A stretch of 59,478 bases of DNA from Nitrospirales bacterium (GCA_020027535.1 JAHRAK010000138.1:1-59478), one strand, 5' to 3'; positions 1 through 59,478 are shown, counted from the first letter of the stretch. The notes: generated by a model from the sequence alone, not told the origin. Numbers and translations are program-made.

Positions 1-582
1 GTGGTCCTTTTGGCATACGATCCTCCAACGGTCTTATACCATACCTGATTGACGGTAACAAGATTACGGGACAAAGTATTTTGTTCAAAATTCATTTTTT
101 CTCTCATTCAAACTGACGCACTACCCAGGCGCCTGATTATTGACAGATGAAAGCCCCTTATGCTAGAAGTCACGGACCTTTTGCCTAGAATTTTCCTTCC
201 TGTAAAACGGTTGCTTAAGGGTTGAGGTGTGGTCTCTCCAAAGGAAAAGCGAATTATCTGGAAAGGCTCTCCCAAGAGGCAAGTCCCGGACTCGATTCTA
301 GGCAGCCCATCACATGCTATCCCTCACCATTACTACGTTGTGGCTCGTCGAGGGGGCCATGGTGCTTGAAACCATGACCGTCGGTCATTCTTATTGTCTA
401 ATCAGATAGGGGAAGAAGGCCAAGGAATTCGAGGAAAAGTTTGTCACAAATATTATGGGGAAAGGTTTTCCCTTCGTTAGGTTGAGAGATTGTTTCCTCA
501 GGGGAAGGAAAAAGAAGAAGGAGCCAGCTTTTTGACGCTCAGACCGTTCATTGACATAAAAAAGCGAAGGTGGGGGTTCTTT
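1..582. other. Upstream non-coding region
   Basis: No convincing gene is visible on either strand. A frame open from a TTG at 490 leads into the first cytochrome gene, but its first 31 codons lack a ribosome binding site and would bury the lipoprotein signal. The region probably holds the promoter of the respiratory operon. I could not identify -35 and -10 elements with acceptable spacing. Confidence 0.4.
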
Positions 583-1275
583 ATGGAGAAGAATACAAGC
601 CGAAAAATGTTGGGTATTGTTGCCGTCGTGGCAATGGGATGGACGTTGTCAGCCTGTGGGGAAGCCAAGCCGCCGGCTCCACCGCCCCCGGCGCCGCCGG
701 AATATGCCGACATGCATATGCCGGAAGGCTATTGGAACAATCCGGAAATTCTTGAACAAGGAAAGCAGATCTTTATCGGTGCCGAAAATATCGACGTCAA
801 TTGTGCCAGTTGTCATGGGAAAGATGGAAAGCCCGTGAAGGCCGGGGCCAGAGATTTTCGTCAGGGTGAACACATGCAGTTGTTCTCTGATTCCCAATGG
901 TTCTGGCGCGTCTCCGAAGGGGTCAAAGGCACCAAAATGAAGGCTTGGAAATCCAAGCTTTCCGAGGATGATCGGTGGAAAGTGATTGCCTATGAATCGA
1001 CCTTTGGGTTAAAAGGCCAGGAATATAGTGTCGCTGAGCAGAAATGGGTCCCCGCTGGGACGGCTAAGACAGCTGAGGAGGTGGCTGCTGAAAGGAGTAA
1101 GGCTACAGAAGGTGAAGCGGCTCCTGCGGCTGAAGAGACCGCGGCTGATCCAAAGAGCGTCACTGATCCAGAGGCCGTCGCCCCTGATCCAGAGACCGCC
1201 CCGGCGGCTGAAGAAGCAGCGGCTCCGAATGGGGAAACGGCCGGAGGAGAACCTTCCGAAGAAACTCCGCAGTAA
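583..1275 (+). CDS. Monohaem c-type cytochrome lipoprotein
   Basis: The 230-residue protein starts at the ATG preceded by AAGGTGGGGG. The N-terminus is a lipoprotein signal ending in the lipobox LSAC, so it should be anchored to a membrane and face the periplasm. One haem c motif, CASCH (C74, C77, H78), lies in a compact cytochrome c domain (about residues 45-150). The last 70 residues are a low-complexity Ala/Glu/Pro tail with repeated DPE/DPK units, probably a flexible linker. It is the first gene of a run of same-strand respiratory genes and likely passes electrons to or from the bd-like/bc complex encoded downstream. The precise partner is inferred from position only. Confidence 0.85.
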   Translation: MEKNTSRKMLGIVAVVAMGWTLSACGEAKPPAPPPPAPPEYADMHMPEGYWNNPEILEQGKQIFIGAENIDVNCASCHGKDGKPVKAGARDFRQGEHMQLFSDSQWFWRVSEGVKGTKMKAWKSKLSEDDRWKVIAYESTFGLKGQEYSVAEQKWVPAGTAKTAEEVAAERSKATEGEAAPAAEETAADPKSVTDPEAVAPDPETAPAAEEAAAPNGETAGGEPSEETPQ

Positions 1276-1328
1276 CACGGGTGATTTCCACGTTCTTTGC
1301 GGCATAAACCAGAAGGAGGCCACCACCT

Positions 1329-3041
1329 TTGAAAACCTTAACCCGCAGTCTTGTCATTTTGCTAGGACTTGTGTTCGGGGGACTCGCCGTCGCCTATGCC
1401 CAGGCCCCGGCTCCTCCACCCGTGGAGTTCCCGTATACCGGGAATCGAACGGGGGTGTGGATTGTGGCCCAACTCCACATTTTGTTTGCGGCCTTTATTC
1501 TGGGAGCCCCGATATTCGCCGTGGTGTCGGAATGGTTGGGCTATAAAAACCAGGACCCGAAATATGATCGATTAGCCAAGGAAGTCACCAAAGTCACGGT
1601 TATCCTCTATAGTATGACCGCATTGACGGGCGGGTTGTTTATTTTTGTCCTGCTTGCCACCTATCCTGATTTCACTACCTGGCTCATCCAACATTTTTTC
1701 CTGATTTTCGCCCTGATCTATCCAATCCTGTTTATTCTCGAAACCATTATCCTGTACGCGTATTTTTACTCCTGGGATTCTCTGAAGGGCGAAAAGAAAG
1801 CCCGGCATATTGCCCTGGGGGTCTTGCTGAACGTCGTGGGAACGGTCACGTTGTTTGTGATTGACGGTCCCACGTCGTTTATGAACACGCCTGCCAAATC
1901 CGCGGAAGGGATCTCGTTGATTCAATTTGTCCAAACGGCGGGCTTGTGGGACAAGGTCGCCAATTACAGCTGGATGCCCTTGAATCTCCATCGGCTGGTC
2001 GGAAACGTGACGTTCGGTGGGTTTATAGCGGGACTGGTGGCGGCGTATATGTATATGGGAGCCAAGACGGATGAAGAGCGCTCCTACTATGATTGGATGG
2101 GGTTCGTGGGGAATATGATCGGCGTGGGCGCCCTCTTGTTTCTCCCCTTCATGGGATATCTCCTGGCCTACGAACTGTGTGATTATGACGCGTCCATCTG
2201 TCCATACATGATGGCGGACCAACTGTCGATGTTTTTTGAAATGCAAGGGGCCATGGTCGGCCTGATTTTTCTGGCCAGCAATTATTATATCTGGCTGAGC
2301 ATGAAACGGATTCGAGGCGTGGAGCAGGTTCGTATGTCCGGGCTGGTCATGATCGCCGTCATTCTCATTCCGGTGGTCATGGGGGTCGCCTGGAAAATGT
2401 TCCCCCCCCCGGAATGGCAGTCGCTGATCTTCCTGGCTTTGCTGATCGTTCTTCCGCCGATCCTGAGCAGGCTGCCGGGTTTACGATTTACCGTTTCGTC
2501 CTTCACCATGATCAAGGTCGGATTTCTGATGATTGTGGTCGCCAACGCCATCTGGATGACGCCTCACGGATTTGTGGCGACACAGGCATTGGCTACTGAA
2601 GAATTGGAGCTTCCCTCGTGGGCCAGTGAATTGGCGCTGATGCCGGCGAAAAATGCCGCCGCGTTCACGTTGGTCTTTCTGACCATCGTCAACTATATTC
2701 TCTATAACCGGGCCATCAGGAGCGGAACCATTATCTGGGGGAAAATCGACTTCACGTCCCAGTTCGTCCTGATCTTTTTGGCGTTCAGTGCAATCTGGAC
2801 CATGGGCTTGATGGGGACGGTCCGATCCCTCACGAGAAAATATTTCCACGTGTATAATCTTGTGCCGGACTTTACCCCGGAAGCCTTTACGCCCACGTTG
2901 GCCTATTCCGCCTGGTGGATTACGGGTGTCACCCTGATCTTTTATCTCGTCGTGAGTTTCGCCATTGTCGTGACGTTAAGAGCCACCGGCCAAAAGACCG
3001 AGTCGCCGCAAGGGACCCCGGTGCCCGCCGGTGCGAAGTAA
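1329..3041 (+). CDS. CydA-like (cytochrome bd-related) membrane subunit 1
   Basis: The 570-residue polytopic membrane protein starts at a TTG preceded by AAGGAGG. An N-terminal leader ending near AYAQA suggests a signal sequence. The N-terminal half resembles CydA of bd oxidases: H50 in LHILFAAFILG matches the helix I haem ligand, E138 in ILETIILY matches E107 of E. coli CydA, and H221 in NLHRLVGN matches the H186 haem ligand. The first acidic residue of the E. coli E99/E107 pair appears to be Tyr here. The C-terminal half holds further membrane helices and a WMTPHGF motif shared with the paralogue at 7156. No cydB lies nearby. Its role as an oxidase or an electron-transfer subunit of a bc-type complex cannot be decided from sequence. 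Confidence 0.8.
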   Translation: MKTLTRSLVILLGLVFGGLAVAYAQAPAPPPVEFPYTGNRTGVWIVAQLHILFAAFILGAPIFAVVSEWLGYKNQDPKYDRLAKEVTKVTVILYSMTALTGGLFIFVLLATYPDFTTWLIQHFFLIFALIYPILFILETIILYAYFYSWDSLKGEKKARHIALGVLLNVVGTVTLFVIDGPTSFMNTPAKSAEGISLIQFVQTAGLWDKVANYSWMPLNLHRLVGNVTFGGFIAGLVAAYMYMGAKTDEERSYYDWMGFVGNMIGVGALLFLPFMGYLLAYELCDYDASICPYMMADQLSMFFEMQGAMVGLIFLASNYYIWLSMKRIRGVEQVRMSGLVMIAVILIPVVMGVAWKMFPPPEWQSLIFLALLIVLPPILSRLPGLRFTVSSFTMIKVGFLMIVVANAIWMTPHGFVATQALATEELELPSWASELALMPAKNAAAFTLVFLTIVNYILYNRAIRSGTIIWGKIDFTSQFVLIFLAFSAIWTMGLMGTVRSLTRKYFHVYNLVPDFTPEAFTPTLAYSAWWITGVTLIFYLVVSFAIVVTLRATGQKTESPQGTPVPAGAK

Positions 3042-3059
3042 CGGAGGTTGGAAGCGCAT

Positions 3060-3866
3060 ATGGCTGAGCAAAGTTTGATACGAAACATCATCAAAAAAGG
3101 CGTCGCAGGCGTCATCATCGGGATTATTCTGGTGGCGGTGGCTCGATCCACGCATTTCCCCGTCATTTTCCAGGGTATGTTCTTTGTTTATGCCATGCTC
3201 GGCGCCGGCGTGTTTATCCTGCTCGATGCGCCCTTCCTGCATCGTCTCGATGGAGTCAAGGCCGTCATCGGCCTGGTGTTGTTTTACCTTGTTCTTTCGG
3301 GGGTGTACATCGGCGGGGCAAGCAGCCTGCCTCAGTACGATCCGGAAGTTGAAAAAGGAAAAATCGAAAAGCTCCTGAAAGCGCGTCGAGCCAGGACCAA
3401 GCAGGGGAAAGCCGAAGAACTGATCGCGCGGGCCAAAGCCCTGAACGCGCGAGCCGTCTCGATCGAGCAACAATTGAGAACCCTTGGCGGCGGCGTTCAG
3501 GTCGTGGAGGAAGCCGCGACTCCCGCTTCATCGGCCGCGGCGGGCGACCTGGTGGCGCTCGGCAAGGAGCAATGGGAACTGCAGGAGTGTTACAACTGCC
3601 ACAAACTCTTCGGTAAAGGCGGAAAGAAGCGGGGGCCGGAGTTGGACAATATCGGCAACCTCATGACGCCTGAAGCCCTTAGGGAAAAAATTCTCTACCC
3701 CAAAAGCTGGAAGGCCGAAGGGTTCGACAAGCAGTACAAGAAAGGCAAAATGCCGGACAAATATAAAGACCTGATGTTCGATGAAGAAGTGGACGCGCTG
3801 GTGGCCTTTTTGGCGACGTTGAAAGATGCCTCGGTGAACACGCCGAAGCCCATCAAAATGAAATAA
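3060..3866 (+). CDS. Membrane-anchored c-type cytochrome
   Basis: A 268-residue protein with about three hydrophobic helices in the first 90 residues, then a charged Lys/Arg-rich helical linker, and a C-terminal cytochrome c domain with CYNCH (C177, C180, H181). ATG 3060 is preferred over the in-frame TTG at 3048, because GGAGG directly abuts that TTG and cannot serve it. A candidate distal Met lies in KGKMPDKYK. The gene sits 18 bases after the CydA-like gene and 19 before the Rieske gene, so it is probably a subunit of the same complex. Confidence 0.82.
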   Translation: MAEQSLIRNIIKKGVAGVIIGIILVAVARSTHFPVIFQGMFFVYAMLGAGVFILLDAPFLHRLDGVKAVIGLVLFYLVLSGVYIGGASSLPQYDPEVEKGKIEKLLKARRARTKQGKAEELIARAKALNARAVSIEQQLRTLGGGVQVVEEAATPASSAAAGDLVALGKEQWELQECYNCHKLFGKGGKKRGPELDNIGNLMTPEALREKILYPKSWKAEGFDKQYKKGKMPDKYKDLMFDEEVDALVAFLATLKDASVNTPKPIKMK

Positions 3867-3885
3867 CCTCATTTCAGGACGTTCG

Positions 3886-4830
3886 ATGCAACCGAAAATC
3901 AAGGCAAAAGCGCGGTGTGCTGACGGGGAAGTCGGCAGCATTTCCAAGGTCATTGTCGATCCGCTCTCCCTCGAGATCAGTCACGTGGTGGTCAGGGAAG
4001 GTAACGGGCAAGGTGTGGACCGACAGGTCCCGATCGGCCAAGTCCAGGAAATCCCGAATGAGGAAGAAATTATTCTACGGGGTTCGCTTGAGGAATTCAG
4101 GACGTTTCCCGTGCTGGACCGCGACGCCTACGTCTCGCATCACGACGTGGAAATTGCTCACCTGGAAGACCGTCTCCACGTGGAGCCCGGTGAAATTCTC
4201 GTGCCCTGTCCCCGGCTCGAACAGGGCGTGCCCCGCCGCAGCTTTTTCATGAACATGACGCATGCCATCGGGACGTTGATTGCCCTGCCGTTGGCGTTCC
4301 CCGTTTTAAAATATCTCATGAAACCCATGTATAAGCCGTTTGATAATTCGTGGTTTTCCGTTGGGAACGTTCGCAAAATACGAAAAGATAACATCGGATA
4401 CCAGTTCAAGTTTACGCGGGGCTTTAAGGAAGCCTTTATGCCCGAACAGCAAATCGAAAAAAACATTTGGGTGGTGAAGGCAACGCCTGAAGTACAAAAA
4501 GCCGTCTACGGCGGGAAAGATAAAAAGTTTTATGACCATAAAGGAGAACTGGTGTGGGTGAATAAAGCCAAGGCGCCCTACATCGGATTTTCCGGAAAAT
4601 GCCCGCACCTGGGATGCGGGTACAAGTGGCGCAGAACGAAGAATTTTCCCGACGGGGTTTTTTTGTGTCCCTGTCATTTGAGCATCTATGACGAGGCGGG
4701 CAAGGTGCTGGACGGCCCGGCGCCGCGTGCGCTCGACGTCCTGCCGATGCAAGTCAATGCCGCCGGGGAAGTGCAAATCATCGACGTCGAATACAAGGCC
4801 GGGGTGAAAGGCCAAATCCGATTGCTGTAA
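3886..4830 (+). CDS. PRC-barrel-like/Rieske iron-sulfur fusion protein
   Basis: The 314-residue protein has three parts. Residues 1-85 look like a PRC-barrel domain (ADGEVGSISKVIVDP, ISHVVVREG). A twin-arginine-like RRSFF (R117, R118) precedes one membrane helix at about 123-145. A C-terminal Rieske domain follows, with CPHLGC (C239, H241, C244) and CPCH (C261, C263, H264). The four ligands C239, H241, C261 and H264 and the disulfide pair C244/C263 are present, so a [2Fe-2S] cluster is expected. By family knowledge the Rieske domain is exported by Tat, which leaves the N-terminal domain in the cytoplasm. The next gene encodes cytochrome b, so this is the iron-sulfur subunit of the bc-type complex. 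Rieske subunits normally begin at the Tat segment, making the extra domain unusual. Confidence 0.88.
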   Translation: MQPKIKAKARCADGEVGSISKVIVDPLSLEISHVVVREGNGQGVDRQVPIGQVQEIPNEEEIILRGSLEEFRTFPVLDRDAYVSHHDVEIAHLEDRLHVEPGEILVPCPRLEQGVPRRSFFMNMTHAIGTLIALPLAFPVLKYLMKPMYKPFDNSWFSVGNVRKIRKDNIGYQFKFTRGFKEAFMPEQQIEKNIWVVKATPEVQKAVYGGKDKKFYDHKGELVWVNKAKAPYIGFSGKCPHLGCGYKWRRTKNFPDGVFLCPCHLSIYDEAGKVLDGPAPRALDVLPMQVNAAGEVQIIDVEYKAGVKGQIRLL

Positions 4831-4836
4831 CGCGTG

Positions 4837-5943
4837 ATGAACAGCGATACCACCAACCAACCCAATGCGTTTGAAAAAGTCGTCGACTTTGTCGATGAAC
4901 GGGTCGGTCTGAAAACCATTCAGGCCAAAATGCTGAACGAGCCTGTTCCCGGCGGGTCCCGATGGGCCTATGCGTTCGGATCGTGTTTGCTGTTCATCTT
5001 CATCATGCAGGTGGTGACGGGGATTCTGTTGATGTTTTACTACGTCCCGAGCACCGATCACGCGTATGCCAGCACGCAATACATCATTCACGAAGTGGAA
5101 TACGGATGGTTTCTGCTGAGTTACCATTTCTGGGGCTCCTCGGCCATGGTGGTGATGGTGTTTGCCCATATGTCTCAAGTGTTCTTGTGGGGAGCCTATA
5201 AAAAACCCAGGGAACTGATCTGGTTGGTCGGGCTGGCCCTCTTCGGCCTGGTCATGGCATTCGGCTTTACGGGCTATCTGCTTCCATGGGATCAACGGGC
5301 ATATTGGGCCACGGTCGTGGGTGTCGAGATTATGGATAAGACCCCGGTCATCGGGGATTTCCTGAGTCGCTTTTTGAAGGGGGGACCGACTCCGGGGCAA
5401 ATGACCTTGAGCCGGTTCTTTGTCATTCACGTGATGATTTTGCCGGCGGGCTTAATGGGTCTGGCCGGTCTCCATCTCTTCTTGTTCCGGAAAGCCGGAC
5501 CCGCCGGTCCGTTCCGTGGAACTCCTGAACAAATCAAGGCGAAGACGGATTATTTCTTTCCCAGACAGATCTGGAAGGATATCGTGGCCATGGCCACGGT
5601 CTTCCTGATCATTTGTACGTTGACGTTTATCGAGCCGGTGGTGTTGTTGGAAGAGGCCACACCGGATCCGGGGGATTACCATCCGGAGCCTGAATGGTAT
5701 TTTCTGTTTCTCTTTCAGCTGTTGCGCTTGAAAATCTTTGGCGGAGAATTCGGCCAGTTTCTGGGGGCCGTTGCGATCCCCGGAGCGTTTATGGGGTTCC
5801 TGGCGGCGTTGCCGTTTCTTGACCGGAATCCGGAACGGAATATTTTCAAACGACCGGTTGCATTGATCGGCTGGATTGCCATTATGGCGGTGATTTTGAT
5901 TTTCACCGTGTCCGCGATTCTGAACAGGGAATTTTTGGATTAA
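4837..5943 (+). CDS. Cytochrome b of a bc/b6f-type complex
   Basis: A 368-residue protein combining the b6-like four-helix haem core and the subunit IV-like C-terminal part. The haem b ligand pairs are H97/H111 (spacing x13) and H198/H213 (spacing x14). The second pair has the spacing typical of b6-type proteins. GYLLPWDQ and the Qo-site PEWY (from P285) are intact, so it should oxidise quinol. ATG 4837 was chosen; a GTG one codon earlier is possible. It lies six bases after the Rieske gene, pointing to a tightly coupled operon. Confidence 0.92.
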   Translation: MNSDTTNQPNAFEKVVDFVDERVGLKTIQAKMLNEPVPGGSRWAYAFGSCLLFIFIMQVVTGILLMFYYVPSTDHAYASTQYIIHEVEYGWFLLSYHFWGSSAMVVMVFAHMSQVFLWGAYKKPRELIWLVGLALFGLVMAFGFTGYLLPWDQRAYWATVVGVEIMDKTPVIGDFLSRFLKGGPTPGQMTLSRFFVIHVMILPAGLMGLAGLHLFLFRKAGPAGPFRGTPEQIKAKTDYFFPRQIWKDIVAMATVFLIICTLTFIEPVVLLEEATPDPGDYHPEPEWYFLFLFQLLRLKIFGGEFGQFLGAVAIPGAFMGFLAALPFLDRNPERNIFKRPVALIGWIAIMAVILIFTVSAILNREFLD

Positions 5944-5944
5944 G

Positions 5945-6868
5945 ATGTCGAATGCCAAACTCGGTCTGTTAGTCGCTTGGCCAACCTTCTGGACGGGTTT
6001 TCCTCTGAAGATGGTCCTGGCTGTGCTCATGTTGGCGGCCGGTGTCCATCCGTGGGAAGGTGTCGGTCTTGAAGCGTTGCTGATCCTTTCCATTCCCATT
6101 GACATTTGGGCGCTTGGCCTGTGCTCTCGAACCGTGTTTCTTGAACGGTTGAGCGTGGACCCCCCCAAGGGGACGGGGCTACGCTTGTGGGGGATGTGGG
6201 CGGTCTTTTCCGTGGTCTATCTGCCCCTGTTGTTTGTGGTCATGGGTGGAGCCAAGTCCCTTGCCCAATCCGCGGTCCATGCCACGCTGCATTTTGTCGA
6301 AGAAAACGTCATCGTGATTCCCATCGCGGAAAAAATCAGCCTGGAATTGGTCATGTGGGGATTGCCGGTCACCATCGTCCTGATCGTCCTGGTGTATGGC
6401 TGGTTGTTCGGCTTGGGTGCCTTGGCTCAGCGCTTCGTTCGCGCGTCTGCGCCCGTCGACGGGGCGTTTCAGGACATCGTCTCGAAATGGGATCTCCTCC
6501 GGATTCCACGGGACCAGCCGCTCCTGCTGATGGCCTTTACGGGAACCGGCGTCGTGCTGATCTTTGTGTTTTGGGGCTTGCTCCCCGTGAGCACCCCGCA
6601 TCCCCATGAAGAATACGAATTCATTGACGCGAAAAAGGCGGAAGAAACGGTCGTTCCCAAAAAGGTCATCCAAAGCGCGGAACAGATCCTGGCTCGCGCC
6701 GAAGCCACGTTGAAGGAGTTGGAGAAAGAGAATCCCGCGGGGGACACGCCGAAAGCGGAGAAGCAGGCGGAGGCCCCGGCGAAGGCGGCTCCCAAGAAGA
6801 AACCGGCGGCTTCGGGCGCCCCCGGTTCCTCCGGTCAGGAGCACAACCCCGCCGATCATAAGCATTGA
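5945..6868 (+). CDS. Membrane protein of the respiratory operon, unknown family
   Basis: A 307-residue protein with about five or six hydrophobic segments in the first 220 residues, followed by a long hydrophilic tail rich in Ala, Lys, Glu and Pro that ends in a His/Asp-rich stretch. I do not recognise the family. The ATG follows the cytochrome b stop by one base, implying translational coupling and a structural or assembly role in the same complex. The tail resembles the flexible tail of the first cytochrome in this operon in composition only. No haem or metal-binding motif is obvious. Confidence 0.75.
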   Translation: MSNAKLGLLVAWPTFWTGFPLKMVLAVLMLAAGVHPWEGVGLEALLILSIPIDIWALGLCSRTVFLERLSVDPPKGTGLRLWGMWAVFSVVYLPLLFVVMGGAKSLAQSAVHATLHFVEENVIVIPIAEKISLELVMWGLPVTIVLIVLVYGWLFGLGALAQRFVRASAPVDGAFQDIVSKWDLLRIPRDQPLLLMAFTGTGVVLIFVFWGLLPVSTPHPHEEYEFIDAKKAEETVVPKKVIQSAEQILARAEATLKELEKENPAGDTPKAEKQAEAPAKAAPKKKPAASGAPGSSGQEHNPADHKH

Positions 6869-6894
6869 CGAGAAGATATGTTTGAGGAAAGATT

Positions 6895-7122
6895 ATGAGA
6901 CTGGCGGCGATAGGCATGGCGATGGCGGTGAGCGGGTGTGTGGGCAATCCGACGTTTGATGATGCGCACCTGATGCTCAATAGCGTGTTGGATGGAGCGT
7001 GCAATCAACCGACGTTCAAGCGCCCGTTGTACCGCCATGAGTATGGGGCGTACTCACGGGATCTGATGATCTTGCGGGCGGCCTGTCAGAGCATCGCCCC
7101 GTTGTTACCACACAACTATTGA
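6895..7122 (+). CDS. Small lipoprotein
   Basis: A 75-residue product with a short hydrophobic leader and lipobox VSGC at residues 12-15, preceded by GAGGAAAG at good spacing. The mature part has two further cysteines (GACNQ, AACQS) and no known domain. It lies 26 bases after one respiratory gene and 33 before the second CydA-like gene, so it is probably a small accessory or assembly subunit. Function is unknown. Confidence 0.6.
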   Translation: MRLAAIGMAMAVSGCVGNPTFDDAHLMLNSVLDGACNQPTFKRPLYRHEYGAYSRDLMILRAACQSIAPLLPHNY

Positions 7123-7129
7123 GGGAACG

Positions 7130-7159
7130 ATGAAACGTTCAATGAGGGATCGCACATGA
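7130..7159 (+). other. Nine-codon mini-ORF overlapping the next start
   Basis: An ATG preceded by GAGGGAACG opens a nine-codon frame (MKRSMRDRT). Its TGA overlaps the ATG of the CydA-like gene in an ATGA arrangement. It could couple translation of the downstream gene or be chance. Confidence 0.2.
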
Positions 7160-9033
7160 AAAACCACGGCATAATCGAAAAGCTGAAGTCCCGGGTGCCA
7201 ACGGTGAAACCCTCGTCCCTCTTCGGATGGAGCGTCTTTTGGGCGCTGGTACTTCTCCCGGCGGTCGTCTGGGCCCAGGATGCGGCGACACAAGCGATGT
7301 CGATAGAGTATCGGGACATTCCGGGAGTCGGAAGCCGGAACGTCGTGTGGGTCGTGGCCCAGCAGCATTTACTCCTTGCAGGATTCGTGTTGGGCGTGCC
7401 GATCTTTGCCTGGGTCTGCGAAATCGTCGGATGGAAGACCAAGGAAGCCCGGTACGACAAGCTGGCAAAAGAGTTTACCAAGCTGCTGACGTCCGCCTAT
7501 GCCACGACGGCGTTGTTCGGAGGTATCCTGCTCTTCCTTCTGATCGGGCTGTACCCGAAGCTCATGGCGTATTTGTCCGATATCTTTTTCCCGACCTTCA
7601 TCGTGTACTGCCTGTTGTTCCTGTTGGAAACCGTTACGCTGTACCTGTATTGGTACGGATGGGATGCCATGCAGGGAAACAAAAAGACGTTTCATCTTTT
7701 TCTGGGATTCCTGCTGAACGTCTTTGCCTTGTTTATCATGATCGTCCCCAACGCCTGGGCAACGTTCCAGGCCAGCCCCGTCGTCGTGGGTGACGGGACG
7801 GCGATTGAGCGGGCATGGGCGGCCACGTGGAATCCCACGTGGTGGCCGGTCAACATTCATCGCCTGATTGCGAACGTCGTCTTGGGCGGGTTTATTTGCG
7901 GTGCCTATGCCGGCATCCGCTATCTCTTGGCGGCCAGCCGTGAGGAACGAGAACATTATGATTGGATGGGCTACGTCGGAAATTTCATCGGCGTGTTCGG
8001 CATGCTCCCCCTTCCTTTCGCCGGGTATTGGCTCATGCGGGAGATCTACCAATATAACCAGCAAATGGGCATTACCCTCATGGGAGGATTTTTGGCGTGG
8101 CTCTTTATCCTGCAGGCGATGCTCATCGGGGTGTTGTTCCTCGGGGCCAATTACTACTTTTGGATGGGTATTACCTACCGGATTCCTGGTTCCGAGCGAA
8201 CGTACAGACGGCCGATTCTTGCCATGCTGATTGTGCTCATGGTGTGTCTGGGCGTCTGGATGACCCCCCACTCCCTGGTGGCCAGTCTTGAAGAAGCCAG
8301 AAAAATGGGTGGGACCCATCATCCGCTGCTTGGGGTATTCGGGGTGATGTCCGCAAAAATGACGGTGGCCAATCTCATGATCCTGGTCACATTCATGAGT
8401 TTTATCATGTATTGGCGGGCCGGAAAGCAGGAAACGGCCGCTTGGGCGAAGATTGCCAAATCGGTGATGGGCGCATTGTTGGTGATCGCGGGCATCGCGG
8501 TCATCGTGCTCGGGGTATGGGGGTATTTCGTTCCGGCCATTATCCGGATCAATTATTTCTCCGTCGCCCAGGTGTTGATCGTCTTGTTTGTGATGGTGAC
8601 GTTCACACCCTTGACGGCCCTTCTGATGAGAAGCGCCAAAACGACGACGGAAATGGTCTGGGGGCAAATGCCCATCCGGGCCGGCTATTCTTTGGTATCC
8701 AATGCGGTCATGGTGATCCTGTTGATGTCGCTGATGGGCTATGCCCGCTCGTCGTCCCGGGTGCATTGGCACGTGTACGGTGTGATGAGAGACACCTCGG
8801 ACTATGCCTATTCTCCTGCGTTGGGATACGCGGCCGCCTTCATGTCCCTCAATACCTTTGTGTTTTGTTTGCTGGTGGCGTTTATCTTTTGGGTGGCCAC
8901 AATGGGCGATAAGGGGAAGAAAGCCCCGGATCAGGAACAACCTGAACCGGCCAAGATCCCCGCGAGCGTCACGCCGGCCATGGCCGGAGGAGCCCCACGA
9001 GAGGCGTCTGAAAACGTAGAAGGGATGAGATAA
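7156..9033 (+). CDS. CydA-like (cytochrome bd-related) membrane subunit 2
   Basis: A 625-residue paralogue of the protein at 1329. The hydrophobic leader ends near VWAQ. H71 (QQHLLLAGF), E158 (LLETVTLYLY) and H235 (NIHRLIAN) match the helix I His, the conserved Glu and the second haem-ligand His of CydA. The WMTPHSL motif is shared with paralogue 1. Many C-terminal membrane helices follow, with a hydrophilic Pro/Ala tail. The start has GAGGGATCGCAC upstream. As with paralogue 1, no cydB is present. Two diverged copies in one operon suggest two non-equivalent subunits rather than two oxidases, but that is inference. Confidence 0.8.
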   Translation: MKNHGIIEKLKSRVPTVKPSSLFGWSVFWALVLLPAVVWAQDAATQAMSIEYRDIPGVGSRNVVWVVAQQHLLLAGFVLGVPIFAWVCEIVGWKTKEARYDKLAKEFTKLLTSAYATTALFGGILLFLLIGLYPKLMAYLSDIFFPTFIVYCLLFLLETVTLYLYWYGWDAMQGNKKTFHLFLGFLLNVFALFIMIVPNAWATFQASPVVVGDGTAIERAWAATWNPTWWPVNIHRLIANVVLGGFICGAYAGIRYLLAASREEREHYDWMGYVGNFIGVFGMLPLPFAGYWLMREIYQYNQQMGITLMGGFLAWLFILQAMLIGVLFLGANYYFWMGITYRIPGSERTYRRPILAMLIVLMVCLGVWMTPHSLVASLEEARKMGGTHHPLLGVFGVMSAKMTVANLMILVTFMSFIMYWRAGKQETAAWAKIAKSVMGALLVIAGIAVIVLGVWGYFVPAIIRINYFSVAQVLIVLFVMVTFTPLTALLMRSAKTTTEMVWGQMPIRAGYSLVSNAVMVILLMSLMGYARSSSRVHWHVYGVMRDTSDYAYSPALGYAAAFMSLNTFVFCLLVAFIFWVATMGDKGKKAPDQEQPEPAKIPASVTPAMAGGAPREASENVEGMR

Positions 9034-9084
9034 CTTGCTTGAGAAACCATTGACGTTGGTATTCCCGAACCGGAGCGAGGACCC

Positions 9085-9684
9085 ATGAGTGAAGTCGCAT
9101 TACTCCAATTGATCGGTCTCACAGTCGTAGGATCAGGTATCTGCATCCTGCTCTTTATCAAGGCGAAATTCCTCAGGGTGGTAGGTTTCGTGGTGATCGT
9201 CCTGGGGACGTTTACCTTGATTGCGTTGGGTGTGCCGCAGATGGCCTCTCTCCCGCCGGCTATCGAGACGTTTGATATTACCGAAGTCAAAACGCCGGAT
9301 GACTTGGCCTCGATTGGTCAAAAGATTTTCTTCAGCAAAGGGCAGTGCGCCCTGTGTCATTCCATTGGCCCCAGTGAATCGGCCAGGTGTCCGGATTTAA
9401 AAGGAATCGGGGCCAAACTGGCGCCGGAGTTCATCTATGAAAGCCTCACCGAGCCGCAAGCCTATGTGTATCTGGATTTCAGACATGAAGGGTTGCCCAA
9501 GGAATATCCGGCCCGCATGCCCTATATCCACAAGAATCCGATTGCCTTGTCGCAACAGGAGATTTATTCGGTGATTTCGTTTCTTCAGAAAATGAGCGGC
9601 GAACCCATTAGCGTCAAAGTCGAAGACGTGATGAATATCGGCAAAGAAAGCGACATGAAGGTTGCTTCCATCGAAGCACCTTAA
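9085..9684 (+). CDS. Membrane-anchored monohaem cytochrome c
   Basis: A 199-residue protein with two membrane helices in the first 50 residues and a cytochrome c domain containing CALCH (C88, C91, H92). A candidate distal ligand lies in ARMPYIH. The ATG follows a weak GGAGCGAGGACCC. It lies 51 bases after the second CydA-like gene and 15 before another cytochrome. The domain should face the periplasm and act as an electron carrier in the complex. Confidence 0.85.
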   Translation: MSEVALLQLIGLTVVGSGICILLFIKAKFLRVVGFVVIVLGTFTLIALGVPQMASLPPAIETFDITEVKTPDDLASIGQKIFFSKGQCALCHSIGPSESARCPDLKGIGAKLAPEFIYESLTEPQAYVYLDFRHEGLPKEYPARMPYIHKNPIALSQQEIYSVISFLQKMSGEPISVKVEDVMNIGKESDMKVASIEAP

Positions 9685-9699
9685 CCAGAAGGGTGAAAT

Positions 9700-10425
9700 A
9701 TGAAAGGTCCCCTTGCAAAAACAGTCATCCTGTTGGTGGGAATGTATGTATTTCTCAAATTCATACTCCCGTTGTTCACCGCGCCGCTCCCGGCCAGTCT
9801 GATTTTCTTGTACCTGGCGCTCACCCTTGCCTCTGCGATGATTTTTTATACCATGAGCGGGGGAAGTCTCGACGAATTCATGGGACCCATCGGGCGGTTC
9901 CTCACCGGCACGGGGCAGACGGGCATTGCCGGGACCGCGCGTATTCTGGTCTTCGTGTTGTTCCCCTTGTTGGTGGGGTGGCAAACGTATACCAGACTCG
10001 CCCCAAGCGATATGCCGCCGGCAGAAAATCGAACCATTCATCCCGCGCCTCCTGGGGAGTTTGTCGGTCTGGCGAATCCTTATGAGAGAACGCAGGACAA
10101 TATCATGATGGGGAAAGGCCTCTATGCGGCGTTTTGTTCCCCCTGTCACGGCGCCAATTTCGACGGGAAAGGCCCGGCGGCAGTTGGCTTCAATCCGCCT
10201 CCGGCGAATTTCGGCGATCCCGGAACCATTGCCCAGTTGCAGGAATCCTATTTGTTCTGGCGGATCAAAAAAGGAGGCGTTGGGCTTCCGGTTGAAGCCA
10301 TGCCTTGGAAATCAGCCATGCCGCGATGGGAAGTGGAATTGCCGGACGAATGGATCTGGAAAATTATCATGGGTGAATATGACGGCGCCGGCCAGTCTCC
10401 ACGGACCTGGGAGGAAGAGGAATAA
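9700..10425 (+). CDS. Membrane-anchored monohaem cytochrome c
   Basis: A 241-residue protein with three hydrophobic helices in the first 110 residues and then a periplasmic cytochrome c domain with CSPCH (C146, C149, H150). The segment GKGLYAAFCSPCHG is typical of class I domains, and Met residues near EAMPWKSAMP are candidate distal ligands. An AGAAGG-type site precedes the ATG. It belongs to the same run of genes as the neighbouring cytochromes. Confidence 0.85.
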   Translation: MKGPLAKTVILLVGMYVFLKFILPLFTAPLPASLIFLYLALTLASAMIFYTMSGGSLDEFMGPIGRFLTGTGQTGIAGTARILVFVLFPLLVGWQTYTRLAPSDMPPAENRTIHPAPPGEFVGLANPYERTQDNIMMGKGLYAAFCSPCHGANFDGKGPAAVGFNPPPANFGDPGTIAQLQESYLFWRIKKGGVGLPVEAMPWKSAMPRWEVELPDEWIWKIIMGEYDGAGQSPRTWEEEE

Positions 10426-10504
10426 GGAGCGGGGAGAGGTTGTGCCCTCGTAGGGTCCGATGATCGTGGGATGTGCCGAAGGAAAGGATCCAAGGAGCAG
10501 GAAA

Positions 10505-11341
10505 ATGGGATATAAGAAGAACTGTTACGTCGCGCTTGGGCTCATCCTCGTGGTGACGGGAGTCGGGGCTTCCTGCGTGTTCGCGAGTGATCCGCCCCCG
10601 GAAGGCGGAGCCGAAAGTGTGGCCGTTCGGTTGCATTTAACGGACGACGCGATTTCTGCGGATGATCCGAACGCCCCGGTGTGGGACACGATCCAGCCGG
10701 CGGAATTCAAATTGGCTCCACAGGTGCATTGGCCGGATCGCATTCAGGAAGTCACGGTGAAGTCCGTCAAGGTTCGCGGGATGCATAACGGCCGGGATAT
10801 GGCCATCCTGCTGGAGTATGCCGACCCGACGGAAGATGCCGCTGATGCCGCCGCGATCGAGTTTATGGTCGGCGATAAAATGGCCCACTTTGCCCATGGA
10901 CAGGAAATGCTCCAGGTCGAAGGAGGGGCGGTCAATATCTGGTACTGGAAAAAAGAACACGGCAAAGCCACCGATATGAGTGCCAAGGGGTTCAAAACCA
11001 TTCGGGCGCAGGAAAACCAGAACGTCTCGGCAACGGGCGCATGGCAAGCAGGAACCTGGCGCGTCGTGTTTTCCCGGCCGTTACAAACGGGTGATGAACA
11101 TGACGTGCAAATCACGCCCGGTGAATGGAGAAACCTGGCGTTCGCGTTTTGGGATGGAGAAATCGTGGATGGGGCGGTCAGGGAACAAGGTTCACAAAAA
11201 GCCGTTTCATCGTGGTGGTACGTTCGGGCCGAGCCGCCACCGGACAATTCCATGTATGGATACGTCGTGTTGGGCATTGCGCTTGCTGCCGGCTTTGAGT
11301 TTTTCCTGTTGAGAAGAATTCGGAGGGGTAACGAATCATGA
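10505..11341 (+). CDS. Ethylbenzene-dehydrogenase/NxrC-like haem b protein
   Basis: A 278-residue protein with an N-terminal signal (cleavage near VFAS), a beta-rich periplasmic domain and a single C-terminal helix (YGYVVLGIALAAGF). The domain start VAVRLHLTDDAIS and the pattern NDPNAPVWD-like SADDPNAPVWD recall the haem b-binding gamma subunits of the DMSO-reductase family, including NxrC of nitrite oxidoreductase. ATG 10505 is chosen over ATG 10460 because AAGGAG lies seven bases upstream and because it gives a clean signal peptide. There is no catalytic molybdopterin subunit in the window. A periplasmic electron-transfer role within this operon is likely; haem binding itself is inferred. 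Confidence 0.65.
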   Translation: MGYKKNCYVALGLILVVTGVGASCVFASDPPPEGGAESVAVRLHLTDDAISADDPNAPVWDTIQPAEFKLAPQVHWPDRIQEVTVKSVKVRGMHNGRDMAILLEYADPTEDAADAAAIEFMVGDKMAHFAHGQEMLQVEGGAVNIWYWKKEHGKATDMSAKGFKTIRAQENQNVSATGAWQAGTWRVVFSRPLQTGDEHDVQITPGEWRNLAFAFWDGEIVDGAVREQGSQKAVSSWWYVRAEPPPDNSMYGYVVLGIALAAGFEFFLLRRIRRGNES

Positions 11342-12384
11342 AGGGAGAACAAGGCATGCAGCGGGTACTGGTCAAGATCGCCGTCGTGGTCGTCGCCGTG
11401 TTTGCGGTGACGAGCGGATGTGCCTTGTTTGAAGATGAAAGGACGGCGAAAGGCCGGAAGCTCTATCATCATTACTGTATGCACTGTCACGGTGAAAGTG
11501 GAAGACAGCAGGAAGGCTTCAATTGGGAACGCATGCCGGATCCCCGTCCGCGCGACCTGTCGGAATCCGCGTCGATGTCGACCTTCTCCGACAAGGAAAT
11601 CTTCGACACGATCTCTCGGGACATGCGGGATACCTCATTGCAAGCAGTGCTTGACGACGAAAATTACTTCGCGGTGTCCACGATGCCGACCTTCAAATAT
11701 ACCCTGTCTGAAGAGGAGTTGTGGGCCGTGGTCGGATACGTCCGGACGCTTCATGGTGGGTCGCTGACGTTTGACGTTGACGGACGGAAAGCCGAGTTGG
11801 AGTCCCGGTTTCAAGCGGTAACGGCGGAACATGATCAAGCCAAACAGGTCATGGAAGAAGCCCTGGAGAAACAGGAAGCCGAAGAAGATGACGAAGATAT
11901 GGATATGGAAGACGAGGAGGACGATCTGGAGAACTACGAAGAGGAAGAAGAAGAGATCGTGCTTCCCGAAGAAGAAGCCTATGAAAAAGTGGCGGAACAA
12001 TTCGAAGCCGCCAAGACCGCCCTTGAGAATTTCTCCAAACGCCCGAAAATAAGTCAAATTTCGCGCCCGGACTTGACCGTGGTGGAGCCGGAAAGAGTGA
12101 CCCTGCAAGAAAAAGGCAAAAACCTGTATTTCAACAAATACGGGTGTAACGGGTGTCACAGTATCGGCGACGTCGGTGGCCTGGTCGGGCCGGCCTTGGA
12201 CCGTGCCGGATTCCGTCTCAATGACACGTGGGTCTATCGTTGGGTTCGCTACCCGCAAGGCATGAAAAAGCACACGCGCATGCCGAACCTGGGCCTCGAT
12301 GATGGTGATGCAAGAGCCGTGACGGCGTATCTCGAGACCTTGCGGGCGCCAAAACCGGACAAGCCCATCCCCCCGCCTGAATAA
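11338..12384 (+). CDS. Dihaem c-type cytochrome lipoprotein
   Basis: A 348-residue protein with lipobox TSGC in the leader. It has two cytochrome c domains, with CMHCH (C47, C50, H51) and CNGCH (C270, C273, H274). Between them lies a strongly acidic, probably coiled-coil linker at about 165-230, with long runs of Glu and Asp. Its ATG overlaps the previous TGA (ATGA). A second ATG at 11356 is an alternative start. It is the last gene of the operon; a stem-loop repeat begins 28 bases after the stop. Confidence 0.85.
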   Translation: MKGEQGMQRVLVKIAVVVVAVFAVTSGCALFEDERTAKGRKLYHHYCMHCHGESGRQQEGFNWERMPDPRPRDLSESASMSTFSDKEIFDTISRDMRDTSLQAVLDDENYFAVSTMPTFKYTLSEEELWAVVGYVRTLHGGSLTFDVDGRKAELESRFQAVTAEHDQAKQVMEEALEKQEAEEDDEDMDMEDEEDDLENYEEEEEEIVLPEEEAYEKVAEQFEAAKTALENFSKRPKISQISRPDLTVVEPERVTLQEKGKNLYFNKYGCNGCHSIGDVGGLVGPALDRAGFRLNDTWVYRWVRYPQGMKKHTRMPNLGLDDGDARAVTAYLETLRAPKPDKPIPPPE

Positions 12385-12411
12385 CGGCATTCACGCCACG
12401 CAGAGTTGCAG

Positions 12412-12437
12412 GTCGGATTAGTCAAGCGTAATCCGAC
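12412..12437. repeat. Palindromic repeat after the respiratory operon
   Basis: Nine-base arms GTCGGATTA and TAATCCGAC surround an eight-base loop. The same stem recurs at 27407-27432. No T-run follows, so a Rho-independent terminator is doubtful, although both copies lie just past a gene end. Confidence 0.7.
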
Positions 12438-12446
12438 AACCTCCTT

Positions 12447-12593
12447 CTGTCATCCCCGATCCTCGATTACAAACGTCAAGGACAGGCTCTGATCGGGGAT
12501 CCAGGGTCTTTATCCTTTATATTTTTCCCTCTCCCTCCGGGCGAGGGTCGGGTTAGCCCTGAGCTTGTCGAAGGGCGTAACCCGACAACACGA
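12447..12593. repeat. Dispersed intergenic repeat cluster
   Basis: The cluster holds a degenerate pair of the TGTCATCCCCGA/TCGGGGATCCAGGG family. It also holds a CCTGAGCTTGTCGAAGGG copy flanked by GGGTTAG and CGTAACCC. Both families recur throughout the window. Confidence 0.75.
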
Positions 12594-13487
12594 CTACAGC
12601 GTTCCCACCCAAAGCCCGATCAGAATAACGAATCCGACGCCTACGTGTTGTTTGAACATGATAGACGCCTCCAAGGGAGCCACTTCGCCCCGCAGGCGAC
12701 GGACCTGTTGGCTCAAGAACCCCGCGACTCCGGCGAGTCCCCCATAGAACGCCCCATTGAGATTCTCCAGCCAACCCGCCGTCGCTAAAAGTCCCAGCAT
12801 GGCCGTCTCGATGATTCCCACGGCAATCCATACGTGAGAGCCAAAGAGAATCGCCGACGAATTCACCCCGATGCGAAGATCATCTTCGACGTCCTGAAGA
12901 GCATAAATGGTATCGTAGGCCAAGGCCCAGCAAATCGTGGCGGTAAAGAGCAGCCAGACCGCAGGATCGAGTTGATTGCGAACGGCCGCCCAGGCCATCA
13001 CGGCTCCCCAACCGAATGCCAACCCGAGAAAGAGTTGAGGGATACGAAAGAACCGTTTCGTGAAAGGATAGATCGTGGCTAATCCCAACGCGACCGGGCC
13101 GAGCCGTATGGCCAGCGGATTCAAGAAGAACAGTAGGCTCACGGCTCCGGCAAGCAGGCCACCGAGTAACAGGACGGCGTGCCAGGGGCGAAGGGCCCCA
13201 CTGGCCAGCGGACGAGTTTGGGTGCGGGTGACTTGGCGGTCAAACGAACGATCGGCCAAATCGTTGATAATGACGCCGGCACTTCGCATGAGGAATGATC
13301 CCGCAATGAAAAGGCCGACCAGCAGGCCGGAAGGACGGCCTTGCGACGCCAGGACCAATGCCCACAGAACCGGAAGCATGAGCAGGAGGGTTCCCGTTTG
13401 ATTCGACAGCCTGATCAGAGAACACAGATGAGCAAACGAGAAATGAGGAATCGATGCCGGAGCGGATCTGCCAGCAGGAGAGGTCAT
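12594..13487 (-). CDS. ubiA: UbiA-type prenyltransferase
   Basis: A 297-residue polytopic protein of the UbiA superfamily, which attaches a polyprenyl chain to an aromatic ring during quinone synthesis in the inner membrane. Both Asp-rich motifs are visible: NDLADRSFDR and DTIYALQDVEDD. The ATG at 13487 is preferred; the frame stays open 41 codons further upstream but that part looks non-coding. 4-Hydroxybenzoate prenyltransferase is the closest match by motif. In an organism using the futalosine menaquinone route the same family supplies MqnP, so the substrate is unsure. A polyprenyl diphosphate synthase at 53518-54525 could provide the side chain. Confidence 0.85.
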   Translation of the reverse strand: MTSPAGRSAPASIPHFSFAHLCSLIRLSNQTGTLLLMLPVLWALVLASQGRPSGLLVGLFIAGSFLMRSAGVIINDLADRSFDRQVTRTQTRPLASGALRPWHAVLLLGGLLAGAVSLLFFLNPLAIRLGPVALGLATIYPFTKRFFRIPQLFLGLAFGWGAVMAWAAVRNQLDPAVWLLFTATICWALAYDTIYALQDVEDDLRIGVNSSAILFGSHVWIAVGIIETAMLGLLATAGWLENLNGAFYGGLAGVAGFLSQQVRRLRGEVAPLEASIMFKQHVGVGFVILIGLWVGTL

Positions 13488-13611
13488 CGTGTCACGGTAG
13501 CGCAGAAGAAAAAATGCTGTCAAAGTTGACACAACTCGTTTCAGAAAATAAGATGGCCTTCGAGTTGGAAGCAGCCGTCTCCCGCCAAATTCACGATACG
13601 TTCTCTCCAAG

Positions 13612-13686
13612 GCCGGCGTAGCTCAGTGGTAGAGCAGCTGATTCGTAATCAGCAGGTCGGTGGTTCAATCCCACTCGCCGGCTCCA
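13612..13686 (+). tRNA. tRNA-Thr (anticodon CGT)
   Basis: A full cloverleaf can be folded. The acceptor stem is GCCGGCG/CGCCGGC, the anticodon stem GCTGA/TCAGC, the loop TTCGTAA with anticodon CGT, and the T loop TTCAATC. The CCA end is encoded. It decodes ACG. Confidence 0.95.
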
Positions 13687-13834
13687 TTCACTCCACCCGT
13701 TTTGTGTGCTGCCCGTATGCCGTCATCGAAGAATAGGGTTTGCAATATCAAAGGAATATGGCATGATAAAGGATGAGATGCCGTTGAACGATGACCCGGT
13801 TACGCCTTGTTCATCGCACGGGAAGGAGGTCTCG

Positions 13835-14107
13835 ATGAAACTAAAGGCCGGTAATTTTGTCATGTATCAGAAAGAGAAAATCTCGACGCATCCCAGCCCG
13901 CGAGCCGAGAACATTTTCCCATCTCGACACGGTGACACCTATTCTTACGTGATCAAGAAATTCTGGAAGGTGCTCCGGGTCTTTGACGATGACACCATTG
14001 AAGTCGAAACCCGCCGCGGGAAACGCCGTACCCTGGCGCCCAACGATCATCGCCTTCGCAAAGCCGGACTTTGGCAACGATTGTTGTTCAAAGATCGTTT
14101 CTTTTGA
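13835..14107 (+). CDS. Conserved small basic protein, unknown
   Basis: A 90-residue product chosen to start at the ATG behind GGAAGGAGG; the frame is open further upstream without support. It is rich in Lys and Arg and probably beta-rich (KAGNFVMYQKEK, WKVLRVFDDDTIEVETRRG), which would suit a small SH3-like barrel. I do not recognise a named family. It follows the tRNA-Thr gene by about 150 bases and stands alone. Confidence 0.6.
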   Translation: MKLKAGNFVMYQKEKISTHPSPRAENIFPSRHGDTYSYVIKKFWKVLRVFDDDTIEVETRRGKRRTLAPNDHRLRKAGLWQRLLFKDRFF

Positions 14108-14129
14108 AGAACGTGCCTTCGCGCCGTGG

Positions 14130-14378
14130 TTACGAGTTCTTTTTGCCGTGACCTAAGGCAGCAAACAAGGCGCCTCCGACAAAAACTCCAACCACAAACA
14201 CCATACTGAAAGCCAAGCCTGTTTGCACTTCAGCCCAGTTACGCAGCAGGTTGGTTAACATCGGAGACGGAGGGATATTGACGTGTCCCTCCCAGCCCAG
14301 GGCTTCATCAATGGCGGGATGTTCCGGTGATGGGTGATGTCCGACGTGATTCATCGGTCCTGAAGAAAAAGCCGTCAT
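14130..14378 (-). CDS. Small single-helix membrane protein
   Basis: An 82-residue protein with a His/Pro-rich soluble N-terminus (NHVGHHPSPEHP) and one C-terminal membrane helix (AFSMVFVVGVFVGGALFAAL). GGAGCGAG lies at good distance upstream of the ATG. Function unknown. Confidence 0.5.
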   Translation of the reverse strand: MTAFSSGPMNHVGHHPSPEHPAIDEALGWEGHVNIPPSPMLTNLLRNWAEVQTGLAFSMVFVVGVFVGGALFAALGHGKKNS

Positions 14379-14441
14379 GATACTCGCTCCATTATGGCTA
14401 GGGGCATCCGTTGAAAGATTTCGCAGACCGCCAATATGGTG

Positions 14442-14777
14442 TCAGTCTCTTTGTTCCGTGTCAAGGTCCTGACGGGGGTCGGTCGGGAAGCGGCGTATGT
14501 GACGCGGTGGAGGGGACACGTCGGATGGGTGCGTCCCTTCCAATTCCAGCACCCGTTTATTGAGTTCCGCGAGTTCCTGTGACTTCCGAATGCGGGCCGG
14601 CATGGAAGCCAGGATATGAATCACCATGCCCAGGCACAGAGTCGTCAGCAACACCAGGACGAGCGACCCTTCAAACGTCCACTCAAAAAATTTGATGGAA
14701 ACCGTCTGGTCGTTCTGGAGAGAAAAGGCGACGGTCAAAAAAACGATAATGAGGGTCGCAATTAATGAGAAGGGCAT
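14442..14777 (-). CDS. LapA-domain membrane protein
   Basis: A 111-residue protein with two N-terminal membrane helices. QNDQTVSIKFFEWTFEGSL between them is characteristic of the LapA/DUF1049 family, linked in other bacteria to lipopolysaccharide assembly. A short coiled-coil (ELAELNKRVLELEG) and a polar tail follow. It reads away from purH. Confidence 0.75.
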   Translation of the reverse strand: MPFSLIATLIIVFLTVAFSLQNDQTVSIKFFEWTFEGSLVLVLLTTLCLGMVIHILASMPARIRKSQELAELNKRVLELEGTHPSDVSPPPRHIRRFPTDPRQDLDTEQRD

Positions 14778-15028
14778 TGGTCAACACCCATGGCCGTATC
14801 GATGGATACCTCTTTCTCAAGAGTATATAACGAATCTGCCGTAGACGTACACCCCGGGGCGAAAGAACCCGGAGTGCGGGATCGGAGGCGCCGTTTGGCC
14901 CGGGCCGCCACGGTTGTGTCAGGTTCGCGGAAGTTTTGTTGAAGCTGATGCGACGCATTTGGTAGGCTTGATCTCTACGTTCTTTTTCCCTTTCATTCAC
15001 TTTTGAATTGACCATCGAGGGGCGAACA

Positions 15029-16585
15029 ATGGGCAAGTTGAACCATGCGTTGATCAGTGTGTCTGATAAGACGGGTGTCGTGGAGTTTGCCAGGGGACTG
15101 GTCGAACTTGGGGCCACCATTCTTTCCACGGGAGGCACGGCCAATGCCATACGCACGGCCGGAGTGCCGGTCACGGAAGTCTCTTCGCATACCGGGTCTC
15201 CGGAGATTCTGGGCGGGCGAGTCAAAACCCTGCATCCCAAAATTCACGGGGGCTTGTTGGGCCGGCGGGGGCGGGCCGAGGACGTCCGGCAGATGCAGGA
15301 GCAGGGGATTGAGCCCATCGACGTGGTGGTCGTCAATCTCTATCCGTTCGAATCGACCATTGCCAGACCGGATTGTACCTTCGAAGATGCCATTGAAAAT
15401 ATCGATATCGGGGGGCCTTCCATGCTCCGGTCGGCTGCCAAGAATCATGGGGACGTCGTCGTGGTCGTCGATCCTGGTGACTATGGTCGCGTGCTGGAGG
15501 CATTGCAGTCCGGGGCGGTCTCCTCGTCGCTTCGTCGTGAATTAGCCCGGAAAGTGTTTCAACACACCTCACGGTATGATGGCCTTATTGCGAATTATCT
15601 GGGCCGGCAGGCTGACGACGGCACCGCCGACAAATTTCCGGCAGGCTTGTCTCTGACGTATGAACGGTCTGAAATTTTACGATACGGCGAAAACCCGCAC
15701 CAGGAAGGAGCGTTTTATCGGGAGATCGGCAGTACGGAACCTTCGATTTCTCTGGGCCGCCAACTGCACGGCAAGGCCATGTCCTATAACAATTATCTGG
15801 ACGCCAACTCGGCTTTGGAGTTGGCGAAAGAATTCGCCGATGTGGCCGTGGTGATCATCAAACACAATAATCCGTGTGGAGTGGCCCTTGGGGCGACTCC
15901 GGTCGAAGCCTATGGAAAAGCCAGGGAAACCGACCCGGTTTCCGCCTTCGGCGGGGTGATTGCCTGCAACCGGCCCGTTGACCTGGCCATGGCCAAGGAA
16001 GTGACGGCAACGTTCGTCGAAGTCCTGATTGCTCCTGCCTTTACCGACGCCGCCTTGGCCGAGTTGCAACGGAAAAAGGACTTGCGGTTGTTGACGGTGG
16101 GTTCGCTCGAAAGCCGGACCCGTGAGGGCTATGATCTGAAAAAACTCGTCGGGGGATTGATCGTACAGGATCGTGACCTGGGTGCTCTGGCGGATGTAAA
16201 AACCCTGACGGTGCCGACCAAACGAAAACCCACGGATGACGAATACGCAGCTTGTGCTTTTGCGTGGAAAGTGTGCAAACACGTGAAGTCCAACGCCATC
16301 GTGTTCGCCAATGCCACGCAGACCGTGGGCGTCGGGGCCGGCCAGATGAGTCGGGTCGATTCCGTCAAATTGGCCGAGATGAAGGCCAATCTGCCGCTCA
16401 AGGGCTGCGTCATGGCCTCGGACGCCTTTTTCCCGTTCCGGGACGGGCTCGATGCGGCCGTCCAGGCAGGGATAACGGCGGTCATCCAACCGGGAGGCAG
16501 TATCCGGGACGAAGAGGTGGTCAAAGCTGCCGATGAACAGAACGTGGCGATGATGATGACGGGCATGAGGCATTTCCGGCACTGA
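15029..16585 (+). CDS. purH: Bifunctional AICAR transformylase/IMP cyclohydrolase
   Basis: A 518-residue protein of standard length catalysing the last two steps of IMP synthesis. The N-terminal cyclohydrolase domain shows ALISVSDKTGVVEFARGL and STGGTANAIRTAGVPV. The C-terminal transformylase domain contains KHNNPCGVALG, SAFGGVIA and the terminal FFPFRDGLDAAVQAGITAV. The ATG at 15029 (GAGGGGCG upstream) is preferred to the TTG at 15008. purD follows 25 bases later, forming a purine operon. Confidence 0.97.
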   Translation: MGKLNHALISVSDKTGVVEFARGLVELGATILSTGGTANAIRTAGVPVTEVSSHTGSPEILGGRVKTLHPKIHGGLLGRRGRAEDVRQMQEQGIEPIDVVVVNLYPFESTIARPDCTFEDAIENIDIGGPSMLRSAAKNHGDVVVVVDPGDYGRVLEALQSGAVSSSLRRELARKVFQHTSRYDGLIANYLGRQADDGTADKFPAGLSLTYERSEILRYGENPHQEGAFYREIGSTEPSISLGRQLHGKAMSYNNYLDANSALELAKEFADVAVVIIKHNNPCGVALGATPVEAYGKARETDPVSAFGGVIACNRPVDLAMAKEVTATFVEVLIAPAFTDAALAELQRKKDLRLLTVGSLESRTREGYDLKKLVGGLIVQDRDLGALADVKTLTVPTKRKPTDDEYAACAFAWKVCKHVKSNAIVFANATQTVGVGAGQMSRVDSVKLAEMKANLPLKGCVMASDAFFPFRDGLDAAVQAGITAVIQPGGSIRDEEVVKAADEQNVAMMMTGMRHFRH

Positions 16586-16610
16586 TGCCTTGAGCCGTAC
16601 TGCGAACCCT

Positions 16611-17879
16611 ATGAAGATCCTGGTGATCGGCAGTGGCGGGCGCGAGCATGCATTGGTCTGGAAACTCGCCTCGAGCCCTCGTGTCAGCAAGCTCTATTGC
16701 GCTCCCGGGAACGCGGGAATCAGCCAACTGGCCACGTGTGTGCCTATTTCGGTGACGGATCTGACCGGCCTGAAAACGTTCGCTGAAGAGAAAGCCGTCG
16801 ATCTCACCGTGGTCGGCCCTGAAGCGCCATTGGCGCTGGGCATCGCGGATCTGTTTCGACAAAGCAAACTCAAGGTCTTCGGCCCCACCCAAAACGCCGC
16901 CAAGATTGAATCCAGTAAAGCGTTTGCCAAGAACCTGATGATGCGCCAACGGATTCCGACGGCGGATGCGAGTACATTCGACAGCGTCCGGCCCGCGCTC
17001 ACATACCTGGAACGGTGCTCGCTCCCCACCGTGGTCAAGGCGGATGGGTTGGCCCAGGGTAAAGGCGTGGTGGTGGCCCGAACTGCGCAGGAGGCCAGGG
17101 ACGCGGTCGTCAATATGCTCGAGCGTCAAGCATTCGGCGACGCCGGCAAGCGAGTGGTCATCGAAGAATGTCTTGAAGGGGAAGAGCTGACCCTGATGGC
17201 GTTTGCCGATGGGAAAACCGTGGTGCCCATGCTGGCCGCGCAGGATCATAAGCGGCTGGGGGAAGGTGATACGGGCCCCAATACCGGGGGCATGGGGGCC
17301 TACGCGCCGGCACCGTTGGCCACGCCGGCTTTACGTTATGCGATTATGCGAGACGTGTTGCATCCCGCGATCGAAGGACTGTTGCGCGTGGGAAGTCCGT
17401 TTTATGGGGTCTTGTACGCGGGAATCATGGTCAAGGACGGGACGCCCTACGTCCTGGAATTCAATGCGCGGTTTGGCGACCCCGAGACTCAAGTGGTGTT
17501 GCCGTCGTTGAAAACGGATCTCGCCGAGGTCCTGGAAGCGGTTGTGGAACATCGTTTGGATCAGATCCATCTCGAATGGTCCGAGGAGTCGGCGGTATGT
17601 GTCGTCCTGGCTTCGGGCGGGTACCCCGGCAAGTACGCGCAGGGCCTGCCGATCACCGGACTCCAGGATGCTTCCGACCAGGACCGGACCGCGGTGTTTC
17701 ACGCCGGGACGGCCTGGAACGGCCAGGACGTCGTGACGGCCGGAGGCCGGGTGTTGGGGGTGACGGCCTGGGGGTCTTCTCTCAAGACGGCGCATGACCG
17801 GGCCTATGAAGCGGGTAGGAACATCACGTTTGAAGGGCAATATTTCCGAACCGATATTGCCGGACGAGTGTTGACATAA
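16611..17879 (+). CDS. purD: Phosphoribosylamine-glycine ligase
   Basis: A 422-residue ATP-grasp enzyme that joins glycine to phosphoribosylamine. It shows the N-terminal KILVIGSGGREHAL, the central VVKADGLAQGKGVVVA, TGPNTGGMGAYAPAP and the catalytic LEFNARFGDPETQ. The start MKILVIG at 16611 is preferred to the TTG at 16590. It is co-oriented with purH directly upstream. Confidence 0.97.
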   Translation: MKILVIGSGGREHALVWKLASSPRVSKLYCAPGNAGISQLATCVPISVTDLTGLKTFAEEKAVDLTVVGPEAPLALGIADLFRQSKLKVFGPTQNAAKIESSKAFAKNLMMRQRIPTADASTFDSVRPALTYLERCSLPTVVKADGLAQGKGVVVARTAQEARDAVVNMLERQAFGDAGKRVVIEECLEGEELTLMAFADGKTVVPMLAAQDHKRLGEGDTGPNTGGMGAYAPAPLATPALRYAIMRDVLHPAIEGLLRVGSPFYGVLYAGIMVKDGTPYVLEFNARFGDPETQVVLPSLKTDLAEVLEAVVEHRLDQIHLEWSEESAVCVVLASGGYPGKYAQGLPITGLQDASDQDRTAVFHAGTAWNGQDVVTAGGRVLGVTAWGSSLKTAHDRAYEAGRNITFEGQYFRTDIAGRVLT

Positions 17880-17906
17880 GAAATCTCTCATTCGAGTAAA
17901 ACGCTC

Positions 17907-18566
17907 GTGGCCAGGATCCTCACAGTTCCTTCCGATCCTCCTCCTTCCTTTTTTGTCCGGATTGTGGACCTCGTTCGTCGTGGCGGATTGCTTGCCGTCG
18001 GGACGGAAAGCTCCTATGCGTTGGCCGCATCGGTGTCGGTTCCCGATGCCCTGGACCGGGTTGTCAGGTCTAAAAGGCGGCCTTCCGGGAAACCCCTTCT
18101 CGTGCTGATTGGGGAGCAGAGCCAGCTCGATTCCCTGGCGGGGGTCATTCCTTCCTGGGTCCACACGATAGTCAACGAATTCTGGCCCGGGCCGTTAACC
18201 GTGATTGTTCCCGCGCAGCCCGAGGTCTCTCCCGTGTTGACGGCCGGGACCGGGACCATCGGAATTCGAGAACCCGCGCCGGCGTTCTTGCGGTCCCTCT
18301 TACGATACACGGGTCCGTTAACCGGGACGAGTGCCAATCGATCCGGGCACGTTCCCTGCTTGACCGCCGAAGAGGTGGAGGCGGCATTGGGTCATGACGT
18401 CGATCTGATTCTGGATACCGGCCCGGCTCCCGGGAACCGGCCTTCCACCCTGTTGAGCGTGGTGGACGAGCCGGCCATCCTTCGTGCAGGCCCCGTTTCC
18501 GCCGAGGAGATTCAACGGGTTTTGTCGAAAATCGGGCTTCTTGTTCCCGTCAAGGGACTGCCGTAG
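17907..18566 (+). CDS. tsaC: YrdC/Sua5-type threonylcarbamoyl-AMP synthase
   Basis: A 219-residue protein of the YrdC family, which makes L-threonylcarbamoyladenylate for the t6A modification of ANN-decoding tRNAs. Diagnostic segments are [49 protein letters not shown] and [12 protein letters not shown]. It starts at a GTG and lacks the C-terminal Sua5 domain, so it is the short TsaC type. It lies 27 bases after purD. Confidence 0.85.
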
Positions 18567-18576
18567 AATAAAGCAT

Positions 18577-18600
18577 GTCCTGAGCGTGTCGAAGGGAGAG
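18577..18600. repeat. CCTGAGC-TGTCGAAGG repeat copy
   Basis: A single short copy (TCCTGAGCGTGTCGAAGGGA) of the family also seen near 12555, 20105, 49265 and 54783. It lies between the YrdC and threonine aldolase genes. Confidence 0.7.
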
Positions 18601-18641
18601 GGACGTTGAACGTACTTGCGTTGCTCAGTGGAGGGCCTACG

Positions 18642-19673
18642 ATGATTGATCTGCGAAGCGATACCGTCACCAAGCCGACTCCGGGTATGAGGGAAGCCAT
18701 GGCTCGGGCCGAGGTCGGCGATGACGTGTATGGTGAAGATCCAACGGTCAATGCCTTGGAAGCCAAGGCTGCTCGATTGTTGGGAAAAGACGCGGCCCTG
18801 TTCGTGCCCACCGGGGTGATGGCGAATCAACTGTGCCTTCGTCTCCATACCCGTCCGGGAGACGAGGTGCTCGTGGAAGGCACGGCCCATATTATTCGTT
18901 ATGAAGGCGGGTCGGCCTCCGCCTTGTCGCAAATCCAATTATGCTGCGTTAAAGGAGACCGGGGGCTGTTGACGGCGGACCGTGTTTTGGCGGCCATTCG
19001 GCCGAAGGATATTCATAATCCTCCGACGACCTTGCTGTGCCTGGAACAAACGCATAATTTCGGCGGGGGTTCGGTCTATGCCCTGTCCACGATCCGGGAG
19101 ATCACGAAGTTGGCGGGAGACCAGGGTCTGGCGTTGCATTTGGACGGCGCACGATTGTTCAATGCCGCGGTGGTCTCCGGGGTGTCCGCCGCGGAGTTTG
19201 CGCAGCCGTTCGATACCGTGTCCTTCTGTCTGTCGAAGGGGTTGGGGGCTCCGGTCGGCTCATTGATCACGGCCACCCAAGACAGGATTGCCAAGCTCCG
19301 GCGCTTACGAAAAATGTTCGGCGGCGGCATGCGGCAAGCGGGTATTCTCGCTGCCGCGGGCATCTATGCCTTGGAGCACCACGTCACCCGGCTTCAGGAA
19401 GACCACGACAATGCCAAAAGTTTCGCACTGCAACTGCAACAGATTCCGACGGTGTACGTGGACCCCGACCGCGTCGAGACGAATATCGTCGTGTTCGAGG
19501 TCGTGCGAAGCGACCGTTCGACGCAAGAACTCCTGCACGCGTTCAAGGAAGCCGGGCTCTTGTTGAATGCCATCGGCGATCATCTGTTTCGAGCGGTGAC
19601 ACATCTGGACGTGTCGAATACGGACGTTGAACAGGCCACGCACACGATCGGCAAAGTGTTGGCGGACGCCTAG
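18642..19673 (+). CDS. ltaE: Low-specificity L-threonine aldolase
   Basis: A 343-residue PLP enzyme of fold type I cleaving L-threonine/allo-threonine to glycine and acetaldehyde. It shows [20 protein letters not shown] at the start, [15 protein letters not shown], the [11 protein letters not shown] aspartate motif and the PLP lysine in [14 protein letters not shown]. The ATG at 18642 has GGAGG at correct spacing; the longer TTG frame from 18606 is rejected. Confidence 0.93.
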
Positions 19674-19711
19674 GATGGCCCGGGAATCCGGTGTCGTGGC
19701 TTTTTGTTTTT

Positions 19712-19873
19712 GTCTGTCATTCCCGACATTTGTAATCGGGAATCTAGGGTCGTTGTCTTTTCCCTGTCTTTGCGAAGAGAAAGACCCTGGCTCCTCGTGT
19801 TCGCAAGGATGACAGAAAGAAAAACGTAAGGATAACGACCCTGGATTCCCGCGTGCGCGGGAATGACAGAAGG
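19712..19873. repeat. Cluster of TGTCATTCCCG palindromic repeats
   Basis: Several inverted units occur in tandem: TCTGTCATTCCCGACA with AATCGGGAAT; GACCCTGG with GGATGACAG; and GGATTCCCGCGTGCGCGG, which forms a palindrome with CGGGAATGACAG. This is the most frequent intergenic repeat family in the window. Confidence 0.8.
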
Positions 19874-19893
19874 ACGGCTACACTAATTCCGTT

Positions 19894-20100
19894 ATGGCAA
19901 CACGTGACCGGGATTGGCCGGGGTATACGCTTTGGTTTTATTGTCCAGGCTGCGAGCGGCTTTGGACGTATCAAGGCGAGAACGTAGTCGCCTTGGACCG
20001 TCAACTTGCCCTCGGGCCGGCTTCTGCCAGTGAAGGGATTCACAGGCAAACGTGTGTGAACTGCGATGGGTCGAAAGACGCCTCTGCCGCGGAGATTTGA
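19894..20100 (+). CDS. Possible small zinc-ribbon protein
   Basis: A 68-residue frame with two CxxC pairs, CPGC near residue 17 and CVNC near 54, an arrangement suited to binding one zinc. No clear ribosome binding site precedes the ATG. The frame is wedged between two repeat clusters. An overlapping antisense frame has no recognisable feature and includes translated repeat. It may be real but could be fortuitous. Confidence 0.35.
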   Translation: MATRDRDWPGYTLWFYCPGCERLWTYQGENVVALDRQLALGPASASEGIHRQTCVNCDGSKDASAAEI

Positions 20101-20104
20101 GTAG

Positions 20105-20134
20105 GCCTGTCCTGAGCCTGTCGAAGGGCCTGCC
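20105..20134. repeat. CCTGAGCCTGTCGAAGG repeat copy
   Basis: The unit TCCTGAGCCTGTCGAAGGGC is flanked by GGCCTG and GGCCTGCC. It lies just before the 3' end of the convergent gene at 20142. Confidence 0.7.
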
Positions 20135-20141
20135 CACCAAA

Positions 20142-20564
20142 CTATTCCAAGGAAACGGCTTTCCCCTTGAGGTCGGTTTCCCCGTCCTGCACCGTTGTGT
20201 GTTCCAGGGTCCATTCCGAGGGAGTAATCGTGAAGGTATGCCCTTTCAAGGTATAAAACTCGCCGTGTGAGATCACGAGCCGGCCGTTCTCTTCAAGGGT
20301 CATGTGGAGGATTTCCTTCCCGCTGTCTCGATGCCGCATCACCAGACTCGTGAGACTTTTTTCCAGTGAATAGGCCTGGCCTTCATTAATGGCCAACGTG
20401 CTGTTGGTGAGTTTTGCCGGCATTTTCCCCTTCTCGAAGAGGGCAAAATTGACTTTCGGGAATCCTCCCGAGGCACGCGGCTCGATGTCGATCTGCGGCA
20501 CGCCTTCGATTTCAATCGTGCCGTTGCTGTTGCGGTACAGGTGAGATCCGATTTGAATGTCCAT
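20142..20564 (-). CDS. Conserved hypothetical beta-rich protein
   Basis: A 140-residue soluble protein with alternating hydrophobic/polar strands (IEIEGVPQIDIEP, GRLVISHGEFYTLKGHTFTI). No signal peptide or known motif. AAGGA precedes the ATG at good spacing. It lies 11 bases downstream of comM on the same strand, so the two may be cotranscribed. I cannot assign a function. Confidence 0.65.
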   Translation of the reverse strand: MDIQIGSHLYRNSNGTIEIEGVPQIDIEPRASGGFPKVNFALFEKGKMPAKLTNSTLAINEGQAYSLEKSLTSLVMRHRDSGKEILHMTLEENGRLVISHGEFYTLKGHTFTITPSEWTLEHTTVQDGETDLKGKAVSLE

Positions 20565-20575
20565 TCAAGTCCTTG

Positions 20576-22100
20576 TCAGAAAGTGGTTGCTCGGTCCAGG
20601 TTCCGATATTGGATGGCCTCCGCCAGATGCGACGGTTCGATAGCCTCCGAGTCTGCCAAATCCGCAATCGTTCGTGCAACACGAAGTATCCGCCCATAGG
20701 CTCGCGCCGAGAGCCCTAATCGGATGACGGCTTGCTCCAGGAGTTGCTTGCCGGTTTGGTCGATCCGACAATGGGTTTTCGTGTGTCTGGGTTTGAGTTG
20801 GGCATTGGCAAACAGGCGTTCGGTTGTATACCTGTGCGCTTGGATATGACGGGCATCGGCCACGCGTTTCCGAATGGAGTCCGAGCATTCAGCCGATTGC
20901 TCGTGTCCCAGGTCCGAAACGGGAACCGCAGGCACTTCCACGTGAATGTCGAGCCGGTCGCGGAGCGGGCCGGAAAGCCGGCCCCGATACCGCCGGATTT
21001 GTTGAGGGCTACAGATACAGTCTCGCGTCCGGTCGCCATGATATCCGCACGGGCAAGGGTTCATGGCCACGACCAGCATGAATCTCGCCGGATATTGAAG
21101 CGACGCATTGACCCGCGTGACGGTCACGGCGCCTTCTTCGAGCGGCTGGCGTAATCCATCCAGGACCGATCGCTTGAATTCCAGAACTTCATCCAGAAAT
21201 AACACGCCGTGATGCGCCAAAGACACTTCCCCGGGTCGGGGAATGGTACCGCCTCCAATAAGGCCCGCGTCCGAGACATTATGATGGGGGGCTCGAAAAG
21301 GTCTGGTGGTCATCAGCGATTGGTTGGTCAGCAAGGTGCCGGCCACGCTATGGACCCTGGTGGTTTCCAGGGCTTCCTGCACGCTGAGGCGAGGCAGGAT
21401 GCCGGGAAGGCGTTGGGCCAACATGGTTTCCGGAACCCGGTGGCCCGATCAGGAGGACGTTGTGGCCACCGGCTGCGGCGATTTCCAACGCGCGTTTGGC
21501 GTGAAATTGCCCGCGGACCTCTGCGAAATCGTCTTCCGTTGTGGCGGATGCCTGGAAAAACGATTGACGGTCTACGGTGAGAGGAACGGCGTCCCGGTTT
21601 CCGGTCAGGAGATCCACCACTTCGGGCAGTGTCTGGACACCGTACACTTCGACTTGGTCAATGACCGCAGCCTCCCGTGCGTTCTCGGCCGGGAGAATCA
21701 GCGGATGCCGGTTTTCACACAGCATGCCGATGGATAATCCCCCCCTGATGGGCTTGATTCGGCCATCCAGGGACAGTTCACCCACCAACACGTAGTGTTG
21801 AGCCGTTTCCTGGGCAATGATACCTTCGGCCACCAGGATGCCGACAGCCATGCTCAATTCGAGCCCGGCCCCCTCTTTTTTCAAGCCGGCAGGTGTCAGG
21901 TTGACCGTGATTCTTTTTGGGGGAAACGCGAAGCCGATATTTTTGAGGGCCGCACGAATTCGGTCCCGGCTTTCCCGGACGGTTGCATCAGGCAGGCCGA
22001 CGATGGAAAATTGAGGAAGGCCGCCACCGATATCGACTTCGACCTCGATCAAATGGGCGTCCAATCCGAGGAGTCCGGCACTGAAGACCTTTGCGAGCAC
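20576..22100 (-). pseudogene. comM: comM/yifB-type Mg-chelatase-like ATPase, frameshifted
   Basis: Together the two frames cover a complete ComM-type AAA+ protein of about 505 residues, a helicase-like factor in DNA uptake and recombination. The N-terminal part (from 22100, GTG, LAKVFSAGLLGLDA) runs to GPPGSG of the Walker A. The C-terminal part resumes at MLAQRLPGILPRL and carries LFLDEVLEFKR (Walker B), NPCPCGYHGD and the Arg-finger region GPLRDRLDIHVEVP. The expected GSGKTMLA is interrupted at about 21425-21431: the minus strand reads GGAAACCATG where two more A bases would restore the frame. The rest is well conserved, so this is either a recent lesion or a homopolymer sequencing error. 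Confidence 0.85.
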
Positions 22101-22215
22101 GGCTGCCTCTGCGGGGAAGGTTAAACACAACGTTGAGCGTACTGCGATTATAGTGGTGGATTTTGCGGGTTTTCAACTTAACGGTCTATTTTCCATCACT
22201 CCTGAGGCCTTCTTT

Positions 22216-22430
22216 CTGTCATTCCCGCGAAGGCGGGAATCCAGGTGGTCTATTGGGAACAATCGGAGAATGTTGATTCTGAACCTCCCTGCCCCCCTTA
22301 TCAGGGGGGAGAGGCTTGCTGCCGGCTCGCTGCTCAGGGGCGAGGGGGTCTGCCGTCCCCCTGAGAAGGGGGATTGAGGGGGTTGTCTTCCAAAGGCGGG
22401 GCCCGGGGGCACAAAAGGAAGCGGGAAAAT
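22216..22430. repeat. Mixed intergenic repeats before the Kelch gene
   Basis: A CTGTCATTCCCGCG/CGGGAATCCAGG palindrome (22216-22245) is followed by the CCCCCTTATCAGGGGGGAGAG and CCCCCTGAGAAGGGGGATTG family (22290-22382). The second type recurs near 49245. Confidence 0.75.
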
Positions 22431-22495
22431 TGTCAACGAATGACTGAACACATACAGGAATGACAGAACAGCGAATGAGTGAACACGGACACACA

Positions 22496-24049
22496 ATGAC
22501 GACTCGCAAACGCGATCGATCTAGAAGACTTCAAAGGCGGATGTGGCTGTACGCCATCCTTCTGTTGGTTGCGTGTTCCCCGTGTGGGGCCGCATCTCGG
22601 ATCATGGCCCAGGACGTGCCGCATGCGGGCGGCGAAGCCGATTTGGGACATTGGATGACCGGGGAGCCGGCGCCGACGGCGAGAACCGAGGTTGCCGTGG
22701 CTGCGTTGGATGGATTGATTTACGTTGTCGGAGGTTTTGAACGACCGAGTTCGTGGATGATCCGGCAATCATCCATCAGCACCAAAGTCGAGGCGTATGA
22801 TCCGGCGACCAATCGTTGGTCTTCAAAGCCGGATTTTCCCGTTGGGCTGCATCACGCCGGTGCCGCAGTGCTCGATGGAGCCCTGTACGTTGTCGGTGGG
22901 TTTACCGGATCGGATGACACGTTGTGGAATCTCTCTAACCGGATGTTTCGATTCGATCCGGCCGGCGACACGTGGATGGAACGAGCTCCGCTCCCCACGG
23001 CTCGCGGGGGCTTGGCCGTGACGACGTTACAGGGGAAGCTGTTTGCCATCAGCGGCTATGACGGACAGGAGAACCCCGCGGCCGTGGAAGTCTATGATCC
23101 GGCTCTGGATCAATGGACCGCGATGGCGCCATTGTCCACTCCCCGCGATCATCTGGCGGCAGTCACAATCGGCGAGACCCTCTACGCGATCGGAGGCCGG
23201 GTACGGCTCAACTACCGGGAAAACCTGTCCACGGTAGAGGCGTATGATGCGGAGTCGAATCAATGGGTTCCCAAGGCCGGCATGCCGACACCGCGGAGTG
23301 GCGTTGCCGCCAGTGTGGTAAACGGGTGGGTCTACGTCTTTGGCGGAGAATCCGGTGAGGGAACCTTTCATCAGAACGAACGGTATAGCGCACAATTGAA
23401 TCGTTGGCAGACGATGGCGCCCATGCCCACGGCACGCCATGGCTTGGGTGTCGCAGCAGTGGATGGCTACCTCTATGTTTTGAGCGGCGGCCCGAGACCG
23501 GGAGGATCGTATAGCCGGCTCAATGAGATTTTTGTTCCGCCTTCCCCGTCTCGCCCGCTTCAATCCGGACGGACGCCGGCTGCTCATATCGGATCGGTCA
23601 TGGCGATCCTGGCCACCTTTCACGAGGCCGGCGTCTTGCCGCCCGAATCCAGCCGCGAAGCCGACCGGCTCATCCATGCCCTGATCCAGTCCCAGTCGGT
23701 GTTTCTCAAAAGTTCTGATCCCATCGTGCAGGAGTTATTTGCATCCGCACTGGCCGAGAAATTTGATGCGGAGAAAGCGGCATCGTTGACGCAGGTTTTT
23801 GCCGAGACGGGTTGGACCTCGGAGACGCTCGAGGCGTTAGTGGACTATTCCGCGCAACGGTCGATGGTCGAGGAACCACGTTTGCCGGAGGTGTTTCAGG
23901 GCTATAACGTCACAACGACCAATTGGAAATTCGTTGAGCAGATTTTTATGAAGGCGAGGGAACAGCTTCTCAAACAGGGGAAACAGGTGCATGCGGTATT
24001 CGCCGCCCAACGGGCATCCATGCCCGGTGCTCGACAAAACTTGCGCTAA
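22496..24049 (+). CDS. Secreted Kelch-repeat protein
   Basis: A basic N-terminus and hydrophobic stretch (WLYAILLLVACSPCG) look like an export or lipoprotein signal. About six Kelch blades follow (residues 55-350), each with a GG pair and a conserved Tyr/Trp spacing: YVVGGF, YVVGGF, FAISGYD, YAIGGR, YVFGGE, YVLSGG. They should form a beta-propeller. The C-terminal 170 residues are helical and unassigned. The start is uncertain: ATG 22496 is taken, with in-frame ATGs at 22460 and 22475. It is convergent with the SulP gene. Ligand and role are unknown. Confidence 0.75.
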   Translation: MTTRKRDRSRRLQRRMWLYAILLLVACSPCGAASRIMAQDVPHAGGEADLGHWMTGEPAPTARTEVAVAALDGLIYVVGGFERPSSWMIRQSSISTKVEAYDPATNRWSSKPDFPVGLHHAGAAVLDGALYVVGGFTGSDDTLWNLSNRMFRFDPAGDTWMERAPLPTARGGLAVTTLQGKLFAISGYDGQENPAAVEVYDPALDQWTAMAPLSTPRDHLAAVTIGETLYAIGGRVRLNYRENLSTVEAYDAESNQWVPKAGMPTPRSGVAASVVNGWVYVFGGESGEGTFHQNERYSAQLNRWQTMAPMPTARHGLGVAAVDGYLYVLSGGPRPGGSYSRLNEIFVPPSPSRPLQSGRTPAAHIGSVMAILATFHEAGVLPPESSREADRLIHALIQSQSVFLKSSDPIVQELFASALAEKFDAEKAASLTQVFAETGWTSETLEALVDYSAQRSMVEEPRLPEVFQGYNVTTTNWKFVEQIFMKAREQLLKQGKQVHAVFAAQRASMPGARQNLR

Positions 24050-24094
24050 CCGTGGAAATTGTCGATGACCACAAAGGGTAAACCCATGCATTTG

Positions 24095-26310
24095 TCATGG
24101 GCCGGCCGCCGGTTCTGCACGGAAACGCGAGGCGAGCAGGTATCGGTACAGCTTGAGGCCAAGCCGCTCTTCGTGTTCGTCCAGCCAGCGCCGGGCGGCC
24201 GGCGTCAGGACCATAGTCCGGCAGGGTTGGTCTGCAATCACCGAGTTCACCTTCTCGTCCAAGGGGTCGGCCGGCCAAATCGCATCGCCGGGACCGCACT
24301 GATAGAGACGCGCGCCCGTGGAATCGAAGACGGAAGCCCGGCCCGAAAGTAACAGTTGCAACCCTTCGTTTGGCGCATCCGGTCCCGCGAGGGCTTCATC
24401 GGCGGAGTACTCGCGAGGATTCAGACAGCTTTGCAGTTCTTCTATCAGGTCCTCGAAATGCATTTGCCGCTCGAAGTAGCGTTCGAGGTCATCGGCGGTG
24501 TGCTCCAGGAGCAAAGCGCGCTGCTTGTCTGCCGCGTTGAGGTCCGCCTTCCATGCCGCGATGATGACGTCTTCGCACCGCTCAAGGGCCCGGTCCTCGT
24601 CCGCTTCCAGATGCAACTTGGCGAATACGGACGGCGGAAGGTTGCGCTTCAACCCGCTGCTCATCTGGTCTGACACTGCGCTCAGAACGACTTGTACTCC
24701 GGCTGCGTTCGCCGTCTGCAGGAACCTCCCAAGCACGTTTACGGCCGAGAAGTCGAAGCCGGACACGCCGGCGAAGTCCAGCATCAGACAAGCGGGACGC
24801 GAAGCGCCGCTCATGGAGTGCCTGAGATGATCGACCAGCGGGCAGACGCTGCCGAAGAAAATGTAGCCGTGCAGCCGGTAGACGCGCACCTGTTCGCCGT
24901 CCTTCAGCAGGATGGCTCGCTCGGGTACGGAACGGGTCTTGTTACTCCGGCGCTCGCGCGCGGTGAACCGGGATTCGATCGGATCCACGCGGCTGAGGCG
25001 CACGGCGAAGAACACGAGCGTGGACAGCATCCCGATCCCCACCCCCTCCAACAGCCCGAAGGCGATGATGACGACGAAGATCAGCACGATGATGCCGTAC
25101 TCCGACCAGGGAAGCCTCGTACGGCTTCTCACGAGCCCTTCGTCCAGCATGCCGAGGCCGGCAAAGAACAGAATGCCTCCCACGAGCGGTATCGGGATCA
25201 GTTCCAGCATGCCGTCGCCCAGGAATAATGCTCCTGCGATGACGAGAGGGCGACGCCGCCGGTCAGGCGGGTAGTGGCTCCGAACAGCTTGCTGCGTAGC
25301 GAGGCGGGCACGATCATGCTCGCTGCCGTGCCACCGCCCAGACCGGCGACCATACTCGCGAACCCCGTTGCCCTGAACTCCAGGTTCCAGTCCAATTCCT
25401 GATTTGCGGCCATTTCGAGGCCGGCGAAATTCATGCTTACGTAGACGAGTGAGACCAGCATCAGCGTCAGCATGTTGGGGATCTGCATGGCCATCACGGC
25501 CCAATCCACGTGTACCAGGTCGGCCGGTCCCAAGGGTGGCCAAAGACTTCCGTCCGCCGTGCTTGTGAACAGAAGGCCCGCCGCTTTCGTCGCGTCACCC
25601 GAGATGTCCAGGGCGGTGAGGACGAGGTGGTACGCGCCAACGGCGAGCGCAACGCTGATCGGCAGGATCAGCGCATTGCCCCAGCGCTTCATGGCGAAAT
25701 ACAGGGCGATTCCATACAACGCGCCCGGGCTCCACCTCCACAGCGCGGAAGGCTCCAAAAGCGCCGGAATTGCCCGCCAATCCGGATCGGCTCCCATCAG
25801 GGACATGGCCGCCAGCCACACGATTCCCCCGATTCCGGCCACGAGGCCGCCAGCCACCGGATAAGGAATGAATCGCACCAGGTTGGTGAGTCGAAACCGT
25901 CCGATCATGAGACAGCCCATGCCGGCGGCGGTCGCGCTGAGCATTAACGCGCCTACCGTGGTGACGAACAACGCGTCGCCTTCGGCGTCCATCGTGGACC
26001 CGATGAGCGCCATCACGACGACCAGGGCGGGGGACAACCCTGAAATCGCCCCGCGATAGCCGCCCGCGAGGGCGATGACCAGACAGGAGGCGAAGTTCCC
26101 GAAAAGCACCAGACCGACGCCCTGGGAAGAATAAGGAGCCAGCGATCCGGAGAATATGAAGGTCCCGAAGGCAATCTGGGCAACGAGCAGACCCAGACCC
26201 GAAGTGAAGCCGGCTGACAGCGCCGGGACAGCCTTCTCCGACAGGAAGTCCGCGCGAAGCTCTGACGCAAGGGCTCGGAACCGGTTGACGCTGTCTTGCG
26301 AATACCCCAT
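24095..26310 (-). pseudogene. SulP-family anion transporter with STAS and cNMP-like domains, frameshifted
   Basis: Two overlapping minus-strand frames form one gene. Frame one (from ATG 26310) gives the first membrane helices: FTSGLGLLVAQIAFG, the GYRGAISGLSPALVV segment and helices to TTRLTGGVA near 25240. Frame two continues with LVIAGALFLGDGMLEL, the last helices (EYGIIVLIFVVIIAFGLLEG), a STAS domain (IFFGSVCPLVDHLR, LMLDFAGVSGFDFSAVNVLG) and a C-terminal region resembling a cyclic-nucleotide-binding barrel (LQLLLSGRASVFDSTGARLY). Adding one base at about 25230-25240 restores the frame. Such proteins move sulfate, bicarbonate or other anions. Base use is GC-richer than in neighbours, suggesting acquisition. 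Confidence 0.8.
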
Positions 26311-26566
26311 GATCTTGTCAGTTCACCCCATGTTGCCGGGTTGCTCAGCCGGTTCGAGCCTTAGCGCGAATAATTTTCTGCTCGGCGGGTCATTGTCGAC
26401 TCCCTGCTCACGTGTTCGTCAGGCCAACTCGATCCGACAACCAGGGAAATATAAAGGATTATAGATTCAAGAGTAAAATCTATTGAGCCGGTCATCACCT
26501 GACCGTCTGACCGTTGGCGTCGTCAAACACATTTCAACATAAATTGATTGTAGGGGAGGCCCACAC
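26311..26566. other. Divergent intergenic region between SulP and SDR genes
   Basis: This AT-richer stretch separates divergent genes and should hold both promoters. Within it, CGGTCA-TCACC-TGACCG (26489-26505) is an inverted repeat with six-base arms that could be an operator. No regulator is encoded beside it. Confidence 0.35.
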
Positions 26567-27364
26567 ATGAACGCTTCACTGTTTCAACTCGAAGGCAAGT
26601 CGGCGCTGGTTGTGGGCGGCGGCCAGGGCATGGGCGAGAGTACTGCGAAATTCCTCGCCCGCGCAGGCTGTGGCGTTGCCGTCGCCGACGTGGTCAAGGA
26701 GCGTGCCGACCGTGTCGCCTCCGCCGTTGCTGGCCTGGGCCAACCCTCTACCTCGATCGTGGGCGACGTGCTCGACGACGCCCAGGCCTGTGAAATTGTC
26801 GAGCGCGCCGACTCTGAGCTTGGCGGTCTCGACGTGTTGGTGACCATTGTCGGCCAGGCGTCGTTCAACTCGGTCCTCGACATGACGCCGGAGCAGTGGG
26901 ACCACGACCAACGCAGGAACCTGCGCTACTTCTTCATCACCGCGCGTGAAGTCGCCCGCTCGCTCATCGCGCGCGGCAAGTCCGGCGCCATGGTCTGCAT
27001 CGCCTCGGTGGGAGGGCTCCAGTCGGCCCCCAATCACGCCTCCTACGGCGCGGCGAAGGCCGGCCTGCTCAACCTGGTGCGCACCATGGCCGTCGAGTGG
27101 GCGCCCCACAACATCTGGGTCAACGCGATCGCGCCGGGGAGCATCATCACGCCGCGCATTCCGGACACGCCGGAGAGGATGGAACGCACCCGCCAGGGCC
27201 CCATTCCCGCCAAACGTCTCGGCACGAGCGACGAGGTCGGCAAGGCGGCGCTCTTCCTGGTCTCCGACCTGGCAAGCTACGTCACGGGGCACACCCTGTC
27301 CGTCGACGGCGGCTGGATGGCCGCCTACCTCCTCGGCATTCCCAATATCCCCGCCGCTCGCTAG
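26567..27364 (+). CDS. Short-chain dehydrogenase/reductase (SDR)
   Basis: A 265-residue classical SDR. The nucleotide-binding Gly motif is VVGGGQGMG, the catalytic serine lies in CIASVGG, and the YxxxK pair is in SYGAAKAGL. The C-terminal NAIAPGSIITPR and TGHTLSVDGGW are typical. The usual NNAG is replaced by TIVGQA. GGGGAGG precedes the ATG. The substrate cannot be predicted. Codon use is strongly biased to G/C in third positions (GCC, CTC, GTC), unlike the flanking genes but like the SulP gene, so the two may have arrived together. Confidence 0.88.
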   Translation: MNASLFQLEGKSALVVGGGQGMGESTAKFLARAGCGVAVADVVKERADRVASAVAGLGQPSTSIVGDVLDDAQACEIVERADSELGGLDVLVTIVGQASFNSVLDMTPEQWDHDQRRNLRYFFITAREVARSLIARGKSGAMVCIASVGGLQSAPNHASYGAAKAGLLNLVRTMAVEWAPHNIWVNAIAPGSIITPRIPDTPERMERTRQGPIPAKRLGTSDEVGKAALFLVSDLASYVTGHTLSVDGGWMAAYLLGIPNIPAAR

Positions 27365-27406
27365 GACGGGGGGATCGCGCGGATGACAGAAGAAAAACAG
27401 AAGAAT

Positions 27407-27432
27407 GTCGGATTACGCTCCGCTAATCCGAC
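27407..27432. repeat. Palindromic repeat, second copy
   Basis: GTCGGATTA and TAATCCGAC surround an eight-base loop, the same stem as at 12412-12437. It sits between the converging SDR gene and the gene at 27433 and touches the latter's stop codon. Confidence 0.75.
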
Positions 27433-28152
27433 CTACGCCGGCTCAATGCGGATAAAGCAGAGCGGATCGCCGACGATGGCGGTCGGGTAGAGTTGTTCTT
27501 CGACGTGAAACGGGATCTGGTTATGGGTAAGCCAATCCGTCATCCACGGCACTTCTTCAATTGAAGTGGAGAGGAGTCCCGGGCGTGAGAGTTTGGGTAA
27601 ACACGCATCCAACAGCCTCTGGATGTCCCTTCGTTCCCGTTGAAAGGTCACGGGATCGAAGCGCACGGGATCGGCCCGTCCATACGCTAAGGCCGAAGTC
27701 TCCGGAAAACATTCAGGATCATTGAGCACGCTGGCGATCCAAAGGTGATCAAAGGTGCCCCGGGCCGTTTGGGCATCGGTCGCCTGAATGGTAAACGGCA
27801 GGCCGTGACACGCCTGGTTGAGAATGTCCGCTTCCCGTTCCCGAAGGTTATAGGCCTGAACGGTCCGATTCAGGTCGAGGGTTTCCAGCACCAGCATGGG
27901 AAGTTCGGCCACCCCTGCTCCCACGTAGAGGCTTCTGCCCTTTCGGGAGAGGCGCCGTTTGAACGCTTCGGCGATTTTGCTTCCCATCGTTTGGCATTTT
28001 TTCCTGTGGGCGTGCCAAAAGGCCTCGCCGCCTTCCTCGCAATAAATTTCCTCAAGCCGGGCATAGTCCAGCTTGGAAAAGACGTCCCTGATCGCATGCT
28101 TCGTTCGGATTCGGAGGGAAGGAACATTGGTGTTTCGCGGGTTGGACGGCAT
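27433..28152 (-). CDS. Conserved hypothetical protein, possible methyltransferase fold
   Basis: A 239-residue soluble protein. RSLYVGAGVAELPML could be the first motif of a class I SAM-dependent methyltransferase, and FDHLWIASVLNDPE resembles the post-strand-4 region; the other motifs are weak. The N-terminus is basic. It is a solitary gene with a repeat at its 3' end. I would not name it beyond this. Confidence 0.55.
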   Translation of the reverse strand: MPSNPRNTNVPSLRIRTKHAIRDVFSKLDYARLEEIYCEEGGEAFWHAHRKKCQTMGSKIAEAFKRRLSRKGRSLYVGAGVAELPMLVLETLDLNRTVQAYNLREREADILNQACHGLPFTIQATDAQTARGTFDHLWIASVLNDPECFPETSALAYGRADPVRFDPVTFQRERRDIQRLLDACLPKLSRPGLLSTSIEEVPWMTDWLTHNQIPFHVEEQLYPTAIVGDPLCFIRIEPA

Positions 28153-28335
28153 CGTGCAAGTTGTCCTCAGGTCTCCACTGCGACCGAATCGGCGCTATCG
28201 TAGAACAACTTAAGTTGAACAGCCGATGTGGCGTTGACGCCGATTCGGAGAATATGATGAAGTATTTTCTTTGTTACGCATCAAAAAGGCAATCTCAATC
28301 GTTTTTGATACGAAAATATTCAACAACCTCCCGAA

Positions 28336-28530
28336 CTGTCATTCCCGCGAAAGCAGGAATCCAGGGTTGTTCTCTTGACGGACGCAGGAAAAGACAAAGA
28401 CTCTGGATTCCCGATTAAAGATGTCGGGAATGACAAATAAAGACGAATGCGAAAAGCAAAGACACTGGATTCCTATAAATTGCCTGGATCCCCGATCAAG
28501 TCGGGGACAAGCGTCGAGGATGACAGAAGG
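28336..28530. repeat. Cluster of TGTCATTCCCG palindromic repeats
   Basis: At least three units are present: CTGTCATTCCCGCGAAAGCA with GGAATCCAGG; CTGGATTCCCGATTAAAGAT with CGGGAATGAC; and GGATCCCCGATCAAGTCGGG followed by GAGGATGACAGAAGG. The 3' end supplies the AAGGAG just upstream of kdsD. Confidence 0.8.
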
Positions 28531-28551
28531 AGATTCCTGTAAAAGTTGACC

Positions 28552-29517
28552 ATGGATATCCTGGCTGAAATGCAGCGAGTGATTGATCTGGAAGTGCGGA
28601 TGATCAATGCGCTCAAATCGAACCTGGGTCCGGCGTACGAAGAAGCCGTGCGATGGATCTTCGACTGTCACGGGAAAGTCGTGGTCACGGGCGTGGGAAA
28701 ATCCGGCATCATTGCGCAGAAAATTGCGGCGACGATGGTGTCGACGGGTACGCCGGCGTTGTTCCTGCACAGTGCCGATGGTCTGCATGGCGGCGTCGGG
28801 ATCATCAGGAAAGAAGATATCGTGCTGGCCGTCGGGAAATCGGGTGAAAGTGATGAAGTGCTCGCGATTCTCCCCGTGGTCAGGAAAATCGGGGCGAAGG
28901 TCATTTCGATGACCGCCCAACCGAATTCGACGATGGCCAAGCATTCCGATTTGATCCTGCATACGCCGATAGAGGAAGAAGCCTGCCCGCTCAATATGGC
29001 GCCGACGTGCAGCACGACAGTGGCTTTGGTGGTCGGCGACGCCTTGGCCGTGGCGCTCATGAAGTTACGCGATTTTCAACCGGCTGATTTTGCCGTCAAT
29101 CATCCCGGTGGCCAACTGGGGAAGCGGTTGCTGCTGACGGTTGGTGATCTCATGCGCTCCGGTGAGGCCAATCCGGTCGTGCACGGGGCGAGAGACGTGC
29201 GGTTCATGCTGACGGAGATGACGCGACAACGGGCAGGAGCCGTGTCGATTATTAATGATGAGCAACGGTTGCTGGGCTTGGTGACCGACTATGACGTTCG
29301 ACGGGTGTTGGAGGCACACAAAGACGTGTTCGGAATGACGATCCGGGACATCATGAACGCGACTCCGGAGTTCGTGTTTGAGGACGAGAACGCGTACGCG
29401 GCCCTGGAAAAAATGGAAAAACGGGAGAAACCTATTTCCGTGTTGCCGGTTTTGAATCGCCAAAAAGAAGTCGTCGGGATGATCCACCTCCACGACCTCG
29501 TGGCCCATGGGCTGTAG
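28552..29517 (+). CDS. kdsD: Arabinose-5-phosphate isomerase
   Basis: A 321-residue enzyme converting ribulose 5-phosphate to arabinose 5-phosphate for KDO and lipopolysaccharide synthesis. An N-terminal SIS domain (VVVTGVGKSGIIAQKIAATM, VLAVGKSGESDEVL, EEEACPLNMAPTCSTT) is followed by two CBS domains (VGDLMRSG, IRDIMNATPEFVFEDENAY), the standard KdsD/KpsF layout. FAVNHPGGQLGKRLL is intact. The ATG at 28552 is taken; a TTG six bases earlier is possible. Confidence 0.95.
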   Translation: MDILAEMQRVIDLEVRMINALKSNLGPAYEEAVRWIFDCHGKVVVTGVGKSGIIAQKIAATMVSTGTPALFLHSADGLHGGVGIIRKEDIVLAVGKSGESDEVLAILPVVRKIGAKVISMTAQPNSTMAKHSDLILHTPIEEEACPLNMAPTCSTTVALVVGDALAVALMKLRDFQPADFAVNHPGGQLGKRLLLTVGDLMRSGEANPVVHGARDVRFMLTEMTRQRAGAVSIINDEQRLLGLVTDYDVRRVLEAHKDVFGMTIRDIMNATPEFVFEDENAYAALEKMEKREKPISVLPVLNRQKEVVGMIHLHDLVAHGL

Positions 29518-29529
29518 GGAGAGGCTAAA

Positions 29530-29650
29530 CACCCCCTCACCCTACCCCCCGATTAAAAATGTCGGGGGCTTCGCCTTATTTCGGACCAGGGGCGAGGGGT
29601 AAAGAAAATGGCCTCTCCCTTGATGGGAGAGGATACAGGTGAGGGTGGTG
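29530..29650. repeat. CCCTCACCCT/GGTGAGGG repeat
   Basis: CCCCTCACCCTACCCCCC is paired at long range with GGATACAGGTGAGGGTGG. In between are CTCTCCC and GGGAGAGG arms and a GATTAAAAATGTCGGGG stretch. It occupies the space between the convergent kdsD and metG genes. Confidence 0.75.
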
Positions 29651-29657
29651 AGTCCCG

Positions 29658-31601
29658 TTATTTCACCTTCGTGCCCGGGTGAATGTCGACGTCTTCGAAC
29701 GTGACCAACCCTTGGACTTCCTGATCGCCGGCTGCCAGGACCATTCCCTGCGATTCCACGCCCATCAGTTTCGCCGGTTTTAGATTCGCCACGACCACAA
29801 TCGTCTTTCCAATAATATCCTCCGGGCTGTATTTCTTCCCGATTCCCGCGACGATCTGTCTTTGTTCGGTGCCAAGGTCAACCTGGAGTTTCAGAAGTTT
29901 GCTCGACTTGGGTACGCGTTCGGCCGCGAGGATTTTTGCGACTTTCAATTCGACATTTTGAAAGTCTTGGATGCCGATCAGGTCGTCTTCATCTTTCGAG
30001 GCAGGTGTGGACGCCTCAGGGTGAGGTTTTGCAGGGGATTGCGCTGCAGGCGTCTCGATTCTCGGGAATAAGGCTTTGCCTTTGACCACGGTGGCGCCTG
30101 ATCCTCCGTCACCCCAGGCGATGGGGTTCTTAAGGAGCGCTTGTGAAAAATCATGGGAAAGACCCAGTTGTCGAGCCATTTCTTCCGCAGTATTCGGCAT
30201 AAAGGGGTACGCGGCCAGGCAGAGAAACCGGAGAGTTTCCGCTGCGTGAAAGAGCACGGTTTGGAGTCGTTTCGCGTTGGCCGGGTCTTTGGCGAGGACC
30301 CAGGGCGCGGTTTTGTCGATGTATTGATTGCCGAGTTGAATCAATCCCCACGTCGCTTCGAGTGTGCGATTGAATTCTATCCGACGTACATGATGGGGCA
30401 TGGTTTCTTGAATGAGCGATTCGGCGGCGGCTTGAAGTTCCGTTTCGAGTTCGGTGACCTCGGAGGGGTGGGAAGAAGGCACAATACCCTGGCAACACCG
30501 CTGGATCAACGTGACGGTTCGACTCAACAAATTGCCCAGTCCGTTGGCCAGATCGCTGTTGATGCGGCCGATAAAAGACTCGTGCGAAAAATCCCCGTCC
30601 TGCCCAAAGGGAATTTCGCGTAGCAGAAAATAACGAAACGCATCCGCGCCGAATTGGTCGACCACGGCGTACGGATCAACGACGTTGCCACGGCTTTTGG
30701 ACATTTTTTCTCCATTCACCGTCCACCACCCATGCGCAAAGATCGCGTGAGGTAAGGGAATCTCCAACGCCATGAGCATGGTTGACCAGTACACCGCATG
30801 CGTCGTCAAAATGTCTTTGCCGACCAGGTGCACGGTTGCCGGCCACAAGCGCTCGACCGAGGGTTGGGGAGGCAGGTATTCCAGCCCCGAGATGTAATTC
30901 ACCAGCGCGTCGAACCACACGTACGTCACGTAGTCCGCGTCGAAGGGCAGTTCAATGCCCCAGGACAAGCGTGATTTGGGACGGGAAATCGAGAGATCTT
31001 CCAGCGGTTTTTGTAAAAAGCCCAGGACTTCGTTGCGGCGGGACTCCGGACGGATGAAAGAAGGATTGGCTTCGAGATGGTCGAGCAGTCGTTGTTGAAA
31101 CTGCCCCATGCGAAAGAAGTAATTGTTTTCGCCGAGTTGTTCGACCGGCCGTTGACAGTCGGGACAGAGCCCGTTGTCCACGTCCTTTTCCGTCCAAAAA
31201 CGTTCGTCGAACGTGCAATACCAGCCGGTATATTCAGCACGATAGATGAGTTGCGCGTCGTACAGTTTTTGCAACAATCGTTGGACCACGGTTTGATGTT
31301 GGGCATCCGTGGTGCGAATGAACCCATCGTGGGAAATGGCGAGCTTCTGCCAAAGGGTTTGAAATTGTGGTGCTAGTTGGTCGCAATGCGCTTGTGGAGC
31401 AATCCCGGCCTTTGCCGCGGCCTGCTGGACTTTTTGGCCGTGTTCGTCGAGGCCCGTCAGAAAAAAGACTTTTTCTCCAATGAGGCGATGCCAGCGTGCC
31501 AGGACGTCCGCCGCGATGGTGGTATATGCATGCCCGATGTGCGGGACGTCGTTCACATAGTAAATGGGCGTGGTGATATAGAAGGGTTCAGGCATGGTCA
31601 T
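29658..31601 (-). CDS. metG: Methionyl-tRNA synthetase
   Basis: A 647-residue class I synthetase. It has the HIGH-type PHIGHAYTT near residue 20, a zinc-binding insert with CPDC, the EKMSKSRGN signature and a C-terminal tRNA-binding EMAP-like domain (LKVAKILAAERVPKSSKLLK). The start is ATGACCATG, so the second ATG at 31595 is equally possible. It is downstream of holB on the same strand, separated by a repeat cluster. Confidence 0.97.
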   Translation of the reverse strand: MTMPEPFYITTPIYYVNDVPHIGHAYTTIAADVLARWHRLIGEKVFFLTGLDEHGQKVQQAAAKAGIAPQAHCDQLAPQFQTLWQKLAISHDGFIRTTDAQHQTVVQRLLQKLYDAQLIYRAEYTGWYCTFDERFWTEKDVDNGLCPDCQRPVEQLGENNYFFRMGQFQQRLLDHLEANPSFIRPESRRNEVLGFLQKPLEDLSISRPKSRLSWGIELPFDADYVTYVWFDALVNYISGLEYLPPQPSVERLWPATVHLVGKDILTTHAVYWSTMLMALEIPLPHAIFAHGWWTVNGEKMSKSRGNVVDPYAVVDQFGADAFRYFLLREIPFGQDGDFSHESFIGRINSDLANGLGNLLSRTVTLIQRCCQGIVPSSHPSEVTELETELQAAAESLIQETMPHHVRRIEFNRTLEATWGLIQLGNQYIDKTAPWVLAKDPANAKRLQTVLFHAAETLRFLCLAAYPFMPNTAEEMARQLGLSHDFSQALLKNPIAWGDGGSGATVVKGKALFPRIETPAAQSPAKPHPEASTPASKDEDDLIGIQDFQNVELKVAKILAAERVPKSSKLLKLQVDLGTEQRQIVAGIGKKYSPEDIIGKTIVVVANLKPAKLMGVESQGMVLAAGDQEVQGLVTFEDVDIHPGTKVK

Positions 31602-31609
31602 TCATATTT

Positions 31610-31805
31610 ATCCCCGACATTCCCTGCTGTCATTCCCGACATTCCCTGCTGTCATTCCCGACATTTCCTTTCTGTCATCCCCGACTTGATCGGGGATCCA
31701 GGGGTTTTTGTCCCCACGCCGAGGAAAAAGAAAAGACACTGGATCCTCGATTAAAAACGTCGAGGATGACAAATGATGTCTATGCATCACCATCGCAGGG
31801 ATGAC
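31610..31805. repeat. Tandem TGTCATTCCCGACAT repeats
   Basis: The short unit CCCTGCTGTCATTCCCGACA occurs nearly twice in tandem. It is followed by TGTCATCCCCGACTTGATCG with its partner GGGGATCCAGGGG, and by GGATCCTCGATTAAAAACG with GAGGATGAC. The cluster fills the holB-metG gap. Confidence 0.8.
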
Positions 31806-31876
31806 AGCAGGAAAAGGATGGAGAAGACAGAAAAAGACGCGATGGGAGCACGTGGTTCCAATACATATCATGTTGG

Positions 31877-32893
31877 TCAGGCGGCGTCACGGTGAATCGT
31901 TTGATGAAAGCGAAACAGGAAATTTTCCAGGCAGAGTTGGAGATTCGCATTTTGCGTGGGCGCCTGCTCCAGTGTTTGCAGGAAGTCCAGGAGATCGACG
32001 ATATCCGTCGGGGTCAGGGATTCGGCTACTTGTTGAAGCAACGCGATGCGAGACTGGTGCAGGAGGAAGTCTTGTCCTGTCCCGAGGGTCACCAGCAGCA
32101 CGTCACGCAGTCCATGCGAGAGCCAGTCGATCACGTCCGGGAATGGTTGGCCTTTCGAGAGTTCTTCGGCTTGTTGGAGGACGGCCGTGGGATGGGCGAG
32201 GGTCTCGTATCGGCATAATTCAAAAAACCGGTCGTGCCGGCTGCGCAGTTGGGAAAGGTCCGTGCGCAGGGCCACGCCGATACGGTTTCGACAAAGCTGA
32301 GAAAGAAATCGGACGTCCTCGGTCGCCATGGCCTGCTTCAGGGCAAGGGCCCCTTCGAATTGCCCGGGAGTCGCGGGCGAGAACCTCAGCGCCAAACAGC
32401 GGGACCGCACGGTGGCCAACAGACGCAAGGGTTGACTGGTCACCAGGATAAAGAGGCTGTGTTCCGGAGGGTCCTCGAGTGTTTTCAAAAACGCGTTGGC
32501 GGCATTGGCGGTCAGGCGATCGGCATCGTCGATGACACAGATCTTGCGCGTGCTCAGCAGCGGCCGGTAGATCACGTGGCGTTCGATCTCGCGGACCCGG
32601 TCGATTTTGATTTGCGGGTTGGCCTTGTCCTGCTCGGGTTCGATGACCAACAGATCGGGCCAGGTCCCGGAGACGATTTGCTCGCAGGCTCGACAGTGGC
32701 CGCAGGAGTCCGGTTGAGACGATGAAGGCGGGGCTTCGCAGGAGAGGGCTTGAGCGAACCGCAAGGCCATGAGGCGTTTGCCGATGCCTTCGTCTCCCGA
32801 AAAGAGGTAGGCATGGCCGATGGCCTCCCGGGCCAGCGCCGTTCTGATTTTCCTTTTCGGTCCTTCCTGACCGATGACGTCTGCAAATGGCAT
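31877..32893 (-). CDS. holB: DNA polymerase III delta prime subunit
   Basis: A 338-residue clamp-loader subunit of the AAA+ family. HAYLFSGDEGIGKRLMA replaces a canonical Walker A, as usual for delta prime. The zinc-binding cysteines are in CGHCRAC, the region KTLEDPPEHSLFILVTSQP precedes the SRC motif (VRSRC), and ICVIDDADRLTANAANAFLK is diagnostic. It follows tmk by five bases, a common gene pair. Confidence 0.93.
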   Translation of the reverse strand: MPFADVIGQEGPKRKIRTALAREAIGHAYLFSGDEGIGKRLMALRFAQALSCEAPPSSSQPDSCGHCRACEQIVSGTWPDLLVIEPEQDKANPQIKIDRVREIERHVIYRPLLSTRKICVIDDADRLTANAANAFLKTLEDPPEHSLFILVTSQPLRLLATVRSRCLALRFSPATPGQFEGALALKQAMATEDVRFLSQLCRNRIGVALRTDLSQLRSRHDRFFELCRYETLAHPTAVLQQAEELSKGQPFPDVIDWLSHGLRDVLLVTLGTGQDFLLHQSRIALLQQVAESLTPTDIVDLLDFLQTLEQAPTQNANLQLCLENFLFRFHQTIHRDAA

Positions 32894-32898
32894 AGGGG

Positions 32899-33624
32899 TT
32901 ACGAATGCTTGACCGTCAGGCGTCGCGCCTTCAGCCCTTGTTCGAGCAGGGGGTTGATTAACGTGATCAGTTCCTGGGCAATTGCCTGGGCCGACCTGGC
33001 GGCGTGAATCGTATGAATCCGTCGCGGTGCTTGTTGGGCCAGGCTCAGGAATCCTTTCCGCACGCGTTGATGGAACGCGACGGTTTCATGATCCAGGCGA
33101 TTCACGTCGGTGCTGTTCAAACGCCGCCGCAACCCTTGGGACACGGGCAGATCAAACAAAAAGGTCACGTCGGGAGTCAAGCCCTTGGCGGCCCAACGCG
33201 TGAGCGACCGGAGTTCGCGTAACGGTAATCCTCTGCCGAACCCCTGGTACGCCAGCGTCGAGTCGGAAAACCGGTCGCAGACGATCACGGCCCCTTGCTT
33301 CAAGGCCGGCAGGAGCTGGTCGGCGACGTGTTGACTTCGGGCCGCCAGGATCAAGGCGACTTCGCATTCCGGAACCAAAGGATCGACCGAGCGGAGTTCG
33401 CGCGTGGGCCGAAGAAACACCTCCCGGATGTGTTCGGCCACGGGGGTGCCGCCGGGTTCGCGTGTTTCGATCACCTCGAAGCCTTTGTCTCGGAGATATT
33501 GGGCAAGGGCCTGGGCCTGGGTGGATTTTCCGCTCCCTTCGATCCCCTCGAACGTGATGAAGAGGCCCTTTCGACGGGGACGTCTCGGCCCGGACGGGGT
33601 TCCTTGCGAGCTCCTGCTTGCCAC
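32899..33624 (-). CDS. tmk: Thymidylate kinase
   Basis: Forms dTDP from dTMP. It shows the P-loop FEGIEGSGKST, the DR-containing VIVCDRFSDSTLAYQG and FLFDLP. The open frame extends about 75 codons upstream, but only the GTG at 33624 gives a sensible start, 19 codons before GLFITFEG; the product is 241 residues. The basic leader (RRPRRK) is slightly longer than usual. It is the first gene of tmk-holB and divergent from the DUF502 gene. Confidence 0.93.
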   Translation of the reverse strand: MASRSSQGTPSGPRRPRRKGLFITFEGIEGSGKSTQAQALAQYLRDKGFEVIETREPGGTPVAEHIREVFLRPTRELRSVDPLVPECEVALILAARSQHVADQLLPALKQGAVIVCDRFSDSTLAYQGFGRGLPLRELRSLTRWAAKGLTPDVTFLFDLPVSQGLRRRLNSTDVNRLDHETVAFHQRVRKGFLSLAQQAPRRIHTIHAARSAQAIAQELITLINPLLEQGLKARRLTVKHS

Positions 33625-33706
33625 GGCGCATCGTAATCTAACCCGTTGATATTCGCAAGAAAAGGGGTTGCAGGAAATGCGCCGGGTTTGTAACATTCGA
33701 TTCGCT

Positions 33707-34378
33707 ATGTGCAGCACGTCATTCAAACGATATTTTCTGACGGGCCTGTTGGTGGTCACGCCTATTTGGGGGACGGTGCTCGTCCTCAAAACTCTCTTTG
33801 TCACCGTGGACAGCATTCTGGGGAACATGCTGGCCGAAGTGGTGACCAAAGACTATTACGTGCCCGGGTTGGGGATCCTGACGCTCCTTTTTCTGATTTT
33901 GTTCGCGGGGTTTATGGGGACGAACTATCTCGGGGGCCGGTTGGTGAAACGGTGGGAAGAATTCCTGGAACGGGTGCCCGTGGTCCGGGGGATTTATGCG
34001 ACCCTGAAATCGATGATGGATATCCTGTCGTTCAAACAGCGGAAGAAATACAACAAAGTGGTGATGATTCAATTCCCCAAGGACGGAAATTACTGTTTGG
34101 CCTTTGTGACCGGAGAAACCAGGGACGAGGTCCAAGCCCTGGCGCCGGAACCCCTGGTTCACGTCTACGTCCCGACCTCGCCGAATCCCACGTCCGGGTA
34201 TTTCCTGTTGGTCCCGGAGCGGGAAGTGGTTGCCGTGGATATGAGCGTGGAAGAAGCCATGAAATTGATCGTTTCGGGCGGGCTCTATTCTTCCGGTAAA
34301 TCCATGAACGTGCCGACCTTCGATACTCACGAGCCTTCCGCCTTTCCCGAACGGAAGGTCGAAGTCAGGACGGGATAG
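33707..34378 (+). CDS. DUF502-family membrane protein
   Basis: A 223-residue protein beginning FKRYFLTGLLVVTPIWGTV, with a second helix at LGILTLLFLILFAGFMG and the conserved ERVPVVRGIYATLKSM segment of the DUF502 family. The C-terminal domain is soluble. Function is unknown; plant homologues are COV (continuous vascular ring) proteins. ATG 33707 is used; ATG 33677 is an alternative. It lies 41 bases upstream of glmU on the same strand. Confidence 0.85.
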   Translation: MCSTSFKRYFLTGLLVVTPIWGTVLVLKTLFVTVDSILGNMLAEVVTKDYYVPGLGILTLLFLILFAGFMGTNYLGGRLVKRWEEFLERVPVVRGIYATLKSMMDILSFKQRKKYNKVVMIQFPKDGNYCLAFVTGETRDEVQALAPEPLVHVYVPTSPNPTSGYFLLVPEREVVAVDMSVEEAMKLIVSGGLYSSGKSMNVPTFDTHEPSAFPERKVEVRTG

Positions 34379-34419
34379 CCACCACCTTTTCCGCAACGCC
34401 TCACCGTGAGGCACAATCA

Positions 34420-35937
34420 ATGAAAAAGTTTTCCGCGATTGTCATCGCAGCGGGCCGGGGAAAACGCATGCGGTCCAAAACGGCCAAGGTGTTACACCCC
34501 GTGGCCGGACGGCCCCTGCTCTGGTACATGGTCTCGTTGGCCGGACGGGTCGCGGACGCGCGCGTGGTGGTGGTCATCGGCCATCAGGCCGAACGGGTCC
34601 GGGCGTTTCTGGAACAATCCAAAGCGGAATTCGAGCCGCTCGATATTGTCCTGCAACCCGATCAGTTGGGGACGGGTCATGCGGTGCAACAAGCCAGAAC
34701 CGTCCTGATGCCGAACGGGAAGGCCGCGAGCAGGCATTGCCTCATCCTGAATGCGGACACGCCTCTGCTGGGTCGAGCAACCGTGAAGCGGTTGTTGGCC
34801 CGTCATGAAAAAGAAAAAGCCGCCCTGACCATCCTGAGCACGGATGCGACGGATCCCCGCGGCTATGGCCGCGTGGTGAGAGACGGCAAGGGGCACGTCG
34901 TCAAGGTCGTGGAGGAGCCGGATGCCGGCAGGGCCGAGCGCGCCATCCGCGAAGTGAACGTTGGAACCTACGTGGTCGAAACGTCGTTTCTGTTCAAGGC
35001 GTTGGCCCGGTTGCGCGCGCGGAATGTGCAAGGCGAGTATTACCTGACCGATATCGTGGGTTTGGCCGTGGCCGAAGGACGTCGTGTGGCGGGCATGAAG
35101 ACCGCCGACGCCTCGGAATGTATCGGGGTCAATACCCGGGAGCATCTCGCCTGTGTCGAACAGGTGATGCGGCAACGTATCCGGACGCGATGGTTGAGGG
35201 CCGGCGTGACCATGCTCGATCCCCGGACGACGTTGATCGATGATGCGGTCACGATCGGTGCGGACACCGTGCTGTACCCGGGCGTGACGTTGGAAGGCCG
35301 GACGAAAATCGGGGCCGGCTGCGTCATTCGATCCCATTCCCGTGTGTCGAACAGCGTGGTGGGGAAGTCCGTCACCATCGAGGACAGTTCCGTGGTGGAC
35401 AGTGCGGTCGTAGAAGACCAAGCCACGATTGGGCCGTTCGCGCACCTTCGTCCCGGTTCAAGGCTGAGGAAACAATCGAAAGTCGGTAATTTCGTTGAAT
35501 TGAAAAATACGGAATTGGGTGCCGGATCCAAGGCGAATCATTTGACGTATCTGGGTGATACATCCGTGGGGAAGCAGGTCAATGTCGGGGCGGGGACGAT
35601 CACCTGCAATTATGACGGATACCGAAAAGAACGGACGATGATCGAAGATGAGGCGTTCATCGGCAGTGGCGCGCAATTGATCGCGCCCGTCAGGGTGGGG
35701 AAGGGGGCCGTGGTGGGCGCGGGATCGACGATTACCCAAGACGTTCCCGCGGATGCGCTCGCGTTATCGAGGAGTCCGCAGGTCACTCGTGAAGAATGGG
35801 CGGCCAAGCGGCGAGCCGACTTTTTGGAAAAGACGCCACCCGCCCCGAAGTCCACTCCCTTTTCCCGCGGGAGAAAAAAGGGTTCAAAGGAGCCACCCTC
35901 TCCCCTGGCGGGAGAGGGCAGGGTGAGGGGGAAATGA
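34420..35937 (+). CDS. glmU: Bifunctional GlmU (UDP-GlcNAc synthesis)
   Basis: Acetylates glucosamine 1-phosphate and transfers UMP to give UDP-GlcNAc. The uridylyltransferase domain shows IVIAAGRGKRMRSKTAKVLH, QLGTGHAVQQA and LNADTPLLG. The C-terminal left-handed beta-helix contains FVELKNTELGAGSKANHLTY, GAGTITCNYDGY and the final RSPQVTREEWAAKR. At 505 residues it exceeds the usual 450-460: the last 30 or so residues have no counterpart, and the final PPSPLAGEGRVRGK is translated from an intergenic repeat. glmS follows 109 bases later. Confidence 0.96.
   Translation: MKKFSAIVIAAGRGKRMRSKTAKVLHPVAGRPLLWYMVSLAGRVADARVVVVIGHQAERVRAFLEQSKAEFEPLDIVLQPDQLGTGHAVQQARTVLMPNGKAASRHCLILNADTPLLGRATVKRLLARHEKEKAALTILSTDATDPRGYGRVVRDGKGHVVKVVEEPDAGRAERAIREVNVGTYVVETSFLFKALARLRARNVQGEYYLTDIVGLAVAEGRRVAGMKTADASECIGVNTREHLACVEQVMRQRIRTRWLRAGVTMLDPRTTLIDDAVTIGADTVLYPGVTLEGRTKIGAGCVIRSHSRVSNSVVGKSVTIEDSSVVDSAVVEDQATIGPFAHLRPGSRLRKQSKVGNFVELKNTELGAGSKANHLTYLGDTSVGKQVNVGAGTITCNYDGYRKERTMIEDEAFIGSGAQLIAPVRVGKGAVVGAGSTITQDVPADALALSRSPQVTREEWAAKRRADFLEKTPPAPKSTPFSRGRKKGSKEPPSPLAGEGRVRGK
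35894..35932. repeat. CTCTCCCCTGGCGGGAGAG repeat inside the 3' end of glmU
   Basis: The palindrome CTCTCCC-CTGGC-GGGAGAG is followed by GGCAGGGTGAGGGGG. The family matches repeats at 29530, 43566, 44355 and 51550, but here it is read as the last glmU codons. Confidence 0.8.
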
Positions 35938-35993
35938 CCACACCGGTATTCCATAAGACGCCAAAAAGATCCATTTTGATGCTAAACTGGTTC

Positions 35994-36021
35994 CAAAAGT
36001 ATACAAAAGTGCTACAAAAGT
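35994..36021 (+). promoter_or_regulatory. Three phased CAAAAGT direct repeats upstream of glmS
   Basis: CAAAAGT occurs at 35994, 36004 and 36015, spacings of 10 and 11 bases (one helical turn), ending 25 bases before the glmS ATG. This layout suits cooperative protein binding. No regulator has been identified, and chance in an AT-rich leader cannot be excluded. Confidence 0.4.
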
Positions 36022-36046
36022 ACACCATTTAGGTGACAAACAGCGT

Positions 36047-37876
36047 ATGTGTGGAATCATAGGATATATCGGGGATGACAATGCCGCCGGGGTGCTCATG
36101 CAGGGGCTGAGACGGCTGGAGTACCGGGGCTATGATTCCGCGGGGATTGCCGTGTTGCAGCATGGCCGGATCGAGATCCGGCGAAGCGTCGGCAAATTGC
36201 TGCAACTGGAAGAAGCGCTGAAAGACGAACATCTCTCCGGGACAATCGGGGTCGGGCATACGCGATGGGCCACGCATGGCAAACCGTCCGAACAGAACGC
36301 CCACCCCCATCGTTCCGGCAACGTCGTCATCGTACACAACGGCATTATCGAAAATTACCTGGCCCACAAACGGCGCTTGGAAACCGCGGGATATGGGTTC
36401 GAATCCGAGACGGATACCGAAGTGATCGCGCATTTACTGGCGTTTCACATGGAAGGAGGGCAGTCCCTTGAACAGGCGTTTCGCGCGACGGTGCGGGAAT
36501 TACACGGGAGCTATGCCATTGCCGGCATGTGCGTGAGCGAACCCGAGACCCTGGTGGTGACCAAGTCGGGCTGTCCGCTCGTGCTGGGGCAGAGTGACAA
36601 AGCCGCGTTTCTGGCCTCCGACGTGCCGCCGTTACTCGCCTACACCCGCAACGTGACGTTTTTGGAAGACGGGGACATCGGGACGTTGACGCCGCTCGGC
36701 GTGACGGTGACCGGCGCGGAGGGACAACCCGTCGCCCGGGATGCCGTCCGAATCGACTGGAACGCGGAAGCCGCGGAAAAAGGAGGGTACCCGCATTTCA
36801 TGCTCAAGGAAATTCATGAGCAACCACAAACCATTCTCGATACGTTGCGGGGTCGATACAGTTATGACTCGGGTGAAGCGGATCTGCCGGATTTGGCGAT
36901 CACGCCCGACGAACTGAGGAATGCCCGGTCGATCTGGATCGTCGCGTGCGGAACGTCCTGGCATGCCGGACTGGTTGGGAAATATTTGCTTGAGGAACTC
37001 GTTCGCAAACCGGTCCAGGTCGATATCGGCTCGGAATTCCGGTATCGCAACCCGCTGGTTCAGGAAGGTGACGTGTTCATCGCCCTGTCGCAATCGGGAG
37101 AAACCGCGGATACGCTGGCTGCCGCCAGGGAAGCCAGACGATTGGGTGCGCACGTCCTGTCGATCGTGAACGTCGTCGGTAGCACGTTGGCCAGGGAATC
37201 CGACGGCGTGATCTACACCCGTTGCGGCCCGGAGATCAGCGTGGCCTCGACCAAGGCCTTCACCGGCCAGGTCATGGCCCTGTATCTCCTGGCCTTGCAC
37301 GTCGGGAGAGTGCGCCAGGTCCTGAGCGTGGAAGACGGGCAATGGTGGCTGGATCAATTTATGGCCCTGCCCGGACACGTGGAAAGCGTCATCAGACGCG
37401 AAGCCGAATTCATGGCCATGGCGAAACGGTTCTACCGGAAGAACAACTTTCTCTATCTCGGACGCGGGATCAATTATCCGATTGCGTTGGAAGGCGCACT
37501 CAAGCTCAAAGAAATTTCCTACATCCACGCGGAAGGATATGCCGCCGGAGAAATGAAGCACGGCCCCATTGCCCTGATCGACGAAGACATGCCGGTGGTG
37601 GTGTTGGCCCCGCGGGACCGGTTGTACGAAAAAACCGTAAGCAATCTGATGGAAGTCAAGGCGCGGAGCGCGCCGGTCATCGCGTTCGTGAGTGAGGGAG
37701 AAGAAGAACTGGAAGCCTTGGCCGATTGCGTCTTCAGGATTCCCAACACCCATGCCTTGCTCTCGCCGATTCCCTTCACCGCCGCGCTTCAATTATTGGC
37801 GTATCACATCGCGACGCTGCGCAACATCGACGTCGATCGTCCGCGGAACCTGGCGAAAAGCGTGACCGTGGAGTAG
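36047..37876 (+). CDS. glmS: Glucosamine-6-phosphate synthase
   Basis: A 609-residue glutamine-fructose-6-phosphate aminotransferase. The N-terminal Cys2 nucleophile is in MCGIIGYIG, GHTRWATHGKPS belongs to the glutaminase domain, and the two SIS domains show WIVACGTSWHAG, ALSQSGETADT, STKAFTGQV and a C-terminal RNLAKSVTVE. With glmU directly upstream, fructose 6-phosphate is led towards UDP-GlcNAc for peptidoglycan and lipid A. Confidence 0.98.
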   Translation: MCGIIGYIGDDNAAGVLMQGLRRLEYRGYDSAGIAVLQHGRIEIRRSVGKLLQLEEALKDEHLSGTIGVGHTRWATHGKPSEQNAHPHRSGNVVIVHNGIIENYLAHKRRLETAGYGFESETDTEVIAHLLAFHMEGGQSLEQAFRATVRELHGSYAIAGMCVSEPETLVVTKSGCPLVLGQSDKAAFLASDVPPLLAYTRNVTFLEDGDIGTLTPLGVTVTGAEGQPVARDAVRIDWNAEAAEKGGYPHFMLKEIHEQPQTILDTLRGRYSYDSGEADLPDLAITPDELRNARSIWIVACGTSWHAGLVGKYLLEELVRKPVQVDIGSEFRYRNPLVQEGDVFIALSQSGETADTLAAAREARRLGAHVLSIVNVVGSTLARESDGVIYTRCGPEISVASTKAFTGQVMALYLLALHVGRVRQVLSVEDGQWWLDQFMALPGHVESVIRREAEFMAMAKRFYRKNNFLYLGRGINYPIALEGALKLKEISYIHAEGYAAGEMKHGPIALIDEDMPVVVLAPRDRLYEKTVSNLMEVKARSAPVIAFVSEGEEELEALADCVFRIPNTHALLSPIPFTAALQLLAYHIATLRNIDVDRPRNLAKSVTVE

Positions 37877-37893
37877 GTCTTCGAATACCGTCC

Positions 37894-38400
37894 GTGAGTA
37901 CGTTTCATCTCTGGCTTATCCCAACGGGTGAGGTATCCAACCGGCTCGCCGGCGTGATCTCCGACTTGAGCGCTCGTTATGGGGGCCCGAAGTTCGATCC
38001 CCATCTCACCCTGCTGGGAAAACTCGAGGGAGAGGAGAAATCCCTCGTTGACCTCGCGAAACAATTAGCGCGCGCGCTTCATCCATTTGAGGTTCGACTC
38101 AAGAAACCGGGCCATGAAGCACAATACTTTCGCTGCCTCTTTCTTCCGGTCGAGCCGTCTCCATCCCTCCTGGAGGCGCATCAACAGGCCACGCAAATCT
38201 TCGACAGACAATCGACGAGTTCTTTCGATCCACACGTCAGCCTCCTGTACGGACTGTTTCCCGAAAGGGTGAAGCAAGAAATCATCAACGCCCTCCCTCC
38301 TGACCTGCCCGTCAGCTTTCCCGCCTCATGCCTCCAACTCATACGAGCCGCTTCAACGAACCCGCAGGACTGGCAGGTCGTGGAAACCCTGGATCTTTGA
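37894..38400 (+). CDS. 2H phosphoesterase superfamily protein
   Basis: A 168-residue protein starting at GTG, 17 bases after glmS. Both catalytic signatures of the 2H superfamily are present: H37-L-T39 in DPHLTLLG and H114-V-S116 in DPHVSLLYG. Members act on 2',3'-cyclic or 2'-5' phosphodiester bonds (RNA ligase-like or cyclic phosphodiesterase). The open frame continues upstream within glmS in another phase; that part is not used. Confidence 0.85.
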   Translation: MSTFHLWLIPTGEVSNRLAGVISDLSARYGGPKFDPHLTLLGKLEGEEKSLVDLAKQLARALHPFEVRLKKPGHEAQYFRCLFLPVEPSPSLLEAHQQATQIFDRQSTSSFDPHVSLLYGLFPERVKQEIINALPPDLPVSFPASCLQLIRAASTNPQDWQVVETLDL

Positions 38401-38429
38401 ACGCGCTGGCGCGTCGTTTCCTCCTCCCG

Positions 38430-38590
38430 TTATTCCCGCCCTTCCCTTGCTGTCATCCTTGCGTTTTTCTTTCTGTCATCCTCGCTTAAAAATGTCGAGG
38501 ATGACAGGAGGGGGTCGGGGATGACAGAAAGGTACTAGGGGAAAGGCAAAGACACTGGATTCCCGCTGAAAACTTGCGGGAATGACAGAT
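38430..38590. repeat. Cluster of TGTCATCC/TTCCCG repeats
   Basis: Units include CTGTCATCCTCGCTTAAAAA with TGTCGAGGATGACAGG, GGGGATGACAG, and CACTGGATTCCCGC with GCGGGAATGACAG. They fill the gap between the convergent 2H phosphoesterase and the secreted-protein gene. Confidence 0.8.
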
Positions 38591-38630
38591 GAGCTGTGTT
38601 GCGCGGTATTGCGGCGAGGAAGACGTGTGC

Positions 38631-39149
38631 TTATTGCCGGGCAAAGGCAAACGTATGGGTGGATTTTTTTCGGCCGTTCTCAAATACCGTCCATTCATGG
38701 TTGATATGACGGTCGTCGATAAAGGTGAGGGTGAGTTCGTGCATGTGCTTGTCCTGCACGGAACGCATGTTCGTGCCGTCGATGTAGGTCAGGGTAATGG
38801 AATTCCCATTCACCGAGCTGCTGGTTTTCATGCGTGGCTGGTTGCCCAACAGGCAGTAATGCGTCATGACCATCTGGTGCCCGTCTTGTGCGTAGACTGA
38901 AACCATTTCCTTGGGCGTGCCGGGGTGCATGCGTTCGATCACCGCCGTGCCTTTCGACGTCAAGGCATATTCGACGGTGATGGTTTCCTGCCCGTTGAGT
39001 GCCTGTTTGCTGCCCTGCCAAGTCCCCACCAGTTCTTTGACCAGTTCAAACGGCATGGGAAGCGGGGAGGGATGTTCGGCCATTGCCGGTCCGGACCAGA
39101 GCCCACACAGGCTTCCTCCCAGCACGAGCAGGAGGACGTGCGGCTGCAT
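38631..39149 (-). CDS. Secreted protein, probable lipocalin-like fold
   Basis: A 172-residue product starting at the ATG that gives a clean signal peptide (VLLLVLGGSLCGLWSGPAMA). The mature part is beta-rich with VGTWQGSKQAL near its start, reminiscent of GTW-type small beta-barrels, and further strands such as ITLTYIDG and HELTLTFIDDRH. The frame is open for another 277 codons upstream but there overlaps the genes on the other strand, and is rejected. Function unknown. Confidence 0.65.
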   Translation of the reverse strand: MQPHVLLLVLGGSLCGLWSGPAMAEHPSPLPMPFELVKELVGTWQGSKQALNGQETITVEYALTSKGTAVIERMHPGTPKEMVSVYAQDGHQMVMTHYCLLGNQPRMKTSSSVNGNSITLTYIDGTNMRSVQDKHMHELTLTFIDDRHINHEWTVFENGRKKSTHTFAFARQ

Positions 39150-39278
39150 CAACCCGCCTTTCGTTTTGGCGGTTTGGATTTCAGGTTGGGGTAGGCTATT
39201 CTGATGACCCATTAATTTACTATAAAACGTCGGCATCGGAGAGTCAAAAAGAATTCCGGTGAAATCGGAGGCAGGATC

Positions 39279-39740
39279 GTGTCGAAGAAGATGCAGGCAG
39301 CAGAGGGCCGGCTTGAAGCCATTTGGATCAAGCGCATGAAGCGCGGGCCCATGGATGGCGTGGAGCAGGCGACCCTGCAAGCGGGACAGGGATTGATCGG
39401 CAATGCGAATCAAGGCGGCAGGCGACAGGTCACCATTCTTGAACGGGAAATCTGGGAGGAGTTGATGACGGAGACTGCCGGCACGTTGCCGCCTTCCGCG
39501 CGCCGGGCGAATCTGTTGATCCGCGGCCTCAGCTTGCACCGTTCCCGGAAGCGCATCCTGCGCATCGGACCGTGTCGCATTCGCATTTTGGGTGAAACAA
39601 GGCCGTGTGAACGCATGGAAGAAGTCTGGCCTGGACTTCAAGAAGCCATGTCCCGGGCCTGGACTGGCGGGGCGTTTGGTGAGGTCTTGGACGACGGCGA
39701 GATCGTGGTCGGCGATCCGGTGTGTTGGGTGGAGGAGTGA
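39279..39740 (+). CDS. MOSC-domain protein
   Basis: A 153-residue protein starting at GTG with the MOSC fold: AIWIKRMKRGPMDGVEQATL, GLIGNANQGGRRQVTILE, ANLLIRGLSL, RILRIGPCRIRILGETRPC and a final GEIVVGDPVCW. The cysteine in RPCERM matches the conserved, possibly sulfur-carrying position of the family. MOSC proteins are linked to molybdenum cofactor sulfuration or similar chemistry. The next gene starts 13 bases on. Confidence 0.88.
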   Translation: MSKKMQAAEGRLEAIWIKRMKRGPMDGVEQATLQAGQGLIGNANQGGRRQVTILEREIWEELMTETAGTLPPSARRANLLIRGLSLHRSRKRILRIGPCRIRILGETRPCERMEEVWPGLQEAMSRAWTGGAFGEVLDDGEIVVGDPVCWVEE

Positions 39741-39753
39741 ATGAACCGGTGTC

Positions 39754-40176
39754 ATGATTGTTGAAGGGGCCGGCCTCTGGGCCTTATTTCTGAGCGCCTT
39801 CCTGGCCGCCACCCTTCTGCCCGGTGGGTCCGAGGCCGTGTTGGCCATATTGGCCGTGCGGGGTGAGTATGATCCCTGGATCCTGTTGGCCGTGGCCTCG
39901 GCAGGGAATACGTTGGGCGGGATGAGTACGTGGGGACTCGGGCGTTTTGCCGGATGGTGGTATCCGGCTTCACGGTTCACTCAACCCAGGTATCACCGGC
40001 CTATCCGGTGGTTGCAACGATGGGGGAGTCCCGCCCTGCTCCTGTCCTGGGTGCCCGTCGTGGGAGATTCGTTGTGTTTGGTTGGTGGGTGGCTCCGCGT
40101 GCATTGGCTCCCGGCGTTGTTGTGGATCGCCATCGGGAAAGCGGCACGGTACGGCGTCATCCTGTATGCGCTGTAG
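39754..40176 (+). CDS. YqaA-like small membrane protein (SNARE-associated/DedA superfamily)
   Basis: A 140-residue protein with four or so membrane helices. LFLSAFLAATLLPGGSEAVL and ASAGNTLGGMSTWGLGR match the YqaA branch of the DedA/SNARE-associated superfamily, and the amphipathic PVVGDSLCLVGGWLR is conserved there. Family members are related to lipid scramblases and flippases. It is probably cotranscribed with the MOSC gene. Confidence 0.85.
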   Translation: MIVEGAGLWALFLSAFLAATLLPGGSEAVLAILAVRGEYDPWILLAVASAGNTLGGMSTWGLGRFAGWWYPASRFTQPRYHRPIRWLQRWGSPALLLSWVPVVGDSLCLVGGWLRVHWLPALLWIAIGKAARYGVILYAL

Positions 40177-40238
40177 GGGCGGCCCTGGTGTGGCCGTCCA
40201 ACACTCTGAAACGTCCCCTACCAACAACACGCGACGAG

Positions 40239-40775
40239 TTACGGTTGTCGAGGGTCGATAATGGTTCCCACGTGCACCGGAGCATGCGCGCCGTCTTTGC
40301 AATAGCGCTCCAGTATGTCGTGAATCACCCGGAACGCCAGCTTCGACCACGGAATGTCTTCCCGTGTAAAGAGATCGACTTCCAGACTTTCCGTCCCCGG
40401 GCCGAACGTGGCCTGTTTCATGGTTCCGCGAAACACGACATAGATCTGGTTCACGTGCGGAATGCTGAACAGCGCGTACAGCCGGGAGATCTCGACCTCG
40501 GTTTCGGCTTCTTCCAGGGTCTCACGAGCCGCGGCTTCTTCAAGGGTTTCATCCTTTTCCATGAATCCCGCGGGAAACGTCCAGAGGCCGGATCGCGGTT
40601 CGATGGCTCGCTTGCACAGGAGGATCCGGTCCTCCCATTCGGGCAGGCAGCCCACCACGATTTTGGGATTTTCATAGTGAACGGCGTGACAGCGCTCACA
40701 GACGAATCGAGGCAACGTATCCCCCTCGGGGATTTTCACGATGAGGGATGCGCCGCAGGCGCTGCAATAGTTCAT
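40239..40775 (-). CDS. Zinc-ribbon Nudix hydrolase
   Basis: A 178-residue protein. The N-terminal zinc ribbon has CSAC and CERC, and the Nudix domain carries GFMEKDETLEEAAARETLEE. The REx2EE core is present, but the Gly that normally follows in the Nudix box (EExG) is Glu, in EEAETEV. Family members hydrolyse nucleoside diphosphates linked to other groups; NADH-pyrophosphatase-like activity is possible. It stands alone between the YqaA-like gene and a repeat cluster. Confidence 0.88.
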   Translation of the reverse strand: MNYCSACGASLIVKIPEGDTLPRFVCERCHAVHYENPKIVVGCLPEWEDRILLCKRAIEPRSGLWTFPAGFMEKDETLEEAAARETLEEAETEVEISRLYALFSIPHVNQIYVVFRGTMKQATFGPGTESLEVDLFTREDIPWSKLAFRVIHDILERYCKDGAHAPVHVGTIIDPRQP

Positions 40776-40837
40776 GAGGTTAGCCGGTGGCGTGGAGACA
40801 ATGTCGTTGGCGATGTTCGTCGCTTCCTTCTGTACCT

Positions 40838-40992
40838 TGGTTCCCCTCCTTTGTAAGGACGGGGACTTTTTCCGAAGAGGGAAAAGTCGGGAGGTAGAGG
40901 CTGAGGCAGGACGGCGAAATCCTGTGCTCCATGGACGGGTGGCTCTACCCCACCTGTCCTCCCCTTACAAAGGGGAGGTACCAGACGGCGCT
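40838..40992. repeat. CCCCTCCTTTGTAAGG / CCTTACAAAGGGGAGG inverted repeat
   Basis: Two facing copies about 110 bases apart start TTCCCCTCCTTTGTAAGG and end CCCCTTACAAAGGGGAGG, with GGTGGGGTAGAG-like sequence inside on the reverse strand. A similar inverted pair lies at 43566-43690, making this a composite, MITE-like element. Confidence 0.75.
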
Positions 40993-41081
40993 TTTCACGC
41001 CAAGTAACGTTTCCGACTTGCTCGTTCCCGTCAGGTATGTTTGAATACACGGTCCACGATTGGCCCATGATAACAGGAGCG

Positions 41082-42209
41082 ATGCGTTTCGTGAAGGTTC
41101 CTTTGTTGGATTTACAAGCGCAGTTTCAGCAGATCCGGTCGGACGTCCTGTCGGCGATCGAAGAGGTCTGTCATGATCAGAGCTTCGTGCTCGGTCGACG
41201 GGTCGAGGCTTTCGAAACGGCCATTGCCGACTATCTCGAGTGCCGGTACGCCATCGGTGTGGCCTCGGGGAGCGATGCTTTGCTGCTTTCCCTCATGGCG
41301 GCGGGAGTGAACCCCGGTGATGAAGTGATCACCGTGCCGTTTACCTTCTTTTCCACGGCTGGTGGTATCTCGCGTTTGTATGCGGTGCCGGTGTTCGCTG
41401 ACGTCCGGGCCGATACCTTGACGATTGACCCCGAACGGATTGAAGAGAAGATCACGCCTCGCACGAAAGCCATCATCCCCGTGCATCTCTTCGGTCAATG
41501 TGCCGATATGGAGCGCATCATGGAAGTGGCTGATCGACGTGGCATCAAAGTCATTGAAGACGCCTGCCAATCCATAGGCGCCAGTCGCCGCGGTCGCAAA
41601 GCCGGAACCTTCGGGTATTCGGGGTGCTTCAGCTTTTTCCCGTCTAAAAACCTGGGAGGCGTGGGTGACGGCGGGTTGATCGTGACGGATGACGGAGACC
41701 TCCGCGAGCTGCTTCTCGCGTTGCGGGTCCATGGAAGCCGGTCGGACTACCATCACGACCATATCGGGCTCAACAGCCGGCTCGATGCCCTTGAGGCAGC
41801 GGTCTTGCGGGTCAAGCTGCAACACCTGGACAATTGGAACGCAAAACGAGCCCGGAACGCGGCGAACTACAATCGGCTTTTCAGCGAGGCCGGGTTACTG
41901 GAGCACGTGGCGTTACCGGCAACGGATCCAAACAACGTCCACGTCTTTAACCAATATACCCTGCGTGCGCAAAAACGCGACGAGTTGATGGCCTATTTGA
42001 AGGAACACGAAATCGGCCATAAAGTGTATTACCCCGTCCCCCTGCACCTTCAGGAATGTTACCAACCTCTCGGCTACTCCAAGGGGGATTTTCCGGTTTC
42101 CGAGCAACTGGCGCAAGAAGTGTTGTCCCTGCCGGTGTATCCCGAACTCACCGACGCGCAGATGGAAGCGGTGGTGACGCGGATCAGCGAATTCTACAGC
42201 GGTCGCTAA
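41082..42209 (+). CDS. DegT/DnrJ/EryC1/StrS-family sugar aminotransferase
   Basis: A 375-residue PLP-dependent enzyme. Family marks are KVPLLDLQAQFQQI, GVASGSDALLLSL, VIEDACQSIGA and the PLP lysine in FFPSKNLGGVGDGG. GLNSRLDALEAAVLRVKL is also typical. Members aminate keto-sugar nucleotides for surface polysaccharides. In-frame ATGs at 41037 and 41067 are alternative starts; MRFVKVPLL aligns best with the family. No other sugar-nucleotide genes are adjacent. Confidence 0.92.
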   Translation: MRFVKVPLLDLQAQFQQIRSDVLSAIEEVCHDQSFVLGRRVEAFETAIADYLECRYAIGVASGSDALLLSLMAAGVNPGDEVITVPFTFFSTAGGISRLYAVPVFADVRADTLTIDPERIEEKITPRTKAIIPVHLFGQCADMERIMEVADRRGIKVIEDACQSIGASRRGRKAGTFGYSGCFSFFPSKNLGGVGDGGLIVTDDGDLRELLLALRVHGSRSDYHHDHIGLNSRLDALEAAVLRVKLQHLDNWNAKRARNAANYNRLFSEAGLLEHVALPATDPNNVHVFNQYTLRAQKRDELMAYLKEHEIGHKVYYPVPLHLQECYQPLGYSKGDFPVSEQLAQEVLSLPVYPELTDAQMEAVVTRISEFYSGR

Positions 42210-42234
42210 AGCCGTCTTAACCGATTAGCAATGG

Positions 42235-42660
42235 TCAATTTTTGCGAAGTCGTGCTCCGCGACTTGCTTGCGGATACGTTGCTCGAATAGTGCTGCTGAG
42301 CCCGCCGCGAGCCGTAAAGGTGCCGGTCACGACGGCCGATTCGGGCCGGCAGGCTTTCACGAAATCCTGAAGGATCCGGTTGACGGCGTTTTCGTAAAAG
42401 ATACCGACGTTGCGATAGGCATTGATGTAGAGCTTCAGCGACTTGAGTTCGACGCAGGCTTTGTGCGGCATGTAGTGAATCGTGATCGTGCCAAAGTCCG
42501 GGAGTCCGGTTTTCGGACAGATGGCGGTGTATTCCGGGATCTCGATCGTGATCTCATAACCGGGGAATTGGTTGGGCCAGGTTTCCAAGGAGGGAAGGGG
42601 CGCGGCAATCCCGCTTTCGGCGTGTTGTTTCGTATATCGCTCTTCCTGTCCGCGTTTCAT
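42235..42660 (-). CDS. queF: NADPH-dependent preQ0 reductase
   Basis: A 141-residue single-domain QueF that reduces 7-cyano-7-deazaguanine to preQ1 in queuosine synthesis. The nucleophilic Cys lies in YTAICPKTGLPDFGTITI, and PHKACVELKSLKLYINAYRN carries the substrate-binding Glu. The ATG at 42660 is used; the frame extends 27 codons further without support. It converges on the aminotransferase gene. Confidence 0.95.
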   Translation of the reverse strand: MKRGQEERYTKQHAESGIAAPLPSLETWPNQFPGYEITIEIPEYTAICPKTGLPDFGTITIHYMPHKACVELKSLKLYINAYRNVGIFYENAVNRILQDFVKACRPESAVVTGTFTARGGLSSTIRATYPQASRGARLRKN

Positions 42661-42859
42661 GGACTCCACGCTTCGTGTGATCCACGGCCCGTTCCGTGAG
42701 TCACGCGTCGGAGTGTACCCTGCCGCACTAAATCTCTGCAATCGTGCGAGGCGGCTGCAAAAAGAATCGGCGTGTTGAGAAGCGGAGGGGGCGTCTGGTA
42801 TTTTCTCAGGCTGACGACGTTGGTGCCGGGTGAGCGTTGAGCCGTGTTGTGCTGTTTTC

Positions 42860-42960
42860 CGTCATCCCCGACTCGATCGGGGATCCAGGGTTTTTGCTTT
42901 TTCCTCCGTTGGGAAAGAGAACGACACTGGATTCCCGCGTACGCGGGAATGACAGAAGGA
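42860..42960. repeat. TGTCATCCCCGA and GATTCCCGCGTACGCGGGAAT repeats
   Basis: CGTCATCCCCGACTCGATCG with GGGGATCCAGGG comes first, then the near-perfect palindrome ATTCCCGCGTACGCGGGAAT before GACAGAAGGAG. They lie upstream of the phosphonate-type cluster. Confidence 0.8.
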
Positions 42961-43006
42961 GACAGCGAAAATAATCGAATGAGTGAACCTATCGAGGAAC
43001 GACGTT

Positions 43007-43510
43007 ATGGCCATGATTGAGAGTGATGATTTTGTGAAGGCGCTCGAGGATATCGGATTCGATTTTTTTACCGGTGTGCCGGATACAATTTTGGGCGGGA
43101 TCATCGAAGTGTTAAGCGATCGACGGCTTTATACGCCGTCGGTTCGTGAAGACGAGGCGGTGGCCATGGCCGCGGGGGCGTTTTTGGGTGGGAAAATCCC
43201 CGTGGTCCTTATGCAGAATTCGGGGCTGGGGAACGCCATGAACGTACTCATGTCACTCCACCTGATCTACAGGATCCCTTGCTTGCTGATTATTTCCTGG
43301 AGGGGATTCGAAGGGAAAGACGCGCCCGAACACCTGGTGATGGGGCAAACCATGCCGCAGTTGATGGAGACGATCAAGATTCCGTATCGAACGTTGTCTT
43401 CGGAAACGCTGGTCGATGATCTTCGGTGGACCGCGCAGACCTTCATGGATCAACGCATTCCCGTGGCGTTGTTCTTGAAAAAGGGCGTGGTGAAAACGAT
43501 CCAACCGTGA
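43007..43510 (+). CDS. Phosphonopyruvate/sulfopyruvate decarboxylase-like alpha subunit
   Basis: A 167-residue protein matching the N-terminal, pyrimidine-binding half of TPP-dependent phosphonopyruvate decarboxylase: GFDFFTGVPDTILGG, the Glu-containing REDEAVAMAAGAFLGG and VLMQNSGLGNAMNVL. Phosphonopyruvate decarboxylase makes phosphonoacetaldehyde, the precursor of 2-aminoethylphosphonate. GAGGA precedes the ATG. The TPP-diphosphate half is a separate frame at 43748; the two would act as an alpha/beta pair. A sulfopyruvate decarboxylase role is less likely beside an AEP transaminase. Confidence 0.85.
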   Translation: MAMIESDDFVKALEDIGFDFFTGVPDTILGGIIEVLSDRRLYTPSVREDEAVAMAAGAFLGGKIPVVLMQNSGLGNAMNVLMSLHLIYRIPCLLIISWRGFEGKDAPEHLVMGQTMPQLMETIKIPYRTLSSETLVDDLRWTAQTFMDQRIPVALFLKKGVVKTIQP

Positions 43511-43565
43511 CGTGTGATGAACCGTAGGAATTGTCAATGATCAGCCTGAACGGGGACGACCGTGT

Positions 43566-43735
43566 TCTTTCCCTCCCTTTTGTAAGGGGAGGGCAGGGTG
43601 GGGTAGAGTCACCGGTCCATCGAGCACGTGGGTTCACCATCCTGGCCATAGTCTCTACCTCCCCTACGCCCCTCCTTACAAAGGAGGGGAATGGAAAGGG
43701 GCACCTCTCCCTCCTAGTGGGGAGAGGGAGTTAAA
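43566..43735. repeat. Inverted repeat element between the decarboxylase genes
   Basis: CCCTCCCTTTTGTAAGGGG faces CCCCTCCTTACAAAGGAGGG, with GGGTGGGGTAGAG and CTCTACCTCCCC inside; a CTCTCCC/GGGGAGAGGGAG hairpin follows. It is the same kind of composite element as at 40838-40992 and separates the alpha and beta genes. Confidence 0.75.
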
Positions 43736-43747
43736 GGAAGGCCCGGA

Positions 43748-44335
43748 ATGATGCGACCTGAAGAAGGGGTGATGCAGAGCAGGGCTCAGGCGATTCACGC
43801 GCTGTTTGACATCCTTGCCGATCAACCGGTGATCATTTGTAATGGGTTCCCTTCGCGGGAAGCCCAAAAAATCAAGGACCGGGCCGGCACCTTTTACATG
43901 ATCGGGTCGATGGGCGTTGCGGCGTCCATCGGGTTGGGGCTGGCCCTGGCTCAACCCGATCAGCAGGTCGTGGTATTCGACGGCGATGGGAACGTGCTCA
44001 TGGGGATGGGTACGTTGGCCACGATCGGCGCCGTACGCCCCAAGAACCTGACGCACGTCGTGTTCGACAATGAGGTGTACGGGACGACCGGCAATCAGCC
44101 GTCCTATTCGCGAGTCGTGCGGCTGGACCAGGTCGCCAAGGCGGCCGGGTACGCCACGGTCGAACGGGTCTGGGAACGGGAAGATATTATGTATGAATTC
44201 AAGCACATGCTCGCAAACGACGGTCCTCATTTCCTGCTGATCAAAGTCAACGAACAGATAGAAGACGCGGACCGGGTCGCGCTGGATCCGCCTGAGATTA
44301 CTAAACGGTTTCGTGCGGCCGTAGGGCAAGGCTAA
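43748..44335 (+). CDS. Phosphonopyruvate/sulfopyruvate decarboxylase-like beta subunit
   Basis: A 195-residue protein matching the C-terminal TPP-diphosphate-binding half: MIGSMGVAASIGLGLALAQP, then the TPP/Mg motif from GDGN to DNEVYGTTGNQPS. With the alpha gene it adds up to the length of a single-chain phosphonopyruvate decarboxylase (about 360 residues). GGAAGG precedes the ATG; MQSRAQ at 43772 is an alternative start. It is followed by the AEP transaminase gene. Confidence 0.85.
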   Translation: MMRPEEGVMQSRAQAIHALFDILADQPVIICNGFPSREAQKIKDRAGTFYMIGSMGVAASIGLGLALAQPDQQVVVFDGDGNVLMGMGTLATIGAVRPKNLTHVVFDNEVYGTTGNQPSYSRVVRLDQVAKAAGYATVERVWEREDIMYEFKHMLANDGPHFLLIKVNEQIEDADRVALDPPEITKRFRAAVGQG

Positions 44336-44354
44336 CGAATCAAAGCCTCAATGG

Positions 44355-44389
44355 AACCCTCTCCCCATGGGAGAGGGTAGGGTGAGGGA
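44355..44389. repeat. CCCTCTCCCCATGGGAGAGGG repeat
   Basis: A palindrome with seven-base CTCTCCC/GGGAGAG arms followed by TAGGGTGAGGG. It is one unit of the family read through in glmU and lies just before the transaminase gene. Confidence 0.8.
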
Positions 44390-44409
44390 ACAAAGGATAA
44401 CAACAACTC

Positions 44410-45528
44410 ATGATACTGCTCAATCCAGGTCCGGTAAACGTTTCGGATCGCGTCAGAAACGCCTTGATGGGTCCGGATATCTGTCATCGGGAATCCGAAT
44501 GCGCGGAATTGATCGGCACGATTCGGCGAAAGCTGCTGGAAGCCTTTGTCCCGGGTGCGGAATCGGATTACACCGCGATTCTTCTGACCGGCTCGGGCAC
44601 CGCCGCGGTGGAGGCCTCCATCATGTCGTGTCTGCCTCCGGGGAAACGGCTTGTTCACGTCAATAACGGGGTGTATGGAGAACGGATTTCGTCCATCATT
44701 GCGACGCAACGCCTTGGGATTGCCGAAATCAAGTGCAAGTGGGACACCCCGCCCGACCCGGAAATGATTCTGAAATCCCTGAAGCAACAGCCGTCGGCGC
44801 ATGGGGTGGTCATGGTTCATCATGAAACCACGCTGGGGCTGCTCAATCCGGTTCACGAAATTGCGGAACACGTCGATAGCCGCGGGGGCGTCTTTATCGT
44901 GGATTCCGTCAGCGGGTTGGGCGGGGAACCCTTGGATATTGCCGGTCGTCACATGTACATGGTGGCCGGGACCGCGGGAAAGTGCATTCAGGGATTTCCG
45001 GGGGTCTCGTTTGTCCTGGTTCGCAAAGGTTTTATGGAAAACGTCGTGAAGTATCCCAAACGCTCGTGGTATTTGAACCTGGGTAATTATTATACGGCGC
45101 AGGAAAACGGCACGATCCCCTTTACGCCGGCCGTCCAGTTGTATGCGGCGTTTGACGAAGCCTTGTCGGAACTCCTGGAAGAAGGCGTGGCCAATCGCAT
45201 CGAGCGGTACGGGCGGATGGCCGCTCTGATCCGGGAACGCCTGGCCTCACTCGGGGTACGGGCCGTGCTTCCTCCCGAGCAGCAGTCGAATTCGTTGACG
45301 GCCTTTTATTTGCCGGAAGGACTGATCCTTCAACATGGCTCAGGACGGGCCTATGCCGTCCTGCACGACCGCCTGAAGGAGCGTGGCTACGTCATTTATG
45401 CCGGGCAGGGACATTTGGAGTCGGAGATCTTCCGCGTGGCGAACATGGGGGCCTTGCAGGACACACACGTGGATGGATTTCTGGGTGCGTTTGAAGAGGT
45501 GTTGCAGCACGAGTGCCGGGTGACATGA
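44410..45528 (+). CDS. phnW: 2-aminoethylphosphonate-pyruvate transaminase-like enzyme
   Basis: A 372-residue fold-type I PLP enzyme. The N-terminal MILLNPGPVNVSDRVRNALM, PDICHRESEC, LLTGSGTAAVEASI and VDSVSGLGGEPLDI are strongly PhnW-like; the PLP lysine is in AGTAGKCIQGFPGVSFVL. PhnW interconverts phosphonoacetaldehyde and 2-aminoethylphosphonate. Beside a phosphonopyruvate decarboxylase it should run in the biosynthetic direction. Its TGA overlaps the next ATG, so the cytidylyltransferase is translationally coupled. Confidence 0.9.
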   Translation: MILLNPGPVNVSDRVRNALMGPDICHRESECAELIGTIRRKLLEAFVPGAESDYTAILLTGSGTAAVEASIMSCLPPGKRLVHVNNGVYGERISSIIATQRLGIAEIKCKWDTPPDPEMILKSLKQQPSAHGVVMVHHETTLGLLNPVHEIAEHVDSRGGVFIVDSVSGLGGEPLDIAGRHMYMVAGTAGKCIQGFPGVSFVLVRKGFMENVVKYPKRSWYLNLGNYYTAQENGTIPFTPAVQLYAAFDEALSELLEEGVANRIERYGRMAALIRERLASLGVRAVLPPEQQSNSLTAFYLPEGLILQHGSGRAYAVLHDRLKERGYVIYAGQGHLESEIFRVANMGALQDTHVDGFLGAFEEVLQHECRVT

Positions 45529-46247
45529 AAGCGGTCATCCTGGCCGCCGGACTCGGGAGGCGGCTGCACGTCCTGACCCGGCATCGCCCAAAGTGTTTGA
45601 TTGAAATCGGCGGAACGCCGCTTCTGTATCGCTATTTCGATTCCCTGTTGCCGCTGGGGGTGACCCGGATCTGTTTGGTGGTCGGGTACAAACAGGAGTC
45701 CATTCGGCAGGCGGTGGCTTCATACCCCTCCGCGACGGACGTGACGTTCCTGGTCAATCCCGATTTCGAACGTGGGAGCATCGGCTCCCTGTGGGCGGCC
45801 AGGGAGGCGATGGACGATAACGTGGTGATTATGGATGCCGACGTCCTGTTTCATCCCGCCGTTCTCGAGAGACTGGTCGCCTCTTCGCATCCCAATACCC
45901 TGTTGATGGATGAAACGGTGGCGCAGCAAACCGAAGAATGCATGGTCGTGATGCGTGGAGGACGGGTAGTGGCATTGTCCAAACACCTGCCTGACGAGTA
46001 TGATCTGGCGGGTGAAGGCGTCGGGTTTTTACGTGTGGAGCGTGCAGCCGTGCCGCGGTTGCTGCGATCGGTGGAGACGCGTGTGAACCAGGGACTGCTG
46101 GATATGGAATACGAAGACGCGTTGGAGGATTTTTTCCGTGAGGTCCCGGTCGGCGTCGAGAAAATCGGTGACCTGCCGTGGATCGAGATTGACTTTCCTG
46201 AAGATCTGGAACGGGCGGAACAAGAGATCCTGCCCCGTTTGGGGTGA
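45525..46247 (+). CDS. Nucleotidyltransferase, probably CTP:phosphonoalkylamine type
   Basis: A 240-residue NTP transferase with the signature AVILAAGLGRRLHVLTRHRP followed by KCLIEIGGTPLLYRY, the metal-binding VVIMDADVLFHPAV and a late WIEIDFPEDLERAEQ. It resembles LicC/PntC enzymes that make CDP-choline or CMP-2-aminoethylphosphonate. A four-base overlap with phnW makes CMP-AEP the likely product. Sugar-phosphate substrates cannot be excluded. Confidence 0.82.
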   Translation: MKAVILAAGLGRRLHVLTRHRPKCLIEIGGTPLLYRYFDSLLPLGVTRICLVVGYKQESIRQAVASYPSATDVTFLVNPDFERGSIGSLWAAREAMDDNVVIMDADVLFHPAVLERLVASSHPNTLLMDETVAQQTEECMVVMRGGRVVALSKHLPDEYDLAGEGVGFLRVERAAVPRLLRSVETRVNQGLLDMEYEDALEDFFREVPVGVEKIGDLPWIEIDFPEDLERAEQEILPRLG

Positions 46248-46267
46248 CACAACACCGCCATGCGCCC

Positions 46268-46288
46268 GATAGTGCGATAAACCTGTCC
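46268..46288 (+). repeat. Left copy of a 21-base direct repeat flanking the kinase gene
   Basis: Starts GATAGTGCGATAAACCTGTC. It matches the right copy at 49394-49414 at 20 of 21 positions (G/C difference at the ninth base). Confidence 0.6.
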
Positions 46289-46674
46289 CCGACGCTTGTC
46301 CTTGACATTTTTAATCGAGGATCTAATCGGGAATCCAGTCTCCCCTCCCCCGCCCGGCACCGGAGGGAAAGCCCGGGAGGCGGCTTGGCAAACCGGACAG
46401 ATGCCGGGTGACGGACCCGGGCACAGATGAGCAGGGCAATCCCGAGGACGCACAGTACATTGCTGAACCTTGTCATCATCTTACGTACAGTTAAAATGAC
46501 TACTGTTTGAAAAAATTAGGTAGCTGCTATATGAAAAGAAGTAAGATTTGCAAGAAAAATCTCGGTATTAGCGTGAAAATTCGATGAATTGCACGCATTG
46601 AGCGGGTCGCCGCTCCTGGCCGGACAGCCCGCGGGACCGCGGGACCGTACAAGGAGGACGCTTGACGCATCACG
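46289..46674. other. Non-coding region before the kinase gene
   Basis: The first part holds degenerate GAGGATCTAATCGGGAATCC repeat sequence, then GC-rich sequence of no clear type. From about 46475 to 46590 it is markedly AT-rich and may carry the kinase promoter. At about 46600 composition flips to very GC-rich, marking the edge of foreign-looking DNA. Confidence 0.45.
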
Positions 46675-49002
46675 ATGAGTTTGAGTTCGCCCGCGCGCCT
46701 CGCCAGCCTGACCGCGGCCATTCTGCGCATCAGCACGACCCTCGACCTCGCCACCGTGCTGAAGGAGGCCGTCGACAGCGCCCGCCCGCTCACCGGCGCG
46801 CGCTACGGCGCCATCGTCACCATCGACGAGGCGGGCGAGGTGCGCGAGTTCGTCACCTCCGGCCTCACCCCCGACGAGCACCGCGAGCTCACCGAATGGC
46901 CCGACGGTTCGCGGCTGTTCGCCTATCTCCGCGACCTGCCGGGACCACTCAGGCTCGCGGACTTGCCCGATTATGTGAACGCGCTCGGCTTCTCCTCCGA
47001 GCTCATGCGCTCGAAGACCCTGCAGGGGACGCCCATGCGCCACCGCGGCATGCAGGTCGGCAACTTCTTCCTCGCCGAGAAGGAGAGCGCGCCTGAGTTC
47101 ACCGTCGAGGACGAGGAGGTCCTGCTGCTCTTCGCCTCGCAGGCGGCCGCGGCGATCGCCCATGCGCGGGCCTACCGCGACGCGCGACGCGCGCGGGCGG
47201 ATCTCGAGGCCCTGATCGACACCTCGCCGGTGGGCGTCGTGGTCTTCGACGCCCGCAGTGGACAGCCGGTGTCAACGAACCGGGAAGCCAAGCGAATCAT
47301 CGAGCCCCTTCGCACGCCGGGCCGCCCCGCCGAGGAATTGCTCGAGGTGGTGACCGTCCGGCACGCCGACGGGCGCGAGACCTCGCTCCGTGAGATTCCC
47401 ATCGCCCAGACGTTCGTCTATTCCGAGACCATACGCGCCGAGGAGATCGTGCTCTCGGTGCCCGACGGGCGGAGCGTGTCGATGCTGGTCAACGGCACGC
47501 CGATCCATGGTGAAGACGGCACGGTGGCGTCTTTGGTCGTCACCATGCAGGACCTGGCGCCGTTGGAGGAACTGGATCGCTTGCGGACGGAGTTCCTGGG
47601 CATGGTCAGCCACGAGCTACGCGCGCCGCTCGCCTCCATTAAGGGCTCGGCCACCACCCTGCTGAAATCCTCCGCGGAGCTTGACCCGGCCGAGATGCAC
47701 GAGTTCCACCGGATCATCGACGAGCAGACCGAGCACATGCTGGGTTTGATCAGCGACCTGCTGGACGCGGGACGCATCGACTCGGGCACGCTGTCCATCT
47801 CACCGGAGCCTACAGAGGTGGCAGGGATGGTGGACCAGGCCAGGACCGCGTTCGTGAGCGGCGGCAACACGCACATGCTTCTCCTCGACCTGCCGCTGGA
47901 TCTGCCCCGGGTGCTGGCCGACCGGCGGCGCCTCGTGCAGGTGCTCAACAACCTGCTCGCCAATGCCGCCAGTCACTCTCCCGAGTCCTCGCCCATCCGG
48001 GTCGCCGCGGTACGCGATGGCTTGCACGTCGCGATCTCGGTCTCGGACGAGGGCAGGGGGATACCGGCGGAGCAACTGCCGAACCTCTTCCAGAAGTACA
48101 CAAACCTCGGCGGCAATGACGGGCGGTGCGGGCTTCGGAGATCCGGCCTGGGGCTCGCCATCTGCAAGGGTTTGGTGGAGGCCCACGGAGGCCGCATCTG
48201 GGCCGCAAGCGGTGGACCGGGCCAGGGGACGCAGTTCACCTTCACGATTCCGGTGGCCGAAGAACCCGGCGTCGCGGCCGGCTCCGGCCCAAGCCGTTCC
48301 CCCTCACCTGGCGTAGAACGCGAAGCGATTCCGATCTTGGTCGTGGACGACGACCCGCAGACGCTCCGTTACGTGCGGGAGGCACTCACCAAGGCAGGCT
48401 ACGCCCCCCTGGTGACCGGCGACCCTCGGGAACTGTCCCGGATCATCAGGACGGAGAAACCCCACCTGATCCTGCTCGACCTCGTACTCCCCGGCACCGA
48501 TGGCCTGGAACTCATGGAAAGCGTTCCCGAGATGGCCAATCTGCCGGTCATCTTCATCTCCGCCTACGGACGGGACGAAACGATCGCCAAGGCGTTGGAG
48601 ATCGGCGCCGCTGACTATCTCGTCAAGCCCTTCTCGGCCACCGAACTCACGGCGAGGATCTGGGCGGTCCTGCGCAAACGAGTCGAACCAAAACCCTTCG
48701 TGCTCGGCGAGCTCACCATCCACTACGAACAGCGACGGGTGACCGTCGCCGGTCGCCCCGTGCGGCTGACCGCCACCGAGTACCACCTTCTGCAAATCCT
48801 CTCGCTCAACGCGGGACGGGTCATGACCTACGATTCCCTGATCCGTCAACTGTGGAGCCCCTTGAACCACGGCGACCGGGACCGCGTCCGTACCTTCGTC
48901 AAGCAACTCCGCCGCAAGCTCGGGGATGCCCCCGGCCGGCCGCGCTACATCCTGAACGAGCACGGGGTCGGCTACCGCATGGCCAGCCCACAACACCCGT
49001 AG
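46675..49002 (+). CDS. Hybrid sensor kinase-response regulator with DNA-binding domain
   Basis: A 775-residue protein that combines a whole two-component pathway. In order: a GAF domain (about 5-165), a PAS-like domain (175-295), HisKA with H313 in FLGMVSHELRAPLASIKG, an HATPase (NNLLANAASH, DEGRGIP, GLGLAICKGLVEAHGG), a receiver with D602 in LILLDLVLPGTDG and LVKPF, and an OmpR/PhoB-type winged helix (LTATEYHLLQILSLNAGRVM, ILNEHGVGYRMA). No membrane helix is seen, so it should sense a cytoplasmic ligand through GAF/PAS and regulate transcription directly. It is far GC-richer than its neighbours and sits between genes that otherwise form one pathway. The AAGGAGG lies 17 bases before the ATG, so the start is not fixed. 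Confidence 0.9.
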   Translation: MSLSSPARLASLTAAILRISTTLDLATVLKEAVDSARPLTGARYGAIVTIDEAGEVREFVTSGLTPDEHRELTEWPDGSRLFAYLRDLPGPLRLADLPDYVNALGFSSELMRSKTLQGTPMRHRGMQVGNFFLAEKESAPEFTVEDEEVLLLFASQAAAAIAHARAYRDARRARADLEALIDTSPVGVVVFDARSGQPVSTNREAKRIIEPLRTPGRPAEELLEVVTVRHADGRETSLREIPIAQTFVYSETIRAEEIVLSVPDGRSVSMLVNGTPIHGEDGTVASLVVTMQDLAPLEELDRLRTEFLGMVSHELRAPLASIKGSATTLLKSSAELDPAEMHEFHRIIDEQTEHMLGLISDLLDAGRIDSGTLSISPEPTEVAGMVDQARTAFVSGGNTHMLLLDLPLDLPRVLADRRRLVQVLNNLLANAASHSPESSPIRVAAVRDGLHVAISVSDEGRGIPAEQLPNLFQKYTNLGGNDGRCGLRRSGLGLAICKGLVEAHGGRIWAASGGPGQGTQFTFTIPVAEEPGVAAGSGPSRSPSPGVEREAIPILVVDDDPQTLRYVREALTKAGYAPLVTGDPRELSRIIRTEKPHLILLDLVLPGTDGLELMESVPEMANLPVIFISAYGRDETIAKALEIGAADYLVKPFSATELTARIWAVLRKRVEPKPFVLGELTIHYEQRRVTVAGRPVRLTATEYHLLQILSLNAGRVMTYDSLIRQLWSPLNHGDRDRVRTFVKQLRRKLGDAPGRPRYILNEHGVGYRMASPQHP

Positions 49003-49393
49003 GCCTCCACCCCCATCCTGTCTTGAAGCTCTGACCGCTGTCCGGCATAATGGCGAGAGAGAGCCCCTCGTCGTTGCCACAACGAGCGCTGGCAGCAGCA
49101 GCTTTCCTTCGACGGCGCTTCGCTCAGCATTGTCAATGTTCACTCATTCAATGACAGAATGAGGATCTGCCCACAAGCAGGGAGGGCGGACACGCAGGTC
49201 CGCCCCTACTGAACCCTCCTGGAGGGGGGAGAGGGGCTCTGCAGTCCCCCTGATAAGGGGGATTGAGCCTGTCCTGAGCCTGTCGAAGGGGGGGTTGTCT
49301 GACAAAGACGGGGAAGGAAAAGGCGACAATTATCAACGAACAACTGAACACGTACAGGATGACAAAATTTCGTTCAGGGATGACACAAAAACT
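49003..49393. repeat. Repeat-rich non-coding region after the kinase gene
   Basis: It contains GGGCGGAC-ACGCAG-GTCCGCCC (49184-49205), a CCCCCTGATAAGGGGGATTG unit, TCCTGAGCCTGTCGAAGG near 49265 and GGATGACA fragments. It ends at the right copy of the 21-base direct repeat. No gene is visible. Confidence 0.65.
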
Positions 49394-49414
49394 GATAGTG
49401 CCATAAACCTGTCC
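49394..49414 (+). repeat. Right copy of the 21-base direct repeat
   Basis: Starts GATAGTGCCATAAACCTGTC, the same orientation as the left copy at 46268-46288 with one mismatch. It ends 30 bases before the CDP-alcohol phosphotransferase fusion gene. Confidence 0.6.
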
Positions 49415-49444
49415 TTAATCTGATCGGGGATCACGGGTTTCCTC

Positions 49445-50920
49445 ATGGACGGAACACTCAACAAATCGGTAACCGGCATCACCGTCGACACGGCCATTGT
49501 CCTGGCTTCGTCAGGTGTTTTTGATCTGGTGGGGAGGGACGATCACCCCGCTGTCGGGGCGTTGTCCCGCGTCGGCGGGATGACGCTCTTTCAACGAACC
49601 GTTTTCACCCTTCAGCATGCCGGGATTTCACAGATTCTGACGTTGGCGGGTGAGGAGGAACAGGAGCTTCGCTCGTTGCTTGACGGTGACCCTCGTCTTC
49701 ACGCGGTGATTCGCTGGCTCCCTATTCGGGAATTTCCTCCGTTGGATCCTCAGACGTGGGCAATCCTGGCGAGCGAGATGAAAGGGGCGTGTCTCATTCT
49801 CGGTTGTCACATGGTCTTTTCTCCATCGTTGATCAAATCGCTTAGGGAAGAAGGGCGAGAGGGCCGGGCCGTCGTGGCAGTCGGCCGTCCGGGTGAATCC
49901 GGGTGGAGTGGCAATCCGGGCGTGGTGACGCGGGCTGATCCGTATACGGGCGGACACGTCCATCGAGTCGTCTTTTGTGACCGGCAAAGCGACAGGATGG
50001 AACCCGTGGAGCTCGAAGAGGGCAAGGAATTTGCCCGTGCGATGGACCTGGTTGTTTTACCGGTTCGGTTGTTAGGGATATCCGGCTCCTGGAGCACCCC
50101 GGAAACGAGTCCGGTCCGGCTGGCGTTGGAGCAGGCGGCTGCGGAAGGAGTCGTGCAGGCCCTGTCTGCTTCGTCCCATGGCTATCAGGACGCCCGAGGT
50201 CCCGGTGGGCTCCATCAAGCGGAACGCACGTTGTTCCATTCGTTGCAAAGCGTGCAAGGCACCCTGGACGGGTTCATTGATCGCTACGTGAATCGGCGGT
50301 TATCGAAGCCGTTCAGCCGGCTGTTCATGAAATTGGGATTCTCTCCCAATGCCATTACCTTTTTGTCGATGGTGATCGGCCTCATGGGTGCGGCGTGTTT
50401 TGCCATGGGCTCGTATCAGTGGGGTCTCATGGGGGCTCTCCTGTTTCAATTCGCGGTGATCATCGATTGTTGCGATGGAGACGTGGCGCGGCTCACCTTT
50501 GCGGAATCCCGATTGGGACAGAAATTGGATCTTCTATCGGATAATATCGTGCATATGGCCGTGTTTGCAGGGATTGCCTGGGGGGCGTATCAACACAGTC
50601 CCGTGCCCGCCGGCTACCTGCCGCTGCTCCTGGGAGCGATTGCGATTGTCTCTACCGGGTTTGCTCTGTGGTGTGTGAACCGGGTCAAGTCCCTGAAAGC
50701 CAACGCCTTGCATTGGCGACGCTTGCGTCAAGCCTACCGAATCCGTTTCGATTTCATCCTTGAGCGCGTGGCCAATCGTGATTTTTCCATCGTGGTGATG
50801 GCCTTCGCCTGTCTTGGCGTGCTGCCGTGGTTCTTATGGCTCGTTGCGGCAGGGACAAGTTGTTTTGCGGTCATGATGGCATGGAGCCTGTATCGAGTGA
50901 TTACCTTTCAGCGATCCTGA
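49445..50920 (+). CDS. Nucleotidyltransferase-like/CDP-alcohol phosphatidyltransferase fusion
   Basis: A 491-residue two-domain protein. Residues 15-240 resemble a nucleotidyltransferase, but the glycine-rich loop is degenerate (IVLASSGVFDLVGRDDH instead of LAAGxGxR), so catalysis there is doubtful. Residues 280-490 form a membrane CDP-alcohol phosphotransferase with the full signature from CDGDVAR to GQKLDLLSD and about six helices. The layout resembles bifunctional IPCT/DIPP synthases, which join an activated headgroup to an alcohol. Next to PhnW and a cytidylyltransferase it could transfer phosphonoethylamine from CMP-AEP to a lipid or polyol; that is inference. Confidence 0.85.
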   Translation: MDGTLNKSVTGITVDTAIVLASSGVFDLVGRDDHPAVGALSRVGGMTLFQRTVFTLQHAGISQILTLAGEEEQELRSLLDGDPRLHAVIRWLPIREFPPLDPQTWAILASEMKGACLILGCHMVFSPSLIKSLREEGREGRAVVAVGRPGESGWSGNPGVVTRADPYTGGHVHRVVFCDRQSDRMEPVELEEGKEFARAMDLVVLPVRLLGISGSWSTPETSPVRLALEQAAAEGVVQALSASSHGYQDARGPGGLHQAERTLFHSLQSVQGTLDGFIDRYVNRRLSKPFSRLFMKLGFSPNAITFLSMVIGLMGAACFAMGSYQWGLMGALLFQFAVIIDCCDGDVARLTFAESRLGQKLDLLSDNIVHMAVFAGIAWGAYQHSPVPAGYLPLLLGAIAIVSTGFALWCVNRVKSLKANALHWRRLRQAYRIRFDFILERVANRDFSIVVMAFACLGVLPWFLWLVAAGTSCFAVMMAWSLYRVITFQRS

Positions 50921-50968
50921 CCGGTGCTTGAAGCCAAATTCACCAGTTAGAATGATGGAGGTGGTGGA

Positions 50969-51376
50969 ATGAAACAGGGTGCAATTCTGATTGCCTTACT
51001 TGTTTTGGTGCATCATGCCGTCGCTCTCATTCATGACAGCGCTCACAGCGAACTGGCGATTTTTTTGTCGATGTTTCAAAAGCCGTTCATTTACATCGTT
51101 ATTACAGCTTTGCCGGTCGTTGGTGTTATATTGCTTTGGACACCGTACCAGAAAATCGGCCTCTACTTGATTATTTTGGGAATGGGTGGTGGGCTAGTGT
51201 TTGGTATATATCATCATTACATGTTCCAATCACCAGATCATATCTCTTATCTTCCAAAAGGCTCTGTCCAGGTCCAAGAAACTTTCATTTGGACGGCTGG
51301 CATACTTGCTATCTTCGAAGGTGTCTGTGCAGCGGTTGCTAGTTATCTGTTGGGGAGACATTCAAGTGTATCGTGA
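50969..51376 (+). CDS. Small four-helix membrane protein, unknown
   Basis: A 135-residue protein with four predicted membrane helices and several histidines near the membrane edges (VHHAVALIHDSAH, IYHHYMF). GGAGGTGG precedes the ATG. Codons are AT-richer than in adjacent genes. It lies 48 bases after the CDP-alcohol phosphotransferase gene. No family recognised. Confidence 0.6.
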   Translation: MKQGAILIALLVLVHHAVALIHDSAHSELAIFLSMFQKPFIYIVITALPVVGVILLWTPYQKIGLYLIILGMGGGLVFGIYHHYMFQSPDHISYLPKGSVQVQETFIWTAGILAIFEGVCAAVASYLLGRHSSVS

Positions 51377-51549
51377 AAAATCTGCCTAACTCTCGGATCA
51401 AGCTGCGCCTTTTTTCTAGGTTGCTCGTTTCCCTCTCTTTGCTCGGCGCTGTGTATCGTATTTGGATGTTACAGAAAAATGTAACCGAATACCCAATTCT
51501 GTTACATAGGGGTTCGGAGATGTCCCGGTCGAATCGACACGCTCTTTTC

Positions 51550-51590
51550 CTCCCCTCACCCCAGCCCTCTCCCTCAAGGGGAGAGGGAGC
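51550..51590. repeat. CCCTCTCCCTCAAGGGGAGAGGG repeat
   Basis: CCCCTCACCCCAG is followed by CCCTCTCCC and GGGGAGAGGG arms, the same family as at 29530 and 44355 in reverse orientation. It lies in the 278-base gap before the flippase-like gene. Confidence 0.75.
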
Positions 51591-51654
51591 TGGAATTGGC
51601 AGCGCATTCGTGAACATTGACCAATCTTTTCTCCACGTCTGCTGAGTGAATCTC

Positions 51655-52638
51655 ATGATTCGGCTGTTGCTTCTTGCCGTGGGGCTCGTGGTCTTGGGCG
51701 GGTTGATCTGGCATATCGGTCTGTCTCAGATATGGGAGACGGTGGAACGCGTCGGGTTTGTCGCGTTCTGCATTATTCTCATCCCGCTCCTGGTGGTGTA
51801 TCTTCTCGATACGTACGGATGGTTCTTGACCCTGGGGCAGTGGGCGAGCCGAGTGGGGTTTGCCCGGTTGTTCATGGTGAGGATGGCCGGTGAAGCCATT
51901 AACGTGACGACCCCGATGGCGATGCTCGGCGGCGAACCCATGAAGGCCTACCTGCTGACACGCTATGAGGTCCCCTTGGTCGAAGGGTTGGCATCCGTGG
52001 TGACGGCCAAAACCATCATGTCCCTTGCCCAGATCCTCTTCATGTTGTCGGGGTTGGGCGTGATGCTGTGGCTCATAGGAGGAGGCGAGCACAACGTCCT
52101 GGTCGCTTTCGTCAGTGTGGGCCTGCTTGGTTTCGGAGTGTTCCTGTTTCTCGTTGTCCAGCGCTACGGGATCGGAAGAGGGCTGTTAACGGTAGCCGAA
52201 AAGTGCAGGGTTCGATCCCGGTGGCTGGAGGCCTATCGGCCGCAGTTGTTGGAGTTGGACCGGACGATCCGAACCTTTTACGGACAGCGCCGCCGGACGT
52301 TCCTGTTGTCGATGGGTGTCCACTTCGTCGCGTGGTTGACGGAGTTGTTTGAAGTCTATGCGATTCTCTATTTCCTGGGAGCGGAGGTCGGCTGGTTGTC
52401 GTCTTTGTCCATCGCCGCGATCGCGTCACTGATCAAGGGCAGCGTGTCGTTTGTTCCTGGTGGACTGGGAGCGCAGGAAGGCGGGTATCTGTTCTTATTG
52501 ATGGCCTTGGGGTATGGCGAGGTGACGGGGATCGCCTTTGCCTTGATCCGCCGGATCCGCGAAATCCTCTGGATTCTCATCGGGCTCGTCTTTCTGGCCG
52601 TGCTGCGGGATAACGCTGCGATTGCCAAGACTTCATGA
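51655..52638 (+). CDS. Flippase-like membrane protein (UPF0104/LPG-synthase TM family)
   Basis: A 327-residue protein with about eight membrane helices. GEAINVTTPMAMLGGEPMKA and SVSFVPGGLGAQEGGYLFL are the two signatures of the lysylphosphatidylglycerol-synthase transmembrane family, which includes HpnL and AglD. It lacks the catalytic domain of true LPG synthases. Placed behind a CDP-alcohol phosphotransferase, it may move a modified lipid across the membrane. An in-frame GTG at 51646 is an alternative start. Confidence 0.85.
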   Translation: MIRLLLLAVGLVVLGGLIWHIGLSQIWETVERVGFVAFCIILIPLLVVYLLDTYGWFLTLGQWASRVGFARLFMVRMAGEAINVTTPMAMLGGEPMKAYLLTRYEVPLVEGLASVVTAKTIMSLAQILFMLSGLGVMLWLIGGGEHNVLVAFVSVGLLGFGVFLFLVVQRYGIGRGLLTVAEKCRVRSRWLEAYRPQLLELDRTIRTFYGQRRRTFLLSMGVHFVAWLTELFEVYAILYFLGAEVGWLSSLSIAAIASLIKGSVSFVPGGLGAQEGGYLFLLMALGYGEVTGIAFALIRRIREILWILIGLVFLAVLRDNAAIAKTS

Positions 52639-52723
52639 GGGAAGTTCCTGTCTCCTTCAATGCGTCGAATTCCCAAGATTCCGCTTCTTTCATCCGGGCT
52701 ACGGAAATTTTCTCACAGGAAAC

Positions 52724-52758
52724 CTTGACATTATTCTATATTTCTATAATATTAGAAA
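52724..52758 (+). promoter_or_regulatory. arsR promoter with overlapping operator
   Basis: A -35 TTGACA at 52724-52729 and a -10-like TAATAT at 52747-52752 are spaced by 17 bases. Around the -10, TTTCTA and TAGAAA form a six-base-arm inverted repeat (52741-52758). It touches the arsR ATG at 52760, so the transcript may be nearly leaderless and self-repressed. Confidence 0.55.
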
Positions 52759-52759
52759 T

Positions 52760-53089
52760 ATGGAAAATAAAAAGGCAATCAGCGTACTAGCCGCGTTGGC
52801 CCAGGAGACTCGTCTCGACATCTTTCGGCTACTTGTTCGGGCAGGGCAAGAGGGAATGGCCGCAGGCGCCATTGGAGATGCGCTCGGCATCCCGGCAGCC
52901 ACACTCTCTTTCCATCTTAAGGAACTCAAGAATGCGGGGACTGTTCGATGCCACCGTGAGGGTCGCTCCCTCATCTATCGTGCCGACTTCGGAACGATGA
53001 CCGCGTTTCTCAGTTTCTTGACCGAAAACTGCTGCCAGGGAGTCAACGGCGAAAGCTCCAGGACGAAAAAGCGCGGCGCGTGCTGCTGA
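52760..53089 (+). CDS. arsR: ArsR-family transcriptional repressor
   Basis: A 109-residue winged-helix protein: ISVLAALAQETRLDIFRLLV, a recognition helix around GIPAATLSFHLKELKNAG, and the wing REGRSLIYRADF. The classical ELCVCDL metal site is absent, but C-terminal cysteines (NCCQG, GACC) could bind arsenite or another thiophilic metal. MENKKA at 52760 is chosen as start; the longer upstream frame overlaps the promoter. A CadI/ArsI-like gene follows by 28 bases. Confidence 0.92.
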   Translation: MENKKAISVLAALAQETRLDIFRLLVRAGQEGMAAGAIGDALGIPAATLSFHLKELKNAGTVRCHREGRSLIYRADFGTMTAFLSFLTENCCQGVNGESSRTKKRGACC

Positions 53090-53117
53090 TACCAACCCGC
53101 TATGAAAGGAGCATACT

Positions 53118-53534
53118 ATGCGATTTCAACTCGCTTTGAACGTTCGCGATCTTGATAAAGCTGTTGATTATTACTCCAAACTGCTTGGAGCACCGGTCAA
53201 CAAGAAAAAGCCCGGTTACGCTAACTTTGCCGTCGATTCTCCGCCCATCAAGCTGGTCCTCTTTGAGAATCCGGAGGCAACCGAACGTCTCAACCACGTC
53301 GGCTTTGAGATGATGGAGATGGATGAAGTGGAATCCACAATTTCCCGCTTGGAACCCCAAGGCTTGGCGAACCAGGTGATCCGCAACGAAACCTGCTGTT
53401 ACGCCGAAGAGAGTACGGTGTATTCGAAAGATCCCGAAGGTCTTCTCTGGGAATTCTATAAATTTCGTGAAGACGCTGAAGACATCCACTCCTTCACGAA
53501 AGACGGATTGAAACCCATCAGCAGTCGCGGTTGA
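53118..53534 (+). CDS. ArsI/CadI-family vicinal-oxygen-chelate protein
   Basis: A 138-residue single glyoxalase-fold protein. FQLALNVRDLDKAVDYYSKL, KKPGYANFAV, LNHVGFEM and the vicinal cysteines C93-C94 in ETCCYAE match the ArsI (C-As lyase)/CadI family. H60 and E112 fit two metal ligands; at the first ligand position Gln4 stands where ArsI, as I recall it, has His, so it may be closer to CadI. AAAGGAG precedes the ATG. With arsR upstream it forms a two-gene metal or organoarsenical response unit. Its 3' end overlaps the convergent synthase gene by 17 bases. Confidence 0.82.
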   Translation: MRFQLALNVRDLDKAVDYYSKLLGAPVNKKKPGYANFAVDSPPIKLVLFENPEATERLNHVGFEMMEMDEVESTISRLEPQGLANQVIRNETCCYAEESTVYSKDPEGLLWEFYKFREDAEDIHSFTKDGLKPISSRG

Positions 53535-54525
53535 CCATGTAATCGGCTACGACGAGGAGGGCGCGCTTGGCAGTGGAATCTTCAAAGGTGGTGAGATTCG
53601 AGAGGGCGGCATCGATGTATTCCCGGGAACGAGCCCTGGTGTATCGCAACGATCCATGCTGGTGCATGTGTTCCGTAAGCTGGAGCAAATCGTCCTCTTT
53701 AATGGCGTTGCGTTCAATTTTGGCGACCAGGATCCGTCGATTTTCATCCGGCAGACATGGCAAGACGTGGATCAGGGGCAGGGTGACCATCCCTTGCATC
53801 AAGTCTTGTCCAAGGGTTTTCCCAAGGTTCTTTTCATTGGCCGTGTAATCGAGCCAGTCGTCGGCCAATTGAAAGGCAATGCCCAGGTTTACCCCGAATT
53901 GATGCAATTCTTCCGCTTGAAGGGGAGAGACTCCGCCCATCAGGCCGCCTACCTTGCACCCGGCCGCCAATAAGGCTCCGGTTTTGTATTCGACGATCCG
54001 GAGATACTCCGACTCGGGTAACAGCGGTTGCCGGTTGGCGCACAGTTGAAGAATTTCTCCTTCCGCCAACATCCGGCAGGCCATGGCCATGGCATCATTC
54101 ACTTCGTGGTTCTTGAACGCGGCAATGTGATGCATTGCCCGTGAGTACAGGTAGTCGCCCGCCAGAATACTGGCCCGATTGCCCCAAATGCGTCGAGCCG
54201 TCGGTCGCCCCCGGCGAAGAGCCGCTTCATCCAGCACGTCGTCATGCAGCAGGGTCGCCGTATGGATGAACTCGATGAGGCTGCCGAGGACCAAGTCGTT
54301 TTTGGGGACGTAGTCCGTGAGCCGGGAACAGAGACTCAATAGGAGAGGGCGAATGCGTTTGCCGCCGCCGTCGAGAATGTGGGCGGCCATTTCGTTAATG
54401 AGGGGAGCCTCGGAATTGAGGTTGCGCCGAATGTGTGATTCAATTTCTTCGAGGTCCTGGCGATAAAGATCCCATACCTCGTCCATCGTCAGGGAACGTT
54501 GAACGACTGGTTGCCCACTGCCCAT
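53518..54525 (-). CDS. Trans-polyprenyl diphosphate synthase
   Basis: A 335-residue all-helical isoprenyl synthase. GGGKRIRPLLLSL binds IPP, the first Asp-rich motif is LLHDDVLDEA followed by RRGRPTARRIWGN, and the second is FQLADDWLDYT. It should make the long (C35-C40 range) chain for quinone or carrier lipids. Length-controlling residues before the first motif (FIHTATLL) are small, which suits long products. The side chain could feed the UbiA-type enzyme at 12594. Confidence 0.92.
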   Translation of the reverse strand: MGSGQPVVQRSLTMDEVWDLYRQDLEEIESHIRRNLNSEAPLINEMAAHILDGGGKRIRPLLLSLCSRLTDYVPKNDLVLGSLIEFIHTATLLHDDVLDEAALRRGRPTARRIWGNRASILAGDYLYSRAMHHIAAFKNHEVNDAMAMACRMLAEGEILQLCANRQPLLPESEYLRIVEYKTGALLAAGCKVGGLMGGVSPLQAEELHQFGVNLGIAFQLADDWLDYTANEKNLGKTLGQDLMQGMVTLPLIHVLPCLPDENRRILVAKIERNAIKEDDLLQLTEHMHQHGSLRYTRARSREYIDAALSNLTTFEDSTAKRALLVVADYMVNRDC

Positions 54526-54559
54526 TTCAGCGATCCTATGGACAGGGTCCGGTCTTTGT

Positions 54560-54866
54560 CAAGGTACGTAGGGGCGAACCGCTGTGTTCGCCCACATGGC
54601 TTTTGCAAGCATGGAATCGTCGCTTTACAGGATCTGCCTTGACACTTTTTTTCCGTATCCAGTAGGTTTCAGTCTTGTCTCTGTTTCTCTTCGGATTGCC
54701 TTCTTTTTTTCATGAGTCAGGCGAAATGACCGGTGAGGCGGGGGGGAGGAAACATGAGATTTCCGACTCGTGGAGAGACGTGCCTGTCCTGAGCGTTCTT
54801 CGACTTCGCTGTCGCTACGCTCAGAACGAACGGAAGCGTGAAGTCGAAGGGAGCCTGTCGAAGGAT
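54560..54866. repeat. Repeat-containing region upstream of gltB
   Basis: It includes GGGCGAAC-CGCTGT-GTTCGCCC (54572-54593) and a long imperfect palindrome of the TGTCCTGAGCGTTCTTCGAC type with GAACGGAAGCGTGAAGTCGA and GCCTGTCGAAGG (54783-54866). A short open frame here is translated repeat. The gltB promoter must lie within or near it. Confidence 0.65.
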
Positions 54867-54889
54867 GTAATGCGTGCCCCTGATTGCGT

Positions 54890-57800
54890 ATGAGTCCCCA
54901 ACGATCCCCATATGGACTGCCCCCTAACCAGGGGCTCTATGACCCGCGGTTTGAGAAGGACGGGTGCGGCATTGGCTTTGTCGCCAACATCAAAGGGCAC
55001 CAGTCACACGAGATCATCGAACAATCGTTGAACGTGTTGAAGAATTTGTACCATCGCGGGGCGCAGGGTTGCGATCCGTGTACCGGTGACGGCGCGGGGA
55101 TCCTTCTGCAAATCTCTCATGAATTTTTCAGGCGTGCCTGTCAGGACGTCGGCCTGCAACTGCCCGAGTCGGGCGGCTATGGGGTGGGCATGGTGTTCCT
55201 GCCCCAGGATGAACTGCTTCGCCGGCAATGTGAAGGCCTCTTTGAATCAATCATTCGTGAAGAAGGGCTGAGGTTTTTGGGATGGCGCGACGTCCCGGTG
55301 AAGCTCGAATACGTCGGCGATCTGGCGCAACAGACCCTTCCCCATATGCGACAGTTTTTCATTGCGCGCGATATTCTGAACGAGGGCCAGTTTGAACGGA
55401 AGTTGTACGTCGTCCGGAAACGTATTGCCCGGGCGATTCGCGAGTCCGCGTTGGTGGAACGCGGCCGAGTCTATATTTGCAGTTTGTCTTCCAACACCAT
55501 CGTCTATAAAGGCATGCTGTTGCCGGAGCAACTCGGAGGCTTTTTCCCTGATCTGACGGATGCCAGCATGGTTTCGGCCTTGGGGCTCGTTCATTCCCGT
55601 TTCAGCACGAATACCTTTCCCACGTGGTCGTTGGCGCATCCCTACCGGTACGTCGTGCACAATGGCGAAATCAATACGTTGCGCGGGAACGTCAATTGGA
55701 TGCGGGCGCGCCAGGGGCGCCTGGCGTCCGACCTGTTCGGCGATGACCTCGAAAAACTCTACCCCATTGTGTATGAGGAACAAAGCGACTCGGCGTGCCT
55801 GTATAATGCGGTGGAATTTCTCGTGATGGCCGGCAGGTCCCTGCCTCATGCCATGATGATGTTGATTCCCGAACCGTGGGTCGGGAACCCTCACATGGAT
55901 CTGACCCGGCGGGGCTTCTATGAATATCACGCCGCGATGATGGAACCCTGGGACGGACCGGCGGCCGTTGCGTTTACGGACGGCAAATTGATCGGAGCCA
56001 CGTTGGACCGGAACGGGTTGCGGCCCTGCCGGTATCAGGTGACGACGGATGATTTGGTCGTCCTGGCGTCCGAAGCCGGAGTCTTGCCGGCCGACGCGAA
56101 AAACATTCGTGAAAAAGGGCGGCTCCAACCGGGTCGCATGTTCTTGGTGGATACGGTGCAAGGCCGCATTATCGACGACGAAGAAATCAAGGCGAAAATG
56201 GTCGGGCGTAAACCCTACCGGTCCTGGGTGACCCAGTATCGGGTGTCGTTGGATGAACTCCCCGAGCCGTTGAGCGTCCCGCAACCGGATCACCCGACTC
56301 TCCGCCAACGACAGCAGGTGTTCGGCTATACCATCGAGGAAATCAAGATGGTGTTGTCGCCCATGGGGATCAACGGCGAAGAGCCCGTGTCGTCCATGGG
56401 CACGGATACCCCCTTGGCGGTGCTGTCCAACCGGCCGCAACTGTTGTCCAAATATTTCAAACAACTCTTTGCCCAGGTGACGAATCCCCCGATCGATCCC
56501 ATTCGGGAACAGTTGGTCATGTCGCTGGTCACGAATATCGGGCCGAAGCCCAACCTGACGGCCGAGACACCGGAGGCCTGTCGCAGGATCAAGGTGCAGC
56601 AGCCGATTCTGACGAATGCACAGTTGCAAAAGATCCGGGAAATCGAAGATCCCCATTTCGTCAGCAAGACGGTGCCCCTGTTGTTCCGCGTGGCCGACGG
56701 GCCCGAGGGGTTGGGGACGGCCGTGGACCATCTGTGCCAGGAGGCGTCCAAGGCCATTCAGCAGGGCTTTAAATTCCTGATTTTGAGCGATCGCGGGGTG
56801 AATGAGGAGTGGGCGGCGATTCCCAGCTTGTTGGGGATTTCCGCGGTCCACCATCACCTGGTGCGTGAGGCCACGCGAACGGAGGTCGGCCTGATTCTTG
56901 AGACCGGCGAGCCGCGAGACACGCATCATTTTGCGTGTTTGATCGGATACGGCGCCGGCGTGGTCAATCCGTATCTCGTGTTTGAAACCTACAGAGACCT
57001 GGAACGCGAAGGCTATTTGCCGGAAGGTATTGACGCGGAAACCGCGTCGGGAAAATTTATCAAGGCCATTAACAAGGGCCTGCTCAAGATTTTTTCGAAG
57101 ATGGGCATTTCCACGGTGCAGTCCTATTGCGGTGCGCAGATCTTCGAAACCGTCGGGCTGAACGATGAACTCGTGAATCGGTACTTCACGGGGACCCCCT
57201 CACGCATCCAGGGTATGGGCATGCGGGAACTTGCCGAAGAAACCCTGCGTCGTCACTTGGTGGCGTATGAACCGGTTCCGGTTCGGCAGTTGGACTTCGG
57301 CAGTGAGATTCATTACCGCATCCAGGGCGAACATCATAACTGGAATCCGGAGACCATCTACACGCTGCAACACGCGACCCGGACCAACGATGCCGAGACC
57401 TACGAAGCCTACGCCCGGCTGGTGAATGACGAAACCCAACGCCGGTCGAATCTGCGCGGTCTGTTTGATTTTAAAGTTTTGCCTGATCCCTTGCCGTTGG
57501 AAGAAGTGGAACCCGCCCGGGACATCGTGAAGCGGTTTACCACCGGCGCGATGTCGTATGGGGCCATCAGTAAAGAATCCCATGAAACGCTTGCGATCGC
57601 GATGAACCGGATCGGCGCCAAGAGTAACACGGGTGAGGGAGGGGAAGATGCGGAACGCTTTATTCCGCTACCGAACGGCGATTCGAAGAATTCGTATATC
57701 AAACAGGTGGCCTCCGGGCGGTTCGGGGTGACGGCGAATTATCTGGTCAACGCGAAAGAACTGCAAATCAAAATGGCGCAAGGAGCCAAACCCGGGGAAG

Positions 57801-59440
57801 GGGGCCAACTGCCCGGTCATAAGGTCGATGAAGTCATCGCCAGGATGCGGTTTTCCACGCCCGGCGTGGGACTCATTTCCCCGCCGCCGCATCATGACAT
57901 CTATTCCATCGAAGATCTGGCGCAACTCATTTTCGATTTGAAAAATTCGAATCCCGACGCGGACGTGTCCGTGAAGCTGGTGTCCGAAGTCGGCGTGGGC
58001 ACGGTGGCCGCGGGGGTGTCCAAAGCGCATGCCGACAAGGTGTTGATCAGTGGTGATTCCGGCGGTACGGGAGCGTCTCCCTTGTCGTCGATCAAGTCTG
58101 CCGGGATTCCCTGGGAGTTGGGCTTGGCCGAGACCCATCAAACCCTCGTCCTCAATGACCTGCGGGGACGCATCAAAGTGGAAACCGACGGACAGATGAA
58201 AACGGGTCGCGACGTCGTGGTGGCGGCGTTGCTTGGGGCCGAGGAATTCGGTTTTTCCACCGCGCCGTTGATTGTCGAAGGCTGCATCATGATGCGGAAA
58301 TGTCATCTCAATACCTGTCCGGTCGGGATCGCGACTCAGGATCCCGAACTTCGGAGCCGATTCGCCGGTCAACCGGAACACGTGGTGAATTTCTTTTTCT
58401 TCGTGGCGGAAGAGGTTCGACGGTTGATGGCGCAACTCGGGTTCCGAACGTTTCCGGAGATGATCGGCCGCAGCGACAAATTGAGAATGCAAAAAGCCAT
58501 CGACCATTGGAAGGCGAGCGGCCTGGATCTCTCACCCTTGCTGTGGAGCCCGGAGGTCGGGTCCGAGGTGGCGACGTACAACGTCCAATCGCAAGACCAC
58601 GGGTTGGATAAGGTGTTGGACGTGAAGTTGGTGCAATTGTGTGAGCCGGCGATTGAACGACAGGAAAAGGTGACGCTGGATTTGCCCATCCGTAATACCG
58701 ACCGGACGACCGGGACGATCCTGTCCAGTCGTATCGCACGGAAATACGGGGAAGAAGGATTGCCCGTCGATACCATTACCATCAACTTCAAGGGGTCAGC
58801 CGGCCAATCGTTCGGCGCCTTTGTGGGCAAAGGCATCACCCTCTATCTCGAAGGCGAGTCGAACGACTACCTGGGGAAGGGGCTCTCCGGCGGCAGGATC
58901 ATCGTGACCCCGCCACAAGGCGCGACGTTTGAACCCGAAAAGACGATTCTGATCGGCAACACGTCGCTCTACGGGGCCACGCGCGGCGAGTGTTATTTTT
59001 ATGGGACGGCCGGTGAACGGTTTGCGGTGAGAAACAGCGGCGTCCGCACGGTGATCGAAGGCACCGGGGATCACGGGTGTGAGTACATGACGGGGGGCGT
59101 GGTCGTGGTGCTGGGCAGCACCGGTCGAAACTTCGCAGCCGGCATGTCGGGCGGGGAAGCCTACGTCTGGAATGAAGACGGGAAATTCGAATCCCGGTGC
59201 AATCTCGGGATGGTGGAATTGGAAAAGGTCGCAGAGCCCGAAGACGTGCAAACCCTGAGGACCATGATCGAGAATCACGTGCGCTATACGGGTAGTCGCA
59301 AGGCCCGGATGATTTTGGACTCCTGGCCGATGATGCTTCGGAACTTCGTCAAGGTGATGCCGCTGGATTACAAGCGGGTCCTGGAGGAACGCAAGGCGGC
59401 CCTGAAAAAAAGCACCCAGGAGGCGGTGGCGCATGGCTGA
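54890..59440 (+). CDS. gltB: Glutamate synthase large subunit
   Basis: A 1516-residue GOGAT large chain. A 25-residue propeptide precedes C26 ([10 protein letters not shown]), the glutaminase nucleophile expected to become N-terminal. Next come the amidotransferase domain ([31 protein letters not shown]), a central domain, the FMN/3Fe-4S synthase domain ([40 protein letters not shown]) and a C-terminal beta-helix ([16 protein letters not shown]). It makes glutamate from glutamine and 2-oxoglutarate. ATG 54890 is taken over a TTG two codons earlier. It overlaps the gltD start. Confidence 0.98.
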
Positions 59441-59478
59441 TCCCCGCGGGTTCATGCACTATGCAAGGGAAACGCCGA
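59433..59478 (+). CDS. gltD: Glutamate synthase small subunit, N-terminus only
   Basis: The first 15 codons ([15 protein letters not shown]) match the start of GltD, the FAD/NADPH subunit paired with GltB. AGGAGG lies nine bases before the ATG, inside gltB, and the two genes overlap by eight bases. The gene is cut by the window end. Confidence 0.85.

Follow-up and report, generated by a model that had tools for sequence, protein, structure and literature searches.

Bacteria of the Nitrospira type account for a large share of the world's nitrite oxidation, and no purification of the enzyme by which they pass electrons to oxygen is described in the literature cited here. The locus analysed here combines bc-, bd- and NxrC-like genes. 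It raises the question of whether they code for one large quinol-oxidising complex, as an earlier note on this DNA had proposed, or for cooperating assemblies, and of which subunit would reduce O2. The window, i.e. the whole stretch of DNA analysed (59,478 nucleotides, 57.2% GC), is an entire contig (C91) of a Nitrospirales genome of 2.23 Mb in 140 contigs, with a completeness rated 100%.

Translation of positions 583-12384 yielded twelve intact ORFs, all on the + strand as described before (Table 1), with successive spacings of 53, 6, 19, 3, 1, 26, 33, 51, 15, 34 and -4 nt. Exactly six CxxCH motifs are present, the number counted previously, and the region codes for four monohaem and one dihaem c-type cytochromes. 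Pfam analyses identified cytochrome c, Rieske, cytochrome b (N- and C-terminal) and EB_dh (E 6e-21) domains, and PF01654 covers just the N-terminal half of both CydA1 and CydA2 (E 7e-21 and 6e-20, respectively). The combination of bc-type, bd-like (two proteins) and EBDH/NxrC-like components perceived in the earlier note is thus borne out. The ORFs at 5945-6868 and 6895-7122 gave no Pfam match. None of the twelve proteins has a molybdopterin-, Fe-S- or NrfD-type Pfam domain, and the block thus differs from alternative complex III (ActB/ActC-type). The number of promoter-like sites in the operon, 8 as against 8.1 in shuffled sequence, is uninformative on internal promoters or terminators; judging from gene spacing and conserved order, a single transcript is plausible.

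Table 1. Genes of the operon at 583-12384 of the window
Feature	Position	Strand	Remarks
c1	583-1275	+	Monohaem c lipoprotein (CASCH; lipobox LSAC); in conserved order
CydA1	1329-3041	+	bd-like membrane protein (bd-like_1 of N. moscoviensis)
c2	3048-3866	+	Three predicted TM helices, then C-terminal monohaem c domain (CYNCH); probable start codon ATG 3060
Rieske protein	3886-4830	+	CPHLGC/CPCH cluster site
Cytochrome b	4834-5943	+	b6-like with fused C-terminal part
unk	5945-6868	+	Membrane protein without family match
Small lipoprotein	6895-7122	+	75 aa (lipobox VSGC); lineage-specific
CydA2	7156-9033	+	Putative cytochrome-c-fed oxygen reductase, OR-N2/NIDE0901-like (bd-like_2)
c3	9085-9684	+	Membrane-anchored monohaem c (CALCH)
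c4	9700-10425	+	Multi-TM monohaem c (CSPCH)
EBDH/NxrC-like	10460-11341	+	Haem-b protein, C-terminal TM anchor (alt_nxrC_1 of N. moscoviensis)
cc	11338-12384	+	Dihaem c lipoprotein (CMHCH, CNGCH)

A cluster orthologous to this block is already known from Nitrospirales. The order c1-CydA1-c2-Rieske-cytochrome b-unk-CydA2-c3-c4-EBDH-cc is exactly kept in 49 of the 50 named Nitrospirales loci with complete flanks, a grouping far beyond chance. They include those of Nitrospira moscoviensis (L131) and Nitrospira defluvii (L145), in agreement with the related clusters in Nitrospira genomes mentioned in the earlier note. The sole exception, in which the operon is split (L120, CP070743.1), was rejected as most likely a scaffolding artefact, since the break lies inside the Rieske gene and runs of N adjoin CydA2; this MAG 'chromosome' record, which also contains L195, is apparently mis-scaffolded. 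The small lipoprotein, previously counted as part of the operon, is indeed encoded there but was found in only 2 of 80 named loci, plus one locus of the same genus (L040); it is lineage-specific and lies outside the conserved gene set. The unk protein is present in 141 of 147 sampled Nitrospirales, and CydA2, counting paralogues, in 140 of the 296 genomes that were sampled from the phylum (E <= 1e-20). Two families of the same class outside Nitrospirales, f7 and f8, keep almost the entire gene set (L051-L053). Gene order across Nitrospirota, which had been suggested as a check, is thus conserved within Nitrospirales but looser outside them. Two loci with titles from other groups, Nitrospinota bacterium (L121) and uncultured Nitrosospira (L186), have Nitrospirales-type CydA2 proteins (85 and 78% identity) and are probably mislabelled.

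The N. moscoviensis cluster was reported to be highly transcribed, and a III-IV supercomplex contacting NXR via alt_NxrC_1 was proposed (Mundinger et al. 2019, PMC6606698). The description given there (Rieske, cytochrome b, two bd-like proteins, alt_NxrC and several c cytochromes) matches the window, and the N. moscoviensis NSP M-1 locus (CIII_1/bd-like_1/bd-like_2 (CIV)/alt_nxrC_1) has eleven orthologues in the same order, the window having the 75-aa lipoprotein in addition. In N. defluvii (FP929003.1), the counterpart of CydA2 is ~81% identical and is located at the corresponding position of an identical gene order. At the sequence level we saw no functional difference between CydA2 and the NIDE0901-like OR-N2 protein of N. 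defluvii.

We analysed the respiratory inventory of the host genome. The nearest named relatives of its CydA2 belong to MAGs titled Nitrospira sp. or Nitrospirales bacterium (94-96% identity). The genome agrees with the sponge-associated lineage Ca. Nitrosymbion, sponge symbionts belonging to the Nitrospirales (2.36 Mb, 56.9% GC; PMC11812461), in its GC content, its size, its four bd-like proteins and its lack of cbb3 and CydAB oxidases. Searches of the host genome for COX1 and for CydB (PF02322) gave no match, and four proteins only are CydA-like. Thus, as far as the oxidase families searched are concerned (COX1, CydB and CydA-like), the operon holds the best oxidase candidate of the genome, and the reduced gene content of the host narrows the oxidase question to a few subunits. 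No protein of the genome other than the cytochrome b of the operon matches PF00033, which indicates that the operon carries the only bc complex of the host. In contrast, N. moscoviensis was reported to have complex III in two copies, plus one more pair of Rieske protein and cytochrome b.

To this bc complex, which we call module A, we assign c1, CydA1, c2, the Rieske protein, cytochrome b and unk. Cytochrome b has the haem ligands H98/H112 and H199/H214, with a b6-type spacing of the histidines (14 and 15), and a PEWY motif at 286. The four haem-b histidines, the PEWY motif and the [2Fe-2S] ligands of the Rieske protein are intact and invariant among 16 sequences. These features are shared with cytochromes b6f and bc1; in contrast with those, module A has an extra N-terminal domain in the Rieske protein, the TM-anchored c2, the TM subunit unk and CydA1. 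The c2 protein is encoded next to the bc genes and is membrane-anchored; it may associate with cytochrome b as a c-type subunit. The Rieske protein comprises an N-terminal domain of ~115 residues (window 3886-4230), an RR motif with a TM anchor and then the cluster site. Several Rieske orthologues showed weak recurring Pfam matches to PRC or to DUF2171, which looks related, that were below the cut-off (best PRC E 7e-4). The resemblance of the N-terminus to a PRC-barrel is therefore weak at best; the window protein itself has no such Pfam match, and no PDB profile match was obtained. The unk protein appears to comprise an N-terminal part with four TM helices and a C-terminal part with a single TM helix and a coil; only the short C-terminal part, of about 90-126 residues, is found in L051-L053 and L056. 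Searches of Pfam, NCBIfam and PDB sequences with unk found nothing, and its Foldseek matches were no better than E 0.25.

CydA1 is embedded among the genes of the bc half. It keeps H50, H221, M438 and H507 but is devoid of the THHP/HH motif. The equivalent of H372 has been lost in about a quarter of the Nitrospirales proteins in an alignment of 67 CydA1 sequences, from which the HH motif is absent. Using a cut-off of E <= 1e-90, we found CydA1 orthologues in every listed member of the Nitrospirales, in families f7 and f8 and, further afield, in the three genomes of L206-L208; none was found at that cut-off in families f6, f9, f10 and f11, all of which have CydA2. In the three distant genomes, genes for CydA1 and c1/c2-like cytochromes, the latter fused into a single dihaem protein in two of them, adjoin those of molybdoenzymes of the DMSO reductase family, and no bc or CydA2 genes lie close by. 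The enzyme of L206 is a type II DMSO reductase, with an alpha subunit just under the TIGR03479 cut-off (925 bits as against 985) and a beta subunit over that of TIGR03478 (513 as against 481 bits), and those of L207 and L208 are other members of the family. These molybdoenzyme-linked CydA1 copies have lost H372, while H50, E138, H160, H221, M438, K441 and H507 are invariant in 17 aligned sequences that include them.

These associations bear on a proposal made for Nitrospirales and Nitrospinota (PMC12342949 and PMC10839748, both citing Murali 2021), namely that CydA1 (putative OR-N1) and CydA2 (OR-N2) form a heterodimeric CydAA' oxygen reductase in which CydA1 replaces CydB. The bc genes would then be merely co-encoded with it or part of a III-IV supercomplex, and CydA1 would belong with the CydA2 half of the operon. 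The co-occurrence of the two proteins throughout Nitrospirales, and also in f7 and f8, speaks for this pairing, as does the lack of a CydB match in the host genome. However, the four families with CydA2 and no CydA1 orthologue, the distant CydA1 copies with c-type partners but no CydA2 nearby, and the position of CydA1 inside the bc half in the window all argue against it, and we consider the pairing rather doubtful. The presence of CydA1 beside molybdoenzymes in the absence of bc genes and CydA2 suggests that it may be a portable electron-transfer subunit and not simply half of an oxidase. We therefore tentatively propose, while judging the chances to lean somewhat against it, that c1-CydA1-c2 is a portable module of bd origin for electron transfer in the membrane, built into the bc complex in Nitrospirales, and that only CydA2, with its THHP motif, reduces O2. 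If so, CydA1 would be the membrane partner of DMSO-reductase-family molybdoenzymes in some Nitrospirota, and Nitrospirales would have a complex III with a bd-type subunit, CydA1 not being the CydA' half of an oxidase. The apparent separability of c1-CydA1-c2 and its probable partnership with molybdoenzymes are new here. That the modules of CydA1 and CydA2 can occur apart also provides an alternative, open to testing, to the CydAA' pairing assumed so far.

The second half of the operon, module B, consists of CydA2, c3, c4, the EBDH/NxrC-like protein and cc, and it is likely a cytochrome-c-fed oxidase of the OR-N type. Residues 61-301 of CydA2 match PF01654, and its AlphaFold model, which is of moderate confidence (pLDDT 76, pTM 0.77), has significant fold matches to bd oxidases only (best E 6.8e-08). 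The CydA fold and equivalents of H19, E107 and H186 are shared with Escherichia coli CydAB. In contrast with CydAB, there are extra C-terminal helices, the E99 position of CydA is a Tyr, the E445 position is not Glu in the alignment, there is no CydB, and the Q-loop region has no counterpart in the alignment of either protein. The mapping of M393 and E445 is tentative, since the C-terminal halves align poorly. The conserved N-terminal haem region and the lack of both Q-loop and CydB place CydA2 with OR-N cytochromes bd. In a phylogenetic tree, CydA1 (support 100/99), CydA2 of Nitrospiria (100/99) and bd-like_3/4 (100/100) form separate clades.

In 103 CydA2 sequences, H71 and H235 are invariant and H180, H372, H388, H389, M398 and H539 invariant or nearly so; H235, M398 and H539 are kept in all groups compared. 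H235 and M398 are likely the b558-type haem pair, an assignment based on alignments and the moderate-confidence model. H388 occurs only in the CydA2 clade and in the outgroup closest to it; bd-like_3/4, and the other two bd-like proteins of the host, have a Gln at this position, which fits the reported replacement of the CuB-type histidine by glutamine in a bd-like cluster of Nitrospinae, Nitrospirae and anammox bacteria (PMC8026999). Of the four bd-like proteins of the host, only CydA2 has the full histidine set. In class relatives (L056-L062), CydA2 and c3 are fused, which suggests that a cytochrome c is the electron donor of CydA2; this fusion appears to be the strongest sequence evidence for such a donor. 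Clusters with CydA2-c3-c4-EBDH and no CydA1 also occur in relatives.

The tight spacing and conserved order of the genes would suit a single large complex in which all twelve proteins oxidise quinol, with a branch to the bd-like subunits. However, a quinol loop is missing from both bd-like proteins, the CydA2-c3 fusion points to another donor, the two halves are found apart in relatives, and quinol oxidation is not the main route in nitrite growth (PMC12324825). We thus regard a single quinol-oxidising complex as very unlikely; two modules that draw on a common cytochrome c pool are the more probable arrangement.

The NxrC-like protein of the operon scores 99.9 bits with TIGR03477, under the cut-off of 169.85, and its gene is apart from the NxrA/NxrB-like genes of the host, which are on contig C100; it is therefore not assigned as an NXR gamma subunit. 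Further EB_dh proteins are present in the host genome. Candidate axial ligands of the haem b in the NxrC-like protein of the operon are K247, which is conserved, and H143, H146 and M150, which are invariant; the Met position of EBDH is not conserved. In other Nitrospirota (L235-L237), a more distantly related CydA-like protein is encoded, together with c3- and c4-like cytochromes, ahead of TorD-like, NxrA/NxrB-like and NxrC-like proteins in one run, and L240 is similar but has its molybdoenzyme gene further downstream. This arrangement accounts for the presence of an NxrC-like protein in module B, a module that belongs with NXR-type enzymes.

One could also propose that neither bd-like protein reduces O2, both being electron-exchange subunits for molybdoenzymes or NXR and the bc complex, and that the true oxidase has escaped recognition. 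Bd-like proteins indeed occur beside NxrA/NxrB-like proteins and other molybdoenzymes in Nitrospirota outside Nitrospirales, and related ones are present in anaerobic anammox bacteria (PMC3578206), so members of the family need not reduce O2. However, the CydA-like proteins of L235-L237 and L240 have lost H372 and have a Met in place of H71 (equivalent to E. coli H19), whereas CydA2 keeps both histidines and adds H388, and neither a haem-copper oxidase (COX1) nor CydAB was found in the host genome. This alternative thus appears improbable to us. No purified OR-N2 enzyme is described in the cited literature, and we retain CydA2 as the putative oxygen reductase.

We give about an even chance to the reading that the operon codes for complex III and a putative complex IV, as two cooperating modules sharing a cytochrome c pool. 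From gene content, order and conservation, ligand patterns, the fusion and the absence of the searched oxidases and of another cytochrome b, we infer O2 reduction, the route and direction of the electrons and the physical association of the modules. Electrons from the NXR, which is encoded elsewhere, would enter via the NxrC-like haem-b protein, itself anchored in the membrane, and via the c cytochromes, and would then go through c3 to the haems of CydA2, the presumed site of O2 reduction. Module A, with CydA1 as an electron-transfer subunit, would connect this cytochrome c pool with quinone, exchanging electrons between the two. In nitrite growth, methyl-plastoquinone (+57 to +59 mV) lies below the donor nitrite (+430 mV) in potential, and complex III is described as running in reverse with an oxidase fed by cytochrome c (PMC12324825). 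Given these potentials, electrons from nitrite cannot reach O2 via quinone, and module A should work mainly in the direction of quinone reduction, taking electrons from cytochrome c and being driven by the proton motive force. The two modules are possibly associated as a supercomplex.

Related clusters of another architecture occur in L057-L062, in which CydA2 carries c3 as a C-terminal fusion and is accompanied by two MrpD-like antiporter subunits, with the Rieske and split cytochrome b genes further on and no CydA1. They resemble the TO_2 of Ca. Manganitrophaceae (PMC9040806), with which they share an OR-N2-clade CydA, c cytochromes, an NxrC-like protein, Rieske and cytochrome b. In contrast to TO_2, the window has an unsplit cytochrome b, an unfused c3 and CydA1, and Pfam analysis of the ORFs at 583-12384 showed no MrpD-like subunit, which sets the block apart from TO_2-type clusters. 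The locus L056 is a hybrid of the Nitrospira-type and the Manganitrophaceae TO_2-type clusters: it has every gene of the Nitrospirales-type set, CydA1 among them, and the two MrpD genes in addition, located between those of CydA2 and c4. This MrpD-bearing hybrid and the possession of just one bc complex by the host genome, both deduced from gene content, also appear to be new here. The two MrpD/NuoL-like subunits of L056 are encoded at 11136-14606 (G265), between CydA2-c3 and c4, and clusters with MrpD were seen in at least three families (f6, f8 and f9). L056 also has an ATP-synthase c-subunit-like gene (8342-8674; PF00137, 5.6e-14) between the bc half and CydA2, and two more c-subunit-like genes are located elsewhere in the same genome. 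Finally, a convergent gene downstream of the operon in the window (12594-13610) codes for a UbiA-family prenyltransferase of the quinone biosynthesis type, and a UbiA-family gene is likewise present in the N. moscoviensis locus (15057-15953).
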